Source: Chryseobacterium angstadtii
Lineage (GTDB): Bacteria; Bacteroidota; Bacteroidia; Flavobacteriales; Weeksellaceae
Reading direction: 5' to 3'
Length of the DNA stretch: 64,000 bases
Assembly: GCF_001045465.1 (NCBI RefSeq)
Contig: NZ_LFND01000001.1
Span: 620,001-684,000, forward strand
The notes beneath the pieces were generated by a model that did no database searches, was not told the DNA's origin, and saw nothing but the letters and a program-made list of their open reading frames with translations. The position numbers and the translations under genes were made by a program. Position 1 is the first letter of the stretch, and every line of letters starts with the position of its first letter. Positions 1-64,000 of the stretch are shown piece by piece.

Positions 1-442
1 AATTGGAAATCTTTTTAGCATCAGGATTATTGCCATCCTCATAACCTCCTGCAAACTGGGTCTGAAGGCCTATACCTCCTGACAGATACCAGTTTTTCGC
101 AAACTCACGCCCGTAATTGGTAGAAAGATTGATGACGTCCTGAGTCTTTCTGGTTCCGATCCCTTTTGTATTATTCTGTCCGTAGCCCAGAATAATGATG
201 TTTTCCCAAAGATCTTTCCCTTTTTCATAAGTAAGGTTGTAATTAACCCCGGCAAGCCAGCCCACATTATTGGCACCACCGCCTACCCAGTTTGAGAATG
301 CAGCCTGATTGAGCATTAATGTATTCTGCCCCTGAATAGACCAGGCTTTTACAGTGTCTGCTTTCGCAGCATCAGCTTTGGCTTCCTGAGCCATTGTGCT
401 TATTCCAAAAGATATGGAAACGGCAAATAAAAGTTTTTTCAT
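1..442 (-). CDS. DUF3078 outer-membrane-type protein, 3' end cut by window edge
   Basis: The reading frame opens with a signal peptide ending in TMAQ and runs off the left edge after about 147 residues. It is collinear with the complete neighbour at 671-1597: both carry LMLNQAAFSNWVGGGANNVG or a near copy, then a YEKxxDLWEN segment and RKTQDVINLSTNYGR. That pattern belongs to the DUF3078 family of Bacteroidota, thought to be beta-barrel-like envelope proteins of unknown function. The ATG at 440-442 is chosen because the signal peptide begins there and a TATTTTTG promoter box lies 22-29 bases upstream. The two genes look like a tandem duplication. Confidence 0.85.
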   Translation of the reverse strand, partial: MKKLLFAVSISFGISTMAQEAKADAAKADTVKAWSIQGQNTLMLNQAAFSNWVGGGANNVGWLAGVNYNLTYEKGKDLWENIIILGYGQNNTKGIGTRKTQDVINLSTNYGREFAKNWYLSGGIGLQTQFAGGYEDGNNPDAKKISN

Positions 443-463
443 AAAGTAATGATTTTTTCGTTA

Positions 464-471
464 CAAAAATA
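464..471 (-). promoter_or_regulatory. -7 box TATTTTTG of the first DUF3078 gene
   Basis: The minus strand reads TATTTTTG, a full match to the Bacteroidota -7 consensus TAnnTTTG, 22 bases before the ATG. The following leader resembles that of the paralogue at 1619-1626. No clear TTG -33 element was found. Confidence 0.5.
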
Positions 472-620
472 TACATATAATTTTTGGTAAAAACTAATCA
501 CTTTTTATTGAAAAATACAAATTGACCTGTATAACATTAAAGATCTAATCAATTTATTTAAAACAAAGTATAAAAAACTATACAATAACTATATACATTT
601 GAAATATTCGTTATGATAAA

Positions 621-650
621 CAAAAAGACACTCCGAATTGAAGTGTCTTT
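621..650 (-). terminator. Rho-independent terminator after the second DUF3078 gene
   Basis: Inverted repeat AAAGACACT / AGTGTCTTT with a nine-base loop, followed on the minus strand by a T tract. The plus strand also has a T tract, so it may work both ways. It separates the two DUF3078 paralogues, so they are probably transcribed separately. Confidence 0.7.
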
Positions 651-670
651 TTTTATGAAAATTTCATTAA

Positions 671-1597
671 TTATTTTTTAATCCACCATTGGCTGTCCTT
701 ACGTTCCGAACGTTTTACTCCATTATTCAGAGTGTAGGCAAATCCAATTCCCAGGGTCTGTTTAAGCTGGGTCTTCTGAATCTGATTATGATCATAAAGA
801 AGATCTACCGTAACATTGGACGAGATAAACTTATTAACTTTAAAGTTCAGAACAGCTCCGTAAGCAAGAACCAGCCGCTCAGGATGATCCAGATAATTGG
901 AAAATATGGAGGCTGTATTGGTGATATGAACGTTTTCCATCAACTTTACCTTATACAAAGCTGTTGCAAGGAAACCGAACTGTAAGAGTGACGTATCCCC
1001 ATCATTTTTCAAACCATAACTTCCTGCGAGCTGAAGATCCTTATCTAAAACAAAAGTCCATCTGGCGTTGGTAGGACGAAGTGTTACCGTAAGATTGTCA
1101 TCAGGTCTGTACGTGATACCCATACCGAGGTTCAGGTAACCGGGAGCCATGAAGTTGGAGATTTTTTTTGCTGCAGGATTGTTTCCGTCTTCATATCCGG
1201 CTGCAAATTGGGACTGAAGCCCTACGCCCAGTGAGAAATACCAGCTTTTGGAAAATTTCCGCCCGTAGTTCGTAGAAAGGTTGATAACGTCCTGAGTTTT
1301 CCTTACTTCCAAACCTTTGGTATCATTCTGCCCATAATCCAGAACAATAATATTTTCCCAAAGATCATTGTCTTTTTCATAGGTGATATTATAATTCACT
1401 CCGGCCAGCCATCCTACATTGTTGGCTCCCCCTCCGACCCAGTTTGAAAAGGCCGCCTGATTGATCATTAAATTGTTTTTTCCTAATACCGACCAGTATC
1501 TTACCGTATCTACGACTACTGAATCTTTTTTCAATTCTTCTTGTGCACTTGCATAAATCCCTATAGAAAAGGAAAGAATCAATAAAAACTTCTTCAT
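671..1597 (-). CDS. DUF3078 domain-containing envelope protein
   Basis: 308 residues with a signal peptide (cleavage near YASAQ) and a body rich in alternating, aromatic-containing strands that suggest an outer-membrane beta barrel. The family is widespread in Flavobacteriia and has no established function. The conserved core includes NQAAFSNWVGGGANNVGW and RKTQDVINLSTNYG. The C-terminus is strongly basic and ends in WWIKK, not the usual aromatic-terminal barrel strand. The gene has its own promoter upstream and a terminator downstream. The incomplete gene to its left is a close paralogue, so this is a tandem duplication. Confidence 0.85.
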   Translation of the reverse strand: MKKFLLILSFSIGIYASAQEELKKDSVVVDTVRYWSVLGKNNLMINQAAFSNWVGGGANNVGWLAGVNYNITYEKDNDLWENIIVLDYGQNDTKGLEVRKTQDVINLSTNYGRKFSKSWYFSLGVGLQSQFAAGYEDGNNPAAKKISNFMAPGYLNLGMGITYRPDDNLTVTLRPTNARWTFVLDKDLQLAGSYGLKNDGDTSLLQFGFLATALYKVKLMENVHITNTASIFSNYLDHPERLVLAYGAVLNFKVNKFISSNVTVDLLYDHNQIQKTQLKQTLGIGFAYTLNNGVKRSERKDSQWWIKK

Positions 1598-1618
1598 TAT
1601 TTTACATGATTTTCATTA

Positions 1619-1650
1619 CAAAAATATTAATATAATTTTTTTTAAAGCAA
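1619..1650 (-). promoter_or_regulatory. Promoter TTG-21-TATTTTTG of the second DUF3078 gene
   Basis: On the minus strand a TTG (1648-1650) is followed after 21 bases by TATTTTTG (1619-1626), 21 bases before the ATG. Both elements fit the Bacteroidota sigma-A promoter. Confidence 0.6.
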
Positions 1651-1854
1651 AATTTAGGGTATAAAAAGCTTTTAATCATTTGAATACTCTTCAATTAACC
1701 AAAAACAGGCCAGTTTAATACATTCAATCTCAAATTATTAGGCATTATATCTTAAAATTGAAACCTTTTGTCTTAAAATCAATACGATGAATTGCCTTAC
1801 ATCGCCAATTTTTCCGAAATTTATCATTGGCTTTTGATTTGAGGTAGCAACCCT

Positions 1855-2622
1855 ATGTTTAAAAATATAATTTCCAAAAGAGCTTTTATCCCCCCTTTGC
1901 TGATGCTTTCAGCCATGTGGTTCGGATACCTGCTGCAGACGCTCGGCTTTTTTCAAAGCTGTTTTGGGGCCATTATACCCTTATTGCCCGAAGGTTTATT
2001 GGGTATTGTAACTTCCCCGCTTTTGCATGGAAATATAGATCATATCATCAGTAATTCTATTCCGGTAGCCGTTCTGATGTTTCTTTTATATCAGTTTTAT
2101 CCATTGGTGGCCAATAAAGTGTTTATCATCGGCTGGCTGGCTACAGGGCTGCTTGTGTGGCTGCTTCCTCCTATAGATATTCTTACGGGTGACTATATGT
2201 ACACCTGTACCATTGGTGCCAGCGGAGTGGTGTATGTTCTTGCATTCTTCCTGTTTTTCAGTGGTGTTTTCAAGTGGAATATGAAACTTCTTACGATATC
2301 CCTGCTTGTAGTTTTGTATTATGGCAGTTTGATTTGGGGAATGTTTCCGGAAGAATTATTCTATAACCTTCCTGAACCGAGTAAAATCTCATGGCAGGCC
2401 CATCTTTCCGGAGCAGTGGTAGGCAGCATTATTGCTTTTGCTTTCAAAAATGTGGGCGACCGAAAAAAAAAGTTCATTTGGGAATTTCCCAATTACTACA
2501 ACGAAAAAGACGATAAACTGTGGCAGGAATATAAAGAAAATCATCCTGATGACTTCATGGAATTGCCTTATAAAAAAAGAGACGATATCTGGGACCATCT
2601 GGAGGAATTGAGAAGGAAATAA
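1855..2622 (+). CDS. Rhomboid family intramembrane serine protease
   Basis: 255 residues with about six membrane segments. Rhomboids cut transmembrane segments of client proteins inside the lipid bilayer. The catalytic serine sits in GASG (Ser123) and the partner histidine in QAHLSG (His183). The HGNIDHIISN stretch (58-67) supplies the His and Asn of the oxyanion region. After the last helix a charged cytoplasmic tail of about 60 residues is rich in Lys, Glu and Tyr. Length and motif order fit bacterial rhomboids. The gene stands alone and faces away from the DUF3078 pair. The substrate cannot be told from sequence. Confidence 0.92.
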   Translation: MFKNIISKRAFIPPLLMLSAMWFGYLLQTLGFFQSCFGAIIPLLPEGLLGIVTSPLLHGNIDHIISNSIPVAVLMFLLYQFYPLVANKVFIIGWLATGLLVWLLPPIDILTGDYMYTCTIGASGVVYVLAFFLFFSGVFKWNMKLLTISLLVVLYYGSLIWGMFPEELFYNLPEPSKISWQAHLSGAVVGSIIAFAFKNVGDRKKKFIWEFPNYYNEKDDKLWQEYKENHPDDFMELPYKKRDDIWDHLEELRRK

Positions 2623-2649
2623 ATTTCCGGGACGCGGGTTTCCTATTTA

Positions 2650-2705
2650 GGACAAGCAACCCTCCAACCCTCAAACCCTCAAACCCTAAAACCATACCCC
2701 GCAAC
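2650..2705. repeat. CCCTCAAA-type short intergenic repeat
   Basis: The gap between the rhomboid gene and dprA holds several imperfect copies of CCCTCAAA, ending in CCCTAAAACC. A similar run occurs at 39986-40065, so this appears to be a dispersed intergenic repeat of this genome. No coding potential. Confidence 0.6.
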
Positions 2706-2747
2706 TCCAACTCAGGTTATTTTATTACATTTGGAGAAAAACACACA

Positions 2748-3857
2748 ATGATCTCTGAAGAATATCTCTATGCCATCGCTTTGCGCGAATGCAGCCTGAT
2801 AGGCGACATTAATTTCCAAAAACTTGTCCGGACCTTCGGAAGTGCTGAAGAAGCCTGGAAAAAAGCAAAAAAGGATTACAGTAAAACCGAAGGTATAGGC
2901 CGGAAAACGGTATCTGACATTGGTAATGAAGAATATCTGAAGTTTGCAGAAAAGGAAATAAAGTTCTGCGAAAAAAACAATATCCTGATCAAACTGAGGC
3001 ACTTCAATGAACTCCCCCATCTTCTTAATGAATGTGATGATGCTCCTGCTGTTCTTTACCAAAAAGGAACTATTGAGAATTCTCTTCAGAAAATCAGTAT
3101 AGTGGGTACCCGGAATATGACGTCTTACGGCCGGCAATTCATTGGAGAGTTCTTCGAAACCATGAAGCCTTATAAATACATATCTGTCAGCGGATTAGCT
3201 CTTGGCGTCGATAAAGAAGTTCATGAGCAGTCAATTCAGCGTAAAGTTCCCACAATAGCAGTTCTGGCCCATGGATTTCACACTCTATATCCTTCCAAAA
3301 ATAAAAAGCTGTCTGAAAAAATTCTTGAAGAAGGCGGAGCATTGCTTACCGAATTCAATTCTTCCCGAAAACCGGACCGCGAAAACTTCATTCAGCGCAA
3401 TAGAATTATAGCGGGAATTTCTCCTTCCACGATTGTTGTGGAAACAGGATTTGGAGGCGGATCTGTGAGTACAGCGACATTCGCCAATGAGTACAATCGT
3501 GAGGTTTATGCGTTGCCCGGAAAAATTACGGATCCTTACAGTCAGGGATGTAACCAATTGATTTTCCAGAACAAAGCATCTGCTATTTCCACGTTGAAAG
3601 ATCTTGCAGATTCGCTGGGGTTCAGCCATTCAAAAGAGAAAGTGGCAGAGCTGTTTCCCAGGAGTGAAATAACTATACAACTTACTGACAATCAGGAAAG
3701 CGTATATCAAACCATCAAAGCCCATCCTCAGGTCTCTCTGGATGATCTGGCCCAGATGATTTCCATGGCTTCTTATAAAATTCTTCCGATAATTTTGGAA
3801 TTGGAGCTTTTGGGGAAAATAAAATCATTTTCCGGGAGGCAATTTACGGCAATTTGA
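2748..3857 (+). CDS. dprA: DNA-processing protein DprA (Smf)
   Basis: 369 residues. DprA binds incoming single-stranded DNA during natural transformation and loads RecA. The N-terminal 70 residues look like a helix-hairpin-helix/SAM-like region (GIGRKTVSDIG). The Rossmann-like DprA core follows with IVGTRNMTSYG, SGLALGVDKEVHEQ, ENFIQRNRIIAG and GGSVSTATFANEYNREVYALPG. The C-terminal 70 residues fit the usual winged-helix domain. This full architecture is close to the family norm. The ATG follows a gap with repeats and has no clear Shine-Dalgarno sequence, as is usual here. It suggests, but does not prove, competence. Confidence 0.95.
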   Translation: MISEEYLYAIALRECSLIGDINFQKLVRTFGSAEEAWKKAKKDYSKTEGIGRKTVSDIGNEEYLKFAEKEIKFCEKNNILIKLRHFNELPHLLNECDDAPAVLYQKGTIENSLQKISIVGTRNMTSYGRQFIGEFFETMKPYKYISVSGLALGVDKEVHEQSIQRKVPTIAVLAHGFHTLYPSKNKKLSEKILEEGGALLTEFNSSRKPDRENFIQRNRIIAGISPSTIVVETGFGGGSVSTATFANEYNREVYALPGKITDPYSQGCNQLIFQNKASAISTLKDLADSLGFSHSKEKVAELFPRSEITIQLTDNQESVYQTIKAHPQVSLDDLAQMISMASYKILPIILELELLGKIKSFSGRQFTAI

Positions 3858-3991
3858 GAATTAACGATTTCTTAATATTGCATTATTTGAGACTTAACTT
3901 TTAATTTTTAACAAAATTTGATCATAAATTATCAATTTAATAATATTTCGAAACATTATTATTTAATTTTTAACAATGTTGAAATACAGTA

Positions 3992-4021
3992 TTGTGAATC
4001 TTGAAAAAAAAATTAAATTTG
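3992..4021 (+). promoter_or_regulatory. gdhA promoter, TTG-19-TAAATTTG
   Basis: A TTG at 3992-3994 is separated by 19 bases from TAAATTTG (4014-4021), a perfect Bacteroidota -7 box. Transcription would begin near 4028, about 20 bases before the gdhA ATG. Confidence 0.7.
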
Positions 4022-4047
4022 TTGACAATAATATTCAACCCTAATAT

Positions 4048-5406
4048 ATGGAACAATATAATATTGACCAGAAAATCCAGGAGTTTATTGCCAAGATTGA
4101 AGCAAAAAATCCTAATGAACCAGAATTTTTACAAGCCGTAAAAGAAGTAGCTGTGACTGTAATTCCGTTTATTATGACCAAGAAGGAATATACAGGAATG
4201 AAGCTTCTTGAGAGAATGGCTGAAGCTGAAAGAATTATTATTTTCAGAGTTCCATGGGTTGATGACAAAGGAGAAATTCAGGTAAACAGAGGATTCAGAA
4301 TCCAGATGAACTCTGCGATTGGACCTTACAAAGGCGGAATCCGTTTCCACCCTACCGTAAACCTTTCTGTTCTTAAATTCTTAGCTTTCGAGCAGGTATT
4401 TAAAAACTCATTGACTACTCTTCCGATGGGAGGAGGTAAAGGAGGTTCAGATTTCGATCCGCAAGGAAAATCTGATATGGAAGTAATGCGTTTCTGCCAG
4501 GCTTTCATGACTGAATTATGCAAGCATATCGGTCCTGAAACAGATGTACCTGCGGGAGACATTGGTGTAGGAGCAAGAGAAATCGGATATCTTTTCGGAC
4601 AGTACAAAAAAGTAAGAAACGAATTTACAGGAGTACTTACCGGAAAAGGTCTTGCTTACGGAGGATCACTTATCCGTCCTGAAGCTACAGGATACGGTGT
4701 GGTATACTTTGCAGAGCAGATGCTTAAAACTATCGGACAGGATTTCAAAGGTAAGACTGTAACGGTTTCAGGTTTCGGAAACGTGGCTTGGGGAGTTATC
4801 AAAAAAGCAACTGAACTTGGGGCTACTGTAGTAACCATTTCAGGTCCGGACGGATACATCTACGATAAAGACGGTATCAGCGGAGAAAAGATTGATTATT
4901 TATTAGAACTTAGATCTTCCGGAAACAACAGAGCTGAAGACTATGCTAAAAAATATCCTTCTGCAGAATTCCACGCAGGAAAACGTCCTTGGAATGTAAA
5001 ATGTGACGTAGCATTCCCATCTGCAACACAAAACGAACTGGATCTTGAAGATGCTAAAGTTTTGGTAGAAAACGGATGTCTGTGTGTTACTGAGGCAGCT
5101 AACATGCCTTCTACATTAGACGCAATTAACTATTTCTTAGATAATAAAGTATTATTTTCACCTGGTAAGGCTTCCAATGCTGGAGGTGTTGCCACTTCAG
5201 GTCTTGAGATGACGCAGAACTCTATCCGTCTTAACTGGACTTCTGAAGAGGTTGATGCAAGACTGAAGGAGATCATGATTGGTATCCACAAAGCTTGTAG
5301 AGACTACGGAAAGGATGAAGATGGCTATGTAAACTATGTGAAAGGAGCTAATATTGCAGGCTTCGTGAAGGTTGCAGAAGCAATGCTGGCACAAGGAGTG
5401 GTGTAA
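4048..5406 (+). CDS. gdhA: NADP-type glutamate dehydrogenase
   Basis: 452 residues, the usual length of hexameric glutamate dehydrogenase. It interconverts 2-oxoglutarate plus ammonium and glutamate in the cytoplasm and so joins nitrogen and carbon metabolism. Visible landmarks are the substrate region PYKGGIRFHP, the catalytic lysine loop LPMGGGKGG, DVPAGDIGVG, and the nucleotide-binding GFGNVAWG, followed by SGPDGYI. NADP preference is inferred from overall similarity to the NADP-type group, not from a decisive residue. Codon use is more biased than in neighbours (few rare codons), which suggests strong expression. A consensus promoter precedes it and a strong terminator follows. Confidence 0.95.
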   Translation: MEQYNIDQKIQEFIAKIEAKNPNEPEFLQAVKEVAVTVIPFIMTKKEYTGMKLLERMAEAERIIIFRVPWVDDKGEIQVNRGFRIQMNSAIGPYKGGIRFHPTVNLSVLKFLAFEQVFKNSLTTLPMGGGKGGSDFDPQGKSDMEVMRFCQAFMTELCKHIGPETDVPAGDIGVGAREIGYLFGQYKKVRNEFTGVLTGKGLAYGGSLIRPEATGYGVVYFAEQMLKTIGQDFKGKTVTVSGFGNVAWGVIKKATELGATVVTISGPDGYIYDKDGISGEKIDYLLELRSSGNNRAEDYAKKYPSAEFHAGKRPWNVKCDVAFPSATQNELDLEDAKVLVENGCLCVTEAANMPSTLDAINYFLDNKVLFSPGKASNAGGVATSGLEMTQNSIRLNWTSEEVDARLKEIMIGIHKACRDYGKDEDGYVNYVKGANIAGFVKVAEAMLAQGVV

Positions 5407-5413
5407 AAATATA

Positions 5414-5441
5414 AAGGTTGGGAAAATTCCCAGCCTTTTTT
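5414..5441 (+). terminator. gdhA terminator
   Basis: Stem GGTTGGGAA / TTCCCAGCC (one G-T pair) with a very short loop, followed by six Ts, eight bases after the gdhA stop codon. Confidence 0.85.
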
Positions 5442-5492
5442 GATATAGCCTGTTCCCGGGATAATGGGAAAAAAGTAAAAAGTGAAAGGAGA

Positions 5493-5523
5493 AAGCGTTG
5501 TACATGTACAGCGCTTTTTTTTA
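5493..5523 (+). terminator. Hairpin with T tract just before the DUF1801 gene
   Basis: Near-perfect palindrome AAGCGTTGTACA / TGTACAGCGCTT followed by eight Ts. The T tract runs straight into TATTTTTATG, a partial TAnnTTTG box. The DUF1801 ATG follows a few bases later, so this may be a back-up gdhA terminator fused to the next promoter. Confidence 0.65.
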
Positions 5524-5533
5524 TTTTTATGAT

Positions 5534-5902
5534 ATGAAAAACACCTTCAAAAATAGTAATGAATACATTCTTCTGTTCCCTGAAGAGGTTCAGGAGAAAC
5601 TTATTGAGTTGAGAGAGATTATTCGCAAAGCGATTCCTGATCCGGAGGAATATATTGGGTATCAGATGCCTGCTTTTAAATACAAAGGGAAACCATTGGT
5701 GTATTTTGCCGGGTATAAAAACCATATAGGATTCTATCCCGGTCCCGAAGGGATCAGCGCTTTCGAAAAAGATTTTAAGGAAAAAAAGTACAAATTTTCA
5801 AAAGGAGCGGTTCAGTTTCCAATAGATGAAGATATTCCTGTGGAGCTGGTGAAGAGAATGGTACAGTTCGGAATCGGGGAAATAGATCAAAAAAAATCCT
5901 GA
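5534..5902 (+). CDS. DUF1801 (YdhG-like) protein
   Basis: 122 residues. DUF1801 proteins are small single-domain proteins related to the iron-chaperone-like YdhG/frataxin fold group; no function is established. Typical features are the N-terminal helical FPEEVQEKLIELREIIRKAI, then PDPEEYIGYQMPAFKYKGKPLVYFAGYK and IGFYPGPEGI. I start at 5534, not at the upstream ATG at 5498, because the upstream ATG lies inside the terminator hairpin and the family begins near this point. The last codons overlap the hairpin of the convergent terminator. Confidence 0.85.
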   Translation: MKNTFKNSNEYILLFPEEVQEKLIELREIIRKAIPDPEEYIGYQMPAFKYKGKPLVYFAGYKNHIGFYPGPEGISAFEKDFKEKKYKFSKGAVQFPIDEDIPVELVKRMVQFGIGEIDQKKS

Positions 5903-5922
5903 AACCAAATGTTCCAGGATTT
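5888..5922 (-). terminator. Terminator of the convergent small secreted protein gene
   Basis: Minus-strand stem GTTCCAGGATTT / AAATCCTGAAAC (one mismatch in 12) followed by eight Ts. It overlaps the last codons of the DUF1801 gene on the other strand. Confidence 0.7.
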
Positions 5923-5943
5923 CCGTTCTACTCTTTTCAATAT

Positions 5944-6255
5944 TTACTTAGACGACTTTGCTTTTTTCTTTTTCTTATCTTCTTTTTTAGCGTCAGAAGG
6001 TTTTACAGCATCTGTGGCCGCTTCTGCATTTACCGTTGCCGTAGCTACCGGAGTAGCAGCATCTACCGTAGCAGTTACTGTGGTATTTTGTTTCTGGGCA
6101 TCTGTAGAACTGCCCGTCTGTGTATTCTGTTGTTGATTTTGAGTGGTCTGGTTATTAGGAGTATCTGCTGGCTTCTGAGGTTGTGTCTGGGCCTGGGCCG
6201 ATACTGCGATTACGCCGACTAATGTAAACGCTGCTGTTAAAATTAACTTTTTCAT
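5944..6255 (-). CDS. Small secreted low-complexity protein
   Basis: 103 residues. A clear signal peptide (MKKLILTAAFTLVGVIAVSA) is followed by a Gln/Asn/Thr-rich stretch, an Ala/Thr/Val-rich stretch and a very basic C-terminus with a run of five lysines. No domain is recognised. Such proteins in Flavobacteriia are usually annotated as hypothetical and are probably periplasmic or surface. Composition is unlike the neighbours, but the signal peptide and a dedicated terminator argue that it is a real gene. Confidence 0.8.
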   Translation of the reverse strand: MKKLILTAAFTLVGVIAVSAQAQTQPQKPADTPNNQTTQNQQQNTQTGSSTDAQKQNTTVTATVDAATPVATATVNAEAATDAVKPSDAKKEDKKKKKAKSSK

Positions 6256-6370
6256 AATGTAATATTTTAAATGGTTGTTTAAATTAAACGCCTCATCTTT
6301 TATTAAATTATGTGTAAGAGTCTTATTTAACGGACTTTATAATTATTTAAGAGATTTTACAAACTCAGGT

Positions 6371-6859
6371 TTACTTTGAAATATTCTTCATCATTTTCTC
6401 TACAAATTCAAATGCAGCCGGACAGATCACGGTATTTTTCAGCATCAGATTGTTGATCTGGTAGATCTTCTTGCGGTCTGTGTGAGGGTATTCTCTACAG
6501 GCTTTTGGCCTTACTTCATAAATAGAACAGGTATTGTCTTGATTAAGAAAAAAACAGGGAAGATGCTGAAGCACTTTATCATTATCTTCATCTACTCTTA
6601 AAAACTTCGATTCAAAATCAGCCTGCTTCATGCGGAGGTGTTTGGAGATCCGCTCAATATCTTTTTCTGTATATAAAGGTCCCGTTGTTTTGCAGCAATT
6701 GGCACACTGAAGGCAGTCTATTTCATCAAAAACTTCATCGTGGGTCTCCTGAACTATATAATCGAGGTTCTTGGGCGGCTTCTTTTTCAAACCGTCCAGG
6801 AACTTTTTATGTTCTTTCTGCTTCTGTACCGCCTGCTTTTTATAGAGGTCTAAATCCAT
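6371..6859 (-). CDS. YkgJ family cysteine cluster protein
   Basis: 162 residues with the zinc/iron-chelating cysteine cluster of the UPF0153/YkgJ family: CLQCANCC in the middle and CSIYEVRPKACREYP further on. The family is thought to bind Zn or an Fe-S centre; its reaction is unknown. The first 40 residues are charged and probably helical. The stop codon of the potassium-channel gene abuts its ATG, so the two are translated from one message. Confidence 0.88.
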   Translation of the reverse strand: MDLDLYKKQAVQKQKEHKKFLDGLKKKPPKNLDYIVQETHDEVFDEIDCLQCANCCKTTGPLYTEKDIERISKHLRMKQADFESKFLRVDEDNDKVLQHLPCFFLNQDNTCSIYEVRPKACREYPHTDRKKIYQINNLMLKNTVICPAAFEFVEKMMKNISK

Positions 6860-7831
6860 TTATTCATTATTTCCGGTTGTGGCCGGAAGATCTGTTTTTT
6901 GATATTCGTTAATTTTATCCAGATCCAGTATCGTGGTAAGATCCTTTTGATCCGGATAGTACATCGGGGTAAATTTGGCTCCGTACACAATCTCTGCCGA
7001 AATATAGGAAGATCTCTGCACCACCGTATTGGAGAAAACCTCATCAAATGCCCGGACCTGAACAATAATTTCAATCCGTGTATTCTTAAAATCATCTTCC
7101 GTAAAACCGTAAAACGGTGAATCTTCTTTTATCTCATGAACAACCGTCCAGTTCAGTGCCAGCGTATTGATCTTGCTTAAATGAACCTTTAAAGAATAAA
7201 AATTACTCTTCGGAACCCCATTTTCCAACACTTCAATAGCAGTAGAAAGAATGACATCTGCGTCCGTGAGAGCATTATTCTTATAAGGAGCCAATCTGAA
7301 CATTAAAGCATGGGAATCCTTGAAAGGCGCAATGACTGCAATATCTGAAAACCTGAGATACGCTCTCGGCCTGGAAAATCGTCCATAAAAAAGTCCGGTT
7401 GCAATGGCAAAGGTAAGCAATCCCAGAAAAGCTTCAAAAGTAGCGACAAGACTTGCCGTAAAACCTACGGGAGCAATTCTTCCGTAACCTACGGTGGTAA
7501 AGGTTTGTGAACTGAAGAAAAATACATCAATGAATTCATTCAGCGGATCACTTTTATCAATTCCGGTAAGATGTTCTACCCCAATCAGGTAATAGATCAA
7601 TGCGAAGCACAGGTTAATGACAATGTAGGCGACCACAAGATAAGACAGGAACCTGATTGTAGACAGATTCAGCATGGTATGGTACCAGCTCAGCCTGTTG
7701 AACACATTCACGCCTTTTCTTTTCACATTCGGAAGCCCGTCTCTATTGATGAACCTTCCGGATGCATTGCTCCCAAAACCGCTGTTTTCAGTATTTTTCT
7801 GACGGATCTTTTGTCTGAAGCCTCTTGCCAT
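6860..7831 (-). CDS. Inward-rectifier (Kir-type) potassium channel
   Basis: 323 residues with the KirBac plan: an N-terminal cytoplasmic segment, a first membrane helix at about 60-84, the pore helix and selectivity filter TVGYG (113-117), a second membrane helix at about 125-148 and a long C-terminal immunoglobulin-like cytoplasmic domain (RAYLRFSD...). Four subunits form a K+ pore in the inner membrane. The gene is first in a two-gene unit with the YkgJ protein and has a consensus -7 box upstream. Confidence 0.93.
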   Translation of the reverse strand: MARGFRQKIRQKNTENSGFGSNASGRFINRDGLPNVKRKGVNVFNRLSWYHTMLNLSTIRFLSYLVVAYIVINLCFALIYYLIGVEHLTGIDKSDPLNEFIDVFFFSSQTFTTVGYGRIAPVGFTASLVATFEAFLGLLTFAIATGLFYGRFSRPRAYLRFSDIAVIAPFKDSHALMFRLAPYKNNALTDADVILSTAIEVLENGVPKSNFYSLKVHLSKINTLALNWTVVHEIKEDSPFYGFTEDDFKNTRIEIIVQVRAFDEVFSNTVVQRSSYISAEIVYGAKFTPMYYPDQKDLTTILDLDKINEYQKTDLPATTGNNE

Positions 7832-7893
7832 TATCTTATTATTTTATTGATATCAGTTCCCAAACGCCAATAAATCAATCTTTCATCCCGATG

Positions 7894-7901
7894 CAAAGAT
7901 A
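7894..7901 (-). promoter_or_regulatory. -7 box TATCTTTG of the potassium-channel unit
   Basis: Minus-strand TATCTTTG is a full TAnnTTTG match 62 bases before the channel ATG. A TTTTG lies 24 bases upstream of it, a little further than the usual spacing. Confidence 0.5.
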
Positions 7902-7947
7902 AAATATTGTTTTCATGAAACTTATCAAAAGCTTCCGATAAAGTATG

Positions 7948-8748
7948 TTATTTGATTTGATCTGAATTTTTCTCTGAATTGAATTTCCAGAGCGTTCTCC
8001 GGTTTACGGACAGAGGTATTTCATTTTTCAGTTTGAAACGGATGGTATACATCACAGAGAAACCAACGGTTAAGAATCTGCAAATATTAGCACCCCATGA
8101 TCCTATTACCGTATCATCGAAATTAAAGACCATCCAGATCAGGTTCATGAAAGAATGAAGAATAATAGGTACCCAAAGATTGAAGCTCCATTCCGTATAA
8201 AGCCAGGCATACAGGATAGACGCAAGGAAAGTGAGGATGAAAATTTCTACAAGATCAATAATCTGCGTTCCCTGATACAGGTGTCCCAATGCAAAAATAA
8301 ATGAAGCCACCGCCACCGAGGGCACAAACCCCAGTCTGACAAATCTAAACAGGATCCCAAAGATAAAAGCCCTGTAGATGATCTCTTCAAACAGTCCGGC
8401 CAGAAAGCTTTTGGCAAAAAGATTGGCAGGGTCTATCTGAGTATTCAGCTTACTGAAAAATATTCCGTACAAAGCCATAGGAAGGATAAACAATAAGGAA
8501 AGTCCAATTCCTTTTCCCAAGCCGCGCGGATGCAGCCCGATGGTCTCAAACATATTTTTTCCGGCTATGATGCGCAGTGAAATCAACAACGGGATTACAG
8601 ACAAAACATACACCAGAAAATAGGACAACAGCTGAAAGTGAATATACCCATCGAAAAACTTCATAACGGCTTCGAAATGATAGGACACCACAGAATAAAG
8701 GGCGTACGAAAATACCGGAATAAGAAATAATGTAATGCTGTTTTTCAT
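7948..8748 (-). CDS. CPBP-family intramembrane metalloprotease
   Basis: 266 residues with about seven membrane helices. The CPBP (CAAX protease/bacteriocin-processing) motifs are present: EEIIYR (121-126), GHLYQG in a later helix and an H-x3-N (HSFMN) further on. Related proteins cut prenylated proteins or act in bacteriocin processing or self-immunity. It lies 43 bases after the S41 peptidase on the same strand, at the end of the train that begins in the RiPP cluster, so an immunity or maturation role is possible. A TTG-19-TATCTTTC element in the gap could give it its own promoter. Confidence 0.85.
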   Translation of the reverse strand: MKNSITLFLIPVFSYALYSVVSYHFEAVMKFFDGYIHFQLLSYFLVYVLSVIPLLISLRIIAGKNMFETIGLHPRGLGKGIGLSLLFILPMALYGIFFSKLNTQIDPANLFAKSFLAGLFEEIIYRAFIFGILFRFVRLGFVPSVAVASFIFALGHLYQGTQIIDLVEIFILTFLASILYAWLYTEWSFNLWVPIILHSFMNLIWMVFNFDDTVIGSWGANICRFLTVGFSVMYTIRFKLKNEIPLSVNRRTLWKFNSEKNSDQIK

Positions 8749-8791
8749 AGGTCACATTTGAACAAGAAAGATAAAAAGATTATCACAATCA

Positions 8792-10183
8792 TCAACGCAT
8801 ATCAAGAGCCTTTCTCAGGATATCATCATTATTATTTAAGAAACTTTCGATATCGGTTTCCATTTCAAGATCCGGGGTGATCCCCTGTCTTTGTGTGGAG
8901 TTTCTGTCTAAGACAATTCTGTACAGCGGAATTTTCACCTCAACTTTGGTTTTTGGCAGTGTTACTGTAGGAAATGCTCCGCCATTGTTACCGTTGTATC
9001 CTCCGGAAGGTCTGCTTCCTATGATCTTTACATTCTCCAGTTTTCTTTTTAAAATAGTCACGCACATGGTGGATGATGAAGCGGTACCTTCGTCTGTAAG
9101 GATCTTCACCGATTTTATGTTATTGTCTTTTAATGGTCTGTACCGGTACATATACGCTCTTGTATCTGCATCTATTTTTTTTGATGTAAAGATGTTTTCA
9201 AAAGTATATTTTACTTTAGACAGGCCGAAATACAGCTTCCCTTTTGTATTTAAATATCTGAACAGACCACTTTTTCTATAGTCAATATCATACCAGATAG
9301 GCTCTGATACAAGATTCTGACACAGAAACATGGCAGATCTCATGCTGCCTCCTAAGTTTCCCCTCAAATCGATGATCAGATCTTCTGTATTATTTTCTTT
9401 AAAAAATTTAAATACTTTTCTGAAAAATCTTTTTGACGGGCCATCGAAGCCTGAAATTTTAAGTATCCCGGTTTTCCCTGCCATCTGCAGACTGTTAGTC
9501 CCCAACGATACCGTCGAAGTAGTTTTCGCTTTTGCGGGTGAGGCGGTATCAGTTCTTTCCGGCAGCGGAACTTTTTGAAGATCAAAAGTTCCCGCCCCGG
9601 TCAGAACGGTAATGGTCTCATTTTTCGCAAAGTATTCTTCCAAGAGAACAGAAAAATTTCTTATAAAAAAATAGTCTCCAAAACCATCTCCTCCTCCATC
9701 AGTTCCCATCATTTGATTGAGATTACTAAAAATATGGTCGATGGGAATATTGTTAATGCTAATGATTTTGCTGCCTATCCATTTTTTGTCATCTGCCGCC
9801 GTAATGAAAAAGCCATTATTTTTCATCACTTCCAAACCCAATTTATTGGCAGGGGCCAGCCGTGGTTTTGTAACTCCGGTATGGATGCAGCCCAGCTTAT
9901 AAAATATTTTCCCGAGAATAATTCTATACCGGAAAAATGATATCGAATCGGTCTGAATATCCTTTTGCGCAGCAGAAATAATCTCAGAAATTTCTGTGCC
10001 ATCCAGATGATCACTGTATAAAGGATGAGACTTGATAACAGTTTCAAAATAGTTCAGATCACTAAGGACATCTTTTTTTGAATAGGTTTGCGCTGGAATC
10101 ATTTGCATAAAAAAAATTAAAAAGCAAAATAAAACGGTATTCCGTACAGAGAAATTCAGCTTTTTTGCAGCCGTGTTACTCAT
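8792..10183 (-). CDS. S41 family peptidase (C-terminal processing protease type)
   Basis: 463 residues. After an N-terminal hydrophobic signal/anchor there is a helical domain, a possible PDZ-like stretch (IGSKIISINNIPIDHIF) and the S41 core: DLIIDLRGNLGGS, LTDEGTASSSTMC with the nucleophile serine, and GSRPSGGYNGNNGG. S41 enzymes trim C-termini of periplasmic proteins. Its start overlaps the upstream gene by eight bases, so translation is coupled. It is near the end of the biosynthetic train and could cut the exported peptide, but it may simply be a passenger. Confidence 0.88.
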   Translation of the reverse strand: MSNTAAKKLNFSVRNTVLFCFLIFFMQMIPAQTYSKKDVLSDLNYFETVIKSHPLYSDHLDGTEISEIISAAQKDIQTDSISFFRYRIILGKIFYKLGCIHTGVTKPRLAPANKLGLEVMKNNGFFITAADDKKWIGSKIISINNIPIDHIFSNLNQMMGTDGGGDGFGDYFFIRNFSVLLEEYFAKNETITVLTGAGTFDLQKVPLPERTDTASPAKAKTTSTVSLGTNSLQMAGKTGILKISGFDGPSKRFFRKVFKFFKENNTEDLIIDLRGNLGGSMRSAMFLCQNLVSEPIWYDIDYRKSGLFRYLNTKGKLYFGLSKVKYTFENIFTSKKIDADTRAYMYRYRPLKDNNIKSVKILTDEGTASSSTMCVTILKRKLENVKIIGSRPSGGYNGNNGGAFPTVTLPKTKVEVKIPLYRIVLDRNSTQRQGITPDLEMETDIESFLNNNDDILRKALDMR

Positions 10184-10862
10184 TTTTACAGCTGCAGCTT
10201 TGAATGATCTTATTGGCCACTACAGAACCACCCCATGTAGGGTAGATATTCGTCAGTCTTTTTACTTCTCCCAAATCTTCTGCAAAGTATTTATTGGCCA
10301 GGAAAAGCTCTTTACACAAATCCGGATATTTGGATTTAAGAAATTGGGCCATTCCTTCTTTGAATAAGGTATTCAGGAATAGTGCTCTGGGATTGTTGTT
10401 TATTTTTATAGCCGTTTCAAATGCACTGTTCACTTCTCCGGAATACTGCGGTCCGTTTTTCATAGGATCCATGCTTACAGCCGATAAAAACAGGAACCCT
10501 TTTAATGCGTAAGCCTCGCTTTTCTCTTTGTTATTCTTGCTCATATCAATCAGCTGACCGATATTCTGGGAACAGAAACTGAAAATATTATTTTTTTCTT
10601 CTTCACTTTTGCTGTCTCTCAGGATCAGCAGTTTAAAATAAATAAGATAATATTTAGCAGCCCAGTCGTTCTTATATTTGCTGCTGAGTCTCTCCATCAT
10701 CTGCGATTCTTTACGAAGAGATTCCACAGAATATTCTTTTTCCAGATTTTCAAGAGACTTCAGGACTACCTCCTGGGTTTCTTTTTCGATGGATGAATTT
10801 TGTGCCTGCACGGCTGTGCCCGCCAAAATTAAAAACAGGATAAGATAAATTCGTGCTTTCAT
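10176..10862 (-). CDS. Secreted helical-repeat (TPR-like) protein of unknown function
   Basis: 228 residues with a signal peptide ending in VQAQ. The rest is helical, with pairs of helices of TPR/SEL1 style (WAAKYYLIYFKLLI, SEAYALKGFLFLSAV, PRALFLNTLFKEGMAQF). It ends in CSCKNE. No named family is recognised. It overlaps the DUF2141 gene by one base and the S41 peptidase gene by eight bases, so the three are co-translated periplasmic products. Confidence 0.8.
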   Translation of the reverse strand: MKARIYLILFLILAGTAVQAQNSSIEKETQEVVLKSLENLEKEYSVESLRKESQMMERLSSKYKNDWAAKYYLIYFKLLILRDSKSEEEKNNIFSFCSQNIGQLIDMSKNNKEKSEAYALKGFLFLSAVSMDPMKNGPQYSGEVNSAFETAIKINNNPRALFLNTLFKEGMAQFLKSKYPDLCKELFLANKYFAEDLGEVKRLTNIYPTWGGSVVANKIIQSCSCKNE

Positions 10863-11275
10863 TATTTTAGATTTATTGTTAGTGAGTTGTTGGCTTTCAC
10901 GGTAAATGAGGCTTCTTCAAATTTCGGAGGGCCGAATGATCCTCTTGCGTTCTGAGAAAATCCGTAAGGTTCAAGAGGTATTCCGAGGAAATTTTTATCC
11001 AGTTTTCCATCCGCATTTTCATCAAGGTAGGCAGACACGGAAATAGATTTTCCCTCTTCCAGATCTTTGATCACAAAGCGTTTTTTGCTTCCGTTGTAGT
11101 TCGTTTTGAATCTGGCAACCGCAGTCTGAAGAAACTTTTCCGAATTATCATACACAGCAATATACAGGGTCCCTTTTTTAGCTTCAGAAGTGGTAAAAGA
11201 AATAGATACATGTTTCTTCTGCTGGGAATGACTGAAATTAAAAATTAAAATACATAAAAAAATGAGCTGTTTCAT
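10862..11275 (-). CDS. DUF2141 domain-containing secreted protein
   Basis: 137 residues: a short signal peptide, then a beta-sandwich-like DUF2141 domain with the typical GTLYIAVYD near the start and AYLDENADGKLDKNFLGIPLEPYGFS in the second half. The DENADGKLD segment resembles a calcium-binding loop. The family is common next to TonB receptors in Bacteroidota and its role is unknown. It follows the receptor gene by 45 bases. Confidence 0.88.
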   Translation of the reverse strand: MKQLIFLCILIFNFSHSQQKKHVSISFTTSEAKKGTLYIAVYDNSEKFLQTAVARFKTNYNGSKKRFVIKDLEEGKSISVSAYLDENADGKLDKNFLGIPLEPYGFSQNARGSFGPPKFEEASFTVKANNSLTINLK

Positions 11276-11320
11276 GTTCTTGTTTTTTTTGATATTATGC
11301 GATCGGCGATCGGGTTATTT

Positions 11321-13516
11321 TTATAAATCTTTCACTTTATCTTTGGTAGATCTGGAACCTCCGATCGTGTAAAACACACCCAGGAAGTAGAATCTGTCGG
11401 ATACCGGAAGAATCATCTGCTCCTGGCGCATTCCGTTGCTCTGTAAATCTCCGTAGTTATATCCCGCTATATTTTTGAAATTAAATATATTGGAAACCGA
11501 TCCGTGGATATAAAATTTATTTGAAAACAGATAGGTAAGATTCAGGTTTACAGAATTATAGGGTTTGATTCTGGAGTTCTGAAATCCATCATTGCTGTTC
11601 GGATTGGTATAAGGTTCACCGCTGGAAAATAAATAGGATAATCCTACCATACTATTGATGGCATTCAGCCAGAACTGTGTATTGACAGTAAGGTTATGCC
11701 TGGAATAAAAAGGCGGCGTAGCCAGGGTTGGATAATTCTGATAGTCTCTTTTGGAGTTCAGATAGGTGTAAGATATTCTGTAATCAAAATTATTGAACGT
11801 CTTTTTATCGTAGAAGAACACATCCACTCCTTCTGCATATCCGTACCCGTCATTGTTAAAATTAATAGGCTGTCTTGAATTCGGTGCGTAGACGAATTTC
11901 GTCAGATCACTGTATTTTTTCTTAAACGCATCTATAAAAATGGTCCTGTTGTTTTTTTCATAATAAACGTTCACCCCATACTGCTCTGCTCTTTCGCTTT
12001 TAAGATTGCTCTTGAAATCGAAGACAAGATCTCCGTTGCGTGGGCTTTGATAGTAATGTCCGTAATAAAGGGAATACTTAATTCCGTTCGGGCTTTTGTA
12101 TTCACCCCTGATTCTCGGAGAGATTTTCACATCTTTCGTATAGGAATAATAATCCTGTCTGATGCCTGCATTTAAAGAAAATCCTTTTTTGAATTTATAG
12201 GAATTTTCAGAAAAGAAGGCTATAACATTGTTGTCGATGGATCTGTCCAGCCTGTTTCTGGTATTATTCCCGTCTGCATAGTCTATAAAATAATGTACGT
12301 TAATAAATTCCACTCCAAATGTACTGTTCAGGTTCTTTACAGGCGTGAAAGAAAGCTGGGATTTGATGTGGAGCATATTGTTATCCACCTTCGATTTGTC
12401 GTTCTCGGAGAATATTCCCGCAATATTCCTTTTATTGAAATTGTAGGCTATCCCTGAAAAAAACTTCACTTTATCCAGATTCAGGTTAATGGTCTGGTTG
12501 GAATAGACGTTTCCTTCGTACAATACGGTATTCACCATATTATTTGAAATGGCAATATCATCTCTCTGATAATCAAAGGTTGTGTAATCAAAACGGTTAT
12601 ATGATTTTATATATCCGTTTTTAATCTTGTAGGTGGCTGCCAGTTCACCGCCAGTCATATTATAGTCTTTATTCCAGTGATATCTTGAAGGAAAGACGGC
12701 TCTGTATGGCTTCAGGTTCAGGTATTCCACCTTAGTCATCAGTGTAAGATTGTCATTAATTTTATTGGTCATAGACACATCTGCCCCAACGCTTTTTACA
12801 GACAGTTCAAGCTCCTTATCTACGTCATTAGATTTGGTGTTGAGTGATAAAATACTCGACAGTGCCTGTCCATATTCTGAGGAAAATCCGGATGTTGCAA
12901 AAGAAACACCGCTGAAAATCATCGGAGAAAAACGGCTTCTCGCAGGAATACTTGGCCCGGCGGTTCCAAACGGGCTGCTCATGAGCATATTGTTGATCAT
13001 CACCGCAGATTCATTCTGGTCACCTCCTCTTACGAATAACCTTCCGTCATTAGGGTTAAGCTGTACTCCCGGATAGGATTTGATCACGGCAGCCATTACG
13101 TCTCCCAGGGAATTCGGGGTCAGGATAAGGTCCAGAGGACTCAGTGCAGACAGCTGCCCGTCGCCGTTTTTTTTACCTTTGATGATGCTTATCCCTTCTA
13201 TTCCTGTGGTACGGCCTTTATACAAAGTGGTCTTACCCAGATTCATTTCACCCGGTTTCCCTTTGTATTCTTCTTCTCCATGATCGTAACCGTCTTTCTG
13301 AAAAATGATTTTGAACTGACCCAGTTTATCTGATTCTGCTTCAAAAGCAAAAACACCTTTCTGATCAGAAGAAGTTCCGAAGAGGGTTCCGTCTATAAAA
13401 ATATTTACGTTTTCAAGAGGTTTATTGTATTCATCTACAACAACGCCTGAAATATGGGTTTGCGCGTAATAACAGTTTTGTATAAAAACCATTATGATCA
13501 ATAATTTCTTCAACAT
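11321..13516 (-). CDS. TonB-dependent receptor with carboxypeptidase-regulatory domain
   Basis: 731 residues. A signal peptide is followed by a CarboxypepD_reg-like beta domain (ISGVVVDEYNKPLENVNIFIDG), a plug domain (LSALSPLDLILTPNSLGDVM; RGGDQNESAVMINNML) and a 22-strand-type barrel ending in an aromatic-rich strand (YFLGVFYTIGG). Such receptors move ligands through the outer membrane with energy from TonB; no SusD partner is present. It starts two bases after the acyltransferase stop, inside the RiPP/polyene train, so it may take back, sense or export-couple the cluster's product. The ligand is unknown. Confidence 0.92.
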   Translation of the reverse strand: MLKKLLIIMVFIQNCYYAQTHISGVVVDEYNKPLENVNIFIDGTLFGTSSDQKGVFAFEAESDKLGQFKIIFQKDGYDHGEEEYKGKPGEMNLGKTTLYKGRTTGIEGISIIKGKKNGDGQLSALSPLDLILTPNSLGDVMAAVIKSYPGVQLNPNDGRLFVRGGDQNESAVMINNMLMSSPFGTAGPSIPARSRFSPMIFSGVSFATSGFSSEYGQALSSILSLNTKSNDVDKELELSVKSVGADVSMTNKINDNLTLMTKVEYLNLKPYRAVFPSRYHWNKDYNMTGGELAATYKIKNGYIKSYNRFDYTTFDYQRDDIAISNNMVNTVLYEGNVYSNQTINLNLDKVKFFSGIAYNFNKRNIAGIFSENDKSKVDNNMLHIKSQLSFTPVKNLNSTFGVEFINVHYFIDYADGNNTRNRLDRSIDNNVIAFFSENSYKFKKGFSLNAGIRQDYYSYTKDVKISPRIRGEYKSPNGIKYSLYYGHYYQSPRNGDLVFDFKSNLKSERAEQYGVNVYYEKNNRTIFIDAFKKKYSDLTKFVYAPNSRQPINFNNDGYGYAEGVDVFFYDKKTFNNFDYRISYTYLNSKRDYQNYPTLATPPFYSRHNLTVNTQFWLNAINSMVGLSYLFSSGEPYTNPNSNDGFQNSRIKPYNSVNLNLTYLFSNKFYIHGSVSNIFNFKNIAGYNYGDLQSNGMRQEQMILPVSDRFYFLGVFYTIGGSRSTKDKVKDL

Positions 13517-13518
13517 AT

Positions 13519-14568
13519 CTACTGATTTTTCAGAAGGGTAAACTGTTCCTGGCTTACAGGATATACATTGTAACGCAGCCTGTCGAACAGGTAAGCATTA
13601 TCATCAATTTTAAAAACCGCAAAATGGCCGCTTTCAATATCTTTTTTTCCAAGCTGAAGGATATCTATGGTCTGATCCTTATTCAGAAGAACATCGTTTG
13701 AAAGGTATTTGTGAAGGTAGAACCAGGCTTCCCACTGATTCGGGTATTTTTTGATATACTTTTCAAAATGAGAATAGATCTGCCGGATTGTTCTGTCTGC
13801 AAAATCATCAATATTTGCCGTACTTTCCACAGGAATTTCATCAAAGAAATGAACATGCGGATGAAGCTTATCTTCCGAATAATAAGTGATGAACGGCACT
13901 ATCGGCGTTTTTGTAAAGTAGGCGATTTTGGCCAGCCCGGTCCGTGAAAACAGATGATCAGCCAGGAAATCTACTTTAATGGTTTTTTCTTTATTGTATA
14001 CCCCTTTATAACCTGAGTTTCCATCCAGATAGGCATATAATGAATATCCTTTTTTGATCAGCTGGGATATTTCTATCACCGTATTGGCTTTTTCTACATT
14101 GATGACTTTAAGGCTGTTGGTAATCTGGAACATTTTACAGAAACGTTCGTTGATTTCCAGGATGGTTTTCGCCTGTTTATTGTAGGTATTTTCATCAACA
14201 ATCAGGGCAATTTTATCAATTCCGTTCAGAATGAGAACACTGATGGCAGCTTTGCAGAATCCCAGATGGCAGGTAATGTAGATTTTAGGCTCCGGATCCA
14301 TTTCAGAATCCAGGTTTTTTCCCACCTGATCAGAAAACTGCTGTATTTCTGTAAGATCAAATTCTCTCAGCCTCATGGTCGTTATAATATCCAGATAAAG
14401 CTCCCAGTGATCTTCTTTTGGGATTTCGGGCATAAAGCGGCTTAAATTGGCGGACATAAAGTGAAAATCCTTCGTCTGTTCCTCTTCTCTCTTTTTGATT
14501 TCTTTTTGTGCGATGACATCTTTTATAGATTTCCTTACTTCGTATACCCGGTTTATATTATTGTTCAT
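13519..14568 (-). CDS. LpxL-like (LPLAT superfamily) acyltransferase, altered motif
   Basis: 349 residues resembling lauroyl/myristoyl acyltransferases of the lipid A group, which move an acyl chain from acyl carrier protein to an acceptor. The expected HX4(D/E) dyad appears as HLGFCK (101-106), so histidine is kept but the acid position is lysine. Further family landmarks are YLDGNSGYKG, FSRTGLAKIAYFTKTPIVPFITYY and, near the end, PNQWEAWFYLHKYL. It overlaps the hydrolase gene by 11 bases. In this context it is the best candidate to join the carrier-bound chain to the peptide or to a lipid. Aryl-polyene clusters carry comparable acyltransferases. Family call is good, substrate is inference. 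Confidence 0.75.
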   Translation of the reverse strand: MNNNINRVYEVRKSIKDVIAQKEIKKREEEQTKDFHFMSANLSRFMPEIPKEDHWELYLDIITTMRLREFDLTEIQQFSDQVGKNLDSEMDPEPKIYITCHLGFCKAAISVLILNGIDKIALIVDENTYNKQAKTILEINERFCKMFQITNSLKVINVEKANTVIEISQLIKKGYSLYAYLDGNSGYKGVYNKEKTIKVDFLADHLFSRTGLAKIAYFTKTPIVPFITYYSEDKLHPHVHFFDEIPVESTANIDDFADRTIRQIYSHFEKYIKKYPNQWEAWFYLHKYLSNDVLLNKDQTIDILQLGKKDIESGHFAVFKIDDNAYLFDRLRYNVYPVSQEQFTLLKNQ

Positions 14569-15310
14569 GGTGCAGTGTTTTTTTGATTATCTCTATTGCT
14601 TTAGGGTTATTGTTGAGTGTAAAATGTCCAAAATCTTCATATTCTTTAAAATGACAGGACGGATATATCCTCAATATTTTTTTTCTGTACTCTTTTTTCA
14701 GGGTGACATCCTGCTTTCCCACGATGACCAGGGGATGTAGTCTTTTATTCACGATCTGAGTGGTTTCCGTAAGGTGCTTCAGCTGTTTGATAATCACCTC
14801 TCTGAGATTATTTCTCTTCACATAAAACAGAAACATAATCGCCAGAAACGGATTCTCTTTTCTTTCTTTTTCCGTGTAACAGTATTCTATCAGTTTCACC
14901 GAAAACTCGTTCAGATCTTTGCGTAAAATTTCCGCAAGGGAACGATAATACCGTAAATCTTCTTCTTCTACGTTGGGTGGTGTACCAATGAGAATCAGGT
15001 TTTTGATGTCATAGATCTCAGCCAGATACATGGCGACTTTACCGCCGTAGCTGCAACCGATGAGGAAAGTTTCTTTTTGCTCAAGCTGTTCAAGTTCGGT
15101 TTTCAGATTATCTACGAGCGTTGAAAAAAGGTCTTCCGATGCTGTTTTATTATCCAGATATCCGGGATAATCAATTAAAACCAGTTCATATCCTTCAAAT
15201 TCCTCTTTTACATGTACAGTATCTGTCCAGTAAGAGCTGTCCATTCCCATCGGATTCAGAAAGACAATCCTTTTTGTATGGTGGCTGTTGTATCTTTCTT
15301 TAATCAGCAT
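14558..15310 (-). CDS. Alpha/beta hydrolase (possible thioesterase)
   Basis: 250 residues with the alpha/beta-hydrolase fold: oxyanion region FLNPMGMDSSYW, nucleophile elbow GCSYGG (Ser87), acid in VIVGKQDVT and histidine in DFGHFTL. It overlaps both neighbours by 11 bases, the tightest coupling in the train. In an acyl-carrier pathway it may release the chain from the carrier (type II thioesterase) or cut an ester; a peptidase role is also possible. No signal peptide, so it is cytoplasmic. Confidence 0.85.
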   Translation of the reverse strand: MLIKERYNSHHTKRIVFLNPMGMDSSYWTDTVHVKEEFEGYELVLIDYPGYLDNKTASEDLFSTLVDNLKTELEQLEQKETFLIGCSYGGKVAMYLAEIYDIKNLILIGTPPNVEEEDLRYYRSLAEILRKDLNEFSVKLIEYCYTEKERKENPFLAIMFLFYVKRNNLREVIIKQLKHLTETTQIVNKRLHPLVIVGKQDVTLKKEYRKKILRIYPSCHFKEYEDFGHFTLNNNPKAIEIIKKTLHHEQ

Positions 15311-16511
15311 TTTTGCGGATGCTATTAATCAGATCGAACATCATCTGACAAACGATCTGCGGAGACTGGTCGTTGCTGTCCGGATACACCTCAACAATAT
15401 CACAGCCTACGATGTCCTTATCTGTGAGAATATCACGGATCAGTTTCTGACACTCGTCAAACGTTAACCCGTTAATAACCGGTGTAGACGTATTATTAAA
15501 GAAAGTGGGATCCAGCACATCAAAATCAAAGGTCACGTAGAATTTTTTACCTGCCGGTATATTGGCCAGCGGAAGATTATTTTTCAGAGCCTTTTTTATT
15601 TCATGGGCCCAGATGATGGTTTGCTTTTCATTTGAACCCTGACGGTTATTTACAAGACCGCGGATCCCGAACTGAAACGCATGCTTTAACCCATCCTCAA
15701 AACATTTTGTCATAAAGTTCCCGTGATGGTGTACCGTATCTGTATTTCTGATGGTATCGTAGCTGGAAGTATAGGTATCCGTATGGGCGTCAAAATGCAA
15801 TACGCAAAGATCGTCTCCATATTTATCTATAGCTCCTTTGATAAGCGGATAGCTTATTGAATGATCTCCTCCGATAAAGAAAGGAACCAAATGATCTTTT
15901 TTGAAACAGGTTCTGGAAATTTCATAGATCTTTTCATACATAAAGCCCGGGGATTCATGGGTATTGAAAAATATATTTCCAAAGTCGAAAAGTTCTCCCT
16001 CTTGTATGGCGGTCATCAGCTGAAGATAGTCTTCGTGCGTTCCTCCGAAAACATCCGGTTTTACCTGTGAAGTTGCAGACAGATCCACACCGTATTTTTT
16101 GGTATATGCCCGTAAGGAATTGGCTAACTGAGAGGACTGAATATTTTCTTTGTTCCCGATTCCAAGAGGCACGCCGATGAAGCCAAATGATTTTTTTGCA
16201 AGAGGAGCGGCCATGCTTTTATACGGAAGATTGAACAAATGAGGAGTATGTGGAGTGATTTGGGTAACGATATCCTTATAGTTGTTATCCAGAACAATAT
16301 AGCTTTTGGCCGTGAGTGTTTTCAGAATACCGCCCAGGTCATCATTGATGTCTTCGAATCTTTCTTCCAGCTCACTATAAGGCTTTGGCTTTTTCAGGAA
16401 ATCTATAATTTCAAAAATACGGTCTCCGCAAAGAAGCTTTTCGCCGGTAATGGAATTCACCAATTTATTTTCTTCTTTATGAACGTATGGATTGGTATGG
16501 AGTGTTTTCAT
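15300..16511 (-). CDS. Arginase-family ureohydrolase with N-terminal RRE-like domain
   Basis: 403 residues. Residues 1-80 look like a PqqD-like winged-helix domain (RRE-like) that binds RiPP leaders. Residues 105-403 are a ureohydrolase domain with all metal motifs: GGDHS (214-218), DAHTDTY (241-247) and DFDVLDP (329-335). Arginases and agmatinases hydrolyse guanidino groups at a two-manganese centre. The Glu of TPExGGLT that holds the guanidinium is replaced (TPVINGLT, 343-350), so the substrate may differ from free arginine. Free arginases have no such N-terminal domain. The precursor peptides upstream carry two or three core arginines, so conversion to peptidyl ornithine is the leading hypothesis. 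ELEERFE (47-53) is identical to the peptide leader motif. Confidence 0.82.
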   Translation of the reverse strand: MKTLHTNPYVHKEENKLVNSITGEKLLCGDRIFEIIDFLKKPKPYSELEERFEDINDDLGGILKTLTAKSYIVLDNNYKDIVTQITPHTPHLFNLPYKSMAAPLAKKSFGFIGVPLGIGNKENIQSSQLANSLRAYTKKYGVDLSATSQVKPDVFGGTHEDYLQLMTAIQEGELFDFGNIFFNTHESPGFMYEKIYEISRTCFKKDHLVPFFIGGDHSISYPLIKGAIDKYGDDLCVLHFDAHTDTYTSSYDTIRNTDTVHHHGNFMTKCFEDGLKHAFQFGIRGLVNNRQGSNEKQTIIWAHEIKKALKNNLPLANIPAGKKFYVTFDFDVLDPTFFNNTSTPVINGLTFDECQKLIRDILTDKDIVGCDIVEVYPDSNDQSPQIVCQMMFDLINSIRKNAD

Positions 16512-16512
16512 A

Positions 16513-17691
16513 TCAGTATATTTTTGATCTTACGGTTTTGTATAATGTTTTAAGAAGTTTGGTAAAATAAATCATCAGCAGGGTCAGAATGGCAAATTTG
16601 TAGACCAGCTTGAGGATAGAACAGGCATCCATATTCCCTACTTTAAGAATACTTCCGAAAGTATTGATGTAAGTTCCCAGGAAATTGAAAATCGCCAGAG
16701 CCAGCATTACATTAACGCCCACTTTGAGCACTGAATAAATAATAAGCGGCAGGCTGTAGGGATTCATGTATTTCCGTTCATCTTCAATAAAGAAAGAGGA
16801 AAGAGGCCTGATGATTTTTTTCATCCAGAATCTGATGCACATCTGGTATTTTTTACTGAGGTTGGGCAGATTGAACAGGTCACTGTAAAGCCAGTAGCCG
16901 TCAAACTTGAAAAACGGAAATAAATTAACAAGCATCGTAATTCCGTTGATAATAAATACATTGTGCAGCACATGCAGGACCTGATCATTAAGATCCAAAT
17001 AGGTATAAGAGCAAAACAGCAGTACACCCAATATAGACTGGAAAAAAATTCCACCCAGATTCACCACTACTCTTTTGTATCTGCTCAAGGCCCACACATT
17101 CGTTACATCCGCATAAAAAACAGGGAATATAAGGTAGAGTCCAAAGCCTATTGAATAGGTTTTCTGCTTAAAGAACTGTGTTGCGGTAACATGCCCCAGC
17201 TCATGGATGATAAGGATAAAAAATAAGCAGAGATAGGTAACAAAATATACGCCCAGGGTATTGGTACAGTACTCTCCATTCATATCATGCTGTGGCAAAA
17301 ATGCCAGTTTATAGAGATTGAAAAGAAGAAAGACTACCAGAACCGGCCAGAATACATAAGGCTTGATCAGGAATCTCAGAGCATCTGCTATTTTCTTATA
17401 ATGTTTCGGAAAAAGGAGATCTACTTTGTACCACATAAAGGACAGGTTGTTCGCCTTTTCTTTTTTGAGCAACGGTGTTACAATATCCGTTATACTTTTC
17501 TGAAGCTCTTCCGGGGTTGAGGTAATTTCATGCTCTTGATGAAGCAGCTCACTGATTTCATCAAAAGTATGGCCTTCCTTCACCTTCAGAAAGATGGTAT
17601 AGGTTACTTCATTTATTTCGTAGTATTTCTCGTTGATAATCAACAGATATCTCCCGTTATCTTTTATGATATCAAAATCACTTGTATTCAT
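16513..17691 (-). CDS. M50 site-2-type membrane metalloprotease with RRE-like N-terminus
   Basis: 392 residues. Residues 1-80 are soluble and resemble a PqqD/RRE domain (YEINEVTYTIFLKVKEG, then a helical pair). Six to eight membrane helices follow. The zinc site is HELGH (163-167), with the third ligand in FKFDGYW (261-267), a pattern frequent in RiPP-cluster M50 proteases. It probably removes the leader of the precursor peptides at or in the inner membrane, perhaps coupled to export, since no ABC exporter is present. One base separates its stop from the arginase ATG. Confidence 0.85.
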   Translation of the reverse strand: MNTSDFDIIKDNGRYLLIINEKYYEINEVTYTIFLKVKEGHTFDEISELLHQEHEITSTPEELQKSITDIVTPLLKKEKANNLSFMWYKVDLLFPKHYKKIADALRFLIKPYVFWPVLVVFLLFNLYKLAFLPQHDMNGEYCTNTLGVYFVTYLCLFFILIIHELGHVTATQFFKQKTYSIGFGLYLIFPVFYADVTNVWALSRYKRVVVNLGGIFFQSILGVLLFCSYTYLDLNDQVLHVLHNVFIINGITMLVNLFPFFKFDGYWLYSDLFNLPNLSKKYQMCIRFWMKKIIRPLSSFFIEDERKYMNPYSLPLIIYSVLKVGVNVMLALAIFNFLGTYINTFGSILKVGNMDACSILKLVYKFAILTLLMIYFTKLLKTLYKTVRSKIY

Positions 17692-17861
17692 GTAATCAAC
17701 AACTAAAATTTAAGTCTGAATTTTTATAAGGCTATGTGATCCTGGTGTTATATCAATGATGATCTTATGAATTGCAGGTCACTCAAAACATTCTATCCGA
17801 AGTTTTTTTCAATCTTGTTATCTGTATCACCTATTATGACGAGGTAATGATGGTAGAAAAT

Positions 17862-17889
17862 GTAAGGCGGAGCTTCAGCCCCACCTTAC
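17862..17889 (-). terminator. Strong hairpin between precursor array and protease gene
   Basis: Minus-strand stem GTAAGGTGGGGC / GCTCCGCCTTAC of 12 pairs including two G-U pairs and a four-base loop, 13 bases after the last precursor stop. The following bases are only moderately T-rich, so it may be a partial terminator or a 3' stabiliser that keeps precursor transcript above enzyme transcript. Confidence 0.5.
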
Positions 17890-17901
17890 AATAGATAGGT
17901 C

Positions 17902-18039
17902 TTAAACAGCTGATACTTCTAGTCTAACATCTGCTCTGTTTCCATTGCATCTGTCAATATCCAAAGAAACAACAGAAGTTTCGAATCTTTCTTCTAGCTC
18001 AACGATAGAGATAGAGTTAGTTAAATTCTTGTTTTCCAT
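17902..18039 (-). CDS. Putative RiPP precursor peptide, copy 4
   Basis: 45 residues. The leader (MENKNLTNS..., containing ISIVELEERFETS) is the same as in the other copies; the variable C-terminal part is IDRCNGNRADVRLEVSAV. One cysteine and three arginines (30, 35, 39) fall in the likely core. No double glycine and no signal peptide. It is nearest the protease gene and the most diverged copy. Confidence 0.85.
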   Translation of the reverse strand: MENKNLTNSISIVELEERFETSVVSLDIDRCNGNRADVRLEVSAV

Positions 18040-18106
18040 GAGAATTGAATTTTAAGGGTTAATACTTAATTTTTTTAATTACAAACGACTTTCGTCAGGT
18101 CTTCAA

Positions 18107-18247
18107 TTACTTGATAACTGAAGCCTCTAATCTTACATCTGCTCTGTTATCGTTGCATCTGTCCATGTCTAAAGAAACAACCGAAGTTTCGAATCTTTCT
18201 TCAAGCTCAACGATAGAGATAGAATTAGTTAAATTCTTGTTTTCCAT
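18107..18247 (-). CDS. Putative RiPP precursor peptide, copy 3
   Basis: 46 residues, one longer than the others because of a terminal lysine. Leader identical to copy 4; variable part MDRCNDNRADVRLEASVIK. It shares the Asn-Arg-Ala core variant with copy 4, while copies 1 and 2 have Arg-Asn-Thr-Ala at this place. Confidence 0.85.
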   Translation of the reverse strand: MENKNLTNSISIVELEERFETSVVSLDMDRCNDNRADVRLEASVIK

Positions 18248-18306
18248 GAGAATTTAAATTTTAAGGGTTAATACCAGTTTTTTTTAATCAGAAGATTATG
18301 CTCATC

Positions 18307-18444
18307 TTAAATAGCAGAAGCCTCCAATCTTACGTCCGCTGTGTTACGGCTGCATCTTTCAGCATCCAGAGAAACAACAGAAGTTTCGAATCTTTCTTCT
18401 AACTCAACGATAGAGATAGAATTAGATAAATTCTTGTTTTCCAT
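18307..18444 (-). CDS. Putative RiPP precursor peptide, copy 2
   Basis: 45 residues. Leader differs from copy 3 by Thr7 to Ser. Variable part AERCSRNTADVRLEASAI, nearly the same as copy 1. One Cys (31) and arginines at 30, 33 and 39. Confidence 0.85.
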   Translation of the reverse strand: MENKNLSNSISIVELEERFETSVVSLDAERCSRNTADVRLEASAI

Positions 18445-18503
18445 GAGAATTTAAATTTTAAGGGTTAGTACCAGTTTTTTTTAATCAGAAGATTATGGTC
18501 ATC

Positions 18504-18641
18504 TTAAACAACAGAAGCCTCTAATCTTACGTCTGCTGTGTTACGGCTGCATCTTTCAGCATCCAGAGAAACAACAGAAGTTTCGAATCTTTCTTCCAGC
18601 TCAACGATAGAGATAGAATTAGTTAAATTTTTGTTTTTCAT
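18504..18641 (-). CDS. Putative RiPP precursor peptide, copy 1
   Basis: 45 residues and first to be transcribed. Starts MKNKNLTNS; the other copies start MENKN. Variable part AERCSRNTADVRLEASVV. A conserved ISIVELEERFETS leader, no signal peptide and a position directly upstream of an RRE-carrying protease and arginase-like enzyme mark it as a RiPP precursor. The leader/core border is not known; the change in conservation after SLD (residue 27) is the best guess. Confidence 0.85.
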   Translation of the reverse strand: MKNKNLTNSISIVELEERFETSVVSLDAERCSRNTADVRLEASVV

Positions 18642-18682
18642 AAGAAATTAAATTTAAATGGGGTTAATAATATTTTTAGAAC

Positions 18683-18710
18683 CAAACATGACTTGCAATA
18701 AGTCCTTCAA
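18683..18710 (-). promoter_or_regulatory. Possible internal promoter before the precursor array
   Basis: Minus-strand TTG (18708-18710), 17-base spacer, CATGTTTG (18683-18690): seven of eight matches to TAnnTTTG. Predicted start near 18676, about 35 bases before copy 1. It would let peptides be made in excess of the enzymes. Confidence 0.4.
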
Positions 18711-18713
18711 TGA

Positions 18714-18812
18714 TTAAATTGATGCATATCTATATCCGTCCCATGCTTCAAAAGCATAGAGAAATACAATTCCTGAAATATAAATGAGGGTCGTTTCTGT
18801 CTGCAGAAACAT
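18714..18812 (-). CDS. Small hydrophobic ORF between ACP and precursor array (doubtful)
   Basis: 32 residues starting MFLQTETT and containing one hydrophobic stretch (LIYISGIVFLYAF). A small membrane peptide, for example immunity or a leader peptide, is possible. The bases just upstream (ATTGAGCTGAAGAAGGAAAC) resemble the precursor-leader DNA, so the whole region may be a decayed extra precursor copy. Chance ORF cannot be excluded. Confidence 0.25.
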   Translation of the reverse strand: MFLQTETTLIYISGIVFLYAFEAWDGYRYASI

Positions 18813-18893
18813 TGAATTTTGAGTTTCCTTCTTCAGCTCAATGAGTACACTGAATCTTTTCCGGAAGGAAAGGGTAAGAAAAGCAGTTCCGGT

Positions 18894-19187
18894 TTAGTCT
18901 TCTACCTTTTCTTCTATCAGATTTCCTTTTTCTATGACCAAATCTGCCAGGGAATTAATGTTCATGAACGTCTGCTCATTAAATTCCGAAGGATCTATAT
19001 TGTACTTTTCAGACAGCACGGTGGCTATTTCCAGTACAACCAGCGAATCCTGGATGATTCCGCTTTCCGGATCGTCTTCACTTCCAAAAAGGCTTTTTTC
19101 GTTGTCTATCTGATCCGGTGTAAGGTCCAGCTTCAACACATCAATGATAATCTCTTTAATTTCTTTTTTGATTAAATCTGTTTCCAT
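18894..19187 (-). CDS. Acyl carrier protein
   Basis: 97 residues, four-helix carrier fold. The phosphopantetheine site is DSL with Ser48 (IIQDSLVVLEIA). Acidic overall. It holds the growing acyl chain as a thioester for the ketosynthase, reductase and dehydratase encoded around it. It starts four bases after the ketosynthase stop. It is longer and less typical than the fatty-acid AcpP, which fits a dedicated secondary-metabolism carrier. Confidence 0.9.
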   Translation of the reverse strand: METDLIKKEIKEIIIDVLKLDLTPDQIDNEKSLFGSEDDPESGIIQDSLVVLEIATVLSEKYNIDPSEFNEQTFMNINSLADLVIEKGNLIEEKVED

Positions 19188-19191
19188 ATTC

Positions 19192-20418
19192 TTAATTTTT
19201 TTGTAATATTAAACTTGTCATACATCCACCGAATGCAAATGAATTAGAGATGGCTGTATTGATTTTTTCTTTTATAGCTTTGCGGGGGATCATCACATTT
19301 TCAGGGGTATCTATGATGACATGATCATCCGGAAGTAAGTTGGGTGGAACAAAGGAATTGTTCATGGCCAATATGGTAAGGGCAGCTTCCATAGCTCCGG
19401 CAGCTCCCAGGCAATGCCCGGTCTGGCTTTTTGTAGAACTGATGAACAGGGTATCTTTTTTATCTCCCTCATCCAGCAGCCTGCCGATCCCAAGAAGTTC
19501 GCTCCCGTCATTCGTAGGGGTTGCGGTACCGTGAGCATTGATATAATCTACCTCATCGATGGTGATTCCGCCTCTTTGCAGAGCGCCATCCATGCAATTG
19601 TACACTGTGCTTCCGTCAGCTTTTAAAGCGGTAGGATGATGCGCCTCATTCATAAAGTAATAAGACAGGACTTCCGCATAGATTTCTTTGTTGTTTTCTA
19701 CAGCATGATCGTAATCTTCAAGAATCAAAAATACAGACCCGTCCCCCAGCATCAGCCCGTCCCTTGTTTTGGAAAAAGGCGTACAATGCGTTTTAGACAG
19801 GGCGTGAAGGCAGTTGAATCCTGAAAAAGCGAGTTCTGAAAAAATATCAACTCCTCCTGCGATCACCGTTTTATATTTTCCGGTTTTGATAAGATCCAGC
19901 CCTCTCCCGATGGAATTGGCGCTGGCCGAACAGGCAGTGGAAATGGTAGAAGACTGGCCTCTGATTCCGAAATGCTTGCAGATATCCCCGGTAATAGTCT
20001 GTACGGAATGGGATGACAGACTAAGCAGATCATAGGTAAGCTCCCGGGTCGCAATAAATTCTTTATAGTATTCTGTAAAACTATGTCCGGAGCCAATTGA
20101 TGAGCCGACAACCAGGGCAGCATTCTTCAGATCTTCCTTTGTAAGTCCCGCGTCTTCCACAGCCTCATTGATACTGTGAACAGCACAGCTGAACTGAATG
20201 GTCTTATCGTCTTTTGAAATTTCACTCAGGTATTCCTGATCTATACAGAAAGCGGTATCGTTTCTGTAAAACTTATGATTGACATCAAACCTCTCTATAT
20301 TTCTTGTACAAAGCTCGTTATCCGTCAGAGCATTAATGTGGTCTTCCTTATTCTTTCCTAAAGAACTCAGCATTCCGATCCCTGTAACTACAACTCTTTT
20401 TTTATTCATTTCGCTCAT
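19192..20418 (-). CDS. Beta-ketoacyl-ACP synthase, FabF-like, catalytically intact
   Basis: 408 residues, thiolase fold. Catalytic Cys163 in STACSASA, His296 in NAHGTATP, Lys330 in SSTKSQTGH and His335 are all present. It condenses malonyl-ACP with the growing acyl-ACP. Paired with the inactive homologue at 21199-22383 it forms a KS/chain-length-factor-like couple as in type II polyketide and aryl-polyene systems. No acyltransferase for malonyl loading is in the window, so the general FabD probably supplies it. Confidence 0.92.
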   Translation of the reverse strand: MSEMNKKRVVVTGIGMLSSLGKNKEDHINALTDNELCTRNIERFDVNHKFYRNDTAFCIDQEYLSEISKDDKTIQFSCAVHSINEAVEDAGLTKEDLKNAALVVGSSIGSGHSFTEYYKEFIATRELTYDLLSLSSHSVQTITGDICKHFGIRGQSSTISTACSASANSIGRGLDLIKTGKYKTVIAGGVDIFSELAFSGFNCLHALSKTHCTPFSKTRDGLMLGDGSVFLILEDYDHAVENNKEIYAEVLSYYFMNEAHHPTALKADGSTVYNCMDGALQRGGITIDEVDYINAHGTATPTNDGSELLGIGRLLDEGDKKDTLFISSTKSQTGHCLGAAGAMEAALTILAMNNSFVPPNLLPDDHVIIDTPENVMIPRKAIKEKINTAISNSFAFGGCMTSLILQKN

Positions 20419-20455
20419 ATGGTCATAATAAATAGATTACTTACCCGTCTTAATT

Positions 20456-21202
20456 TTATCCTGTAATTCCTCCATCTACAATGATTTCCTGTCCGGTAAG
20501 GTATTCCGGAGAAGAACTTCCCAGATAGTAGGTAACATCCGCAATTTCTTCCGGCATTCCCATTCTTTTATAGATGCTGTTGTCTATTCTCATCTTCAGG
20601 TATTTTTCCGGAACATCATCTGTGCTTTCCGTACTTACGAAGCCCGGTGCCACAGAGTTTACAATGATTCCCATGCTTCCCACCTCTTTTACAATGGATT
20701 TCGAGAAACCTATGATGGCTCCTTTCGAGGCTGCATAAGGTGAATGTCCCGGGTTGCCCTTTGTTCCCGCAATAGAAGTGATGTTTACAATACGCCCTCC
20801 TTTGTTCCGGATAAATATGGGCAGTACTTCTCTCACCGCATTGACTACCGACATGAGGTTCATACCCAATATTTCCTGGAAATAATCATTGCTGCAGAAC
20901 ATAAAAGGTTTCAGTTTTCCGTGGCCGCCTACGTTATTGATTAGGGCTGATACGGAAGAAAAGTCTTCTTTGTTCTCTTTAAAAAGTCTTTTAACATCCG
21001 CTGCATCTGCCATATCACATTTGTAGCTTTTAGCCGGTGGGCAGCTGTAGTTCTCATTAATATGATCTACAAGTTCAAGTGCTTCTTTGTCACTGTTCTT
21101 ATAAGTAAACAACACCTCACATCCTTCCTGCGCAAATTTCAGGGCTATGCTTTTCCCTATTCCTCTGGACCCGCCAGATATCAGTACTTTTTTTGCTGTC
21201 AT
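20456..21202 (-). CDS. 3-oxoacyl-ACP reductase (FabG-like SDR)
   Basis: 248 residues, classical short-chain dehydrogenase. Cofactor motif GGSRGIGK (10-17), NNVGG near 89-93, and the catalytic Ser143, Tyr156, Lys160 (YAASK). It reduces the beta-keto group after each condensation, with NADPH most likely. It overlaps the chain-length-factor-like gene by four bases. Together with the dehydratase and with no enoyl reductase in the cluster, this predicts a conjugated polyene chain, unless the housekeeping FabI acts. Confidence 0.92.
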   Translation of the reverse strand: MTAKKVLISGGSRGIGKSIALKFAQEGCEVLFTYKNSDKEALELVDHINENYSCPPAKSYKCDMADAADVKRLFKENKEDFSSVSALINNVGGHGKLKPFMFCSNDYFQEILGMNLMSVVNAVREVLPIFIRNKGGRIVNITSIAGTKGNPGHSPYAASKGAIIGFSKSIVKEVGSMGIIVNSVAPGFVSTESTDDVPEKYLKMRIDNSIYKRMGMPEEIADVTYYLGSSSPEYLTGQEIIVDGGITG

Positions 21203-22383
21203 TGGTATTTTTTTAATAGTAAAACTGTATTATTTCCGCCTAAGGAATAGTTGTGAACCAGTGTAAAGCTGCTTTCGTGGTCGGGAGATACACCCAGTGA
21301 AATATTATGGGGAATATCTTCTACACTTACATATTCCAACGGTCTGTAAGGTTCGGTAACAAACGGAGCGATAACATTCAGGTTGCTGAAACCTGACATT
21401 CCTTCTCCCAAAAGCAATTTGATATTGCTGTAATTGAATTTGTAAGGAAGCGGTTTTAATGCCATAAATTCATATTTTTTTATTTGCCACGGGAGACACG
21501 ATGTACCCAGTATATTAATGGAGTCTTCTTCTTTGATCTCGTTGTCCTGCAATATCTTCTCTATGTTGAACTCAAGCTGTTCCGCATCTCTTTCGAAAAT
21601 AGTATACGAAGAGGTCGTATCCATATAAGAATGATAATCCAGTATTTCACCGTATATTTTGGCATTTCTCTTCAGAGCAGATTCCAGGGTTTCTATCACG
21701 ACAAATCCGGCAGATTCGCTGAAAATATTTTTATTGTCGGCGTTAATGATGTCTTCCTGCATGGAATCACCACCTGCTGCCACCGCTTTCTTTTTCTTTT
21801 CGAGATTAAAAAGAGTCAATTCCTTGATCTCATCCACGCCTCCGCAGACTACGATATCACAATGCTCATTTCTGATGAGGTCTATTCCGTACACCACACT
21901 TTCTTCTCCGTATACGAAAGAACTTGGTCCTTTTATTTTAAATGCTCTTGAAACATCTCCCAAAACACTGTTGGATGTTGCTTTAGAAAAATTAAACGGA
22001 CTGAGTCTATCCGGTCCTTTCGTAAAAAGGGTGGTCAGAAAGTTCTGGATCTCGGCACTGGGTCCCAGCGTATTGGTGATGATTAATCCGGTATTTTCCA
22101 GCAGCTCACTTTCATACAAATCCGCATCGTGCAGTGCATTGATGCAGGCTTTCATAGCAATACTTGAAAGCTGATTAGGAAACGGGGCCTTCATAGGCAG
22201 ATATTTACTGATATCTATCGTGGGAATCTGCCCGAAATAAATATCTCCTATGTCATACGTGGACCAGGAATGGCCACCTGAAAACGAGAAAGCCTTATTG
22301 GATATGCTGTCTGCAAAATCCTGGTTCTCCAATCCTTTTGGAGTAACGGCTCCCCAACCTGTAATAACGATTCTCTTTTCCAA
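21199..22383 (-). CDS. Inactive ketosynthase homologue, chain-length-factor-like
   Basis: 394 residues, ketosynthase fold kept (MEKRIVITGWGAVTPKG start, GPSS region, C-terminal NYSLGGNNT). The active centre is lost: where the partner has the cysteine motif this protein has GPSSFVYGEES (152-162) with Glu at the cysteine position. The NAHGT histidine becomes NILGT and the GH histidine becomes GE. Chain length factors lose the cysteine and dimerise with an active synthase to set product length. Adjacent co-transcription with an intact synthase supports this role. Confidence 0.82.
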   Translation of the reverse strand: MEKRIVITGWGAVTPKGLENQDFADSISNKAFSFSGGHSWSTYDIGDIYFGQIPTIDISKYLPMKAPFPNQLSSIAMKACINALHDADLYESELLENTGLIITNTLGPSAEIQNFLTTLFTKGPDRLSPFNFSKATSNSVLGDVSRAFKIKGPSSFVYGEESVVYGIDLIRNEHCDIVVCGGVDEIKELTLFNLEKKKKAVAAGGDSMQEDIINADNKNIFSESAGFVVIETLESALKRNAKIYGEILDYHSYMDTTSSYTIFERDAEQLEFNIEKILQDNEIKEEDSINILGTSCLPWQIKKYEFMALKPLPYKFNYSNIKLLLGEGMSGFSNLNVIAPFVTEPYRPLEYVSVEDIPHNISLGVSPDHESSFTLVHNYSLGGNNTVLLLKKYQ

Positions 22384-22390
22384 AATTCTA

Positions 22391-22819
22391 TTATTTTAAA
22401 ACTAACTCTGCAAGGCAGACTACTTTATCTTCTAAAATCACTTCACATTCAAAGGTGTAAAACCCCATAATGATGGTCTTTAACTTTGCGGAGATCCTTA
22501 ATCTTTGCTCCGGGTACACTTCATGGTTAAATGTTGTGTTTTTAATTTTGATGGCTCTACCAAGAATGGCGCCCGGAACTTTTGAATATTCAAGATTAAG
22601 GCGAATAAATAATCCACAAGTCTGAAACATTGTCTCTACCAGTATAACTCCCGGAGTTATCGGGTTTCCTTCAAAATGCCCTTTAAAAAAATAGCTGTCT
22701 TCTTTAAAAAATGCCTCTGAAATCAGATGGGTATTGGGTTCAAATTCAACTATTTTTTCTACCAGCAGCATGGGCGGTCTGTGCGGCAATAGTTGCGAAG
22801 GTGAAGGAAAATTTTTCAT
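22391..22819 (-). CDS. FabZ-like 3-hydroxyacyl-ACP dehydratase
   Basis: 142 residues, single hot-dog domain. Family motifs are LLPHRPPMLLVEKI, then HFEGNPITPGVILVETMFQ with catalytic His48 and Glu62. It removes water from the 3-hydroxyacyl-ACP to make the trans-2-enoyl chain. Length is typical of FabZ. Seven bases separate it from the chain-length-factor-like gene. Confidence 0.9.
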   Translation of the reverse strand: MKNFPSPSQLLPHRPPMLLVEKIVEFEPNTHLISEAFFKEDSYFFKGHFEGNPITPGVILVETMFQTCGLFIRLNLEYSKVPGAILGRAIKIKNTTFNHEVYPEQRLRISAKLKTIIMGFYTFECEVILEDKVVCLAELVLK

Positions 22820-22850
22820 ATATATATAATGGTATTAATTTTTTATGTTT

Positions 22851-23315
22851 TTATTTTTTATGACAAACTGCACAGGCATACTCATCATCAATATTAATCT
22901 CTTCAAAATACACCGATCCGATATCTATTTCACTTTGGTAAGCGTTGATCAGTTTCAGTTGTAACATTTTCACCAGTGCTTCCAGCTTTACCCAGTCGTT
23001 CACATGATACACCGGCATGATATGGCCATAAAGTCTGTTTATAAAGGAATAACATTTCTCACCGATTTCTCTTTTCCATTCAATATCTACCCCAATCGGT
23101 TTCCGGGAAACAGCACAGATCACCAGGTGACGGGAATGGGAAATACTTATATAATATTCCGAATCTTTAATAAAAGGTTCTCCGTTTTTTCCTTTTTCAA
23201 TAATGGTTTTCTTTCCGAAAAAAGAATTCGCTAAATCCTCTGCAACCCCATTTTTTGTTTCATCTGCATATGTATATAAGAGGTGAATATCATTTGGTAA
23301 ACTGATGACTTTCAT
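22851..23315 (-). CDS. 4'-phosphopantetheinyl transferase (short Sfp-type)
   Basis: 154 residues, shorter than the usual 200-240. The signature is recognisable: ISISHSRHLVICAVS, PIGVDIEW with the magnesium-binding Asp, and WVKLEALVK replacing the usual WxxKEAxxK (first Lys becomes Leu, the Glu stays). It would add the phosphopantetheine arm to the neighbouring acyl carrier protein. Its start overlaps the ligase gene by 26 bases. A dedicated transferase argues that the carrier is not served by the housekeeping AcpS. Confidence 0.82.
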   Translation of the reverse strand: MKVISLPNDIHLLYTYADETKNGVAEDLANSFFGKKTIIEKGKNGEPFIKDSEYYISISHSRHLVICAVSRKPIGVDIEWKREIGEKCYSFINRLYGHIMPVYHVNDWVKLEALVKMLQLKLINAYQSEIDIGSVYFEEINIDDEYACAVCHKK

Positions 23316-24681
23316 TGTGCAGCATTACTTCAATATTATTCAGCATCCCGGAATCCATTCGAGGTGATAAAATGGAGCTGAAATCGGTATTGGGAAAATC
23401 TCTTTTGGAATTCACTACCAAATTGATGGACAGCCGGTCATTTTTCATCGCCGTATTCACTTTAAGAAGGCTTGGAATGTTATTAAAGAACAGATCCTGT
23501 ATTTCAAAATCCCAAATCTCAAACGGACTAAAGTAATCCGAGTTCCTTCCGATGATATAAAATTTATCGTTTTCCGTGTATACCAGATCCGAGGTGAGCA
23601 CTTTGCTCAGGTCTCCGGTATATTCGTTCCCATTCAGATATCCGTTAAATACCGAAGGGGTATTGATCGTAAGACTGTAAATATCTTTCTGATGGTAGGT
23701 GGTTACAAAAGCCTCTTTTTCCAGGGAGATATTTTCCAGAGGAACTCCCAGATAATTCGGTTCAAAATCTTCTTTTTCCAAGTAACTTATCTTATAAGTA
23801 GCCACTCTTGGTCCCGCTTCCGAAGTTCCATAGGTTTTGTAGTAGGAAGGAACAGGAAAGTTTCCGGTAAATTTCAGAAAACATGTTTTTCCTACATAGC
23901 CCCCTCCTATACTTATAAATTCAAGCGTTTTTCCGGCGTTGCCAAGTTTCACATTGTAGGCCAGCAAAGTCCTCAAAAGTGTTGGCGTGATAAAAAAATT
24001 GGTCACACTGTATTTTTCGATGTACGAAACCAGATTCAGAGCAATAAATTTATAAGATGACAGAATGAGGTTTCCTCCTGACAGCAGATGCGAAAAGAAC
24101 TGCGCCACCAAAGCATATGAATAATACAACGGAAGGCATACAATACTGGTGTGGCCGCTGTTTATTCCCAAAGAATTTACATTCGATCTGATATTCTGCA
24201 ATATACTGTCCGAAGAATGCATAATATATTTCCTGATCTTTGTGGTTCCGGAGCTCGACAATACCACGGAAGTATTTTTAAGCGGCTGATCCATATAATC
24301 ATTCCTTATTAATATATTCCCGTATGGACTTTTGTGTATATCATGCTCAAAATCAAAGGGAATACAGGAATTGTCCTGTGTAATGATTGCATAAAAGAAC
24401 GGAATTCCTTCCAGGTTTTCTTTCGTGCATTCAATCAGGAGCGCACAGCCTCCTTTCTTCAGGATCAATAAATAAAGTATAATTAAATTTACTGTATTAC
24501 CCTGATAATCGATCACAAACAGCTTGTCTTCAAAATCAGTCCCTGAAAAATTCTTTTCCAAAGATTCCACTTCCAATAATATTTCAGAATACGTCATCTT
24601 CTTATTATTAAAATCAAGAATCCAGGAACCTGAATGGGTCAGCAGGCTGTTATGAATTTCATTCCACAGAGATCTCATCAC
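23290..24681 (-). CDS. AMP-dependent acyl/aryl-ACP ligase
   Basis: 463 residues, ANL superfamily. P-loop SSSGTTKIRK (142-151), YKTYGTSEAGPR (A5 motif) and TGDLSKV with YIIGRNSDYF (A7/A8). It activates a carboxylic acid with ATP and probably loads the starter on the acyl carrier protein. The C-terminal domain is compact and the usual glycine/proline of the P-loop is altered, so activity should be checked. Such ligases start aryl-polyene chains with an aromatic acid. No ammonia lyase for that acid lies in the window. Confidence 0.85.
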   Translation of the reverse strand: MMRSLWNEIHNSLLTHSGSWILDFNNKKMTYSEILLEVESLEKNFSGTDFEDKLFVIDYQGNTVNLIILYLLILKKGGCALLIECTKENLEGIPFFYAIITQDNSCIPFDFEHDIHKSPYGNILIRNDYMDQPLKNTSVVLSSSGTTKIRKYIMHSSDSILQNIRSNVNSLGINSGHTSIVCLPLYYSYALVAQFFSHLLSGGNLILSSYKFIALNLVSYIEKYSVTNFFITPTLLRTLLAYNVKLGNAGKTLEFISIGGGYVGKTCFLKFTGNFPVPSYYKTYGTSEAGPRVATYKISYLEKEDFEPNYLGVPLENISLEKEAFVTTYHQKDIYSLTINTPSVFNGYLNGNEYTGDLSKVLTSDLVYTENDKFYIIGRNSDYFSPFEIWDFEIQDLFFNNIPSLLKVNTAMKNDRLSINLVVNSKRDFPNTDFSSILSPRMDSGMLNNIEVMLHNESHQFTK

Positions 24682-25091
24682 CCCAGTTTTTGAAGTACGT
24701 TGGTAATAAACTGCTTATACTCGCTGCTGAAAGCTTTCTGTTCAAGAGTTACAGCCTGTTCTTCCAGCTCTTTTTTGTCGTGAAGGATATTTTGGGAAAA
24801 ACCCAGCCCTTTTGGAATATTACTTTCGATAAGGTATCTCAGAAATACAACTTCATATCTGTTTTCTGCGTCTGCACTTTCTACTGCAGACATGATCTCT
24901 TTATTGAAAGTGGCAAGATACTGTATCTTTTTCAGCGGACTGATAACGGTCTTCGCTCTATACGCATTGGCTACAGCATTAAATGAAGCATTTAAGCAGT
25001 TACCTTTATCCAGGTTTTCAGCCGAAGCAATAAATTTTTTGATTTCTTTTTTATTGCCTTCTCTACAATTCATTAATAGATCTCTGATCAT
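24678..25091 (-). CDS. Small helical protein of unknown function, first in polyene genes
   Basis: 137 residues, no signal peptide, mostly alpha-helical by composition, ending LQKLG. It overlaps the ligase gene by four bases. I do not recognise a family. Being tightly coupled to the acyl-chain genes it may be an assembly or helper protein of that pathway. Confidence 0.72.
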   Translation of the reverse strand: MIRDLLMNCREGNKKEIKKFIASAENLDKGNCLNASFNAVANAYRAKTVISPLKKIQYLATFNKEIMSAVESADAENRYEVVFLRYLIESNIPKGLGFSQNILHDKKELEEQAVTLEQKAFSSEYKQFITNVLQKLG

Positions 25092-25133
25092 ACGTAGATA
25101 TTTTAAAATTAGACATCTTTTACTTAAAGCAGG

Positions 25134-25253
25134 TGATTGGCTATTTGAGATTTTCCTGAAAAAGAACTTTCGTCATTAAAGGAGGCTTTCAAATTTTTCC
25201 GGAACTACTGTATTGATTTTTACAGTTTCGGGATCACCTATGCTGAGTTGCAT
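25134..25253 (-). pseudogene. Possible frameshifted small peptide gene at the operon head
   Basis: An ATG at 25253 opens 25 codons (MQLSIGDPETVK... to FESLL) and stops at TAA (25176-25178). In the shifted frame the sense sequence goes on as NDESSFSGKSQIANHLL to a stop near 25134. The two parts together would give about 42 residues. It may be a broken precursor-like peptide, a real short leader peptide, or a sequencing error. Confidence 0.3.
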
Positions 25254-25320
25254 TTTATATTTTTAAGTTTCCGTGTTGTTTCGATTGGAAAAGAAAAAAT
25301 ATTTGTGTGTTTCTCTGAGA

Positions 25321-25328
25321 CAAACTTA
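25321..25328 (-). promoter_or_regulatory. -7 box TAAGTTTG of the RiPP/polyene operon
   Basis: Minus-strand TAAGTTTG is a perfect TAnnTTTG. TTG trinucleotides lie 15 and 24 bases upstream, neither at the ideal distance, which would suit an activator-dependent promoter. Predicted start near 25314. Confidence 0.55.
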
Positions 25329-25364
25329 GATAAGAATCGAACTCAAAAAAAACAATTGATGTCA

Positions 25365-25398
25365 GGATTTATAAATTCACGCTATGGATTTATAAATC
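25365..25398. promoter_or_regulatory. Two operator-like sites GGATTTATAAAT, 21 bp apart
   Basis: GGATTTATAAATT (25365-25377) and GGATTTATAAATC (25386-25398). Start-to-start distance is 21 bp, two helical turns. Relative to the predicted start at 25314 the centres are about -57 and -78, normal places for AraC-type activators. A third copy lies at 27341. Confidence 0.55.
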
Positions 25399-25449
25399 TT
25401 TAAATTTTAAAACGTTGAATTACAGTGCATTATAGAATAAATGCAAAAA

Positions 25450-27219
25450 TTAGGATGCCATTGCGTTTTCAATCTCTTTAATGTAAATTGAAGGTGTTGT
25501 ACCCGTTTTTTTCTTGAATGCAGTCGCAAAAGCCTGGACATTATTATAGCCTAATTCGTCTGCAATGGCAGGAAGTTTATAAGATCTGAGCTTTTTGTCC
25601 TCCAATAACCTCTCTGAAACATAGTCTATACGCAGATCATTGAGGTAAGTGGTGAAGTTTTTTCCCTGTTGGGTATTGATTACTTCAGATAAATAGGCGG
25701 TATTGGTCTTTATTGTTTTTGCCAGACTGGCCAGTGTAATGCCTTTTTTAAGGAAATGTCCCTTGGATTCGAATGTATTGAGGTCTTTCAGGATAGATTT
25801 TGTAACGTCTTCAGATAAACTATTCCCGGATCTATCCCTCATTTCAACCAATATTTCCTCTGCTTCTTCTGCTTCCACTAATTCTTCTTCTTCCTCTTCT
25901 TCCTCTATCTGAGGCAGAATTTCTTCCCTCACAATTTCATGTTTCTGATTTTCAACAGATTCCATATGTTTTTTCTCAATGGAATGAATCAGATCCTGGG
26001 CTATTTTTCTATATTCCTTCTCGGTTTTCTTGGATTTATAGTACAGGTAGATAAATAGGATAAGAATTAATCCAAGTACGCTTATAGAGGCATAGAGACC
26101 TGTTTTATTATTATTCAGATCCTTAATAATATTTTCTTTTTCACGCAGAAGATTGGGGGTATCGTATTTCTTAGGAAGTTCCGTAGACAGGTATTTAAAC
26201 TGCTCATCGAGCTTTTTATCCACCTTTAAAAACCGGTCTATATAATAAAGCTGCTTCTGCGTATCATTATTTTCCTTGTAGTAATCAATAAGAAAAGTAT
26301 ATACATCCCTCAGATCCGGGAATGTAATATTGGTTTTCTCTACGTTGGCATCCAGTTTAGTGAAATACTCTACTGTTTTCTTCTTATCGTTCAGCCCTTC
26401 ATAGGACTTTCCCAGGCTGTAAAGGACATAGTTGGCATTATTATCCTCAATACTGGAGAAATAATCATAGGATTTTGAGAACTCCTGAATGGCCTGTTCG
26501 TATTTTTTCTGTTTTAAATAAGAAAATCCTGACAGATATAAATACTGGCTATTACTATATTTATTTTGATTCTTAGCAGAATAGTCCAGCCCTTCTTTAA
26601 TTAAAACATTCACAGAATCCAGCTGATCACTTTCTATATAACAGTTAATCAGATTAATACGCGTCTGATTATGCTCACTTTCGGAAAGTTCTTTGGAATC
26701 ATAATAGTGTCTGAACATCTTGGCCGCTTCCACATTTCGCCCGATATGGCTGTTGATATAGGCAATATTAAGGTTGGCATAGGCAATAAGCTTCTGATCT
26801 TTTTGCTTCTGAGCATGTTTTAAGCTTATAATATAGTTGTCCAGAGCTGCTTTGAGGTTATCATTTTTATAGTACAAATTCCCCTTCATCCTGTAAGCAA
26901 TAGCTTCATAGGAGCTTTCTTTAGCATTTTTTGTAACAATAAAAACACTGTCTATATACTTCATGGCCTGTGGAAAATCTTCATTAAAATGAACCAGAAT
27001 ATATCCTTCTGCCATCTGAAGATTATTTCTTTCAAGCTTTGCTTTCAGTAAATAATATTTTGCAATGATTTTAGATTCCTGAATTTTATCATTTTCATCA
27101 TAATCATTAAACTTCTTTTTCAGCTCAGCATAGCCGAATCTTTTCAAAGAGTCGGGTAATTGTTTCTGAGCGTAAAAAAAATTTGCTGAAAGCAATAAAA
27201 AAGTAAATATCAATCTCAT
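25450..27219 (-). CDS. TPR-containing membrane regulator with cytoplasmic AraC-type HTH
   Basis: 589 residues from the chosen start. A signal peptide (MRLIFTFLLLSANFFYAQ) is followed by a periplasmic helical-repeat region of TPR type, one membrane helix (GLYASISVLGLILILFIYLYY), an acidic linker with a poly-Glu run and a C-terminal AraC DNA-binding domain (LASLAKTIKTNTAYLSEVIN; IADELGYNNVQAFATAFKKKTGTTPS). It probably senses something in the periplasm and acts on DNA directly. An ATG at 27291 in the same frame is rejected because the signal peptide and the promoter box lie downstream of it. Operator-like repeats flank the gene on both sides. Confidence 0.9.
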   Translation of the reverse strand: MRLIFTFLLLSANFFYAQKQLPDSLKRFGYAELKKKFNDYDENDKIQESKIIAKYYLLKAKLERNNLQMAEGYILVHFNEDFPQAMKYIDSVFIVTKNAKESSYEAIAYRMKGNLYYKNDNLKAALDNYIISLKHAQKQKDQKLIAYANLNIAYINSHIGRNVEAAKMFRHYYDSKELSESEHNQTRINLINCYIESDQLDSVNVLIKEGLDYSAKNQNKYSNSQYLYLSGFSYLKQKKYEQAIQEFSKSYDYFSSIEDNNANYVLYSLGKSYEGLNDKKKTVEYFTKLDANVEKTNITFPDLRDVYTFLIDYYKENNDTQKQLYYIDRFLKVDKKLDEQFKYLSTELPKKYDTPNLLREKENIIKDLNNNKTGLYASISVLGLILILFIYLYYKSKKTEKEYRKIAQDLIHSIEKKHMESVENQKHEIVREEILPQIEEEEEEEELVEAEEAEEILVEMRDRSGNSLSEDVTKSILKDLNTFESKGHFLKKGITLASLAKTIKTNTAYLSEVINTQQGKNFTTYLNDLRIDYVSERLLEDKKLRSYKLPAIADELGYNNVQAFATAFKKKTGTTPSIYIKEIENAMAS

Positions 27220-27237
27220 CACAGTAGTAGTTTTATG

Positions 27238-27245
27238 CAAATTTA
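27238..27245 (-). promoter_or_regulatory. -7 box TAAATTTG of the AraC-type regulator
   Basis: Minus-strand TAAATTTG, a perfect match, 18 bases before the ATG at 27219. This placement supports the shorter start. Confidence 0.55.
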
Positions 27246-27340
27246 CATATTTCTTCTTCAAAAAACCAGGATTGAAAAAAAAACAAACCAAGCTTGCAAT
27301 TAATTGAAAATAAATTAATTACAAAACCCAACACCATCAT

Positions 27341-27353
27341 GAATTTATAAATC
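27341..27353. promoter_or_regulatory. Third operator-like site, GAATTTATAAATC
   Basis: Same motif as the pair at 25365-25398, with one change. Its centre is about -59 relative to the predicted start of the GG-leader peptide gene, matching the -57 position of site 1. No second copy 21 bp away. Confidence 0.5.
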
Positions 27354-27371
27354 TATACTACACAGGCATGG

Positions 27372-27399
27372 TTGGTTTAAAAAAATATTCTTTTATTTG
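27372..27399 (+). promoter_or_regulatory. Promoter of the GG-leader/LanB operon
   Basis: TTG (27372-27374), 17 bases, TTTATTTG (27392-27399; seven of eight). Predicted start near 27406, about 20 bases before the peptide ATG. Confidence 0.5.
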
Positions 27400-27426
27400 C
27401 TACAGATTACTAAAAATAAATTTCTA

Positions 27427-27597
27427 ATGAAAAAACAAGACAAACAAGAGAAAAAATTATCGTTAAAAAAAATGCAAATCATGAAAGTTAACGATATGAG
27501 AATCATCAACGGAGGAGCCAGTGCAGGTGTAAATTGTGGAGGTGACGAGCCTCTTCCTACTCCTTTAAGACATACTTTTATAACTTCTTTAAGATAA
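27427..27597 (+). CDS. GG-leader RiPP precursor of the LanB locus
   Basis: 56 residues. The leader KKLSLKKMQIMKVNDMRIINGG is the Bacteroidota natural-product precursor type, ending in a double glycine. The core of about 26 residues begins ASAGVNCGGDEP and ends TFITSLR: one Cys, two Ser and three Thr. I start at 27427 since the frame's first ATG at 27397 falls between the promoter box and its predicted start. The downstream peptidase and LanB genes suggest dehydration of Ser/Thr. Confidence 0.85.
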   Translation: MKKQDKQEKKLSLKKMQIMKVNDMRIINGGASAGVNCGGDEPLPTPLRHTFITSLR

Positions 27598-27605
27598 GGA
27601 TTTAC

Positions 27606-29783
27606 ATGAAGTATTCAATATTTATCATTATCTGTTCTTTTTCTACTTCTCTATCTGCCCAAAAAAACAATCCTGCTCCGTCTAAGCCTTCTACAGACGA
27701 CTATTTCGGAACCAAGATTGTGGATGCATACAGAAACCTGGAAAATCTGGAAGACCCTCAAACCCTCAACTGGATGAAAACCCAGACGGCCTATACCAAT
27801 GCCGCTCTGGATCTGATTCCCAAAAGAAATTATTTTTCAGCAAAAATGCTTGAATTTGATCAGAGGCAGGGATACTCCATATCCAATTTGGAAATAACAG
27901 ATAATGGTAAATATTTTTATTTAAAAAAGAACAGCAACGAAAAAGTTGCAAAACTCTATTATCGCAAAGGAATCTCCGGAAAAGAAGAATTGCTTTACGA
28001 TCCTTCCCAATATAAGAAGTCGGAAAAAAATCATGAATTTGTTATTAACTACCTGAATCCAAGCTGGGACGGCAGCAAAGTAGCCATTTCATTAGCTGAA
28101 AAAGGACAGGAGCTGGCAGAAGCCATCATTATGGATGTTGATAAAAAATACATCCATCCGGAAATTATCACTCAGATTGAACCTGTAAGCGCAGGAGGAA
28201 TCAAGTGGCTGGATGACAACAGTGGATTTATCTATCTCCATTACCCTACTACAGACTCTAAATCACTCGATTTTTATAAAAATACAAGAACTGTTTTATA
28301 TAAAATCGGGACTGATCCTAAAAATATAACCGATCTTTTCTCTGCCAAGAACAATCCGGATCTGAACATCACAGAAGATATATTTCCCATGATCCTGGAT
28401 TTTGATAAAGATGACCGCTACTACATCGGCATGCTGGTAGATTACAATACATACAGAAAAACATACATCATCTCTAAAAAAGATCTGTTAAGCGGAAAAA
28501 AGAACTGGAAACCTTTTTCAGACCCTGGAGATAAAACCAAATCATTAGAAGAATCCAACAGTGATGTCTTCTTTTTGTCGAGCTATAACTCTTCCCTTAA
28601 CAGTCTTTGTAAAACCAGCATCAGTGATCCCCGGTTCAAAAATCCGGAAGTTCTGATCCCTGAAAAAAAGGATGAGATCATTAAAAGCTATAGAATTACC
28701 AAAGACGGCATCTACTATACCACCACCAAAAACGGGGTGGAAGCCAAATTACATTTACTGAAGAACGGAAAGGATACGGAAATTCAACTTCCTTATTCAT
28801 CCGGAAGCGTCGTTCTCCAATCCAAAGGGAAGGGCTTTTCTGATATCTGGGTGATTTGTTCCGGTTGGGCCAATGATAACCAAAGATTCAAATATGATCT
28901 GAAAACCAATATTTTTAAGCCGGAAGATCTTACACCGGTTACAGAATATCCTGAGTTCAAAGATATTATTGTAAAAGAGATTACCGTAAAATCAAGAGAC
29001 GGAGAAGAGATTCCCGTTTCCCTGATCTATAATAAGAACATTAAAAAAGACGGTAAAAATCTCACCATGATAGACAGCTATGGATCTTACGGATATTCCA
29101 TCAATCCTTTCTTTGCAAAAAAATATCTGTTATGGATCAGCCAGGGAGGAATGGTAGCTGTTGCGCATGTAAGAGGGGGTTCGGAAAAAGGTGAAAAATG
29201 GCGCCTGGCAGGCTATAAGGAAACCAAACCCAATACCTGGAGAGATCTGATAGACTGTACCGAGTTCTTAATTAATGAAAAATATACTTCAAAAGATAAA
29301 GTCGCACTCTGGGGAGCCAGCGCAGGAGGAATTACCGTAGGAAGAGCCATGACGGAAAGACCGGATCTATTTAAAGTAGTAGTCGCTGAAGTAGGCGTTA
29401 TGAACCCTCTGAGAGATGAGACCACTCCTAATGCACAGCCGAAAGAATTCGGGACAGTAAAGGATCCTAAAGAATTTAAAGCCCTTCTTGAGATGGACTC
29501 TTATCATCATGTGGAAAAAGGGGTAAAATATCCCGCTACTTTTATTACCGGCGGAATCAATGACCAAAGGGTTACCGTATGGGAACCTGTGAAATTTGCG
29601 GCTGCATTAACGGCTGCCAGCACTTCCGGACTTCCTGTGATGTTAAAAATAGATTATGAAGGAGGTCATGCAGGGAATGTTCCTGCAGCACATCGCTATG
29701 CCAACATAGGAGATATGTTTGCCTTCGCTCTATGGCAGCTGGGCCATCCGGATTATCAGCCAAAACAAAATACAAAAAAGTAA
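27606..29783 (+). CDS. Prolyl oligopeptidase family (S9) serine peptidase, secreted
   Basis: 725 residues. Signal peptide ending in LSAQ, a seven-bladed propeller-type middle part, and a C-terminal alpha/beta-hydrolase domain with nucleophile Ser572 in WGASAGG, acid in GGINDQRV and histidine in EGGHAGN. S9A enzymes cut short peptides after proline. It sits nine bases after the precursor gene, whose core holds two prolines (PLPTP), and abuts LanB, so it may trim the peptide in the periplasm. It could equally be a nutritional peptidase. Confidence 0.92.
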   Translation: MKYSIFIIICSFSTSLSAQKNNPAPSKPSTDDYFGTKIVDAYRNLENLEDPQTLNWMKTQTAYTNAALDLIPKRNYFSAKMLEFDQRQGYSISNLEITDNGKYFYLKKNSNEKVAKLYYRKGISGKEELLYDPSQYKKSEKNHEFVINYLNPSWDGSKVAISLAEKGQELAEAIIMDVDKKYIHPEIITQIEPVSAGGIKWLDDNSGFIYLHYPTTDSKSLDFYKNTRTVLYKIGTDPKNITDLFSAKNNPDLNITEDIFPMILDFDKDDRYYIGMLVDYNTYRKTYIISKKDLLSGKKNWKPFSDPGDKTKSLEESNSDVFFLSSYNSSLNSLCKTSISDPRFKNPEVLIPEKKDEIIKSYRITKDGIYYTTTKNGVEAKLHLLKNGKDTEIQLPYSSGSVVLQSKGKGFSDIWVICSGWANDNQRFKYDLKTNIFKPEDLTPVTEYPEFKDIIVKEITVKSRDGEEIPVSLIYNKNIKKDGKNLTMIDSYGSYGYSINPFFAKKYLLWISQGGMVAVAHVRGGSEKGEKWRLAGYKETKPNTWRDLIDCTEFLINEKYTSKDKVALWGASAGGITVGRAMTERPDLFKVVVAEVGVMNPLRDETTPNAQPKEFGTVKDPKEFKALLEMDSYHHVEKGVKYPATFITGGINDQRVTVWEPVKFAAALTAASTSGLPVMLKIDYEGGHAGNVPAAHRYANIGDMFAFALWQLGHPDYQPKQNTKK

Positions 29784-32018
29784 ATGTCCCGTTTTCCTTA
29801 TCTTTTTTTTGACGAATTTGTAGTTCGAACCCCTCTGTTTTCATGTACGGATTTCCGGAGACATATGGGAAAAGATGAGACTCCGGAGACCACATTAAAA
29901 GAACTATATGCCAATCCTGTTTTTCAGGAAGCTATTTATCTGGCCTCTCCTTTCCTGCATGGAGAGCTGGTGAAGTGGCTCAGCACAGAACATCAATACG
30001 CTGTAAAAGAAGACCAGAAGCTAAAAAATACCCTGCTGAAATATTTTTGCCGTATAAGCACGCGCAGTACTCCGTTCGGATTGTTCTCCGGTGTTGGCCT
30101 GGGAAAATTTTCAGCATCACCAGATCCGCTGGATAAGGGAAACCATACCCAAAATTCATTAACTGAAGCCTGGTTAAGAGACACTAAACTGGATATGCAT
30201 TTTCTGGTGTCCCTTGCTCAGCATTTTGTAAAAACCAGGGAAATAAGAGACCAGTTGCTGTTTTATCCTAATAACAGTATTTATAAAATCGGAAACAGGA
30301 TCCGTTATATAGAATATCAATACACTCACGGGAAAAGGGATTATATCATCTCATCTGCCCCGCTTTCGGAAGAACTGCAACAGGTTCTGGAATTTTCCCG
30401 ATCCGGAAAAACCATACACGAGATTGCAGAGATCCTGGTTAATGAAGAAATAACCAAAGAAGAAGCTCTAGAGTTTATTGAAGAGCTCATCGACAATCAA
30501 TTGCTGGTAAGCCAGCTTGAACCGAATGTATCAGGAGCTGATTTTCTGGACCTGTTAATTTCAGTTTTAACCAAAATAAATGCCGGCGATGCTGCAACCG
30601 TTCTGAAGAACATCAAAGATAAGCTGGACAAGCTGGATCTTCATATCGGAAATCCGGCCACTCTTTATGCTGAAACGGAAGATCTGATCAAATCCTTTAA
30701 TACTGAGTATGACAAGAAATTTCTTTTTCAGACGGATCTCTATTTCAAAAATGAGTTCTGCCTTTCTCCACACTGGAAAAAGGAACTGAAAAAAGCGATC
30801 TGCTTTTTAAATAAAATCACATTACCTCAGACCGAAACCACCTTTCAAAAATTTAAACAGGCATTTTCTGAACGATTTGAAGCCGAAGAAGTGCCGCTCC
30901 TGTATGTTCTGGACGCCGAAGTAGGAATAGGATACAGACAAGGTGTTTCCTCAAAAGGTCTTCATCCTTATTTGAATGATCTGAAATTTCCGGCTTCTAC
31001 CAAAAAGCCAACCCGTAGCATTCATTTTAACTCCGTTTTTACCATTCTGAACGAAAAGTTGCAGGATGCCTTGTTGTTTCAGCGTGAAAAAATTGAATTA
31101 TCTGATCAGGATTTCGAATCCTTTGAGGAAAACTGGAACGATCTGCCTGATACCCAATCTTTTTTAACAGAAATAATTTCAGAAGATCATCAGGAGAAAA
31201 TATTTATCAACAGCAGTACCACATGCAGCGCTGCTAATTTTTTGGGACGGTTTCATTCGGAAAAATCCGGGATCCGCGATCTGACAAAAGCGATTGCCCG
31301 TAAAGAAAATGAGCTGAATTCCGAATGTATTCTTGCGGAAATCATTCACCTGCCGGAAGCCAGAATAGGCAACATCATCCGGAGACCATCATTACGGGAG
31401 TATGAAATTCCGTACTTAGCACAGTCTGCTCTGCCCGTGGAAAACCAGATTTCAGTGGACGACCTTTATATTTCGCTGAAAAATGACCAAATTGTTTTGC
31501 GTTCCAAAAGGCTGAATAGAGAAGTAAAACCTTATCTGACCAATGCCCATAATTATGCTTTTGAGACGCTTCCTGCCTATCACTTTTTATCTGATCTGTA
31601 TTCTCAGAATATCAGAACCGGGATGTATTTTGATTGGGGCGGGCTGGAACATATATACCGTTTCTTGCCAAGAGTGGAATACGGAAATATTATCCTTTCA
31701 AAGGCCAGATGGAAAATAACGGACAAGGATATTTCGCATCTGCTTCCCTTAATTTCGGATAAAAATCATTTTTTAGCTGAATTAACAAAATGGAGAACCC
31801 AAACGAAAATTCCTGCATGGATACAATGGGCGCACTTTGACAATACACTGACTCTGCATCTGGACAATTATGAGATGGCTCAAATGTTCGTACAGATTGT
31901 CAAAACTGAAAAATCATTGCCTGTGGAGGAATTTTTATACCATGAAACGAATGATCATAAGCAGGAATTCATCTTTTCGCTGTATAAAGCCGAAACCTTA
32001 AAAAAACCGGAAGCATGA
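29784..32018 (+). CDS. LanB-type lanthipeptide dehydratase, N-terminal (glutamylation) part
   Basis: 744 residues. Hallmark ISTRSTPFGLFSG (91-103) of the LanB N-terminal domain. This domain glutamylates Ser/Thr in the precursor with glutamyl-tRNA. A PqqD/RRE-like stretch lies near residues 155-240. It begins directly at the preceding stop codon and overlaps the elimination-domain gene by four bases. The split into two genes is known in Bacteroidota class I lanthipeptide clusters such as pinensin. No LanC cyclase is in the window. Confidence 0.9.
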   Translation: MSRFPYLFFDEFVVRTPLFSCTDFRRHMGKDETPETTLKELYANPVFQEAIYLASPFLHGELVKWLSTEHQYAVKEDQKLKNTLLKYFCRISTRSTPFGLFSGVGLGKFSASPDPLDKGNHTQNSLTEAWLRDTKLDMHFLVSLAQHFVKTREIRDQLLFYPNNSIYKIGNRIRYIEYQYTHGKRDYIISSAPLSEELQQVLEFSRSGKTIHEIAEILVNEEITKEEALEFIEELIDNQLLVSQLEPNVSGADFLDLLISVLTKINAGDAATVLKNIKDKLDKLDLHIGNPATLYAETEDLIKSFNTEYDKKFLFQTDLYFKNEFCLSPHWKKELKKAICFLNKITLPQTETTFQKFKQAFSERFEAEEVPLLYVLDAEVGIGYRQGVSSKGLHPYLNDLKFPASTKKPTRSIHFNSVFTILNEKLQDALLFQREKIELSDQDFESFEENWNDLPDTQSFLTEIISEDHQEKIFINSSTTCSAANFLGRFHSEKSGIRDLTKAIARKENELNSECILAEIIHLPEARIGNIIRRPSLREYEIPYLAQSALPVENQISVDDLYISLKNDQIVLRSKRLNREVKPYLTNAHNYAFETLPAYHFLSDLYSQNIRTGMYFDWGGLEHIYRFLPRVEYGNIILSKARWKITDKDISHLLPLISDKNHFLAELTKWRTQTKIPAWIQWAHFDNTLTLHLDNYEMAQMFVQIVKTEKSLPVEEFLYHETNDHKQEFIFSLYKAETLKKPEA

Positions 32019-32860
32019 TGAAGAGAAAATTTATTCCCGGCACCGAATGGCTGTATCTGAAAATATATACCGGTGTAAAAACGGCTGATATTATTCTGGA
32101 GGAAGCCATAACTCCTTTAACCGAAGCTCTTCAGGAAAGAAATCTGATTGCAGAATGGTTCTTTATCCGGTATCTGGACCCGAAACCTCACATCCGTTTA
32201 AGATTCAGACTCCACAGTGTCACAGACCATAATTCCGTGACTGAACTGATCAACAAAGCCTTGCAGAGCTATCTGGAAAGCGGCGAGATTTCATTAATAC
32301 TGCATGATACCTATACAAGGGAAATTGAGCGTTATGGAGAAAATACAATAGAAGATGCTGAAAAATTATTTCATAGCAACAGTGAGCTTTCTTCGCAGTG
32401 TCTGCATTTTGACGATGAACAAAAAATCATTATCAGTCTTTTTCTGATCGACACCTACTTAACAACACTAGGACTAAATATTCAGGAAAAACTGGACTGG
32501 ATTAAAGATTTCAACGAAGATTTTAAAGCTGAATTTAATGCAGATAAAGTTCTCAACAGCCAACTTGATAAAAAATACCGGGAATTGAAGCCTCAGTTTC
32601 TGAATTTTAACTCCTCTGATGAATATGTAAGCGAAAGAGAATTTATTATTTTAAACATTGAAAAAGACCGGGCTGTATTGGAACATATTCAACATCACGA
32701 CAAAAACCAATCTCTGGGAATGCCTCTGAGAATATTTTTCCAGAGTATTTTCCACCTGAATATCAACAGGATTTTCGTTTCCAGCCAAAGGACATTTGAA
32801 ATGATTATCTACGACTATCTGTTGAGGTATTATAAAACGAATTTCTGGATTGGTAAATAA
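32015..32860 (+). CDS. LanB C-terminal (elimination) domain protein, SpaB_C type
   Basis: 281 residues. Opening PGTEWLYLKIYTG and WFFIRYLDPKPHIRLRFR are typical of the thiopeptide-type bacteriocin biosynthesis / SpaB C-terminal domain, which removes glutamate to leave dehydroamino acids. The DTYTREIERYG segment is also typical. It overlaps the LanB N-part by four bases, so both are made together in the cytoplasm. Confidence 0.9.
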   Translation: MMKRKFIPGTEWLYLKIYTGVKTADIILEEAITPLTEALQERNLIAEWFFIRYLDPKPHIRLRFRLHSVTDHNSVTELINKALQSYLESGEISLILHDTYTREIERYGENTIEDAEKLFHSNSELSSQCLHFDDEQKIIISLFLIDTYLTTLGLNIQEKLDWIKDFNEDFKAEFNADKVLNSQLDKKYRELKPQFLNFNSSDEYVSEREFIILNIEKDRAVLEHIQHHDKNQSLGMPLRIFFQSIFHLNINRIFVSSQRTFEMIIYDYLLRYYKTNFWIGK

Positions 32861-33299
32861 ATTACTCATTCGAAGAACTCCAATTACTGAGTCTAAAAAA
32901 TAAATTTCTCCTTCAAATTCTTCGAAAATAATTTGCTGATTCCTGTGTAAATTATACAATCCGCTTTGGGTTATACTTATCTTTTAATAAAGTCAGTGGC
33001 ATTTCTTCAAATGTCCCTTCATTTCGCTTGTTTATTGGAAGAATCTAAAGCATCCACTACAAATTGTTGAAAATCAATCCATAAGCAGGATCTAAATAAA
33101 GATAATCTGCTGGAAAATATCTTTTAGAAACAGTGGAAATACCGGAATATTTAAGGTGTTTTTCCTTTCCCTGCCTTTTATGTTATATGGATATTTGATA
33201 GATGATAAGCCATGAAAATATTTTGATTTTCAAAACCATGTATCCTGACAATTTTGGAACTGAGTAAGCTTTTGCTGAGTTGTCAGAGGTGAAATTGAG
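32861..33299. other. Gene-poor gap with a possible decayed minus-strand gene
   Basis: No intact gene. On the minus strand between about 33185 and 32890 protein-like pieces lie in different frames: YFPADYLYLDPAYGLIFNN, then FVVDALDSSNKQAK, then LPINKRNEGTFEEMPLTLL. This suggests a frameshifted remnant of one small gene, not recognised. The last 100 bases contain AAATATTTTGA, a possible partial promoter of the next gene. Confidence 0.3.
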
Positions 33300-36155
33300 A
33301 TGCAAAATTCTAACAAACTAAAAACAAAAGCCATGTCAGAACTATTAAAAATCTTTACAAAAAGGCCGGTAGAGCTTCTGAGCGCCAGCGATATTCAATC
33401 CTTTGGAATACAGTCACATCCCGAAAATTATCAATCGGAAAGGTTTAAAAACTGGAAAAAACTATGCAAAGAAAACAATAAGACTCAGTTAAGTCTGGAA
33501 ATAAAGGAGTTCTTACAAGGCCGGGAATCTATCAAAAAGATGGAGGATCTGGGGAAAGAATGGACCAAAGCTATAACCGATTTTAGGTTATTGGGAAACA
33601 AAATTGATAAAAACAAAGCTTTCAGTATTATTAAGGAAGCAAGACTGGATATTGTTTTTGAAAAAGAGAAAAGCCTCTATTTTTTACAGCGAACGGCCCT
33701 TGCTGATACCATTTTATCTTTGGTTCAGGTAAAAAACCTGCGCTACCCTACCAACATAGACTACCTCTCCATTCTTGCACAAATGGACTTTGTGGACAAG
33801 TATTACAAAGATAATATGAGCTTGCCTGATAAGAATATCTCCAGATATTTTGAGAGACGCGTCTTAATTCCGTCATGCTTTTCAAAACTGGATCAATGTG
33901 ATACGGAAAGACATTCTGAATTTCCTTTTCTGGAGGTTGGAAACCCATTACTAGAAACTAAAATCCCAGGATGTATCAATGACAAATGCAGTTGTAAACC
34001 CAATAATAATTGTGTTCCGCAAAGCAAGTGTTGCGCCAGGCCAAGAATTGATATTATCGACTTAATGGTCGTGAAAGATTACACCAAATGCTATCAGGCA
34101 GGAGATTTATCCTATATAAAAAATGTATTGGAAGGTGAAGAGTTGACAACTAAGCACAGACGTTTTGAAAAAACAGAAGAGTATACCGAAACCGAAGAAG
34201 AAATAAAACAGTTTGAAGAAAAATACCTCCAGACTGAGGATAAAGCTTCTCTGCAAAAAGAAGTAGAAAATATAGTGAAGCAGGATTCCGCTTTTGAGGC
34301 AGGAGTTACTGCCAATGCAGACTGGGGAACCTATAAAATACAGGCAGACTCCAAATACAGCACCAACCAGTCGAAATCACTGACGAATAAAGAAATCATC
34401 AATACTTCAAGAGGAGTTATAGATCAGGCTACTAAAAGGGTAGAAGAAAAAGTAAGAACGCTAACTTTCACCCGAAGAATTTTTGAAACAGAAGAAACCA
34501 ATGAACATTCTTTTAATAATGTAAATGGAGCCAACATTTCGGGACAATATTTATATGTCAATAAATTATCCAGAGCCCAGGTGTACAACTACGGAAGAAA
34601 AGCGGTTATAGAACTTACATTGCCGGAACCTGCAGCTTTGTATAAAAAGCTTTTTGAGTCTGATTTCCAGGGCGTCTTGCCTGTAAAGCCTGCTGCCCTT
34701 GATGTAACAGCCCCAATGATCACCCCTGAAAATTATAAATCTTTAATTTCCAAATACAATCTGAAAGATGTTCCCGCTCCACCCAATTTTTTTATAGAAA
34801 TAACTGTTCCTCTGGAAGGAGAACCGGGAGATCCTAAGGGAAAAAATAATAAATCCGGTTCCTGGACCTCTTCATTTCCGTGTATCATTCCGGCCAACTA
34901 CGCAGGAATCAGTATGCGGGTGGTAAATATCCGTCTTAATTATAATGAAGGCGGAGGAGTATCTATTAATGCCAGTTTAGGGCCCAACGGAGACAGCATG
35001 TGGCATCAGGACGGAGGGCTGAACAATCTGGGGAATGTTGTTTCCCTTCCTGCTATCGAAGGGAATCATTCTGTGAATGTACATGCCTGGGATGTTACCA
35101 ATTTCAAATGGGACCTGATTGTAAGATGTAAATTAAAAGATGAGGCTAAAGAACAATGGCAAACATCTGTTTTCTCCAAAATTACAGAAGTGTATGATAA
35201 GGCAATGGAGAAATACAATAAAGAGTGGGCAGATTACCAGAAAGCCAAAGAAGAATTCGACAAAAAAGAGGAAGAACTGAAAAGGGAACGGTATAACCAA
35301 AATCCTTTTATTCACAGAGAAATTGAGAAAATAGAATTGAAAAGAATGGTGATCAGTTATATATCCTGCCAGTTTTTCGACGGATTTGATGCGATGAAAA
35401 ATAGAGTTGAACCTTGCGGGCATCCTCAAATGAACATCAAAGAAGCAGAACAGCAGGGGAATTTTATTCAGTTTTTTGAACAGGCTTTCAACTGGAACCT
35501 GATGATCTATATTTTCTACCCTTATTTTTGGGGCAAGAAATGCAGCTGGGCAGATCAGATGAAAGAAGAATCCAATGATTTGATTTTTAAAAAATTTTTA
35601 GAGGCAGGAAGCTGTAGAGTACTGGTTCCGATCAGGGACGGTTATTTTGATTATGTTTCTTATTTTCTGTCTTCAGGAGAAATCTGGGGAGGTACAGGTA
35701 TTCCGCCATTGCCTAACGATCCGCATTATGTTTCCATTGCTCAGGAAATCAAAGAACAGAAAGAAAATTTCTATTCAGACAGAGAAGGAAGTCTTACCGT
35801 AACCAATGCATCCAATACAGTAGTGCTGAACAATAGTGATTATTACTGGGATTATGGTACATCCACGGCAAGCAGCCTCAAGATCAATGCAGATACAGAC
35901 AGAGAAATCATCATAGACTGTAAAGTATACAGAATCGTAAATATTGTGGAAGATACTTCGGTTTCTGCTCATACTTCATGGATCATTACTCTGGAAAGAA
36001 ATTATGAAGCCGCTACAGCTACTGATCTGAAATGGTCTACAGGAGCCATTTTTGTAGGAGCACCCTGGGAATTTGTAACGCCAACGACTTTAACTTTCCT
36101 AAGGGATAAATCCAAGTGTCTGCCATGCTATCCTTTAAAAGACTGTAAAGAATAA
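33300..36155 (+). CDS. Large protein of unknown function with cysteine cluster and coiled coil
   Basis: 951 residues, no signal peptide. An N-terminal helical region is followed by a cysteine cluster (225, 230, 232, 238, 244, 245), then a charged segment (HRRFEKTEEYTETEEE, about 286-301) with a long helix, a beta-rich middle part, a Lys/Glu coiled coil near residues 630-670 and a C-terminal beta part ending CLPCYPLKDCKE. From memory the HRR...TEE pattern occurs in large uncharacterised bacterial proteins; I cannot name a family. Five bases separate it from the next gene, so they are a pair. It lies between two RiPP precursor genes, yet nothing links it to peptide modification. Confidence 0.85.
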   Translation: MQNSNKLKTKAMSELLKIFTKRPVELLSASDIQSFGIQSHPENYQSERFKNWKKLCKENNKTQLSLEIKEFLQGRESIKKMEDLGKEWTKAITDFRLLGNKIDKNKAFSIIKEARLDIVFEKEKSLYFLQRTALADTILSLVQVKNLRYPTNIDYLSILAQMDFVDKYYKDNMSLPDKNISRYFERRVLIPSCFSKLDQCDTERHSEFPFLEVGNPLLETKIPGCINDKCSCKPNNNCVPQSKCCARPRIDIIDLMVVKDYTKCYQAGDLSYIKNVLEGEELTTKHRRFEKTEEYTETEEEIKQFEEKYLQTEDKASLQKEVENIVKQDSAFEAGVTANADWGTYKIQADSKYSTNQSKSLTNKEIINTSRGVIDQATKRVEEKVRTLTFTRRIFETEETNEHSFNNVNGANISGQYLYVNKLSRAQVYNYGRKAVIELTLPEPAALYKKLFESDFQGVLPVKPAALDVTAPMITPENYKSLISKYNLKDVPAPPNFFIEITVPLEGEPGDPKGKNNKSGSWTSSFPCIIPANYAGISMRVVNIRLNYNEGGGVSINASLGPNGDSMWHQDGGLNNLGNVVSLPAIEGNHSVNVHAWDVTNFKWDLIVRCKLKDEAKEQWQTSVFSKITEVYDKAMEKYNKEWADYQKAKEEFDKKEEELKRERYNQNPFIHREIEKIELKRMVISYISCQFFDGFDAMKNRVEPCGHPQMNIKEAEQQGNFIQFFEQAFNWNLMIYIFYPYFWGKKCSWADQMKEESNDLIFKKFLEAGSCRVLVPIRDGYFDYVSYFLSSGEIWGGTGIPPLPNDPHYVSIAQEIKEQKENFYSDREGSLTVTNASNTVVLNNSDYYWDYGTSTASSLKINADTDREIIIDCKVYRIVNIVEDTSVSAHTSWIITLERNYEAATATDLKWSTGAIFVGAPWEFVTPTTLTFLRDKSKCLPCYPLKDCKE

Positions 36156-36160
36156 ATATC

Positions 36161-37153
36161 ATGGGCTACGAAACATTTGCCAACCCAAAAGGAGGGTATT
36201 CTGAACCGCTAAATGCAGCTCCGACGTATCAGACGACGCCTCAACCCAAACCCATGATTCCTCCGCCAAGAGGAACAGAAGGGGAATTTGTAGAGAAAAA
36301 AGTATATGAAGGCGTTGGAAAATTTCACGGAAATCATTTCAGAGGCTATTTCAGCTATATTGCCAACCCTTCCCATAGCCAGATTGTTGCGATGAACAAG
36401 TATTTATTCGATAATTTTTGTGCCGTATTTGCTCTTGCCAATGTGACGAAAGCAACTTTGGGAAAATATAAGTTTAAATCAAAATCAACTGTAGAATTTC
36501 AGATGGGGGGAACCATTACTCTGTTGGAAAAATTCCCCCAGCTGGAATTTATAGGCGGGCTCATTCATTCAGACTGGATTTCTATAGAAAAATCAGCAGA
36601 TTCTTTAAGTTTTTATGGTTCTACTCTGAAACGGGAATGGATTCATAAACAGGAACGTGAACTGTTTTCAGACTTAGGGAAAATTGCCGCGGCATTGAAT
36701 ATTATTGACGTGAAAAAAGCGTTCGAAATTGTACAAAATTTAATTGAGGCTAATCAACATCATTTTCTGGCAGGCAGAAGATCATGGGCCGTAGGGTTCG
36801 ACCGTTCTGTCAATCTATGGTTTATTGAGACCGTCGCTTTTGAAAGAAGCTCCGTCTGTGAATACAGTTTGCTGGATAAGTATGGAAATCTAAGGCAGAT
36901 GATCATGGATATATGGATCTATCAGATCAATAATTATTTCAGGGTTTTAAAAAATACCACAGGAATAATGGCTCATATTACAGGATTTCCGGCAAAAGTA
37001 AACGGGAAAGTGATCAGCGAATATGCAGATTACAATTACAGTAAAAATGTGTTGTATAAAATTATCGAAGAAAAATCGGCTCCGGTTTTACTGAATACGC
37101 CATGGTATTCGAAATGTCTGAGCAGGCACCCGGGACTTACCAAAGATTTATAA
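36161..37153 (+). CDS. Protein of unknown function paired with the 951-residue protein
   Basis: 330 residues. A Pro/Thr-rich N-terminus (TTPQPKPMIPPPRG) precedes a globular region with few landmarks (KFHGNHFRGYFSYIANPSHSQI, HHFLAGRRSWAVGFDRSVNLWFIETVAFER). No signal peptide, no membrane helix. I do not recognise it. It starts five bases after the large protein's stop and ends before a long hairpin. Confidence 0.8.
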   Translation: MGYETFANPKGGYSEPLNAAPTYQTTPQPKPMIPPPRGTEGEFVEKKVYEGVGKFHGNHFRGYFSYIANPSHSQIVAMNKYLFDNFCAVFALANVTKATLGKYKFKSKSTVEFQMGGTITLLEKFPQLEFIGGLIHSDWISIEKSADSLSFYGSTLKREWIHKQERELFSDLGKIAAALNIIDVKKAFEIVQNLIEANQHHFLAGRRSWAVGFDRSVNLWFIETVAFERSSVCEYSLLDKYGNLRQMIMDIWIYQINNYFRVLKNTTGIMAHITGFPAKVNGKVISEYADYNYSKNVLYKIIEEKSAPVLLNTPWYSKCLSRHPGLTKDL

Positions 37154-37479
37154 AGATTTTTGTCCCTATGAAGGTGAATAATCATCTTTATGAAATCTTG
37201 CACAACATAGATTGAATATCAACAGAGTGTATATTTGAATGGTCAAGAAAATAACGAATAAAGAATACATTTACTTTGGCTTGAGCAAGGTGCATTGCTT
37301 TTGAATGCTTTAAAGTGTAATATCCACTACTTGATCTAACACTCAAACTTTCAGATCAAGTAGTGGATATTGCAAACTAATCTAGAATTACTCCGGTATT
37401 CTTCACTTTTAGCCTGGAAATATATCAATTTAACTCGGTATTTAATTCCCAATAAGCTTTTTCATTTCTTAACAGAATC
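37154..37479. other. Convergent gap with a long hairpin
   Basis: No coding potential seen on either strand. The main content is the 22-bp inverted repeat at 37316-37374. Confidence 0.7.
37316..37374. repeat. 22-bp inverted repeat, long stem-loop
   Basis: Left arm begins TGTAATATCCACTACTTGAT, right arm ends ATCAAGTAGTGGATATTGCA. The inner 19 pairs are perfect, then one G-T pair, then two more pairs. Loop of 15 bases. No T tract on either side, so it is not a standard terminator. It could end convergent transcripts, be a small RNA, or be a remnant of a miniature element. Confidence 0.75.
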
Positions 37480-37707
37480 TTACTCGGGGTTTGCTAAGGA
37501 GTGGGAATGAGATTTGGAGCAACTGTCACAGCACCACTTAAGCCCCCCACCAGCAGCCGTTTGCGCATCTGACATACTAAGGCCGCATTGTGATATTTTC
37601 CAATCTGTCGTATGCCAGCAACAAGTACCTCCTCCCTGTATGCTTTTTAATTGCGATCTCGTAAGTACTTCATGTGTACCTAATTGTAATGTTCTTAATT
37701 TTTTCAT
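37480..37707 (-). CDS. GG-leader cysteine-rich peptide (bacteriocin/RiPP-like)
   Basis: 75 residues. Leader MKKLRTLQLGTHEVLTRSQL followed by KSIQGG gives a double-glycine cleavage site. The 48-residue core begins GTCCWHTTDW and carries six cysteines arranged CC, C, CC, C plus a Gly-Gly-Gly and a His/Ser-rich tail. Leaders of this kind (LTRSQLKSIxGG) are common in Bacteroidota and are cut by C39-type exporters. No modifying enzyme or exporter is adjacent, so it is an orphan precursor or belongs to the LanB locus. Confidence 0.78.
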   Translation of the reverse strand: MKKLRTLQLGTHEVLTRSQLKSIQGGGTCCWHTTDWKISQCGLSMSDAQTAAGGGLKWCCDSCSKSHSHSLANPE

Positions 37708-38205
37708 GATTAATAAATTTTATTTGATTATGTAAATTGTTTTACTATTTACAATGAAGTTACTATTCTTTGAGTAGACACATAGCTCCCCTATATATTC
37801 CTTCAATTTAAAGCGAGATAGGCAGCAGTTCCGGAATTTCTACAGTAGGTATGTAGATGACATAAGCAATCAATTCTGAGGATGCCTTTGTATTGTTTTT
37901 TAGAGATTTTTTTACAAAATGAAACTCTTAAACTTACTGTCAATTCTTGTAAAAATAAACAATTAAAATTCATAATAAAATACCCCATATGGGTTATTTT
38001 ATGACATTCTGCATCTAAATAAGTTGTAGTATAGAAGAAAATTAATTTTCAGTACTTTATTACAAAACACAATTTTATAAATACAAATGATAAATGAAAA
38101 AATATATTATTCTTTTAAGCACCTTGTTAAATATAATTATCAAAACCTAAATATTATCAGCCTGCGGAATGAATTTTTACTATGATTTTGCAGTACATTT
38201 GAGAT
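37708..38205. other. Gene-free gap
   Basis: About 500 bases of AT-rich DNA. A 61-codon minus-strand frame (37803-37988) has a Cys-containing end but no leader glycine pair and no credible start; it may be noise or a decayed precursor. The last 15 bases carry the haemoglobin promoter box. Confidence 0.5.
38194..38201 (+). promoter_or_regulatory. -7 box TACATTTG, likely leaderless transcript
   Basis: Perfect TAnnTTTG only four bases before the haemoglobin ATG, so the transcript would start at or close to the start codon. Confidence 0.5.
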
Positions 38206-38586
38206 ATGAAAAAATTGGAATCAAGAGAGGACATTGAGCATCTCGTCAATTCATTTTATGCGAAAGTAGTTAAAGATGAGACGATTGGATTTTTCTTTAA
38301 TGATGTTGCGAAAGTAGACTGGGACAAGCACCTTCCTAAAATGTATTCATTCTGGGAATCTGTTCTGTTCGGACAGATGAGCTACAAAGGAAATCCAATG
38401 GGTGTTCATTTTCCGATTAACGAAATCAAAGCTATGGAACAGAAACATTTTGACCGATGGCTTGAACTGTGGAGAACCACCATTGAAGAGAATTTTGCCG
38501 GAGAAAATGCCGATATGGCCATTTACAAATCCGAGAATATTGCCAAACTAATGGCTTTTAAAATGGAACTGGCCAGAAGACTGTGA
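38206..38586 (+). CDS. Group III truncated haemoglobin
   Basis: 126 residues, typical size. The 2/2 globin fold is indicated by FYAKVVKDETIGFFF, MYSFWESVLFG and KHFDRWLELW, in which His81 is the probable proximal haem ligand. His68 (VHFP) is a second conserved histidine. Group III truncated haemoglobins bind O2 or NO; roles in detoxification or microaerobic respiration are proposed. Cytoplasmic, single-gene unit. Confidence 0.92.
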   Translation: MKKLESREDIEHLVNSFYAKVVKDETIGFFFNDVAKVDWDKHLPKMYSFWESVLFGQMSYKGNPMGVHFPINEIKAMEQKHFDRWLELWRTTIEENFAGENADMAIYKSENIAKLMAFKMELARRL

Positions 38587-38646
38587 TTTTTTGTAAAAAG
38601 TCGAATAGGCAAAAGGGCAAATTTGCTTTTTAGTGTTTAAGCTTTT

Positions 38647-39717
38647 CTAAGGAACTATTACCGTAAAGATATAGGCTGCAAGATTCACCAATAAAACGGT
38701 TCCATAGAGGATATTGGTTTTTCCGCGGCTGAGAGAAAGCATAACAATAAATACCGACAGGGAAAGCAGGATAATATCTTTTTTATCAAGACCCAATACC
38801 AGCGGAATATCGTACATGATGCATACGGTAGACACTGCCGGAATTGTTAAGCCTATACTGGCCAGCGCAGATCCCAATGCGAGATTTAAACTGGATTGAA
38901 TCTGATTACTTCTTGCAGCACGGATAGCCGCCACCCCTTCAGGAAGAAGCACCACTCCAGCAATGATAACTCCCACCAGAGACTTAGGAGCGCCAATACT
39001 CTGTACCATATCTTCAATGGTTCCCGAAAGCCCTTTAGCCATTAATACAACAATGACAAGGCATACGACAAGAAAACCAAAGCTTACCAGGGTTTTTTGC
39101 AATGAAGGAATATAATGTTCTTCCGGATGCTCGTCCGGAACGATGAAGTAACTTCTGTGACGCACTGTCTGAACCATCAGGAATACACCATAGATGACAA
39201 GACAGGCAATAGAAATAAAGATAAGCTGGGCTTCGTTATAGAAAGGCCCGTTCACACTTGAAGTAAAATTGGGAAGAACCAGGGTAAGCACCAAAATAGA
39301 AACAATACTTACCAGATAAGTAGTGGCAGAAGTTCTTGCAAAGAACTGTTCATGGTATTTTACGCCACCTACCAGGATACAAATCCCCAAAATTCCGTTC
39401 AGGATAATCATGACGGCAGCAAAAACGGTATCTCTGGCCAGCGTGATCGCCTGATCTCCGCCGGCCACCATGAGCGAGATGATGAGCGCAACTTCAATGA
39501 TCGTGATACAAAGGGCAAGGATAATGGTTCCGAAAGGCTCCCCTACTTTATGAGCCACCATTTCTGCGTGATGTACTGCGGATAAGACACTTCCGGTGAG
39601 CAGAATCCCTGCAATAATATCATAGAAAACCCCGCTTCCCATCAGTCCGGAAAAATAATATCCTACCGCCAGAACAGGAAAAATATACGTATAATGTAAA
39701 AGTTCTTTTAATCTCAT
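38647..39717 (-). CDS. Calcium/proton antiporter of the cation exchanger family (ChaA-like)
   Basis: 356 residues with about eleven membrane helices. The two inverted repeat motifs of CaCA exchangers are visible: GEPFGTIILALCITIIEVALI in the first half and GVVLLPEGVAAIRAARSN with LALGSALASIGLTIP in the second. It would export Ca2+ (or Na+/K+) in exchange for protons at the inner membrane. It converges with the haemoglobin gene; a short GCAAATTTGC palindrome lies between. Confidence 0.9.
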   Translation of the reverse strand: MRLKELLHYTYIFPVLAVGYYFSGLMGSGVFYDIIAGILLTGSVLSAVHHAEMVAHKVGEPFGTIILALCITIIEVALIISLMVAGGDQAITLARDTVFAAVMIILNGILGICILVGGVKYHEQFFARTSATTYLVSIVSILVLTLVLPNFTSSVNGPFYNEAQLIFISIACLVIYGVFLMVQTVRHRSYFIVPDEHPEEHYIPSLQKTLVSFGFLVVCLVIVVLMAKGLSGTIEDMVQSIGAPKSLVGVIIAGVVLLPEGVAAIRAARSNQIQSSLNLALGSALASIGLTIPAVSTVCIMYDIPLVLGLDKKDIILLSLSVFIVMLSLSRGKTNILYGTVLLVNLAAYIFTVIVP

Positions 39718-40103
39718 AAAGTGACTACAAAATACAAAAAATCTATGATGTTTTAAATATCAAAAGAAAATATTAATAATATTTTAATGTCGTAAAGCAG
39801 GAAATCAGAAGGGAGAAATTATTCCAGTGATAAAGAATAAATACTACCTTTTTTACTTTTAAATCCTACTCTATTAATTTTTAGGCTGAGGTAAAGGCTA
39901 AGACTAAGGAATGTCAATGGTCAATTTTGCTACGCAAGTGAAGTGTGAAACGTTCCAATCCTGCACCTCGCAATTCGTATCCCGAAACCCTCAAACTCTC
40001 CGGCTCTCAAACCCGTATCCCGTACCCTAAAATCCTCCGACTCTCAAACCCTCAAACTCTCAAACCTGTATCTCATAACTTCCCTCTCCCATCTTCCCTT
40101 CTC
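39718..40103. other. Gap with CCCTCAAA-type repeats
   Basis: No gene. From about 39950 to 40085 there are imperfect copies of CCCTCAAACTCTC and CGTATCCCG. This is the same repeat style as at 2650-2705 and is absent from coding DNA here. The first half is plain AT-rich sequence. Confidence 0.55.
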
Positions 40104-40442
40104 TTAGTGAATCCAAAGGTTAAAATCCAGAAAATCCGTCAGCATATGAAACAAAAGCCCAACGGCAATAATTCTTATGTTTCCTTTAAAAAACAGCAGC
40201 AAAAAATACACCGCAATGGCATAATAGGAATGTAAAATATGTAATCCGATGCTATTTCTTGACGGATCGAAAATAGGATTGGCAAAAAGATGATCCAGAT
40301 CTACAAGCATCGTTGCCAGCATAATGAAGTAAGCTTTTTTCCAGTTTTCGCGAAAAAAGATCAGGGCGATAAAAACCGGAAAAACCAGATGTAAAAAATA
40401 ATGGGTGCCTGTTTTCAGCAATGCAATTTCGGATGGGCTCAT
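40104..40442 (-). CDS. DUF6122-type small membrane protein
   Basis: 112 residues with about four membrane helices and conserved HYFLHLVFPVFIAL, MLVDLDHLFANPIFDP and LHILHSYYAI. The aspartates and histidines in the second and third motifs resemble a membrane-embedded metal site of the metal-dependent-hydrolase (YdjM-like) type. Function unknown. Low-complexity repeats lie just beyond its 3' end. Confidence 0.82.
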   Translation of the reverse strand: MSPSEIALLKTGTHYFLHLVFPVFIALIFFRENWKKAYFIMLATMLVDLDHLFANPIFDPSRNSIGLHILHSYYAIAVYFLLLFFKGNIRIIAVGLLFHMLTDFLDFNLWIH

Positions 40443-40473
40443 TCAATACATATTTATTTTAGAATTGAAGATT

Positions 40474-41712
40474 CTACCATCTTAAAATGAGCGGCAGATC
40501 TCCTTTCTTAGCTTTAATTTTCACCCAGTAACGGTCTGCTTTGTTTCCATAAAACAGATAGTCTATGTCAGCAAGAACGGCTTTTTCTGTTGGCGTTAAA
40601 CTACTTAAAGAAGACAACAGCAACGGATTATTTTGGATGAATATATAGTTTGCTTTGAGTTTTGGGGATAATGCAATTGGCTTTCGGGTAGATTTCACGA
40701 TTAAGCCTTCCTTATTTCCCTCTATTCGATTAGGCTGAAAAGGAATTGCGGTAAACTGTTCCTGGGCGTTGATCCATTTTTTATGCAGAAAATAGTCACG
40801 GAGTTGTTCAGGATTCTGGCTTTGCAGCGCTATCACATATCCGGGCTGGATAATTTTCTGAAGAGTCTTTTTCTCAATTTCATTAAATTGGTCATCATAC
40901 TCATAGCTGATAATGGTATCATTCACCTGTTCAAGATCAGCCGTTGCTTTGAAATGACTGATCTGAGCTGAATCCGCCAGGTTTTTACTGAAAAACCGGG
41001 TATAGTTTTTTACTTGATGAGCATTCAGTTCCGCTTCTAAAAAATGATTTCTTTTCCGGATTCCGGCCACAACGGAAGCAAAAGTTCCGGTTTCTGCTGT
41101 ATTTTTTATTTCTATTTCATCAGCATTCAGATCTATCGCAAAATTCTGAATCTTATCTCCGGAAATAAAGGAAATACTGCCTAAAGATCCATCAATAAAC
41201 CGATCTGACGTTAAACTATTTTTTTCGGAAGATTGAAAAAGGGATTGATTGATATTCTCAAAAGCTAATGCGGAAGTTCCCAAGATGCATTTTTCACCTT
41301 CTATTGTAATGAAAATCTGGTCTTTCTGGAAAATATTCTTCCCTTTGCGGATAAATTGATGATTTTTTAAATACGCTGAAAATTTTTGCGGGTCTTTGAG
41401 CTCAACCACGCTGTACCAGTCTGAGAAACGGGTATCTTTAAGGTGAAAAATCTGCAGAAAATCCGGAATCCTAATCCCGGAATCCTGTAATGAGATCTCT
41501 TTTTTATCTTTGGTTTTGCTTCCTGACCACTTCGAAGGATGGGCAATCAGGCTTGAAATATATTGTCTCGTTAATTTTTTCACATCAATTAAAACCACGA
41601 CATCTGCATTTTTAGGAACAAACTTTAAGGTTTTGCTTTTATAAAAAAATACAAAATAGATCGCAGCTGCGAGCAAAAGAATTAACGGGACAATAAGTTT
41701 CTTTTTATTCAT
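40474..41712 (-). CDS. Membrane-anchored protein of unknown function
   Basis: 412 residues. One N-terminal membrane helix (LIVPLILLLAAAIYFVFFY) and a large periplasmic part beginning FVPKNADVVVLIDVKKL, a pattern also seen in DUF4836-like proteins. Its ATG directly follows the stop of the 673-residue protein, which begins with a related motif (LPNDAVFYMEINGKQL), so the two may be partners. No catalytic motif seen. Confidence 0.78.
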   Translation of the reverse strand: MNKKKLIVPLILLLAAAIYFVFFYKSKTLKFVPKNADVVVLIDVKKLTRQYISSLIAHPSKWSGSKTKDKKEISLQDSGIRIPDFLQIFHLKDTRFSDWYSVVELKDPQKFSAYLKNHQFIRKGKNIFQKDQIFITIEGEKCILGTSALAFENINQSLFQSSEKNSLTSDRFIDGSLGSISFISGDKIQNFAIDLNADEIEIKNTAETGTFASVVAGIRKRNHFLEAELNAHQVKNYTRFFSKNLADSAQISHFKATADLEQVNDTIISYEYDDQFNEIEKKTLQKIIQPGYVIALQSQNPEQLRDYFLHKKWINAQEQFTAIPFQPNRIEGNKEGLIVKSTRKPIALSPKLKANYIFIQNNPLLLSSLSSLTPTEKAVLADIDYLFYGNKADRYWVKIKAKKGDLPLILRW

Positions 41713-43734
41713 TTATAATATCTGAGGCTTTTTCTCGGCTTCTTTTATTTTAAAAATCTCATCAAACAGATCAAAGAAATACATCAGACTGTTTTCTGAA
41801 GAGTTTTTAATATTATAATCTATTTCTGTTTCTACACTTCCTCCTTTCACTTCAGTTTTATAATAGACTTCGCCTACGTTTTTTCTGAAAAGATCCAGTG
41901 TTTTTCTTTCGGAAGGGGTTTTAAATTCTTTTTCCAAACCAATTAAAAGCTTCTGCATATCCAGTCTTCCCGATAAAGGGTATTTCGCTGAATCTTTGGC
42001 CCATTGTTTAGAAATATCCGACTGGTTCTGAGGAATAATATTCTCCGTGGCACTTGTAAGATAAACAATCCCGTCTTTTACGGTAAAGTACAGCTGATCC
42101 ATATATCCATCTCCTTTTTCATCCTTAAAAGAATAAAAATCGCCGGTTTTGGAGAAATTTTTGGCTAATTTTTTATTGCTGGCCAATACATTGAAAACAC
42201 GGTTCCAATAGCCTTCATTTTCCGTTGCAAATGCGAAGGTAAAATTAGGAACAGCTACATCTTTTGTTTTCTTAACCTCCTTTTCATTATAGTCGTCATC
42301 GTATTCGTAGTCGGTGTAATCTACCTTTTTGGACTTTAATTCGTTCAGGACAAAAATTCCGTTTCCTGGTGCTATTTTGGTGATGGCTTCTTCATCCAGA
42401 ATAATTTTCATGGTTTCCATCATCAGCTCCATCTCTTTTTTATAGTCGCTGTCTCCTGTCTGCTGAAACAGTTCGTATACCATATCAAAAGTTTTGGATC
42501 CGTTGATATTCATTACGTAATAGCCAATGCTTTTTTCATTGATAAGCGCTGCCAGCTTTTTGTTTTTCTTTCCTTTATATACAGATTCAACCGTTTTCTG
42601 AATGTCCGGAGTTTTATGCTGATAATTATTAACCAGTTTTACCTTGTCTTTGTCAAAATACAGATTGTAATATGAATTGGAATTATATGCATTTTTAAAG
42701 AACTGCCCGAATTCAAAACGCATCATCATTTTCCCGTAGATCCCGTCGTTCATCATTTTTCCGTAATCTGTATAGACATAAGCATCAGAATTCGGATCTC
42801 TGAAGCTCAGCATTGCTTTGGGAACTTCAATTTCTAAATTTGAGTTGAAATACAGATCAAAACGGTCTTCTGCCAATTTTTTCACGATTTTGAAATTTTC
42901 GATACGCATGGAATCCAGTTCCTTCTGGTATGCCGTATCTACTTCTGCTTCTGCATATTCCTCTTCTTTCGGGTATACTTCAGTTTCCCCTTCAGAATGC
43001 TGTGTATCTACATTTTCTTGCGGGTATTTATGATTCTTTTCCAGATATTTAATGTCCTTCTGAATTCTGGCGATTTCCTTATTGTTATCTTTGATATTTT
43101 CCTTTAAATATTTAATATCATCTTTCAGGCTCAGTATTTCTTCCTTGTAATCAAAAGGCTTTTCCGGCTCTACCGCATACGCACTGTCTACCGCCACTGC
43201 GGCACTGTCTGCAACCGCTACAGCACTGTCTACGGCAACTTCATCCCATTCCAGGCTTTTATACGGTTTGGTATAATTTACGAGGCTTAAAACAGCACGG
43301 TCGTTGTTCCAGGCAACAAAAATATTATCGTCTATATCAACGTAAGAATAATTCTTTTTCTTTGAAATTTCCTGTCCTTTTTTCTTGGTGGAATTGATAA
43401 ACTCCTGAAACTTTTCTTTGTTATCTACAATAAAATGAGTCGTGTAAGTCTGTATTGAATCATTAAAACTGGCATAATGATATTGGGTAGCATCGTATTT
43501 AATTCCCGTTTTGGAATAATCATTCCAGGAAGATTTCTCTTTGTTCTTTTTGCTTAATTCGTGCAATAACGGATTAAGTTTCTGCCAGTTGATTTTTTGA
43601 TTGAGCTGTTTCCCGTTGATTTCCATATAAAATACAGCATCGTTGGGAAGCTTCATACTTTTCTGTGCGAAAACAAGCATAAAACCAAAAAGTACGAAGG
43701 TAATTGTTTGTGTTTTTAAAAATATAGATTTCAT
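41713..43734 (-). CDS. Large secreted DUF4836-like protein
   Basis: 673 residues. A signal peptide ends at VFAQ. The body starts MKLPNDAVFYMEINGKQLNQ, has a coiled coil (EEILSLKDDIKYLKENIKDN) around residues 195-230 and an acidic, Glu/Tyr-rich linker after it. The C-terminal half repeats the same general alpha/beta pattern. This resembles the DUF4836 group of Bacteroidota envelope proteins without known role. Seventeen bases after the lipoprotein gene; the three genes form one unit. Confidence 0.75.
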   Translation of the reverse strand: MKSIFLKTQTITFVLFGFMLVFAQKSMKLPNDAVFYMEINGKQLNQKINWQKLNPLLHELSKKNKEKSSWNDYSKTGIKYDATQYHYASFNDSIQTYTTHFIVDNKEKFQEFINSTKKKGQEISKKKNYSYVDIDDNIFVAWNNDRAVLSLVNYTKPYKSLEWDEVAVDSAVAVADSAAVAVDSAYAVEPEKPFDYKEEILSLKDDIKYLKENIKDNNKEIARIQKDIKYLEKNHKYPQENVDTQHSEGETEVYPKEEEYAEAEVDTAYQKELDSMRIENFKIVKKLAEDRFDLYFNSNLEIEVPKAMLSFRDPNSDAYVYTDYGKMMNDGIYGKMMMRFEFGQFFKNAYNSNSYYNLYFDKDKVKLVNNYQHKTPDIQKTVESVYKGKKNKKLAALINEKSIGYYVMNINGSKTFDMVYELFQQTGDSDYKKEMELMMETMKIILDEEAITKIAPGNGIFVLNELKSKKVDYTDYEYDDDYNEKEVKKTKDVAVPNFTFAFATENEGYWNRVFNVLASNKKLAKNFSKTGDFYSFKDEKGDGYMDQLYFTVKDGIVYLTSATENIIPQNQSDISKQWAKDSAKYPLSGRLDMQKLLIGLEKEFKTPSERKTLDLFRKNVGEVYYKTEVKGGSVETEIDYNIKNSSENSLMYFFDLFDEIFKIKEAEKKPQIL

Positions 43735-43750
43735 GGTTGAATATTAGAAT

Positions 43751-44419
43751 TTATTGAAATAATATGGTGTTTTGTAGTTGTTTCTTTTGAAAAATAAGGT
43801 CCAGAATATCTGCTTCCAGTTTCACCGCTTTTTTATTCGGTGCCAGTACGTAGGAAGTATTGGTCTGGGATTTTACGGTGCTTTCAAACTGCATTACAGA
43901 GGTATATCTTGCATTATTGAAGATCTCTTTATCTGCTTTTCCCATCTTGTCGTAATCTGCTTTGAAGGTATTGACCTTATTTCTGGTAAGCGATTTTTTC
44001 TCAAGATTCTGGCTGTAAATCTGTGTAGGAATCATTTTCCCCAGGATATTTTTAGCTTTAAGCTGCTCCAGTCCGGCATTAATATTTTCAATTTTTTTAA
44101 AATTACAGCTTAATTTGATAATGTAATTGTCAAAATCCATGGACGTTTTTACATTACTGATTCCCGGCGTAGCTTTGAAAATTCTGGCCGCTTCATTAAT
44201 TTTATTCTCAATTTCGGATTTTTTGGGAACTTTTTTACCGTTAATGGTTTCCATTTTAGAGATAGAAGCCAGTCTTGTTTTGCTTTTACTGGCATTAAGA
44301 ATAATGGTGTATTCCCCGGTTCCATCGGCTTTTACATTTACTTTATCCAGAATATCAAAACAGCTGGTAAGCCATAATAAAGGAAAAAGCAGTAGTGACA
44401 GCCTCAGAAAGTTTTTCAT
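43751..44419 (-). CDS. Lipoprotein of unknown function
   Basis: 222 residues from the ATG at 44419. The lipobox is LTSC in a typical type II signal peptide (MKNFLRLSLLLFPLLWLTSC). The upstream ATG at 44473 would put 18 residues before the signal and is rejected. A beta-rich start (KVNVKADGTGEYTIILNASKSK) recalls proteins of the LptM/DUF type that carry a YdcF-like beta domain, but no family is certain. First gene of the three-gene envelope unit. Confidence 0.8.
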   Translation of the reverse strand: MKNFLRLSLLLFPLLWLTSCFDILDKVNVKADGTGEYTIILNASKSKTRLASISKMETINGKKVPKKSEIENKINEAARIFKATPGISNVKTSMDFDNYIIKLSCNFKKIENINAGLEQLKAKNILGKMIPTQIYSQNLEKKSLTRNKVNTFKADYDKMGKADKEIFNNARYTSVMQFESTVKSQTNTSYVLAPNKKAVKLEADILDLIFQKKQLQNTILFQ

Positions 44420-44507
44420 AATTGAGTTTTTAAGAAAGACAAAATTACTTAATTCTGTCCTGAAAATACTCAATACGGTGAGATATTTGTAGACAAAAAC
44501 CCTTTTT

Positions 44508-45227
44508 TTAAACTCTTCCCTTCAGATAATCCTGTCTTAGGTCTTCATCCAGCTTTTCTATCGCATACCTCAGGGAAGTTCTCGGCATTTCCTGGTAATG
44601 CTGATTCAGAAAAGAGATCAATTCCGCTTCGTTTTTTTCGCCCATTTCCCGAAGCAGCCAGCCGTTTGCTTTGTGCATCAGATCATGGGGATGTTTCAGA
44701 TTTTTGATCACCAGCTCTTTGGTCAGTTCAAAAGAACCCTTTTTTACATAATGCATGGTTCCTACCACGGCAATTCTTTTGTGCCACATTTCTTCGGAAT
44801 CAGAAAGGTTTCTGAGCAGCTCCTCCTTATTATTTTCAAAGGCATACCGACCCAGAATTTTATAACAGCTTGAATCCACCAGATCCCAGTTGTTCACATA
44901 GGCAAGGTGATCCAGATAAAATTGAACAATTTCCTCTCTGAATGCTTTGTCTTTTGTTTTCTCAAACTTGGAGATCAGCATGAAAAGTGCGGTAAGCCTG
45001 TGTTCATGGTATTTTGAAGAAAGCAAAGTGCTAAGTTCCTCTAAACTTATTTTCGGATAATATTCTTTGGCTACCGATCTCTGATCCGGAACTTTTACTC
45101 CTAAAAACAAATCTCCTTCTCCATATTCTCCTTTACCTGTTTTGAAGAATCTCGGAAAAAATTCCGCCTTTTCAGGAATGGACAGTACGGCCAGTGCTTC
45201 CTGTATTTCTTTGATTATTGTTTTCAT
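44508..45227 (-). CDS. DNA alkylation repair protein, AlkD-like
   Basis: 239 residues made of HEAT-like helical repeats typical of AlkD glycosylases. Landmarks are YGEGDLFLGVKVPDQR near the N-terminus, YVNNWDLVDSSCYKILG in the centre and the HDLMHKANGWLLREMG segment. These enzymes remove 3- and 7-methylpurines from DNA without base flipping. Eighteen bases separate it from the antiporter gene. Confidence 0.93.
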   Translation of the reverse strand: MKTIIKEIQEALAVLSIPEKAEFFPRFFKTGKGEYGEGDLFLGVKVPDQRSVAKEYYPKISLEELSTLLSSKYHEHRLTALFMLISKFEKTKDKAFREEIVQFYLDHLAYVNNWDLVDSSCYKILGRYAFENNKEELLRNLSDSEEMWHKRIAVVGTMHYVKKGSFELTKELVIKNLKHPHDLMHKANGWLLREMGEKNEAELISFLNQHYQEMPRTSLRYAIEKLDEDLRQDYLKGRV

Positions 45228-45245
45228 CTGGTGTTTTATTAGTCA

Positions 45246-46532
45246 TTAAGCGTGTTCATCCAAAACTACAGTTTCCTTCTCTTCTTCCTCTTTTGCAATC
45301 GCTTTAGGGTTGGCTACTTTAGCTATCGTAAGTCCCTGAACGATAATAGAGAATACCACTACACAATAGGTGATACTCAAAATGATTTCGCTGTATTCAC
45401 TTTTAGGAATAGACATCGCCAATGCAATGGAAACTCCTCCACGAATTCCTCCCCAGACCAGAACTTTTACCGTCTGCGGGCTGAATCTTGTTCTTAAAGA
45501 CATGAATCTCGTAGGTACCCAGATAGAGATCAGGCGGGCAATCAGAACGACTGCAATGGCTAATAATCCCGGAACCATGAAGTGCTTCAGATCTTTGATC
45601 ATTAAAAGCTCAAACCCTATAAAAAGGAATAATACGGCATTCAGAATTTCGTCAATAAGTTCCCAGAACTTAATCAGATAATCCTGTGTCACAGATTTCA
45701 TTTTGAACCTTACATTGAAATTACCCATGAATAAACCTGCTGCTACCATCGTAAGCGGTCCGGAAATATGCATTTGTCTGGCAATAAGATATCCTCCCAT
45801 CACTACGGAAAGGGTTACCAGAACAGAGATAATATAATCATCCACTTCACGCATCAGTCTGGAAGTTACCCAACCCAATACTACCCCGAGCATAATACCG
45901 CCTCCGGCTTCTTTCATGAGGAGCAGGGCAATGCTTTCCACACCCAGATCCACTTCTTTTCCAATGGCCAGCTGCAATACAACGGTGAAAACCACGACAG
46001 CCATACCATCATTGAAAAGCGATTCTCCGGCTACTTTGGTTTCCAGTGATTTGGAAACTTTGGCCTGTTTAAGAATACTGAGTACGGCAACAGGATCGGT
46101 AGGAGAAATCAATGCTCCAAAAACCAGACAGTAAATGAAGGGAAGATGAATTCCTAAAAATGGAAGTAGGTAAAACATTCCGAAACCTACTACAAAAGTA
46201 GAAATAACGACCCCGGCTGTTGAAAATATGACTACAGGCCTGAACTGTTCCTTCAGGTCATTGATATTAATATGAATTCCCCCTGCAAAGAGCAGGAAGT
46301 TAAGCATTGCTCCCATCAGAACTTCTGTGAAATCTATACTGTTCATTAACTTATTGAGATGCCCAAAGGTTCTTGGGAGCACCGTTTCGCCAAACATGAC
46401 CAGAAAAATAGAAACAACGATGGCAATCACCATAATCCCGATGGTACTCGGAAGTTTCAAAAATCTGTAATTAAGATAGGCAAAAATTGATGCTAATACG
46501 ATTAAGGCTGAAAATGAATAATATAACTCCAC
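45246..46532 (-). CDS. Na+/H+ antiporter, CPA1 (NhaP-like) family
   Basis: 428 residues, about twelve membrane helices. Key region GALISPTDPVAVLSILK with the conserved Thr-Asp-Pro, followed by GESLFNDGMAVVVF with the ion-binding Asn-Asp pair. GGIRGGVSIALAMSIP is in the C-terminal half. It exchanges Na+ (or K+) for H+ for pH and salt balance. The tail is a short acidic Glu-rich segment, without the large regulatory domain found in some relatives. Confidence 0.93.
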   Translation of the reverse strand: MELYYSFSALIVLASIFAYLNYRFLKLPSTIGIMVIAIVVSIFLVMFGETVLPRTFGHLNKLMNSIDFTEVLMGAMLNFLLFAGGIHININDLKEQFRPVVIFSTAGVVISTFVVGFGMFYLLPFLGIHLPFIYCLVFGALISPTDPVAVLSILKQAKVSKSLETKVAGESLFNDGMAVVVFTVVLQLAIGKEVDLGVESIALLLMKEAGGGIMLGVVLGWVTSRLMREVDDYIISVLVTLSVVMGGYLIARQMHISGPLTMVAAGLFMGNFNVRFKMKSVTQDYLIKFWELIDEILNAVLFLFIGFELLMIKDLKHFMVPGLLAIAVVLIARLISIWVPTRFMSLRTRFSPQTVKVLVWGGIRGGVSIALAMSIPKSEYSEIILSITYCVVVFSIIVQGLTIAKVANPKAIAKEEEEKETVVLDEHA

Positions 46533-46548
46533 TAAGTTCTTTTTGTGA

Positions 46549-47184
46549 TTAATTTAATAGGTCTAAATACAATATTTTAATATAAATTTTATGTCCGTCT
46601 TTTTCCCAGATATCAAACATTCCGTCTTTCGCGGCTTTTGATCCTCTTACATAGTCTTTTCCGACATTCAGAATGTTCAGAAGGATGTATTCATCTCCAA
46701 CAGAATTCACCAGATAAGCTGTTTTCTCCGAGGTTCCGTCTCCGGAATTCTTGATTCCTTCAGTAAGAGCGCGGAACTGGCTCAGATGGTGCATAAAATT
46801 GTTCCCGTCTTTCTTGGAATCATAGGCTCTCAAAAGAACCAGAAGAATGTCCAGATTGGTAGGATCTTTATCATAGAGAATTTTCCCCTGTCTGATGCAT
46901 TCATCAAAATTACTCTCTTTGAAAGCATCTGCCAGGCTTTTGAAACTGTCGTCCGAAGTTGAGATTCTGTCACCTTTGAAGTTTCTGCCATAGTACAGAT
47001 ACTGGGCTTCAATACTGTCCAGAGACTTTGGATATCCTTTGTACTTAAAAATCAGTTTCTCGTAATTGTAAGGAGAATCGGGCTTTTTAAGACTTTTTTC
47101 AATAGCTTTTAAATCAATTTTTGATTTCTGGCAGAACCCAAAAACCGAAAATAAAACCAATAACAGAAAAAATTGATATTTCAT
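46549..47184 (-). CDS. DUF4919 domain-containing secreted protein
   Basis: 211 residues. Signal peptide ending GFCQ, then the DUF4919 pattern: YNYEKLIFKYKGYPKSLDSIEAQYLYYG and FDECIRQGKILYDKDPTNLDILLVLL (TPR-like). Function unknown; probably periplasmic. It overlaps HflX by one base, so translation is coupled. Confidence 0.85.
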   Translation of the reverse strand: MKYQFFLLLVLFSVFGFCQKSKIDLKAIEKSLKKPDSPYNYEKLIFKYKGYPKSLDSIEAQYLYYGRNFKGDRISTSDDSFKSLADAFKESNFDECIRQGKILYDKDPTNLDILLVLLRAYDSKKDGNNFMHHLSQFRALTEGIKNSGDGTSEKTAYLVNSVGDEYILLNILNVGKDYVRGSKAAKDGMFDIWEKDGHKIYIKILYLDLLN

Positions 47185-48410
47185 TAATTGTTGTTTTCTT
47201 CTTCCTCATCATTATCGAAATATTCGAAAAGGAAATCGTTGTATGGGAATCTGGAAATATGGATTTTCATTACCTCATCGTAAATCATTTTCTTCATTTC
47301 CGGGAAGTTTTCCTTCGTTAAAGCAGAAATGAAAACGGTAGGGTATTTAGATTTACCCATCCAGGTTTTTTTCCATTCTTCCAGAGAAACATTCTTTTTT
47401 GTAGAAGGCGTAAGATCATCGTCATCCTTTTTCTCGTAGCTGAAATCATCAATTTTGTTAAAAACCATGATCATTGGCTTCTGATGGGCATTGATCTCCA
47501 TTAACGTATGATTCACAGATTCTACCTGATCTTCAAAACTTTCATGAGAGATATCCACAACATGAATGAGAAGATCTGCTTCACGCACCTCATCCAAAGT
47601 AGACTTAAAGGATTCTACAAGCTGTGTAGGAAGTTTTCTGATAAATCCTACGGTATCTGTAAGCAAAAACGGTAAATTTCCGATAACGACTTTTCTTACC
47701 GTAGTATCCAATGTGGCAAACAGTTTGTTTTCTGCGAAAACTTCAGATTTGGACAGCGCATTCATCAGCGTAGACTTTCCTACGTTGGTATAGCCTACCA
47801 AAGCGGCACGAACCACTTTTCCACGGTTGTTACGCTGGGTAGCCATTTGTTTATCGATGGTTTTCAGTTTGTCTTTTAACAGGGAAATCCTGTCACGGAT
47901 GATACGGCGGTCAGTTTCAATTTCTGTTTCCCCGGGACCTCTCATCCCGATTCCCCCTTTCTGACGCTCAAGGTGAGTCCACATTCTGGTAAGACGCGGA
48001 AGAAGATACTGGTACTGGGCAAGTTCTACCTGAGTTCTCGCATAAGAAGTCTGGGCTCTCTGAGCGAAAATATCAAGGATAAGATTGGTTCTGTCCAGAA
48101 TTTTCACTTCTATTTCTCTTTCGAGATTTTTAAGCTGGGAAGGAGATAATTCGTCATCGAAAATGATGGTTCCGATCTCGTTTTCCTTTACATATTCTTT
48201 TATTTCCTGTGCCTTTCCGCTTCCTATGAAAGTTTTGGAATCCGGCTGAGTTAATTTTTGAGTAAAACGTTTTTGCACCGTGGCACCTGCCGTGAAGGCC
48301 AAAAACTCCAGTTCATCCATATATTCCGTAAGCTTGTCCTCATCCTGATTTTGAGTAATAACCCCCACCAAAACTGCTTTTTCGTAATTATGTTGTTTCT
48401 TATCTAGCAT
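47184..48410 (-). CDS. hflX: GTPase HflX
   Basis: 408 residues. N-terminal HflX domain (ERFTQKLT-like start, GSGKAQEIKEYVKENEIGTIIFDDELSP), the RTNLILDIFAQRAQTSYARTQVELAQYQYLLPRL helix with the GGIGMRGPGETEIE motif, then the G domain: VGYTNVGKST (G1), DTVGFIRKLP (G3) and VFNKIDDF (G4). HflX rescues or splits stalled ribosomes under stress. I start at 48410 (MLDKKQHN) since the 13 residues before it are not conserved in the family as I know it. Confidence 0.93.
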   Translation of the reverse strand: MLDKKQHNYEKAVLVGVITQNQDEDKLTEYMDELEFLAFTAGATVQKRFTQKLTQPDSKTFIGSGKAQEIKEYVKENEIGTIIFDDELSPSQLKNLEREIEVKILDRTNLILDIFAQRAQTSYARTQVELAQYQYLLPRLTRMWTHLERQKGGIGMRGPGETEIETDRRIIRDRISLLKDKLKTIDKQMATQRNNRGKVVRAALVGYTNVGKSTLMNALSKSEVFAENKLFATLDTTVRKVVIGNLPFLLTDTVGFIRKLPTQLVESFKSTLDEVREADLLIHVVDISHESFEDQVESVNHTLMEINAHQKPMIMVFNKIDDFSYEKKDDDDLTPSTKKNVSLEEWKKTWMGKSKYPTVFISALTKENFPEMKKMIYDEVMKIHISRFPYNDFLFEYFDNDEEEENNN

Positions 48411-48616
48411 TAATTTCTGTCTATGTTTGTGATTTTCACAAGATACCAATTTTCAGGAAAAAAAACAAAATCATTTTTCAATCTTCAGCACATTTTAATG
48501 TTAATTTAAGTTTACAATATCTCTTTTTTACAAAAAATTAATAACTTTATAAAGCTGATTTATAATTAATAAACACTAAAAGCCGTAAATCTCATAAAAA
48601 AACTAAGATCCAGACC

Positions 48617-49324
48617 ATGATAACCCGTATTAAATGTATGATCATTGATGATGATGAACTGGACAGGCTGGTTCTTCAGCATCATATCAGACAATATGAT
48701 AATATAGAGATTATTGCGTCTTTCAACTCGGCGGAAAAGGCGGTTCCTTACCTTGAATTTCCAATTGATCTTCTGATCTGTGAAACCCAGCTCAATGGCG
48801 TGAGCGGTATGGAATTCAGAAAACTGGCCCACAAGATTCCGGTCTGTATTTTTGTAAGCTCCCATACCGAATCCGCTGCAGAAGCTTTTGAAATCGGTGC
48901 ACTGGATTTTGTTTTGAAACCCCTTAAAACAGAACGATTTCATCATGCTATGGAGAAAGTTTTCAATTTTTTTGAAATGAAAGAAAAATGCGACTGCTTT
49001 GATGCTCTACTTGGCGAAAACTGCATAAAAATAAAGGAAAACGGAAACGTTTCTCAGATCAGGCTTACCGATATCCTTTACCTTGAGGCTTTAAAAGACT
49101 ACACCAGACTCATCACCTACGACAAAAAGCACTGCATCTTAGATTCACTAGGAAATCTTCTTCATAAAAGCTTTTTCGATTCTTTTGTAAGGATACACCG
49201 AAGCTACGCCGTACCCCGGCATTTCATCCGGGGGAAAAGCAGCCACGAGATTGAACTCATCCACCAAATTAAGCTTCCCATAGGCAGAACCTATAAAGAA
49301 AACCTCTCTTTTCTTGATCCTTAG
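48617..49324 (+). CDS. LytTR-family response regulator with Glu at the phosphosite
   Basis: 235 residues: receiver domain (1-120) and a C-terminal LytTR DNA-binding domain (ENGNVSQIRLTDILYLEALKDYTRLIT; FVRIHRSYAVPRHFI). The acidic pocket is kept (IIDDDE) and so is the lysine (DFVLKPL), but the phospho-accepting aspartate is glutamate (Glu56 in LLICETQLNG). That could mimic phosphorylation, making the protein active without a kinase. No kinase gene is adjacent. It lies upstream of the surface-protein group and may control it. Confidence 0.88.
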   Translation: MITRIKCMIIDDDELDRLVLQHHIRQYDNIEIIASFNSAEKAVPYLEFPIDLLICETQLNGVSGMEFRKLAHKIPVCIFVSSHTESAAEAFEIGALDFVLKPLKTERFHHAMEKVFNFFEMKEKCDCFDALLGENCIKIKENGNVSQIRLTDILYLEALKDYTRLITYDKKHCILDSLGNLLHKSFFDSFVRIHRSYAVPRHFIRGKSSHEIELIHQIKLPIGRTYKENLSFLDP

Positions 49325-49484
49325 CAGCTGAATACCAACATTTTTACCCAAAAAGGCCATTGGTCGATTTTTTCTGCCGTTAGTCTATTTTCCGTTTATC
49401 CGGTTGTGATATGTGGTAATTTAGTGTTCTCAAATTTTCGTTTGAAAGTTGGGGTAACCTATTAATAACCACAAAACCATTAAC

Positions 49485-49967
49485 ATGAAAAGAACATCTA
49501 TTCACTGCTTCTTTCTCATTCTGTTTTCCTTTTCCGTCAGTAGTCTGAATGCTCAGTCTGCCGTTCTGGCCACGGGAGCAAATGCATCGGGAAGCAACGG
49601 CTCGGCTACCTACAGTGTCGGCCAAACCACCTACCTGTACAAGGGGACTAATGCCCAGGTACTTGAAGGTGTACAGCAGGCTTATGAAATTACAACACTG
49701 TCTGTCAGCGAAACCACATCAAAACAGGAAGGCATCCTACTCTATCCCAATCCTGTCCGAGATTATCTGTACATAGATTTCACTTCTACTCCTTACAAAG
49801 GATCAGAATATCAGCTGTTTGACGCTCAGGGCAAGCTGATCAAAAAAGACGAGATCTCACAATCCAGGTCTGAGCTCAATTTTTCTTCTCTCCCTTCCGC
49901 TGTTTATATCATCCGGATCAATCAGAACGGGGAAAACCTAAAAACATTTAAAATCATAAAAAAATAA
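49485..49967 (+). CDS. Small T9SS-secreted protein with type A sorting domain
   Basis: 160 residues. Signal peptide (ends LNAQ), a Gly/Ser/Ala-rich middle part and a C-terminal type IX sorting domain of about 85 residues (LLYPNPVRDYLYIDF ... YIIRINQNGENLKTFKIIKK). It is exported to the cell surface through the T9SS. Function of the short mature part is unknown. Four bases separate it from the large repeat protein. Confidence 0.88.
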   Translation: MKRTSIHCFFLILFSFSVSSLNAQSAVLATGANASGSNGSATYSVGQTTYLYKGTNAQVLEGVQQAYEITTLSVSETTSKQEGILLYPNPVRDYLYIDFTSTPYKGSEYQLFDAQGKLIKKDEISQSRSELNFSSLPSAVYIIRINQNGENLKTFKIIKK

Positions 49968-49971
49968 CACC

Positions 49972-52518
49972 ATGAAAAAAATATTACTCATGCTGGGGAT
50001 TATGCTAGGCCTCTTCACAGGGCATGCGCAGGCTCCGGAAAAAATGAGCTACCAGGCCGTTATGAGAAACGGATCAGGACAGCTGTTAGTCAATCAAAGC
50101 ATTGCTGTTAAAGTAAGTGTTCTGCAAGGTTCTCCTGCGGGAACTTTAGTTTATTCTGAACGTTTAACGGGAAACACGAACGCCAATGGGCTCATCAGTA
50201 TGGAAATAGGAACCGGCACTGTACTCTCCGGAACATTTTCAACCATCAACTGGCCATCAGGAAGCTATTATTTAAAAACAGAGACCGATCCGGCCGGAGG
50301 TACCAACTATACGATTGCAGGAACCAGCCAGCTATTAAGTGTTCCTTATGCCATGTATGCTAAATCTGCAGGAGGAACCGGAGGAAACTTCACCATTCCT
50401 TATGCCAATACAGTAAACAATGCCACCACTTTATTCTCCCTCATTAATGATGGAGACGGAACTTCTGTGGAAGGTGTAAATAATACAACAACCTCCAGCA
50501 TTGCTTCAGTTCGCGGAATCGTGAGCAATACAGCACCGGGCGGTTTTTCAAGTGCCGTAAGAGGTATCAATAACGGAACCGGAGGCCTGGGAATCGGGAT
50601 TTGGGGAAGCCAGGCCGGAAGCGGCTGGGGCGTTTATGGGGTTACACCCAATGGTCTCGGAGTTTACGGGAACTCATCAGCCTCCGGAACAGGAGTTTAT
50701 GCGAACAGTAATACGGGAACCGGTCTTACAGCGACCAGTAACAATGGTGTTGCAGCCAGTATATCCATCTTCAATAATGCCAACAACAATAGTGTTCTCA
50801 ATGCCAATACGGTTGGGAACGGAACAGTCATCAATGTTACTTCTTCCGGAAACGGAGCCGGTGTTTTCAGTTCTACAGGAAGCGGTTTTGCGGTACACGG
50901 TATCACCAGTGCACAGACCTCTGCGGGAATTATAGGAGATAATAGCGGAGCCGGAGAAGCGGTGGTAGGAAGAACAACCAGCGATATTGCAGGAGCAGTC
51001 GTAGGCCGTAATGACGGCGGAGGGTATGGAGTAAGAGGTTTCGTGGCTACCAATACAACGGGGACTTCAGTAGGTGTTTTCGGGCAGGTAGGACTTAATA
51101 CAGGAAAAGGACGTGCAGGAAGATTTGAAAACGTTAATTCATCAAATGACTTCAATGCTTTTGAAGTGGAAACCAATGGTGCTGGAAATATCCCGGATAA
51201 TACGGAAGGTAATGCCTCTTCATTTCTCGTGAACAATACCAACAGTGTAGGTGCTGCAGTAAGAGGTGAAGTGAAAACCATTTTTGGAAATTTCGGGGCA
51301 GCGGGAATTTTTGGAGTTTCTTCGGGAACCGGAGGTTTTGCCGGTCTGTTTCATGCTTCCAATCCATCCGGAAACGGAGCTGCACTGGTATCAATTACGG
51401 ACGGAAACGGAAATGCTATCACAGCAAACGCCGGTAAAAACGGAAATGGGGTAGAAACGAATATTGACGGAAACGGAAATGCCTTATACGCCTGGGTTCC
51501 TTCTTTTGCCACCGGAAGAGCTGGAAGATTTAACATTTTTAACGATGCTAATACGAGTGACGTAATCACTGTGACCACAATAGGTAACGGAACTGCCGGA
51601 AACTTTAAAGTGGACAGAGTAACCGGAACCTCTCCTGCCGTAAAAGGAGAAGTAACTTCTCAGTTTGCCAATTTCGGCACTGCCGGGGTTTATGGTCTGT
51701 CGTCCGGAACAGGTGGTTTTGGTGGACTTTTCTATGCCAGTAATCCTGCCGGAAACGGACCTGCATTATTAGCCATAGCAGATGGAAACGGAAACGGGAT
51801 TACCGCCAACGCTTCTAATGGTGGAGATGGCGTGGAGGCCACTGCAGACGGAACAGGATCTGCAATTTATGGCTGGGTTCCCAATTTCGGGACAGGAAGA
51901 GCGGGACGGTTCACAAATTTCAATACAGCCAACGGTCAAACTGTTCTGGATGTCCGTAATGACGGAACGGGTTCAGCAGCCTTAATAGACCACAGAGGTG
52001 CTTCAGGAAATATTTTGGTGATGAGAAGCGTAGGAACCAATGTAGCCCGAGTGAATAAATCCGGAACCGGTTTTTTCAACGGAGGAACTCAAAACAGCGG
52101 GGCTGACGTTGCAGAAGCATTTGATGTGGAAGGAAACACTTCGGAATATGAGCCGGGAGATATTTTAACAATCTCAACAGATTCAGACCGTACCGTAGAA
52201 AAATCATCAAAACCTTACTCAAGCCTCGTGGCAGGAGTATATGCAACGAAACCGGGTGTTCTTTTAACAGAAGAAAATATTGATTCTGATCTTACCGGAA
52301 AAGTGCCGATGGGAGTCATTGGGGTCATTCCTACAAAAGTATGTCTTGAAGGCGGAAAAATTAAAAGAGGAGATCTTTTGGTTACTTCATCCAAATCCGG
52401 AACTGCCATGAAAGCGAATCCTAAAAAAGTAAAAATAGGTCAGGTGATTGGAAAAGCGCTTCAGGATTACGATCAAGACTCAGTGGGTAAAATTAAAGTA
52501 TTGGTAAACATAAAATAA
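49972..52518 (+). CDS. Large repeat-rich surface protein, phage-tail-fibre-like C-terminus
   Basis: 848 residues. Signal peptide, N-terminal domain (MSYQAVMRNGSGQLLVNQSI ... GTSQLLSVPYAMYAKSA), which is common in Flavobacteriia. Then a Gly/Asn/Thr-rich beta-repeat region, with two about 127-residue repeats encoded by 51259-51639 and 51640-51960 (both with GFxGLFxASNPxGNG). The C-terminal 130 residues (SGADVAEAFDVEG ... GDLLVTSSKSGTAMKA ... IGKAL) resemble the C-terminal chaperone/cleavage domains of phage tail proteins. It probably forms a trimeric or beta-helical fibre on the surface. No T9SS domain is present. Confidence 0.82.
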   Translation: MKKILLMLGIMLGLFTGHAQAPEKMSYQAVMRNGSGQLLVNQSIAVKVSVLQGSPAGTLVYSERLTGNTNANGLISMEIGTGTVLSGTFSTINWPSGSYYLKTETDPAGGTNYTIAGTSQLLSVPYAMYAKSAGGTGGNFTIPYANTVNNATTLFSLINDGDGTSVEGVNNTTTSSIASVRGIVSNTAPGGFSSAVRGINNGTGGLGIGIWGSQAGSGWGVYGVTPNGLGVYGNSSASGTGVYANSNTGTGLTATSNNGVAASISIFNNANNNSVLNANTVGNGTVINVTSSGNGAGVFSSTGSGFAVHGITSAQTSAGIIGDNSGAGEAVVGRTTSDIAGAVVGRNDGGGYGVRGFVATNTTGTSVGVFGQVGLNTGKGRAGRFENVNSSNDFNAFEVETNGAGNIPDNTEGNASSFLVNNTNSVGAAVRGEVKTIFGNFGAAGIFGVSSGTGGFAGLFHASNPSGNGAALVSITDGNGNAITANAGKNGNGVETNIDGNGNALYAWVPSFATGRAGRFNIFNDANTSDVITVTTIGNGTAGNFKVDRVTGTSPAVKGEVTSQFANFGTAGVYGLSSGTGGFGGLFYASNPAGNGPALLAIADGNGNGITANASNGGDGVEATADGTGSAIYGWVPNFGTGRAGRFTNFNTANGQTVLDVRNDGTGSAALIDHRGASGNILVMRSVGTNVARVNKSGTGFFNGGTQNSGADVAEAFDVEGNTSEYEPGDILTISTDSDRTVEKSSKPYSSLVAGVYATKPGVLLTEENIDSDLTGKVPMGVIGVIPTKVCLEGGKIKRGDLLVTSSKSGTAMKANPKKVKIGQVIGKALQDYDQDSVGKIKVLVNIK

Positions 52519-52524
52519 AAGATC

Positions 52525-52941
52525 ATGAAATCACTATATATCATTGCATTTTTAGTAGCAAGCATAAGTATTTGTGCCCAGGAAAGTAAAAAAGCCACAG
52601 AACCTGAAGACCAGTCACAAGTTGTGAAACAGCTCAGGGAAAAGGAAGCCCAGTATGCAAAAACAGCTCAGGAAAGTACTTCTAAAAAGCAGACCACAAC
52701 AACGCTGGCTTCAGAACAAGGGCTGGAAGTGAAAAAACAGGAAACAAAAGCCCAGTCTTCACATTCGAATAATTCTTCGGGAAAATTACTTGCTAATACG
52801 GCAACTTTAGCTGAAGTTAAAGCTTCTATTCCCAATCGTAAAGCAGCCAATCCTGTTTCTCAAAATAATGCTAAAAGTGTACAGGGACTGCCGAATACGG
52901 CCACTCTGGAAGAAATAAAAAAAACAATTCCAAAAAACTGA
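52525..52941 (+). CDS. Secreted protein with two short C-terminal repeats
   Basis: 138 residues. Signal peptide (SICAQ), a Gln/Lys/Thr-rich low-complexity middle and two copies of an about 16-residue motif, NTATLAEVKASIPN and NTATLEEIKKTIPK. Unknown function. Six bases after the repeat protein, so third in the operon. A terminator follows. Confidence 0.78.
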   Translation: MKSLYIIAFLVASISICAQESKKATEPEDQSQVVKQLREKEAQYAKTAQESTSKKQTTTTLASEQGLEVKKQETKAQSSHSNNSSGKLLANTATLAEVKASIPNRKAANPVSQNNAKSVQGLPNTATLEEIKKTIPKN

Positions 52942-52964
52942 TAACCAAACCAGATTTCAAAAAG

Positions 52965-52990
52965 AAAGTCCGCCAAGCGCGGACTTTTTA
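52965..52990 (+). terminator. Terminator of the surface-protein operon
   Basis: Stem AAAGTCCGC / GCGGACTTT with a five-base loop followed by a T-rich tail, between convergent genes. Confidence 0.8.
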
Positions 52991-53018
52991 TATTTTACGA
53001 TTCCTTGAAACTGTATTC

Positions 53019-53453
53019 TCAGTCCCAATCTGCTGCGACAAACTTCATGGAATTTCCGCTGTCATCCGACAAGGTCAGGAAATGGCCTTCCACGGAATAT
53101 TTTGTCATTTTATTAAATTTTTGGATAAAAGCAGTTTCCAGATCCATATTTTCACAAGCTTTCATGGTACTTCCTACTCCGGAAATATTCACTTTCCCGT
53201 CTTTTTTAAATTCCGAACTGAAAAACATATTGTTGCATCCCATATAAGCTCCGCCTTTGATTTTCCCTTTCTCCATTTCCCCCGTCAGGTTGATTTCCGC
53301 CTTATTTTTAATCAGTGCATCTTTAGAAAAATTTCCGAAAGAAATCAGCATCCATTGTCTCTGAATATTTGGATTTTTTTCAGGAACAGAAGAGCAATTG
53401 ATCACGGCTCCCAAAAGCAAAACTGTAAAAAATGATATAAGTATTTTTTTCAT
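53019..53453 (-). CDS. META domain-containing lipoprotein
   Basis: 144 residues. Lipobox VINC, then a META/HslJ-type domain: RQWMLISFGN, YMGCNNMFFSSEF, VNISGVGSTMKACEN and HFLTLSDDSG. META proteins are small envelope beta proteins linked to stress or antibiotic resistance in some bacteria; this one's role is unknown. The two conserved cysteines (CNN, ACEN) may form a disulfide. Confidence 0.88.
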   Translation of the reverse strand: MKKILISFFTVLLLGAVINCSSVPEKNPNIQRQWMLISFGNFSKDALIKNKAEINLTGEMEKGKIKGGAYMGCNNMFFSSEFKKDGKVNISGVGSTMKACENMDLETAFIQKFNKMTKYSVEGHFLTLSDDSGNSMKFVAADWD

Positions 53454-53539
53454 GCGGATAATCCTCCCATTTTCGTACCATTCCGGGACAGAATATCGTA
53501 AAAATTAGTAAATTAGCGACACAAAAATTATTATATAAA

Positions 53540-55750
53540 ATGAAAAGACTATTTCTACTGTTCACCTTCTTATTGGGCTTTGCTCAAATGAGGGCGGATG
53601 AGGGGATGTGGCTGTTAATGCTCATCAAAAGACTTAACGGGGTCGATATGCAAAAAGAAGGATTGCATTTGACACCTGAAGAAATTTATTCGGTAAATAA
53701 TTCAAGCTTAAAAGATGCTATCGTAAGCTTCGGAGGGTTCTGTACCGGGGAAATTGTTTCTGACAAAGGACTTATTTTCACTAACCACCACTGTGGTTAC
53801 GGTGCTGTTGCCGCTGCTTCTACTCCGGAAAAAGATTATCTGAAAAACGGATTCTGGGCTATGAAGCAGAAAGACGAATTCAATGCAAAAGATCTTTATG
53901 TAAGATTTTTAGTAAGAATGGATGACGCTACGCAGAGAATCAATTCTAAACTGAATAACAATATGACCGGAGCAGAGAGAAAAGCAGTTATTGATGCTGA
54001 AACAAAAGCAATCCAGACTGAAAACTCTGAAAACGGAAAATATACTGTTGTGGTAAGAGATTTCTTCAACGGAAATGAGTTTTATTATTTCGTATATCAG
54101 GATTACAAAGATATCAGATTGGTAGGTGCACCTCCTTCATCATTAGGAAAATTCGGAGGAGATACAGACAACTGGGAATGGCCAAGACATACTGCTGACT
54201 TTACAGTATTCAGAGTTTACGGAGATGCAGCAGGAAACCCTGCAGAGTATGCTCCTGGAAATGTTCCGTTGAAGCCTAAGCACTTCCTTCCTGTTTCTCT
54301 TAAAGGAATTAAGCCTGGAGATTTCTCTATGATCCTTGGATATCCTGGAAGAACGAACCGTTACCTTACGTCTTACGGAATCCAGCAGATGGTGAACAAA
54401 GACTATCCGGCCTGGGTAGAAGCTTCTAAACTGGCAATGGATGTTATGAAAAAGTATATGGACAAAGATAAAGCGACTCAGCTTAATTATGCGTCTCAAT
54501 ATGCTTCTGTAGCGAACTACTGGAAAAACAGACAGGGAACTATTGATGCCGTGGAAAAAAACGGAACAATCTCTGACAAACAAAAGATCGAGGAAACTTA
54601 CAGAAAATGGTCTATGATGTCTGAAAATACTGCTTATGATGGGGTATTAGAAAACATTGAAATGTATTACAAGCAGGTTTCCGAAAGAAATGTGGAAAGA
54701 AATTATGCTTCCCAGTTCTCGAGAAATGCAAAATATATTTCACTTGCTCTTCAGGTAGGATCTGTACTGAAAGCGTATGCTGCACAGGATATGCAGGGAA
54801 GACTTGCTATGAAGGCTAAAACTGAGGCAGCTATTAAAGCGGCTTATGAAAACTTCAACCCATCTCTTGAAGGGGAAATGCTGGCTTCTATGGCTAATCT
54901 TTACCAAAGCAGAGTAAAAAATAAGGATGTGGCTTCTGCTACTATCTTAGGATTGGATTCTAAAAACCTTTCTAACGTAGCTTATTCTTCTATCTTCGCG
55001 AATAAGACTTCTGCTACGAATTTCTTATTGAATCCTGATGCATTGAAACTTGATGCAGATCCGCTTTGGAAAATTGCCAACGGAATTGTTGCTGATCAGA
55101 AAATGAGTGTAGAAAGATATGCTCAGGTTGATGACAACTTCAGCAAAAACAACCGTCTTTTCCTGGCAGGATTGATGAAAGCTATGCCTGAGAAAAAATT
55201 CTATCCGGATGCTAACTCTACGATGAGATTAACTTACGGAACAGTAGATAAACTTCCTGTAAGAGATGACAGAAACTACTTCGGAGTTACTGATAACTAT
55301 TATACAGATATGACCGGCCTTGTTGGAAAATACAAGAAAGGTGATGAGGAATTCGATCTTCCGCAAAGAGTGATTGATCTTTACAACCTTAAAGATTTCG
55401 GACAGTATGCTGATGCTGCAGGATATATGCCTGTCAACTTCCTTTCCAACAATGATATTACAGGTGGTAACTCCGGTTCCCCGGTAATTGACGGAGACGG
55501 AAACCTTATCGGTATTGCATTCGACGGAAACAGCGAAGCATTAAGCGGTGATATCGTATTTGAGCAGGAGTGGCAGAAAACGATCAACGTAGATGTACGT
55601 TTCGTTCTTTGGACTATTGACAAATATGCCGGAGCAAGAAGACTGATCGACGAATTAAAGCTTGTAAGAGGAGAAAACACTCCTGCTGATACCAAGACTA
55701 AAAATTCGGGGACTACTGAATTGCCTAAGAAAACAAAAAGCAAAAAATAA
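53540..55750 (+). CDS. S46 family dipeptidyl peptidase (DPP7/DPP11 type)
   Basis: 736 residues, chymotrypsin-fold S46 peptidase. Signal peptide, then the DEGMWL start of mature S46 enzymes, catalytic histidine in IFTNHHCGYGA and nucleophile serine in TGGNSGSPVIDGDG, with FDGNSEALSGDI after it. S46 enzymes remove dipeptides from the N-terminus of peptides in the periplasm for amino-acid feeding. Whether it prefers acidic (DPP11) or hydrophobic (DPP7) residues cannot be settled by eye. The C-terminal tail is Lys/Thr-rich. A strong terminator follows. Confidence 0.93.
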   Translation: MKRLFLLFTFLLGFAQMRADEGMWLLMLIKRLNGVDMQKEGLHLTPEEIYSVNNSSLKDAIVSFGGFCTGEIVSDKGLIFTNHHCGYGAVAAASTPEKDYLKNGFWAMKQKDEFNAKDLYVRFLVRMDDATQRINSKLNNNMTGAERKAVIDAETKAIQTENSENGKYTVVVRDFFNGNEFYYFVYQDYKDIRLVGAPPSSLGKFGGDTDNWEWPRHTADFTVFRVYGDAAGNPAEYAPGNVPLKPKHFLPVSLKGIKPGDFSMILGYPGRTNRYLTSYGIQQMVNKDYPAWVEASKLAMDVMKKYMDKDKATQLNYASQYASVANYWKNRQGTIDAVEKNGTISDKQKIEETYRKWSMMSENTAYDGVLENIEMYYKQVSERNVERNYASQFSRNAKYISLALQVGSVLKAYAAQDMQGRLAMKAKTEAAIKAAYENFNPSLEGEMLASMANLYQSRVKNKDVASATILGLDSKNLSNVAYSSIFANKTSATNFLLNPDALKLDADPLWKIANGIVADQKMSVERYAQVDDNFSKNNRLFLAGLMKAMPEKKFYPDANSTMRLTYGTVDKLPVRDDRNYFGVTDNYYTDMTGLVGKYKKGDEEFDLPQRVIDLYNLKDFGQYADAAGYMPVNFLSNNDITGGNSGSPVIDGDGNLIGIAFDGNSEALSGDIVFEQEWQKTINVDVRFVLWTIDKYAGARRLIDELKLVRGENTPADTKTKNSGTTELPKKTKSKK

Positions 55751-55770
55751 TCTTTTCTGATCTATTTTTT

Positions 55771-55802
55771 AAAACCGTGAATATACGTTCACGGTTTTTT
55801 TT
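55771..55802 (+). terminator. Terminator of the S46 peptidase gene
   Basis: Perfect ten-base stem AAAACCGTGA / TCACGGTTTT, eight-base loop and T tract. The T tract merges with the next gene's TATTTTTG promoter box. Confidence 0.88.
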
Positions 55803-55809
55803 ATTTTTG
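55802..55809 (+). promoter_or_regulatory. -7 box TATTTTTG fused to the terminator T tract
   Basis: Perfect TAnnTTTG 19 bases before the ATG at 55829. It begins on the last T of the preceding terminator. Confidence 0.5.
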
Positions 55810-55828
55810 AATCATCAAATCCTACATC

Positions 55829-56299
55829 ATGAAACCTATAGAATTCACAGCAATTATACAGCAAAATGGTGAAATGAATGCCGCTTTTGTAGATTTTCCT
55901 TTCTCTACGGAGGAAGTATTCGGTAAAAAAGGACAGGTAAGAATTAAAGCCACTTTTGACGCTAAAGTAGAATACCGCGGAAGTCTCGTTAAAATGAAAT
56001 CCGACTGTCATCTTTTAGGCCTTACCCAGGAAGTACGAAAGCAGCTTGGGAAAAGTTTCGGGGAAGAAGTTTTTGTTTCTCTTATGGAAGACAAAGAGGA
56101 AAGAACAGTTGAAATTGCGGATGATATTGCTATTGTTTTCAATGAAAACCCTGAAGCGAAATCTCTGTTCGACAAAATGAGTTATACCCACAGAAAGGAA
56201 TACATCCGCTGGATTGAAGAAGCTAAGAAACCGGAAACAAGGGAAAACAGAAAAATCAGAATGATAGAAATGATTCTGGATGGAAAAAAGGGAATTTAG
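55829..56299 (+). CDS. YdeI/OmdA-type protein with DUF1905
   Basis: 156 residues: DUF1905 beta-barrel-like domain (FTAIIQQNGEMNAAFVDFPFSTEEVFGKKG) followed by the OmdA/bacteriocin-protection segment (LFDKMSYTHRKEYIRWIEEAKKPETRENRK). The family was linked to polymyxin or bacteriocin protection in enteric bacteria; cytoplasmic here, mechanism unclear. Its place in a RiPP-rich genome stretch is interesting but more than 30 kb from the clusters. Confidence 0.9.
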   Translation: MKPIEFTAIIQQNGEMNAAFVDFPFSTEEVFGKKGQVRIKATFDAKVEYRGSLVKMKSDCHLLGLTQEVRKQLGKSFGEEVFVSLMEDKEERTVEIADDIAIVFNENPEAKSLFDKMSYTHRKEYIRWIEEAKKPETRENRKIRMIEMILDGKKGI

Positions 56300-56350
56300 A
56301 ACAAAATCTAAACTCCCCTTATTTATACATATTTCCTTATCAATGTATTT

Positions 56351-57172
56351 TTACTGTATCGGTACAGCGGAAATAATATTCTCACCCCAGTTGGAACCTC
56401 CTAAACGATCAAGATATACGGAGTCACTTGGATTTCCTATTACTTCGGAATCTCCTACAATCAGCCAATAGGTTTTGGGATTTGGGGATTGATTGTTGAT
56501 AACCAGCTGGCCGTTGGCAATATTATACTTTAAGGCTCCGCCGGAAACAGACCCCTGAAGCATCCCGCTTACTTTATCTGCTGTTCCTATAATATCCGGG
56601 CTTTTATTCAGCATCCACTGCGAATCTGAAAAAGTAGATCTGAACCAGATATAATCATCTCCATCTAAAACAGCCTGCTGATTGTTTACAGCCAACATAT
56701 TTACCGTTACCAGCCATTTACCCGGAGGAAGTATGATGTTTGATCCTGTCTGATAATACCTGAGATCTGCTTTAAAAGGAAGATTATATCCATTTCCCAT
56801 AGTGCCTACAACCAATTCAAGGCTCTGTCTTTTCCATGAACCTACTCCATTCTCATCTGAGGTAAGAACTTTACTTTTTCCCTGTAGCCCATCCGTTATT
56901 TTAATTCCTGCAACCGGGGACGCTGGTGTGCCTGATGTAGATATATCAAATTTCACCGATGGTGACAGGGTTCCCACTCCCACATTACCGGTTTTGGTTA
57001 CGATAAAATCGTCGGAAATCTGATCAGCAGAAGGAATTCCGGACTGAGAATTGTTTTTGTTTCCGTCTACGTGAAAAGTTCCTTGTGGATTAGGAGTATT
57101 TATCCCTACCTGAGCTAATACATTTGAACTGATAAAAAAGAAATAAATTCCAAAGTGTTTTAAAAATGTCAT
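56351..57172 (-). CDS. Secreted protein of unknown function, repeat-type N-terminus
   Basis: 273 residues from the ATG at 57172 (MTFLKHFGIYFFFISSNVLAQ signal). The mature start VGINTPNPQGTFHVDG and GNVGVGTLSPSVKFDI is the typical repeat of Flavobacteriia surface proteins of the tail-fibre-like type. The C-terminal 150 residues may be a beta-sandwich (C1q/TNF-like trimer) with PPGKWLVTVNMLAV. The earlier ATG at 57226 would precede the signal peptide and is rejected. Confidence 0.78.
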   Translation of the reverse strand: MTFLKHFGIYFFFISSNVLAQVGINTPNPQGTFHVDGNKNNSQSGIPSADQISDDFIVTKTGNVGVGTLSPSVKFDISTSGTPASPVAGIKITDGLQGKSKVLTSDENGVGSWKRQSLELVVGTMGNGYNLPFKADLRYYQTGSNIILPPGKWLVTVNMLAVNNQQAVLDGDDYIWFRSTFSDSQWMLNKSPDIIGTADKVSGMLQGSVSGGALKYNIANGQLVINNQSPNPKTYWLIVGDSEVIGNPSDSVYLDRLGGSNWGENIISAVPIQ

Positions 57173-57250
57173 GTGTGTCTTTATATTTTTGTTATTAAAA
57201 AAATCGGGACAAAAATAGGCTGACATTCAAAAGTACACAATGAACAAATG

Positions 57251-57826
57251 TTAATAAATTTGTCTCCTGATTCTGCTCAGTGCCTGTGGAGTTATCCCCA
57301 GATATGATGCAATATATTTTTGAGGAATTTCCTGGATCAGCGTAGGGTTTTCTTTTAGTAAATTTTCATAACGTTCTTTTGCAGAGAATCTTAGAAAGGT
57401 GTATAGTCTGTGAGACCTTTCAAGAAACAGCCTTTCATGGGCAATTCTACCAATGCGGTCTGCGGTACCTGTTTTTTTATAGATATCCTGCAGATCATCA
57501 TAAGTAAATTGGTAAAGAATTATATCTGACAAAGCTTCTATTCCATAAAGTGAAGGGGTTCTGGTAAGGAATGATTCATCTGCTGAGAAAAACTTTTTTT
57601 CAAACATGAAATCGTAAGTAATATCATTGTCTTTGTCTTCTTCTGTGGGAATAAAAAATCTCAGCATTCCTTTAGATAAAAATGAGAGTAGATTTTCCTG
57701 TTCTCCCGGCGCAAGGAGAATATCTTTTTTCTTAAACCTTTTTTCAACCATTTTTGAGGCTATAATTTCCCAATCTGCTTCCGTGATTTCGAAATTGGCT
57801 CTCAGATATTCATATGCTTCTTCCAT
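57251..57826 (-). CDS. Crp/Fnr-family transcriptional regulator
   Basis: 191 residues: N-terminal cyclic-nucleotide-binding fold (FKKKDILLAPGEQENLLSFLSKGMLRFFI) and a C-terminal winged helix (IPQKYIASYLGITPQALSRIRRQIY). No cysteines for an Fe-S cluster, so not an FNR oxygen sensor. Ligand unknown. It may control the divergently placed or neighbouring genes. Confidence 0.9.
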   Translation of the reverse strand: MEEAYEYLRANFEITEADWEIIASKMVEKRFKKKDILLAPGEQENLLSFLSKGMLRFFIPTEEDKDNDITYDFMFEKKFFSADESFLTRTPSLYGIEALSDIILYQFTYDDLQDIYKKTGTADRIGRIAHERLFLERSHRLYTFLRFSAKERYENLLKENPTLIQEIPQKYIASYLGITPQALSRIRRQIY

Positions 57827-57921
57827 ATCCTATTTGTGTGGTACAAAATTAAAAAGTATTAATCAATTTTATATCAACTATTCAGATTTTCATAGAAAAA
57901 AGACTTAAATATTATTAAAAT

Positions 57922-57955
57922 AAAAACTGCCCCAAGCCAAAAAGCAAGGGGCAGT
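57922..57955 (-). terminator. Terminator of the poly-Thr GG-leader peptide gene
   Basis: Minus-strand stem ACTGCCCC / GGGGCAGT with a 14-base loop, then a T-rich tail, about 20 bases after the peptide stop codon. Confidence 0.75.
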
Positions 57956-57974
57956 CTTAAAAGATTTTTTTACA

Positions 57975-58175
57975 TTATTTTGAGAATAACGATGTAGACG
58001 GAGCTGTTGTAGTGGTCGTGGTGGTAGTTGTCGTAGTACCCGTACTTACTCCACAAGCGCTAGCGCATGCAGAAACAGAAGTATATTCTCCTTTGTACAC
58101 GCTACCGCAATAGCATGCAAATCCACCGTTTACAGATCTCATGTTTTCTCTTGTTAATTTTTTCAGATTTTTCAT
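57975..58175 (-). CDS. GG-leader peptide with poly-threonine tail (bacteriocin/RiPP-like)
   Basis: 66 residues. Leader MKNLKKLTRENMRSVNGG is a standard Bacteroidota double-glycine leader. The 48-residue core starts FACYCGSVYKG, has four cysteines (CYC, C, C), then 11 consecutive threonines and ends APSTSLFSK. It has its own terminator. No maturation enzyme or exporter is adjacent; the ATP-grasp gene downstream on the same strand belongs to another unit. The Thr run could be glycosylated or dehydrated, which is speculation. Confidence 0.78.
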   Translation of the reverse strand: MKNLKKLTRENMRSVNGGFACYCGSVYKGEYTSVSACASACGVSTGTTTTTTTTTTTAPSTSLFSK

Positions 58176-58314
58176 ATTTAATTTATTAATTCTTTTGGTC
58201 CCTACTCTATTAGCTTTTCGGGATTCGCTTTATTTCCCTAAATATAGAAATAATTTAAAGAAAACCCAAATTATAGATTGATTTTAAACAACTTATCAAT
58301 TATAATCTGCTATT

Positions 58315-60336
58315 TTATGCAAACGGAGGATTCATACTGTTGACAATATTGGATGGTAAGCCTGAAACGCCAGCATATTTAACATTATTAACCAGAGACA
58401 CACTGCCTGCTGAAGGAAAAACATAATTACCGGTAAAAACACAATTTTGAAATAGAGCATGAGTCAGGTGATCAATACTTCCCCCTTTCCATTCTACATT
58501 TTTAAACTGAATGTTGCACGAAGAGAACAGAGCATCAGCATTGTCAGTATTAAAATGATTTATATCCCCTCCATCCATAATAAGTGTTTCCAGATTCGCC
58601 CCACTGAATACAATTCTTCCATATCCAAAACAATCGGTCAAATATATATTAACCCTGCGGCTATAGACAGTGTGATTTATCGAGCTTAAATATACACATG
58701 TGGTAGCAGTGGCATTTGTTGTCAGCCTCCCGCTAATTTCTACATTTGTATTGTATTCCAATTGGTTAATATTATCCTTAATGATCAGTACAGCAGTATA
58801 ATCGGTTGTTGGTTTGGCATTTAAAATCGTATCTGTGATTTTCAGATTTTTAATGTTAACATACTTTCTATTTAAAACACCTAAGAAAAAGCCGCGCACG
58901 ATATCAGCATCTGTATTAATAATTGGGTTAATAATATTCAGGCTTTCGGGCAAAGTGAGTTGAGCGGTATATTCCGGAAGGTCAGATTTCCCCCAGGGAG
59001 TGGTATATGAAAATAAGTAAATATCTTTTTTGTTGACAGTGCCATCAACATCGTTGGCTGTAAAAACCGGATTATTAATATTAACAATTCCACCTAAGCT
59101 TGGAGTATCCAGCCTGATTCCAAAAAATATTCTTGCACTTCCATGAACTACCGGAGAATTCAGGGTAACATCATTTCCTGCAAATTGAAATGCAGCCGCG
59201 CTCTTTCCCGTTTTTACAATGGTATTATTTGCTGTAAATCTATCTGTCCAGTGATCATCTATCCCGTCTTCCCAAACGCCTCTGTTGATGGTAACATCCA
59301 CGCTGTTTCTGCCAGTATATCCGTGCCTGCATTGTATTACATTTCCATCATTAATGACAACACCTATTGATTCATAGTTCGCGATACCGTAGCCAACCCC
59401 ATCTTTCTTAAATCCTTCTATAAAAGGACTGTTAATAATAATATCAGCGCCTACTTTTATTTCTAATGCAACAAGCCCTACATTATTGGTTTTATTAATA
59501 ATTCTTGGATTATTAAGAGTAACATTGTCTCTGCTTATCCATAAATAGTGGCTTTCCACATTTAGATTCACATCTGTTTCAATACTCAGGTTGTCGATAG
59601 TAATAGAATCTTCCAGGATATATTTAGTAACTGTCAGCTTTGCTTTATCAGTATATTCACAAACCAAAGGAGTCGTTAATTTTCCATCATTACTTCTTAC
59701 AAACTCTCTTTTGGTGTAGGGATCATTGGGCGCACCATCACGTTCGATCAGGATCTCTTTAGAATCAAAATGGAGATTTGCGAAGCCTTCGTTAATAAAA
59801 CCAACATCCAAGCTTCCTCTTTTCATATTATTAGTATTCCACGAACTTATATCTACTACTTCCCCTTCATTTTCCCGGGCAATCTTTATAAATACATCTT
59901 TGTTCTGATTCCCAAGAATAAACCGTCCGTCACATCTTCCACTGGTTTTAATCTCAAAGGACTGTTTTACAATAATTTTAAACTTATTTGGGATTGTCCA
60001 AAACAGATTATTGGCATTAGTGTAATTAAAATAAGATAAAACAAACTGCGTATCATCGTCCGTTCCATTTCCTCTCACTCCAAAATATCTGACATCCAGA
60101 TCATGAGAGAAATTATGCTCCAGTTTAATTCCTCCGGTTTCAATAATACTTCCTCCATCATCTGTCCCCAATGCAGAAGACAAATGGTAAATAACAGGCC
60201 CCGGAGTATCCCTTTTTTCATAATATCCTAAAAGGCAAACCCCTTTATAAATACCATTTTGAAGATCTGCAACTTCTGACACCGACAGGTTTCTCATTTC
60301 TGTCATCGTGTTCTTTACTATACATGTAAAACTCAT
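58315..60336 (-). CDS. Right-handed beta-helix protein (pectate-lyase/tail-spike-like)
   Basis: 673 residues from the ATG at 60336. The start VRYFGVRGNGTDDDTQFVLSYF is typical of the pectate-lyase superfamily (GxGxxDDT). The rest is beta-helix-like, with many short strands and Asn ladders (DNVTLNNPRIINKTNNVGLVALEI). No signal peptide, which is odd for an extracellular polysaccharide-degrading enzyme; a tail-spike-like or cytoplasm-made protein is possible. The upstream ATG at 60414 adds 26 residues that look non-coding. Other in-frame ATGs exist at 60306 and 60297. Confidence 0.75.
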   Translation of the reverse strand: MSFTCIVKNTMTEMRNLSVSEVADLQNGIYKGVCLLGYYEKRDTPGPVIYHLSSALGTDDGGSIIETGGIKLEHNFSHDLDVRYFGVRGNGTDDDTQFVLSYFNYTNANNLFWTIPNKFKIIVKQSFEIKTSGRCDGRFILGNQNKDVFIKIARENEGEVVDISSWNTNNMKRGSLDVGFINEGFANLHFDSKEILIERDGAPNDPYTKREFVRSNDGKLTTPLVCEYTDKAKLTVTKYILEDSITIDNLSIETDVNLNVESHYLWISRDNVTLNNPRIINKTNNVGLVALEIKVGADIIINSPFIEGFKKDGVGYGIANYESIGVVINDGNVIQCRHGYTGRNSVDVTINRGVWEDGIDDHWTDRFTANNTIVKTGKSAAAFQFAGNDVTLNSPVVHGSARIFFGIRLDTPSLGGIVNINNPVFTANDVDGTVNKKDIYLFSYTTPWGKSDLPEYTAQLTLPESLNIINPIINTDADIVRGFFLGVLNRKYVNIKNLKITDTILNAKPTTDYTAVLIIKDNINQLEYNTNVEISGRLTTNATATTCVYLSSINHTVYSRRVNIYLTDCFGYGRIVFSGANLETLIMDGGDINHFNTDNADALFSSCNIQFKNVEWKGGSIDHLTHALFQNCVFTGNYVFPSAGSVSLVNNVKYAGVSGLPSNIVNSMNPPFA

Positions 60337-60528
60337 AAAAATATTTTTTTTGGTTAATTTCAGGACAAGAGTTGCCCTTTCACATGTAGCAAAAATCGCA
60401 CAGTACAGCGACAAAACCCGACGTGTTTTATTTAAAAAATAATTAAAGTTTATCCAGGGTTTATGAAAACCCAGAGACGAGAGAAAACAGAAAATCCGTT
60501 AAATAATTGACTTATAAAGGTATTCGTT

Positions 60529-61575
60529 TCATACCGCGAAAGGATTAAACTCTTTCAACAATATCCAGCAGTCTTTGGTATTTGTAAAGTGATGCCCCAT
60601 TTCTTTATTAATACTAGCAATTCTATACATATAGCCCCAATGTTCCATGATTTTTTTAATTCCGAAAAAGTAAGAATGCTTGGGATCATATATAAACGTA
60701 GGTTCAGATGCTGCTCCGTTTAATTCTATAATTTTAAAATTTTTCCCTGCTTCCAGTTCTTCCCATGTATTGAATTTAATATCAAACCGTCCATAATAAA
60801 ATCCATCCAGAGACGAACATATTTCGTTAAATACGTCATTCAGCTTTTGTGATGTTTTCTCCGAAGCGTCATAGAATGTTGATCCGCGGGCGTGGTTTCC
60901 TATACTGCTTAAAATGATCCGTTCATTATTCTCAGGAATATAGTCTTTGTTGTAAACTCCGTTTTGAAAAATCTCAGGATAAAATTGATGGTAGCGGAGA
61001 TTGTAAGCTATAAGTTCAGTTAAGGTCTGTCTTCCGTCTCCTCTAACTTCAATTCCTTTTTTCTCTACAATTCCACTGATAAATCCTTTTTTTTCGTTGG
61101 GAAATCTCACATAGAAAATGCCAATCTCATTAGGATAATCAATATACTCTTCCAAAAGCAGATCTTCTTTTCTAAAATTCTGAAGATATTTTTTTATGCA
61201 TTGCCGGCTGTGTATCAATTCCACATTCCTACCCCTGCAGCCATTGTTTGGTTTTAGAATAACCGGATACTTCAGGCCGCCTGCTGACATGATGCTTTCT
61301 ATTTTCTCCAAATCTATATCATCCTGAAGGAGAAAAGATTTCGCCCTGTACTCTTGCGGTAAGAGCTTATTAATGAAATTTTTATCTTCCAAAGTCATTC
61401 CCCCATGAAGAATTCCGGGATTGACGGCGTTAAAGAAACCGAAAGACCTGGATTTTATGCTGATCCAGGCATAATAGAAGATACACGGCAAATAAATAGC
61501 CCACATTGGCCAGAATTCCCAATGCGTCAATCGATACCATTTGTATTTCAGTTTAAACCAGATTTTTCTTTCCAA
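60529..61575 (-). CDS. ATP-grasp ligase with N-terminal membrane segment
   Basis: 348 residues. An N-terminal stretch WEFWPMWAIYLPCIFYYAWISIK is a membrane helix. The ATP-grasp core follows: GLKYPVILKPNNGCRGRNV, DLLLEEYIDYP, GRFDIKFN and a late KIIELNGAASEPTFIYDP with the metal-binding Glu and Asn. From memory, relatives in Bacteroidota are often called D-alanine-D-alanine-ligase-like, but the real substrate is unknown. It overlaps the NRDE gene by 23 bases. Confidence 0.85.
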   Translation of the reverse strand: MERKIWFKLKYKWYRLTHWEFWPMWAIYLPCIFYYAWISIKSRSFGFFNAVNPGILHGGMTLEDKNFINKLLPQEYRAKSFLLQDDIDLEKIESIMSAGGLKYPVILKPNNGCRGRNVELIHSRQCIKKYLQNFRKEDLLLEEYIDYPNEIGIFYVRFPNEKKGFISGIVEKKGIEVRGDGRQTLTELIAYNLRYHQFYPEIFQNGVYNKDYIPENNERIILSSIGNHARGSTFYDASEKTSQKLNDVFNEICSSLDGFYYGRFDIKFNTWEELEAGKNFKIIELNGAASEPTFIYDPKHSYFFGIKKIMEHWGYMYRIASINKEMGHHFTNTKDCWILLKEFNPFAV

Positions 61576-62263
61576 TTTCTTGCTTTTGTAAAGTATTGTC
61601 TATCAAATCATAATATCTAAGCTCCCTATTCTCTGTAATCACCAGTTGAGTAATGCTTACAGTAACAAACTTCTCTTTTATGATCTCATTAATACCCGGT
61701 TCTTTCTCTATCTGATGCTCTTTATGAAAATTGAGCACCTCTTCATATCCCATGTTTCCGACGCTTTGAAAGCGGTTAAAATCCTGGATTCTGTCATATT
61801 CAATTTTATCATCATAAAGTGTTTTGGAGGATAATAAATGATTTTTATTTTCGTCCAAAGAGACTTCATACTTTTCATTGCCGTCCCAAAATAATCTGAA
61901 TAATTTCCGTTCAGAGTACACCAAGAGCTGAAAAGGTTCAATTCCAGATAAATCGTAATTCCGGAAAGCATTTAAAAGATCTTTGGTTTTCATGAGATCC
62001 AAAAGCACAATTCCTCTGCTCTTTTTATAAGGAGGTTTACTTTCGTGATTCTTAAAAGCTCCGTTCAAAAGAATAGCCACATTTCCGTACTGATCTGTTA
62101 CGAACCAGGTACCCGATGCTTTTCTGTCTTTCGGAAAATATAAAATATTCCCTTCTTCCTCCAAAAAATTGGGAAAGACGGCTTTTTCTCTAACCCTTCT
62201 TTCATCTCTGTTTGACGTAAAAATTATAGAATCTTCTGTTCTAAAAAAGCTTACTGTGCACAT
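61553..62263 (-). CDS. NRDE family protein (TANGO2-like)
   Basis: 236 residues. The family name motif is present: FTSNRDERR, preceded by MCTVSFF, and followed by ASGTWFVTDQYGNVAILLNG. NRDE/TANGO2 proteins have an Ntn-hydrolase-like fold with Cys2 at the N-terminus and are linked to haem transport in eukaryotes; bacterial role unclear. It overlaps both neighbours (13 and 23 bases), so it is strongly coupled to them. Confidence 0.92.
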   Translation of the reverse strand: MCTVSFFRTEDSIIFTSNRDERRVREKAVFPNFLEEEGNILYFPKDRKASGTWFVTDQYGNVAILLNGAFKNHESKPPYKKSRGIVLLDLMKTKDLLNAFRNYDLSGIEPFQLLVYSERKLFRLFWDGNEKYEVSLDENKNHLLSSKTLYDDKIEYDRIQDFNRFQSVGNMGYEEVLNFHKEHQIEKEPGINEIIKEKFVTVSITQLVITENRELRYYDLIDNTLQKQEIGKKNLV

Positions 62264-62739
62264 GCTATACGAAATTTTATAGTAGAAGGTGCCACTCCGA
62301 AATTTTCAGGAATATCCTGCCATTTAAATTCTTTGAGAGCAACCTTTATTAATGCCTGATGATGGATTCCATGTTCAAAACAATATAATAACTCCCTGAA
62401 ATAGGTAGTTCTAAGTTGTTGTTCATTATTTTCATTGTCATTTAAGACACAAATTAATTCTCTGTCTTCTTTTCTGATCTCAGAGCTTATCCGGTTGATC
62501 GTCGAAAGCATTTCTTCCACACTTTCTTCCAAAATCAGTCTTCTTTTTCTATGATCAAAAGAAAATTTGCCTGAGGAATATCCTGCCAATAAAACCTCAT
62601 ACATTTCCAGGATATGCCTGATATGCTGTCCTATAGAACTGCCAAAAAGGTACTGGCTCTTCCGGGTATACAATTCGGGGGAAACCGGACCTAATATACG
62701 GCATAATTCTTTTAGGTTTTCTTCTATGCTATTTATCAT
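62251..62739 (-). CDS. DinB-family protein
   Basis: 162 residues, four-helix DinB fold. The three metal-binding histidines are in GQHIRHILEMYE and EHGIHHQAL. Such proteins include thiol-dependent transferases; substrate unknown. Directly follows DoxX. Confidence 0.85.
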   Translation of the reverse strand: MINSIEENLKELCRILGPVSPELYTRKSQYLFGSSIGQHIRHILEMYEVLLAGYSSGKFSFDHRKRRLILEESVEEMLSTINRISSEIRKEDRELICVLNDNENNEQQLRTTYFRELLYCFEHGIHHQALIKVALKEFKWQDIPENFGVAPSTIKFRIACAQ

Positions 62740-63132
62740 TTAGTTGTTAGTTTTACTTTTTAAAAATAAAGAAAAGATCTGCCTTCTGTAGATGACAATC
62801 AGTAAAGCACAAAACAGAGCCGTAATTATGGCCAGATAAAACAGTTTTCCACCATCATTCTGTACCTCAATTCCCAGGTCTGTCAAATGACATTTGATAG
62901 CCCCAATCATTAATGCCAATCCTAATAAAGCTCCATAAGAGGTGGTTCTTGGTATCAATATAAAGACAGATGCGATGAGTTCCAAAATACCCATTGATAT
63001 TCTTCCACAGGGTTCCATTCCCAGCTTTGAGAAAATATAAACAGATTCCGGAGCCCCGGAAAATTTGAAATAAAGGGTTTGCAGCATAATGGCTACAGGT
63101 ACTAGTTTGATAATCCAGCTGATTGTTTTCAT
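62740..63132 (-). CDS. DoxX-family membrane protein
   Basis: 130 residues with four membrane helices. LYFKFSGAPESVYIFSKLGMEP and GILELIASVFILIPRT are typical DoxX motifs. The family is tied to redox and thiol stress complexes. Its stop abuts the DinB start. First gene of a unit with overlaps (DoxX, DinB, NRDE, ATP-grasp). Confidence 0.9.
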   Translation of the reverse strand: MKTISWIIKLVPVAIMLQTLYFKFSGAPESVYIFSKLGMEPCGRISMGILELIASVFILIPRTTSYGALLGLALMIGAIKCHLTDLGIEVQNDGGKLFYLAIITALFCALLIVIYRRQIFSLFLKSKTNN

Positions 63133-63346
63133 ACTTTTGATTATTATTACACTGTTGGCAGGCTGCTACAGTGTATTTACATAAACTTAAATCAGATATG
63201 GATCCGGCAAAGTGTACACCTGCCGTAGTTTACCTGTTTCAGTCTCCTGATGAAATAAAAAATTATACGGTTATTGTTTGCATATGGGATGCTCCGGGAT
63301 AATCTCTATCAGATCTTCGTTGAGAATTTTTATCTGATCGTAGGAT

Positions 63347-63823
63347 TTACATTCCGGTCAGTTTTTTCCAGTTTTTGTTTGCTTTAATGATGAGATTTTT
63401 CTCATCCTTATTCCAACTCGGTAAGGTATTCGTAAACCATTTATTGTAAAAAAGATAGAGTTTTCCGTCCGTAATTTTGTAGGTTTTGGGATTGATTTCC
63501 ATCTTTTCGCCGGTGTCTCCCATAGCAAAGGCACAATACCCTCCATACTGGGGAAGGTATTTATTTGGGTCTTTTTGAAACGCGGCTTTGTTTTGAGAAC
63601 TGGCAAAATAATATTCTGCTCCCATATGCTTTACCTTATTCTTGGAAGAGCCTTCCTGTGGCTTACCGGAAAAATAACTTACTACATCGTATCCGTAATT
63701 AGCAATTCCGTTCTTATGATTAAGATGTTGTAAAGATTGAGCAAAAAATAAGCTGTTAACCAGCAAAAGAATGGGGAATAAAATTTTTGTCTTCACTGCC
63801 TTTTTTAGGCTTGGACGAAACAA
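63347..63823 (-). CDS. YHS domain-containing secreted protein
   Basis: 158 residues. Signal peptide ending FFAQ, then YDVVSYFSGKPQEG and EYYFASSQNKAAFQKDPNKYLPQYGGYCAFAMG, a YHS-type domain possibly binding metal. Found in redox and metal-handling proteins. The 214-base gap to DoxX holds no gene. Confidence 0.88.
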   Translation of the reverse strand: MFRPSLKKAVKTKILFPILLLVNSLFFAQSLQHLNHKNGIANYGYDVVSYFSGKPQEGSSKNKVKHMGAEYYFASSQNKAAFQKDPNKYLPQYGGYCAFAMGDTGEKMEINPKTYKITDGKLYLFYNKWFTNTLPSWNKDEKNLIIKANKNWKKLTGM

Positions 63824-63844
63824 AACGATATTCCTTACAAAATT

Positions 63845-64000
63845 TTATAAATTTTTTAGATTTTCTTTTATCCTGTTTTTTAAATCAGGAGATGCCTGAA
63901 TAAATTCATCCGGAGAATCAGAATGAAAATGAAAATGCAGGACTTTATCCATGATTTTCGTTTGTTTTTGAAAATTTCTGCAACATTTACAAAAAACAAG
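63845..64000 (-). CDS. Small zinc-finger (anti-sigma-like) protein, 5' part cut off
   Basis: Last 51 residues of a frame open to the window edge: LVFCKCCRNFQKQTKIMDKVL then an acidic and basic tail ending KENLKNL. The CxxC followed by NFQKQ resembles the C-terminal half of short HxxxCxxC anti-sigma-like proteins of Flavobacteriia, which usually follow an ECF sigma gene. That gene would lie outside the window. It is 22 bases before the YHS gene. Confidence 0.6.
   Translation of the reverse strand, partial: LVFCKCCRNFQKQTKIMDKVLHFHFHSDSPDEFIQASPDLKNRIKENLKNL

Follow-up and report, generated by a model that had tools for sequence, protein, structure and literature searches.

A conserved Bacteroidota gene cluster predicted to join a dedicated acyl chain to an arginase-modified ribosomal peptide

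Results

We analyzed a window of 64,000 nt from Chryseobacterium angstadtii (GCF_001045465.1, NZ_LFND01000001.1, positions 620,001 to 684,000 of the forward strand); all coordinates below are window positions, and every feature described lies on the minus strand. The gene set named in an earlier note on this DNA, comprising an acyl part and a RiPP part together with a hydrolase, an LpxL-like protein, and a TonB receptor, is present as judged by Pfam and NCBIfam matches. The acyl part contains an AMP-dependent acyl/aryl acid ligase (23290..24681; AMP-binding, 1.9e-18) only distantly like 4-coumarate ligase (1.7e-11), a short phosphopantetheinyl transferase (PPTase; 22851..23315) with weak matches only (AusB model, 4.9e-7) and a relative in 13/13 full clusters, and a FabA/FabZ-type dehydratase (22391..22819; Pfam FabA-like, 5.6e-19). 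These are joined by a ketoreductase of the SDR family (20456..21202; Pfam and NCBIfam), a ketosynthase (KS) with Cys-His-His (19192..20418), and an acyl carrier protein (ACP) with a DSL motif (18894..19187), which scored 21.3 bits against a PP-binding cut-off of 20.8 in the Pfam scan and despite this was absent from the genome-wide PF00550 search listing. The KS-like pair described earlier stands insofar as two proteins match Pfam ketoacyl synthase, but alignment shows the second (21199..22383) to be a chain-length-factor-like (CLF) partner in which the active-site Cys and His are missing. Cys-His-His in the KS and the CLF pattern were each seen in 6/6 aligned sequences, as in type II KS/CLF systems.

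The proposed lack of an enoyl reductase is consistent with the scans, in that the best NCBIfam match of the SDR protein is 3-oxoacyl-ACP reductase and no second reductase occurs among the proteins scanned. The best Pfam match of the SDR protein carries an enoyl reductase name (PF13561, a broad SDR family). The KS is 35-36% identical to the nearest KS paralogue of the strain, whose genomic region we take to be flexirubin-type. Derivation of the chain genes from that region is unsupported, and no CLF, ligase, or PPTase matches were found there.

Four tandem precursor peptides of 45-46 aa, as had been proposed, lie within 17902-18641: precursor 1 (18504..18641, 45 aa), precursor 2 (18307..18444, 45 aa), precursor 3 (18107..18247, 46 aa), and precursor 4 (17902..18039, 45 aa), the last with the core ...DIDRCNGNRADVRLEVSAV, which bears an Arg-Cys motif, and the leader SISIVELEERFETSV, which is common to relatives. 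They adjoin predicted maturases bearing recognition domains, an arrangement of small precursors and conserved leader that is typical of RiPP pathways. One of these is an M50 intramembrane protease (16513..17691) with a PqqD/RRE-like N-terminus and a predicted role in leader removal, which matched Pfam M50 and PqqD (0.0014) below cut-off. Its best NCBIfam matches, daptide_HExxH (92 bits, 3.1e-26, cut-off 300) and YydH/LiaK (66 of cut-off 225, 4.1e-18), are RiPP intramembrane protease families of the daptide and epipeptide pathways, but both scores fall far under the curated cut-offs.

The second is a predicted peptide arginase (15300..16511; Pfam, 3.8e-46) with an RRE-like domain at residues 1-87. 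Family profile, metal-ligand positions (invariant across 30 aligned rows), and fold all place it among the PF00491 ureohydrolases. Pfam gives PF00491 only; DAHTD is present, and the other two motifs listed in PMC12703449 are absent. In a structure search, few rows extended into the first 87 residues, and sequence comparison supports the earlier proposal of RRE-like N-termini on both the arginase and the M50 protease.

The LpxL-like protein (13519..14568; Lip_A_acyltrans, 1.3e-8) has the LPLAT fold and is a predicted peptide acyltransferase. LPLAT/LpxL acyltransferases carry an HX4(D/E) active-site motif, which is kept as HX4E in the strain's own LpxL and in another LPLAT paralogue of the same genome. 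In the LpxL-like family the His is kept, and the acid is replaced by K, R, Q, Y, or L in 20/20 aligned members (HX4K in the window), so that catalysis may differ from that of usual LPLAT enzymes. Comparison of C-termini is suggestive of an additional RRE-like domain on LpxL-like proteins, the signal being weak and mixed: they matched the arginase N-terminus at 43-45% and the M50 N-terminus at 0.5-1.8%, which does not exceed shuffled controls, and a Pfam scan of five distant LpxL-like proteins gave no PqqD match. The C-terminus of the window protein is shortened and matches those of its relatives at 95%.

The cluster is completed by a TonB-dependent receptor (11321..13516; Pfam) and an alpha/beta hydrolase (14558..15310; Pfam) with a putative thioesterase-like role, the latter replaced by a PF00975 thioesterase-domain protein in the Spirosoma-family locus scanned. 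The conserved unit is larger than earlier described, adding a DUF2141 protein (10862..11275) and a TPR-like protein (10176..10862), each with a relative in 13/13 full clusters, and a CPBP/Rce1-like protease (7948..8748) also found in the Galbibacter and Flavobacterium clusters. A 137-aa protein with no assigned function (24678..25091) is conserved in the same two clusters, and a TPR-AraC regulator (25450..27291) has a 30% relative preceding the arginase-free cluster of G1136. Gaps mostly below 40 bases had been claimed, which holds for 11 of the 16 junctions from 25091 to 11321 (5 overlapping) but not for the other five (252, 59, 59, 67, and 210 bases), all of which flank precursor genes or stand between them. 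Since a terminator-like 13-bp hairpin with a T-rich tail (17861..17890; -21.8 kcal/mol, z -3.2) also separates the last precursor from the M50 gene, the single train proposed earlier is confirmed as to strand, but the cluster may be carried on more than one transcript.

We found 13 full loci, in four Chryseobacterium, Galbibacter, Flavobacterium, and seven members of the Spirosoma family. The set recurs in these other Bacteroidota at about 25-63% identity and therefore not by chance; as judged from protein sequence, the combination is conserved across three bacterial families. Separate occurrence of acyl and peptide genes would have spoken against a hybrid, but they stand together in 13/13 readable CLF loci, a count that is partly ascertained because 12 of the 13 were reached by arginase search and one (G1153) through its LpxL-like protein. 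In another two arginase loci the LpxL-like gene is present but chain genes were not seen in the stretches read, and the 5,795,386-bp entry P0127/P0208 has a CLF and an LpxL-like protein, with no arginase among the matches listed (120 of 138). Applied to 17 of the 192 arginase-free Spirosoma-family genomes, a CLF profile gave FabF-level matches only (no higher than 131 bits, against 548 bits for a true CLF left out of the profile). The impression that the CLF and LpxL-like families are confined to this cluster arose because our first protein searches required shared 5-residue words, thereby missing Spirosoma-family CLFs (30-33% identity) and distant LpxL-like proteins, and was refuted when profiles recovered both.

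Arginase profile searches of order and phylum draws (395 genomes each) returned the locus itself only. Matches in six of 296 genomes fell to four when G018 and G029 were set aside as agmatinases (about 2e-21, residues 185-391 only). Two matches were found in viral contigs (24-29% identity) and 440 in plasmid records, all below 60% identity; among the matches listed (10 plasmid records), identity was 25-30%, and annotated ones were agmatinase or arginase-family proteins. The LpxL-like gene is present in 15/15 arginase loci and also in nine loci where the stretches read showed neither an arginase nor chain genes, and is thus not tied to ornithine. In G483 it lies 687 bases from a contig end, and absent partners may be off the contig.

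Arginase loci hold two to seven precursors each. The leader type (S/T)IVELE(E/D)R(F/L)E is common to 64 precursors of the 15 arginase loci, a sharing that follows from the search criterion, as precursors were collected by this motif. Arg-Cys occurs in 64/64 of them versus 0/14 from arginase-free loci; this tracking points, at the level of sequence, to the Arg of Arg-Cys as the likely arginase target and is consistent with the conversion of arginine to ornithine predicted earlier. Arg-Cys is internal, not terminal, with 5 to about 20 residues following the Cys in listed precursors. Cys, not an amine, is the most widely shared residue: among 13 distinct precursors from arginase-free loci, 12 contain it, whereas neither Lys nor Arg is constant there; one small ORF of G1005 lacks Cys. 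A rule of Lys without arginase and Orn with it fits G1136 but fails in G1005, which has two cores without Lys. No precursor was recognized in the arginase-free loci G1265 and G297.

Discussion

We consider it probable, from gene content and sequence, that the locus encodes a conserved hybrid pathway in which the Arg of Arg-Cys is converted to Orn and a dedicated acyl chain is joined to the peptide, most likely by the LpxL-like enzyme. The leader would be bound by the RRE-like domains of the arginase and M50 protease, and the Mn arginase would release urea, leaving Orn beside Cys. The ligase would load a starter acid, from which KS/CLF, ketoreductase, and dehydratase, with no separate enoyl reductase in the cluster, would build an acyl-ACP that is unsaturated and perhaps polyenoyl. 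Transfer of this chain to the peptide, preferentially to the side-chain amine of Orn, would fall to the LPLAT-fold protein, and the M50 protease would cut off the leader; the TonB receptor may serve uptake or self-recognition. We infer ornithine formation, chain type, attachment, and attachment site alike.

The chain might instead be carried by the Cys, either bound to the thiol as a thioester or, where cleavage has left Cys at the N-terminus, bound to its amino group as an amide; we regard this as less likely but as a serious rival. Orn would then have another role: it might, for example, supply charge, take part in S-to-N acyl transfer, or promote cleavage behind itself by forming a lactam. 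Such attachment would suit the Cys that follows Arg in every arginase-plus precursor and persists in nearly all arginase-free ones while Lys and Arg vary, as well as an LpxL-like active site without the acid partner of its His. It fits less well with the LpxL-like gene in every arginase locus and the Cys-less ORF of G1005, and known Orn-lipid RiPPs bear their chain on the side-chain nitrogen (PMC12703449).

That the locus makes two merely co-regulated products, one a RiPP with Orn and the other a polyenoyl metabolite or pigment unconnected to it, seems improbable. The LpxL-like, M50, and precursor part does occur by itself in other genomes, and the stretches read of two arginase loci show no chain genes, but chain genes without the peptide part were seen in 0/13 loci, CLF was found in 0/17 arginase-free relatives, and the ACP gene adjoins the precursors in the window and the relatives read, with one gene in between in Galbibacter. 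A pearlin-like scaffold, from which the M50 protease would excise an acyl-Orn-Cys unit as a small lipid-amino acid, is very improbable: TglG and TmoG, both M50 proteases, free modified residues from scaffold peptides (PMC10885120), but Arg-Cys here is internal, with residues beyond Cys in listed precursors, and the closest NCBIfam relatives of the window M50 are daptide and epipeptide proteases.

The hybrid pathway that we favor shares features with several known systems. Aryl polyene/flexirubin clusters, like further type II PKS lines of the highly reducing kind, have the same general make-up of KS, CLF-like partner, ketoreductase, dehydratase, ACP, and ligase together with an LpxL-like gene; in the window this set is combined with precursor peptides. 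Aryl polyene clusters take their aryl starter from an in-cluster ammonia lyase, and none was found among the scanned cluster proteins. Goadvionins and lipolanthines join a PKS/FAS-type chain to a RiPP, with other rings than here and joining by GNAT or other PKS/FAS routes. Selidamides have a GNAT acyltransferase beside the precursor, whereas the window has an LPLAT-fold protein and a dedicated KS/CLF chain builder, and no GNAT families were seen among the Pfam matches of scanned window proteins. Selidamides such as phaeornamide and kamptornamide are RiPPs whose Orn is formed by a peptide arginase and bears a fatty acyl group on its side chain (PMC12703449), and they are typed as pfam12640 products (PMC10028609); arginase-made Orn and an acyl chain are thus predicted likenesses, but the arginase here is of PF00491. 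Enteropeptins share that family and an Arg adjoining Cys, as their PF00491 arginase KgrD acts on Arg adjacent to Cys once the thiomorpholine required for its action has been formed from Cys (PMC12703449). Unlike enteropeptins, no radical SAM protein occurs among the scanned cluster proteins of the window, and the window arginase may differ further by its RRE-like domain. No description of precursors, arginase, and acyl factory combined was found in the open-licence PMC literature, a scope that leaves absence unproven.

The chances are about even that LpxL-like proteins represent a RiPP maturase class that is new, consisting of peptide acyltransferases of LPLAT fold that are guided by the leader and rewired at the active site, and that the Bacteroidota clusters form a nested series in which these proteins use housekeeping acyl donors at first, an arginase-made Orn-Cys acceptor next, and at the end a dedicated KS/CLF line making the chain for the peptide. 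If the proposed pathway is true, it would represent a new kind of natural lipopeptide in which peptide and lipid are joined by a lipid-A-type fold and not by GNAT, with a rule readable from genomes, namely, Arg-Cys in the core where arginase is present. The simple, middle, and full clusters would then form a series adding one module per step, and the sets of two to seven precursors would be natural lipopeptide libraries.

Distribution of the gene combination

The combination that the earlier note had suggested seeking in other Bacteroidota, precursor peptides with an M50 protease, a PF00491 arginase, an LpxL-like protein and the chain genes, does recur there: with the window included, the full set was found at 13 of 24 loci tabulated for gene content, 12 of the 13 having been detected through the arginase search. 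In the organism's own family, this search left 4 positive genomes of 296, Chryseobacterium endalhagicum and C. carnipullorum among them (scan of genome contigs), after two further genomes with agmatinase-level matches were discarded. Contig scanning also revealed an arginase in Galbibacter marinus, whose cluster mostly conserves the window's gene order (proteins 35–63% identical), lacks the S41 and AraC genes and has its CPBP gene at a different place. In the Spirosoma family, the arginase profile matched nine loci in 8 of 200 genomes. The LpxL-like profile was positive in 6 of 398 genomes of the genus including Flavobacterium sp. GT3R68 (one full cluster, in G1153, and five distant ones) and, when widened to the phylum, in 5 of 296, own genome included. 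Word-based protein searches were poorly sensitive to distant relatives. The contig set of database proteins P0127 and P0208 (5,795,386 bp) holds CLF and LpxL-like genes, with no arginase among the 120 arginase-search matches listed.

In this sample the clusters are nested: the LpxL-like gene is the most widespread, arginase occurs at a subset of its loci, and chain genes at a subset of the arginase loci. Two loci (G1415 and the second locus of G1412) combine arginase, M50 and LpxL-like genes, and no chain genes were found in the 40 kb and 19 kb read, respectively. The other nine have the LpxL-like gene and neither arginase nor chain genes within 14–34 kb; M50 is present at four, no precursor was recognised at two (G1265 and G297), and one (G483) sits at a contig end.

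Several related loci carry other genes. Five of seven full Spirosoma-family clusters encode an extra protein of 855–868 aa (L088:78-2663, minus strand; similar size and place in S2–S4 and S6), and the one scanned was of the lantibiotic-dehydratase N-terminal type (PF04738, 5.5e-27). In G311 (L069:6781-13956), three Cys-rich precursors accompany M50, an LpxL-like gene with HX4L and, as read from sequence, a SPASM-type radical SAM-like protein and a TonB-type receptor, apparently a different RiPP employing the same two enzymes. At L041:13461-14935 and L043:11312-14126, LpxL-like genes (HX4Y) immediately follow precursors with Cys-His-Cys and a short tail; an S41 peptidase-like gene, identified by a match in L043 and from the sequence itself in L041, adjoins both, and M50 was not matched beside either.

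Arg-Cys motif and co-occurrence of peptide and chain genes

Precursors were gathered by leader motif. Each of the 64 (59 distinct) from 15 arginase loci contains an Arg-Cys pair in its core; the pair is absent from all 14 (13 distinct) collected at seven loci lacking arginase, four of these 14 precursors having been chosen by hand. In 36 of the 59 distinct cores every Arg belongs to such a pair. Shuffling residues left the pair in a mean of 5.2 of 59 cores (maximum, 14; 2000 shuffles). With arginase loci sorted by us into eight independent groups, the split of 8/8 against 0/7 arginase-free loci has a chance probability of 1.6e-4. The Arg of Arg-Cys is thus the best candidate for a putative Arg-to-Orn conversion.

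The CLF profile was applied to 17 of the 192 arginase-free Spirosoma-family genomes, and all 17 gave FabF-level matches only: eight that were retrieved scored at most 131 bits and all kept the active Cys, and the remainder scored at most 111 bits, against 548 bits for a held-out true CLF. Across 12 full clusters, pairwise distances of ten proteins from the peptide and chain sides correlated at 0.94–0.99, a range calculated without a housekeeping reference.

In the window, the last precursor and M50 are separated by a strong hairpin of 13 bp that has a T-rich tail (17861-17890, minus strand) and could set a high precursor-to-enzyme ratio. The own genome also contains large multi-carrier proteins, probably NRPSs, and a KS-rich region that we take to resemble the flexirubin type (C3:450-476 kb, C11 and C1:1.150-1.173 Mb).

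Proposed pathway and known systems

The favoured product is a predicted lipo-RiPP. Guided by the leader, the arginase would turn Arg into Orn adjoining Cys, while ligase, ACP, KS/CLF, KR and dehydratase would assemble an unsaturated chain. Among the cluster's genes a separate enoyl reductase was not seen, as the earlier note had held, and the chain is possibly polyenoyl or aryl-polyenoyl. The LpxL-like protein would couple it to the peptide, preferably at Orn, and M50 would cut off the leader. Attachment at Cys is a strong rival to attachment at Orn, because Cys is common to the arginase-free clusters as well.

Related systems are known, goadvionins and lipolanthines among them. Selidamides and enteropeptins follow the Orn logic predicted for our cluster (PMC12703449; PMC10028609), the epipeptide and pearlin pathways also employ M50 proteases (PMC10885120), and a Chryseobacterium-related lipidated RiPP differs in being lipidated through the lipoprotein pathway (PMC12636315). 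Searches of the open-licence PMC literature yielded no account of this gene combination. One genome, G1412, carries both a full chain-building cluster (L084/L096) and a chain-less cluster with arginase and LpxL-like genes (L085), a pair suited to side-by-side comparison.
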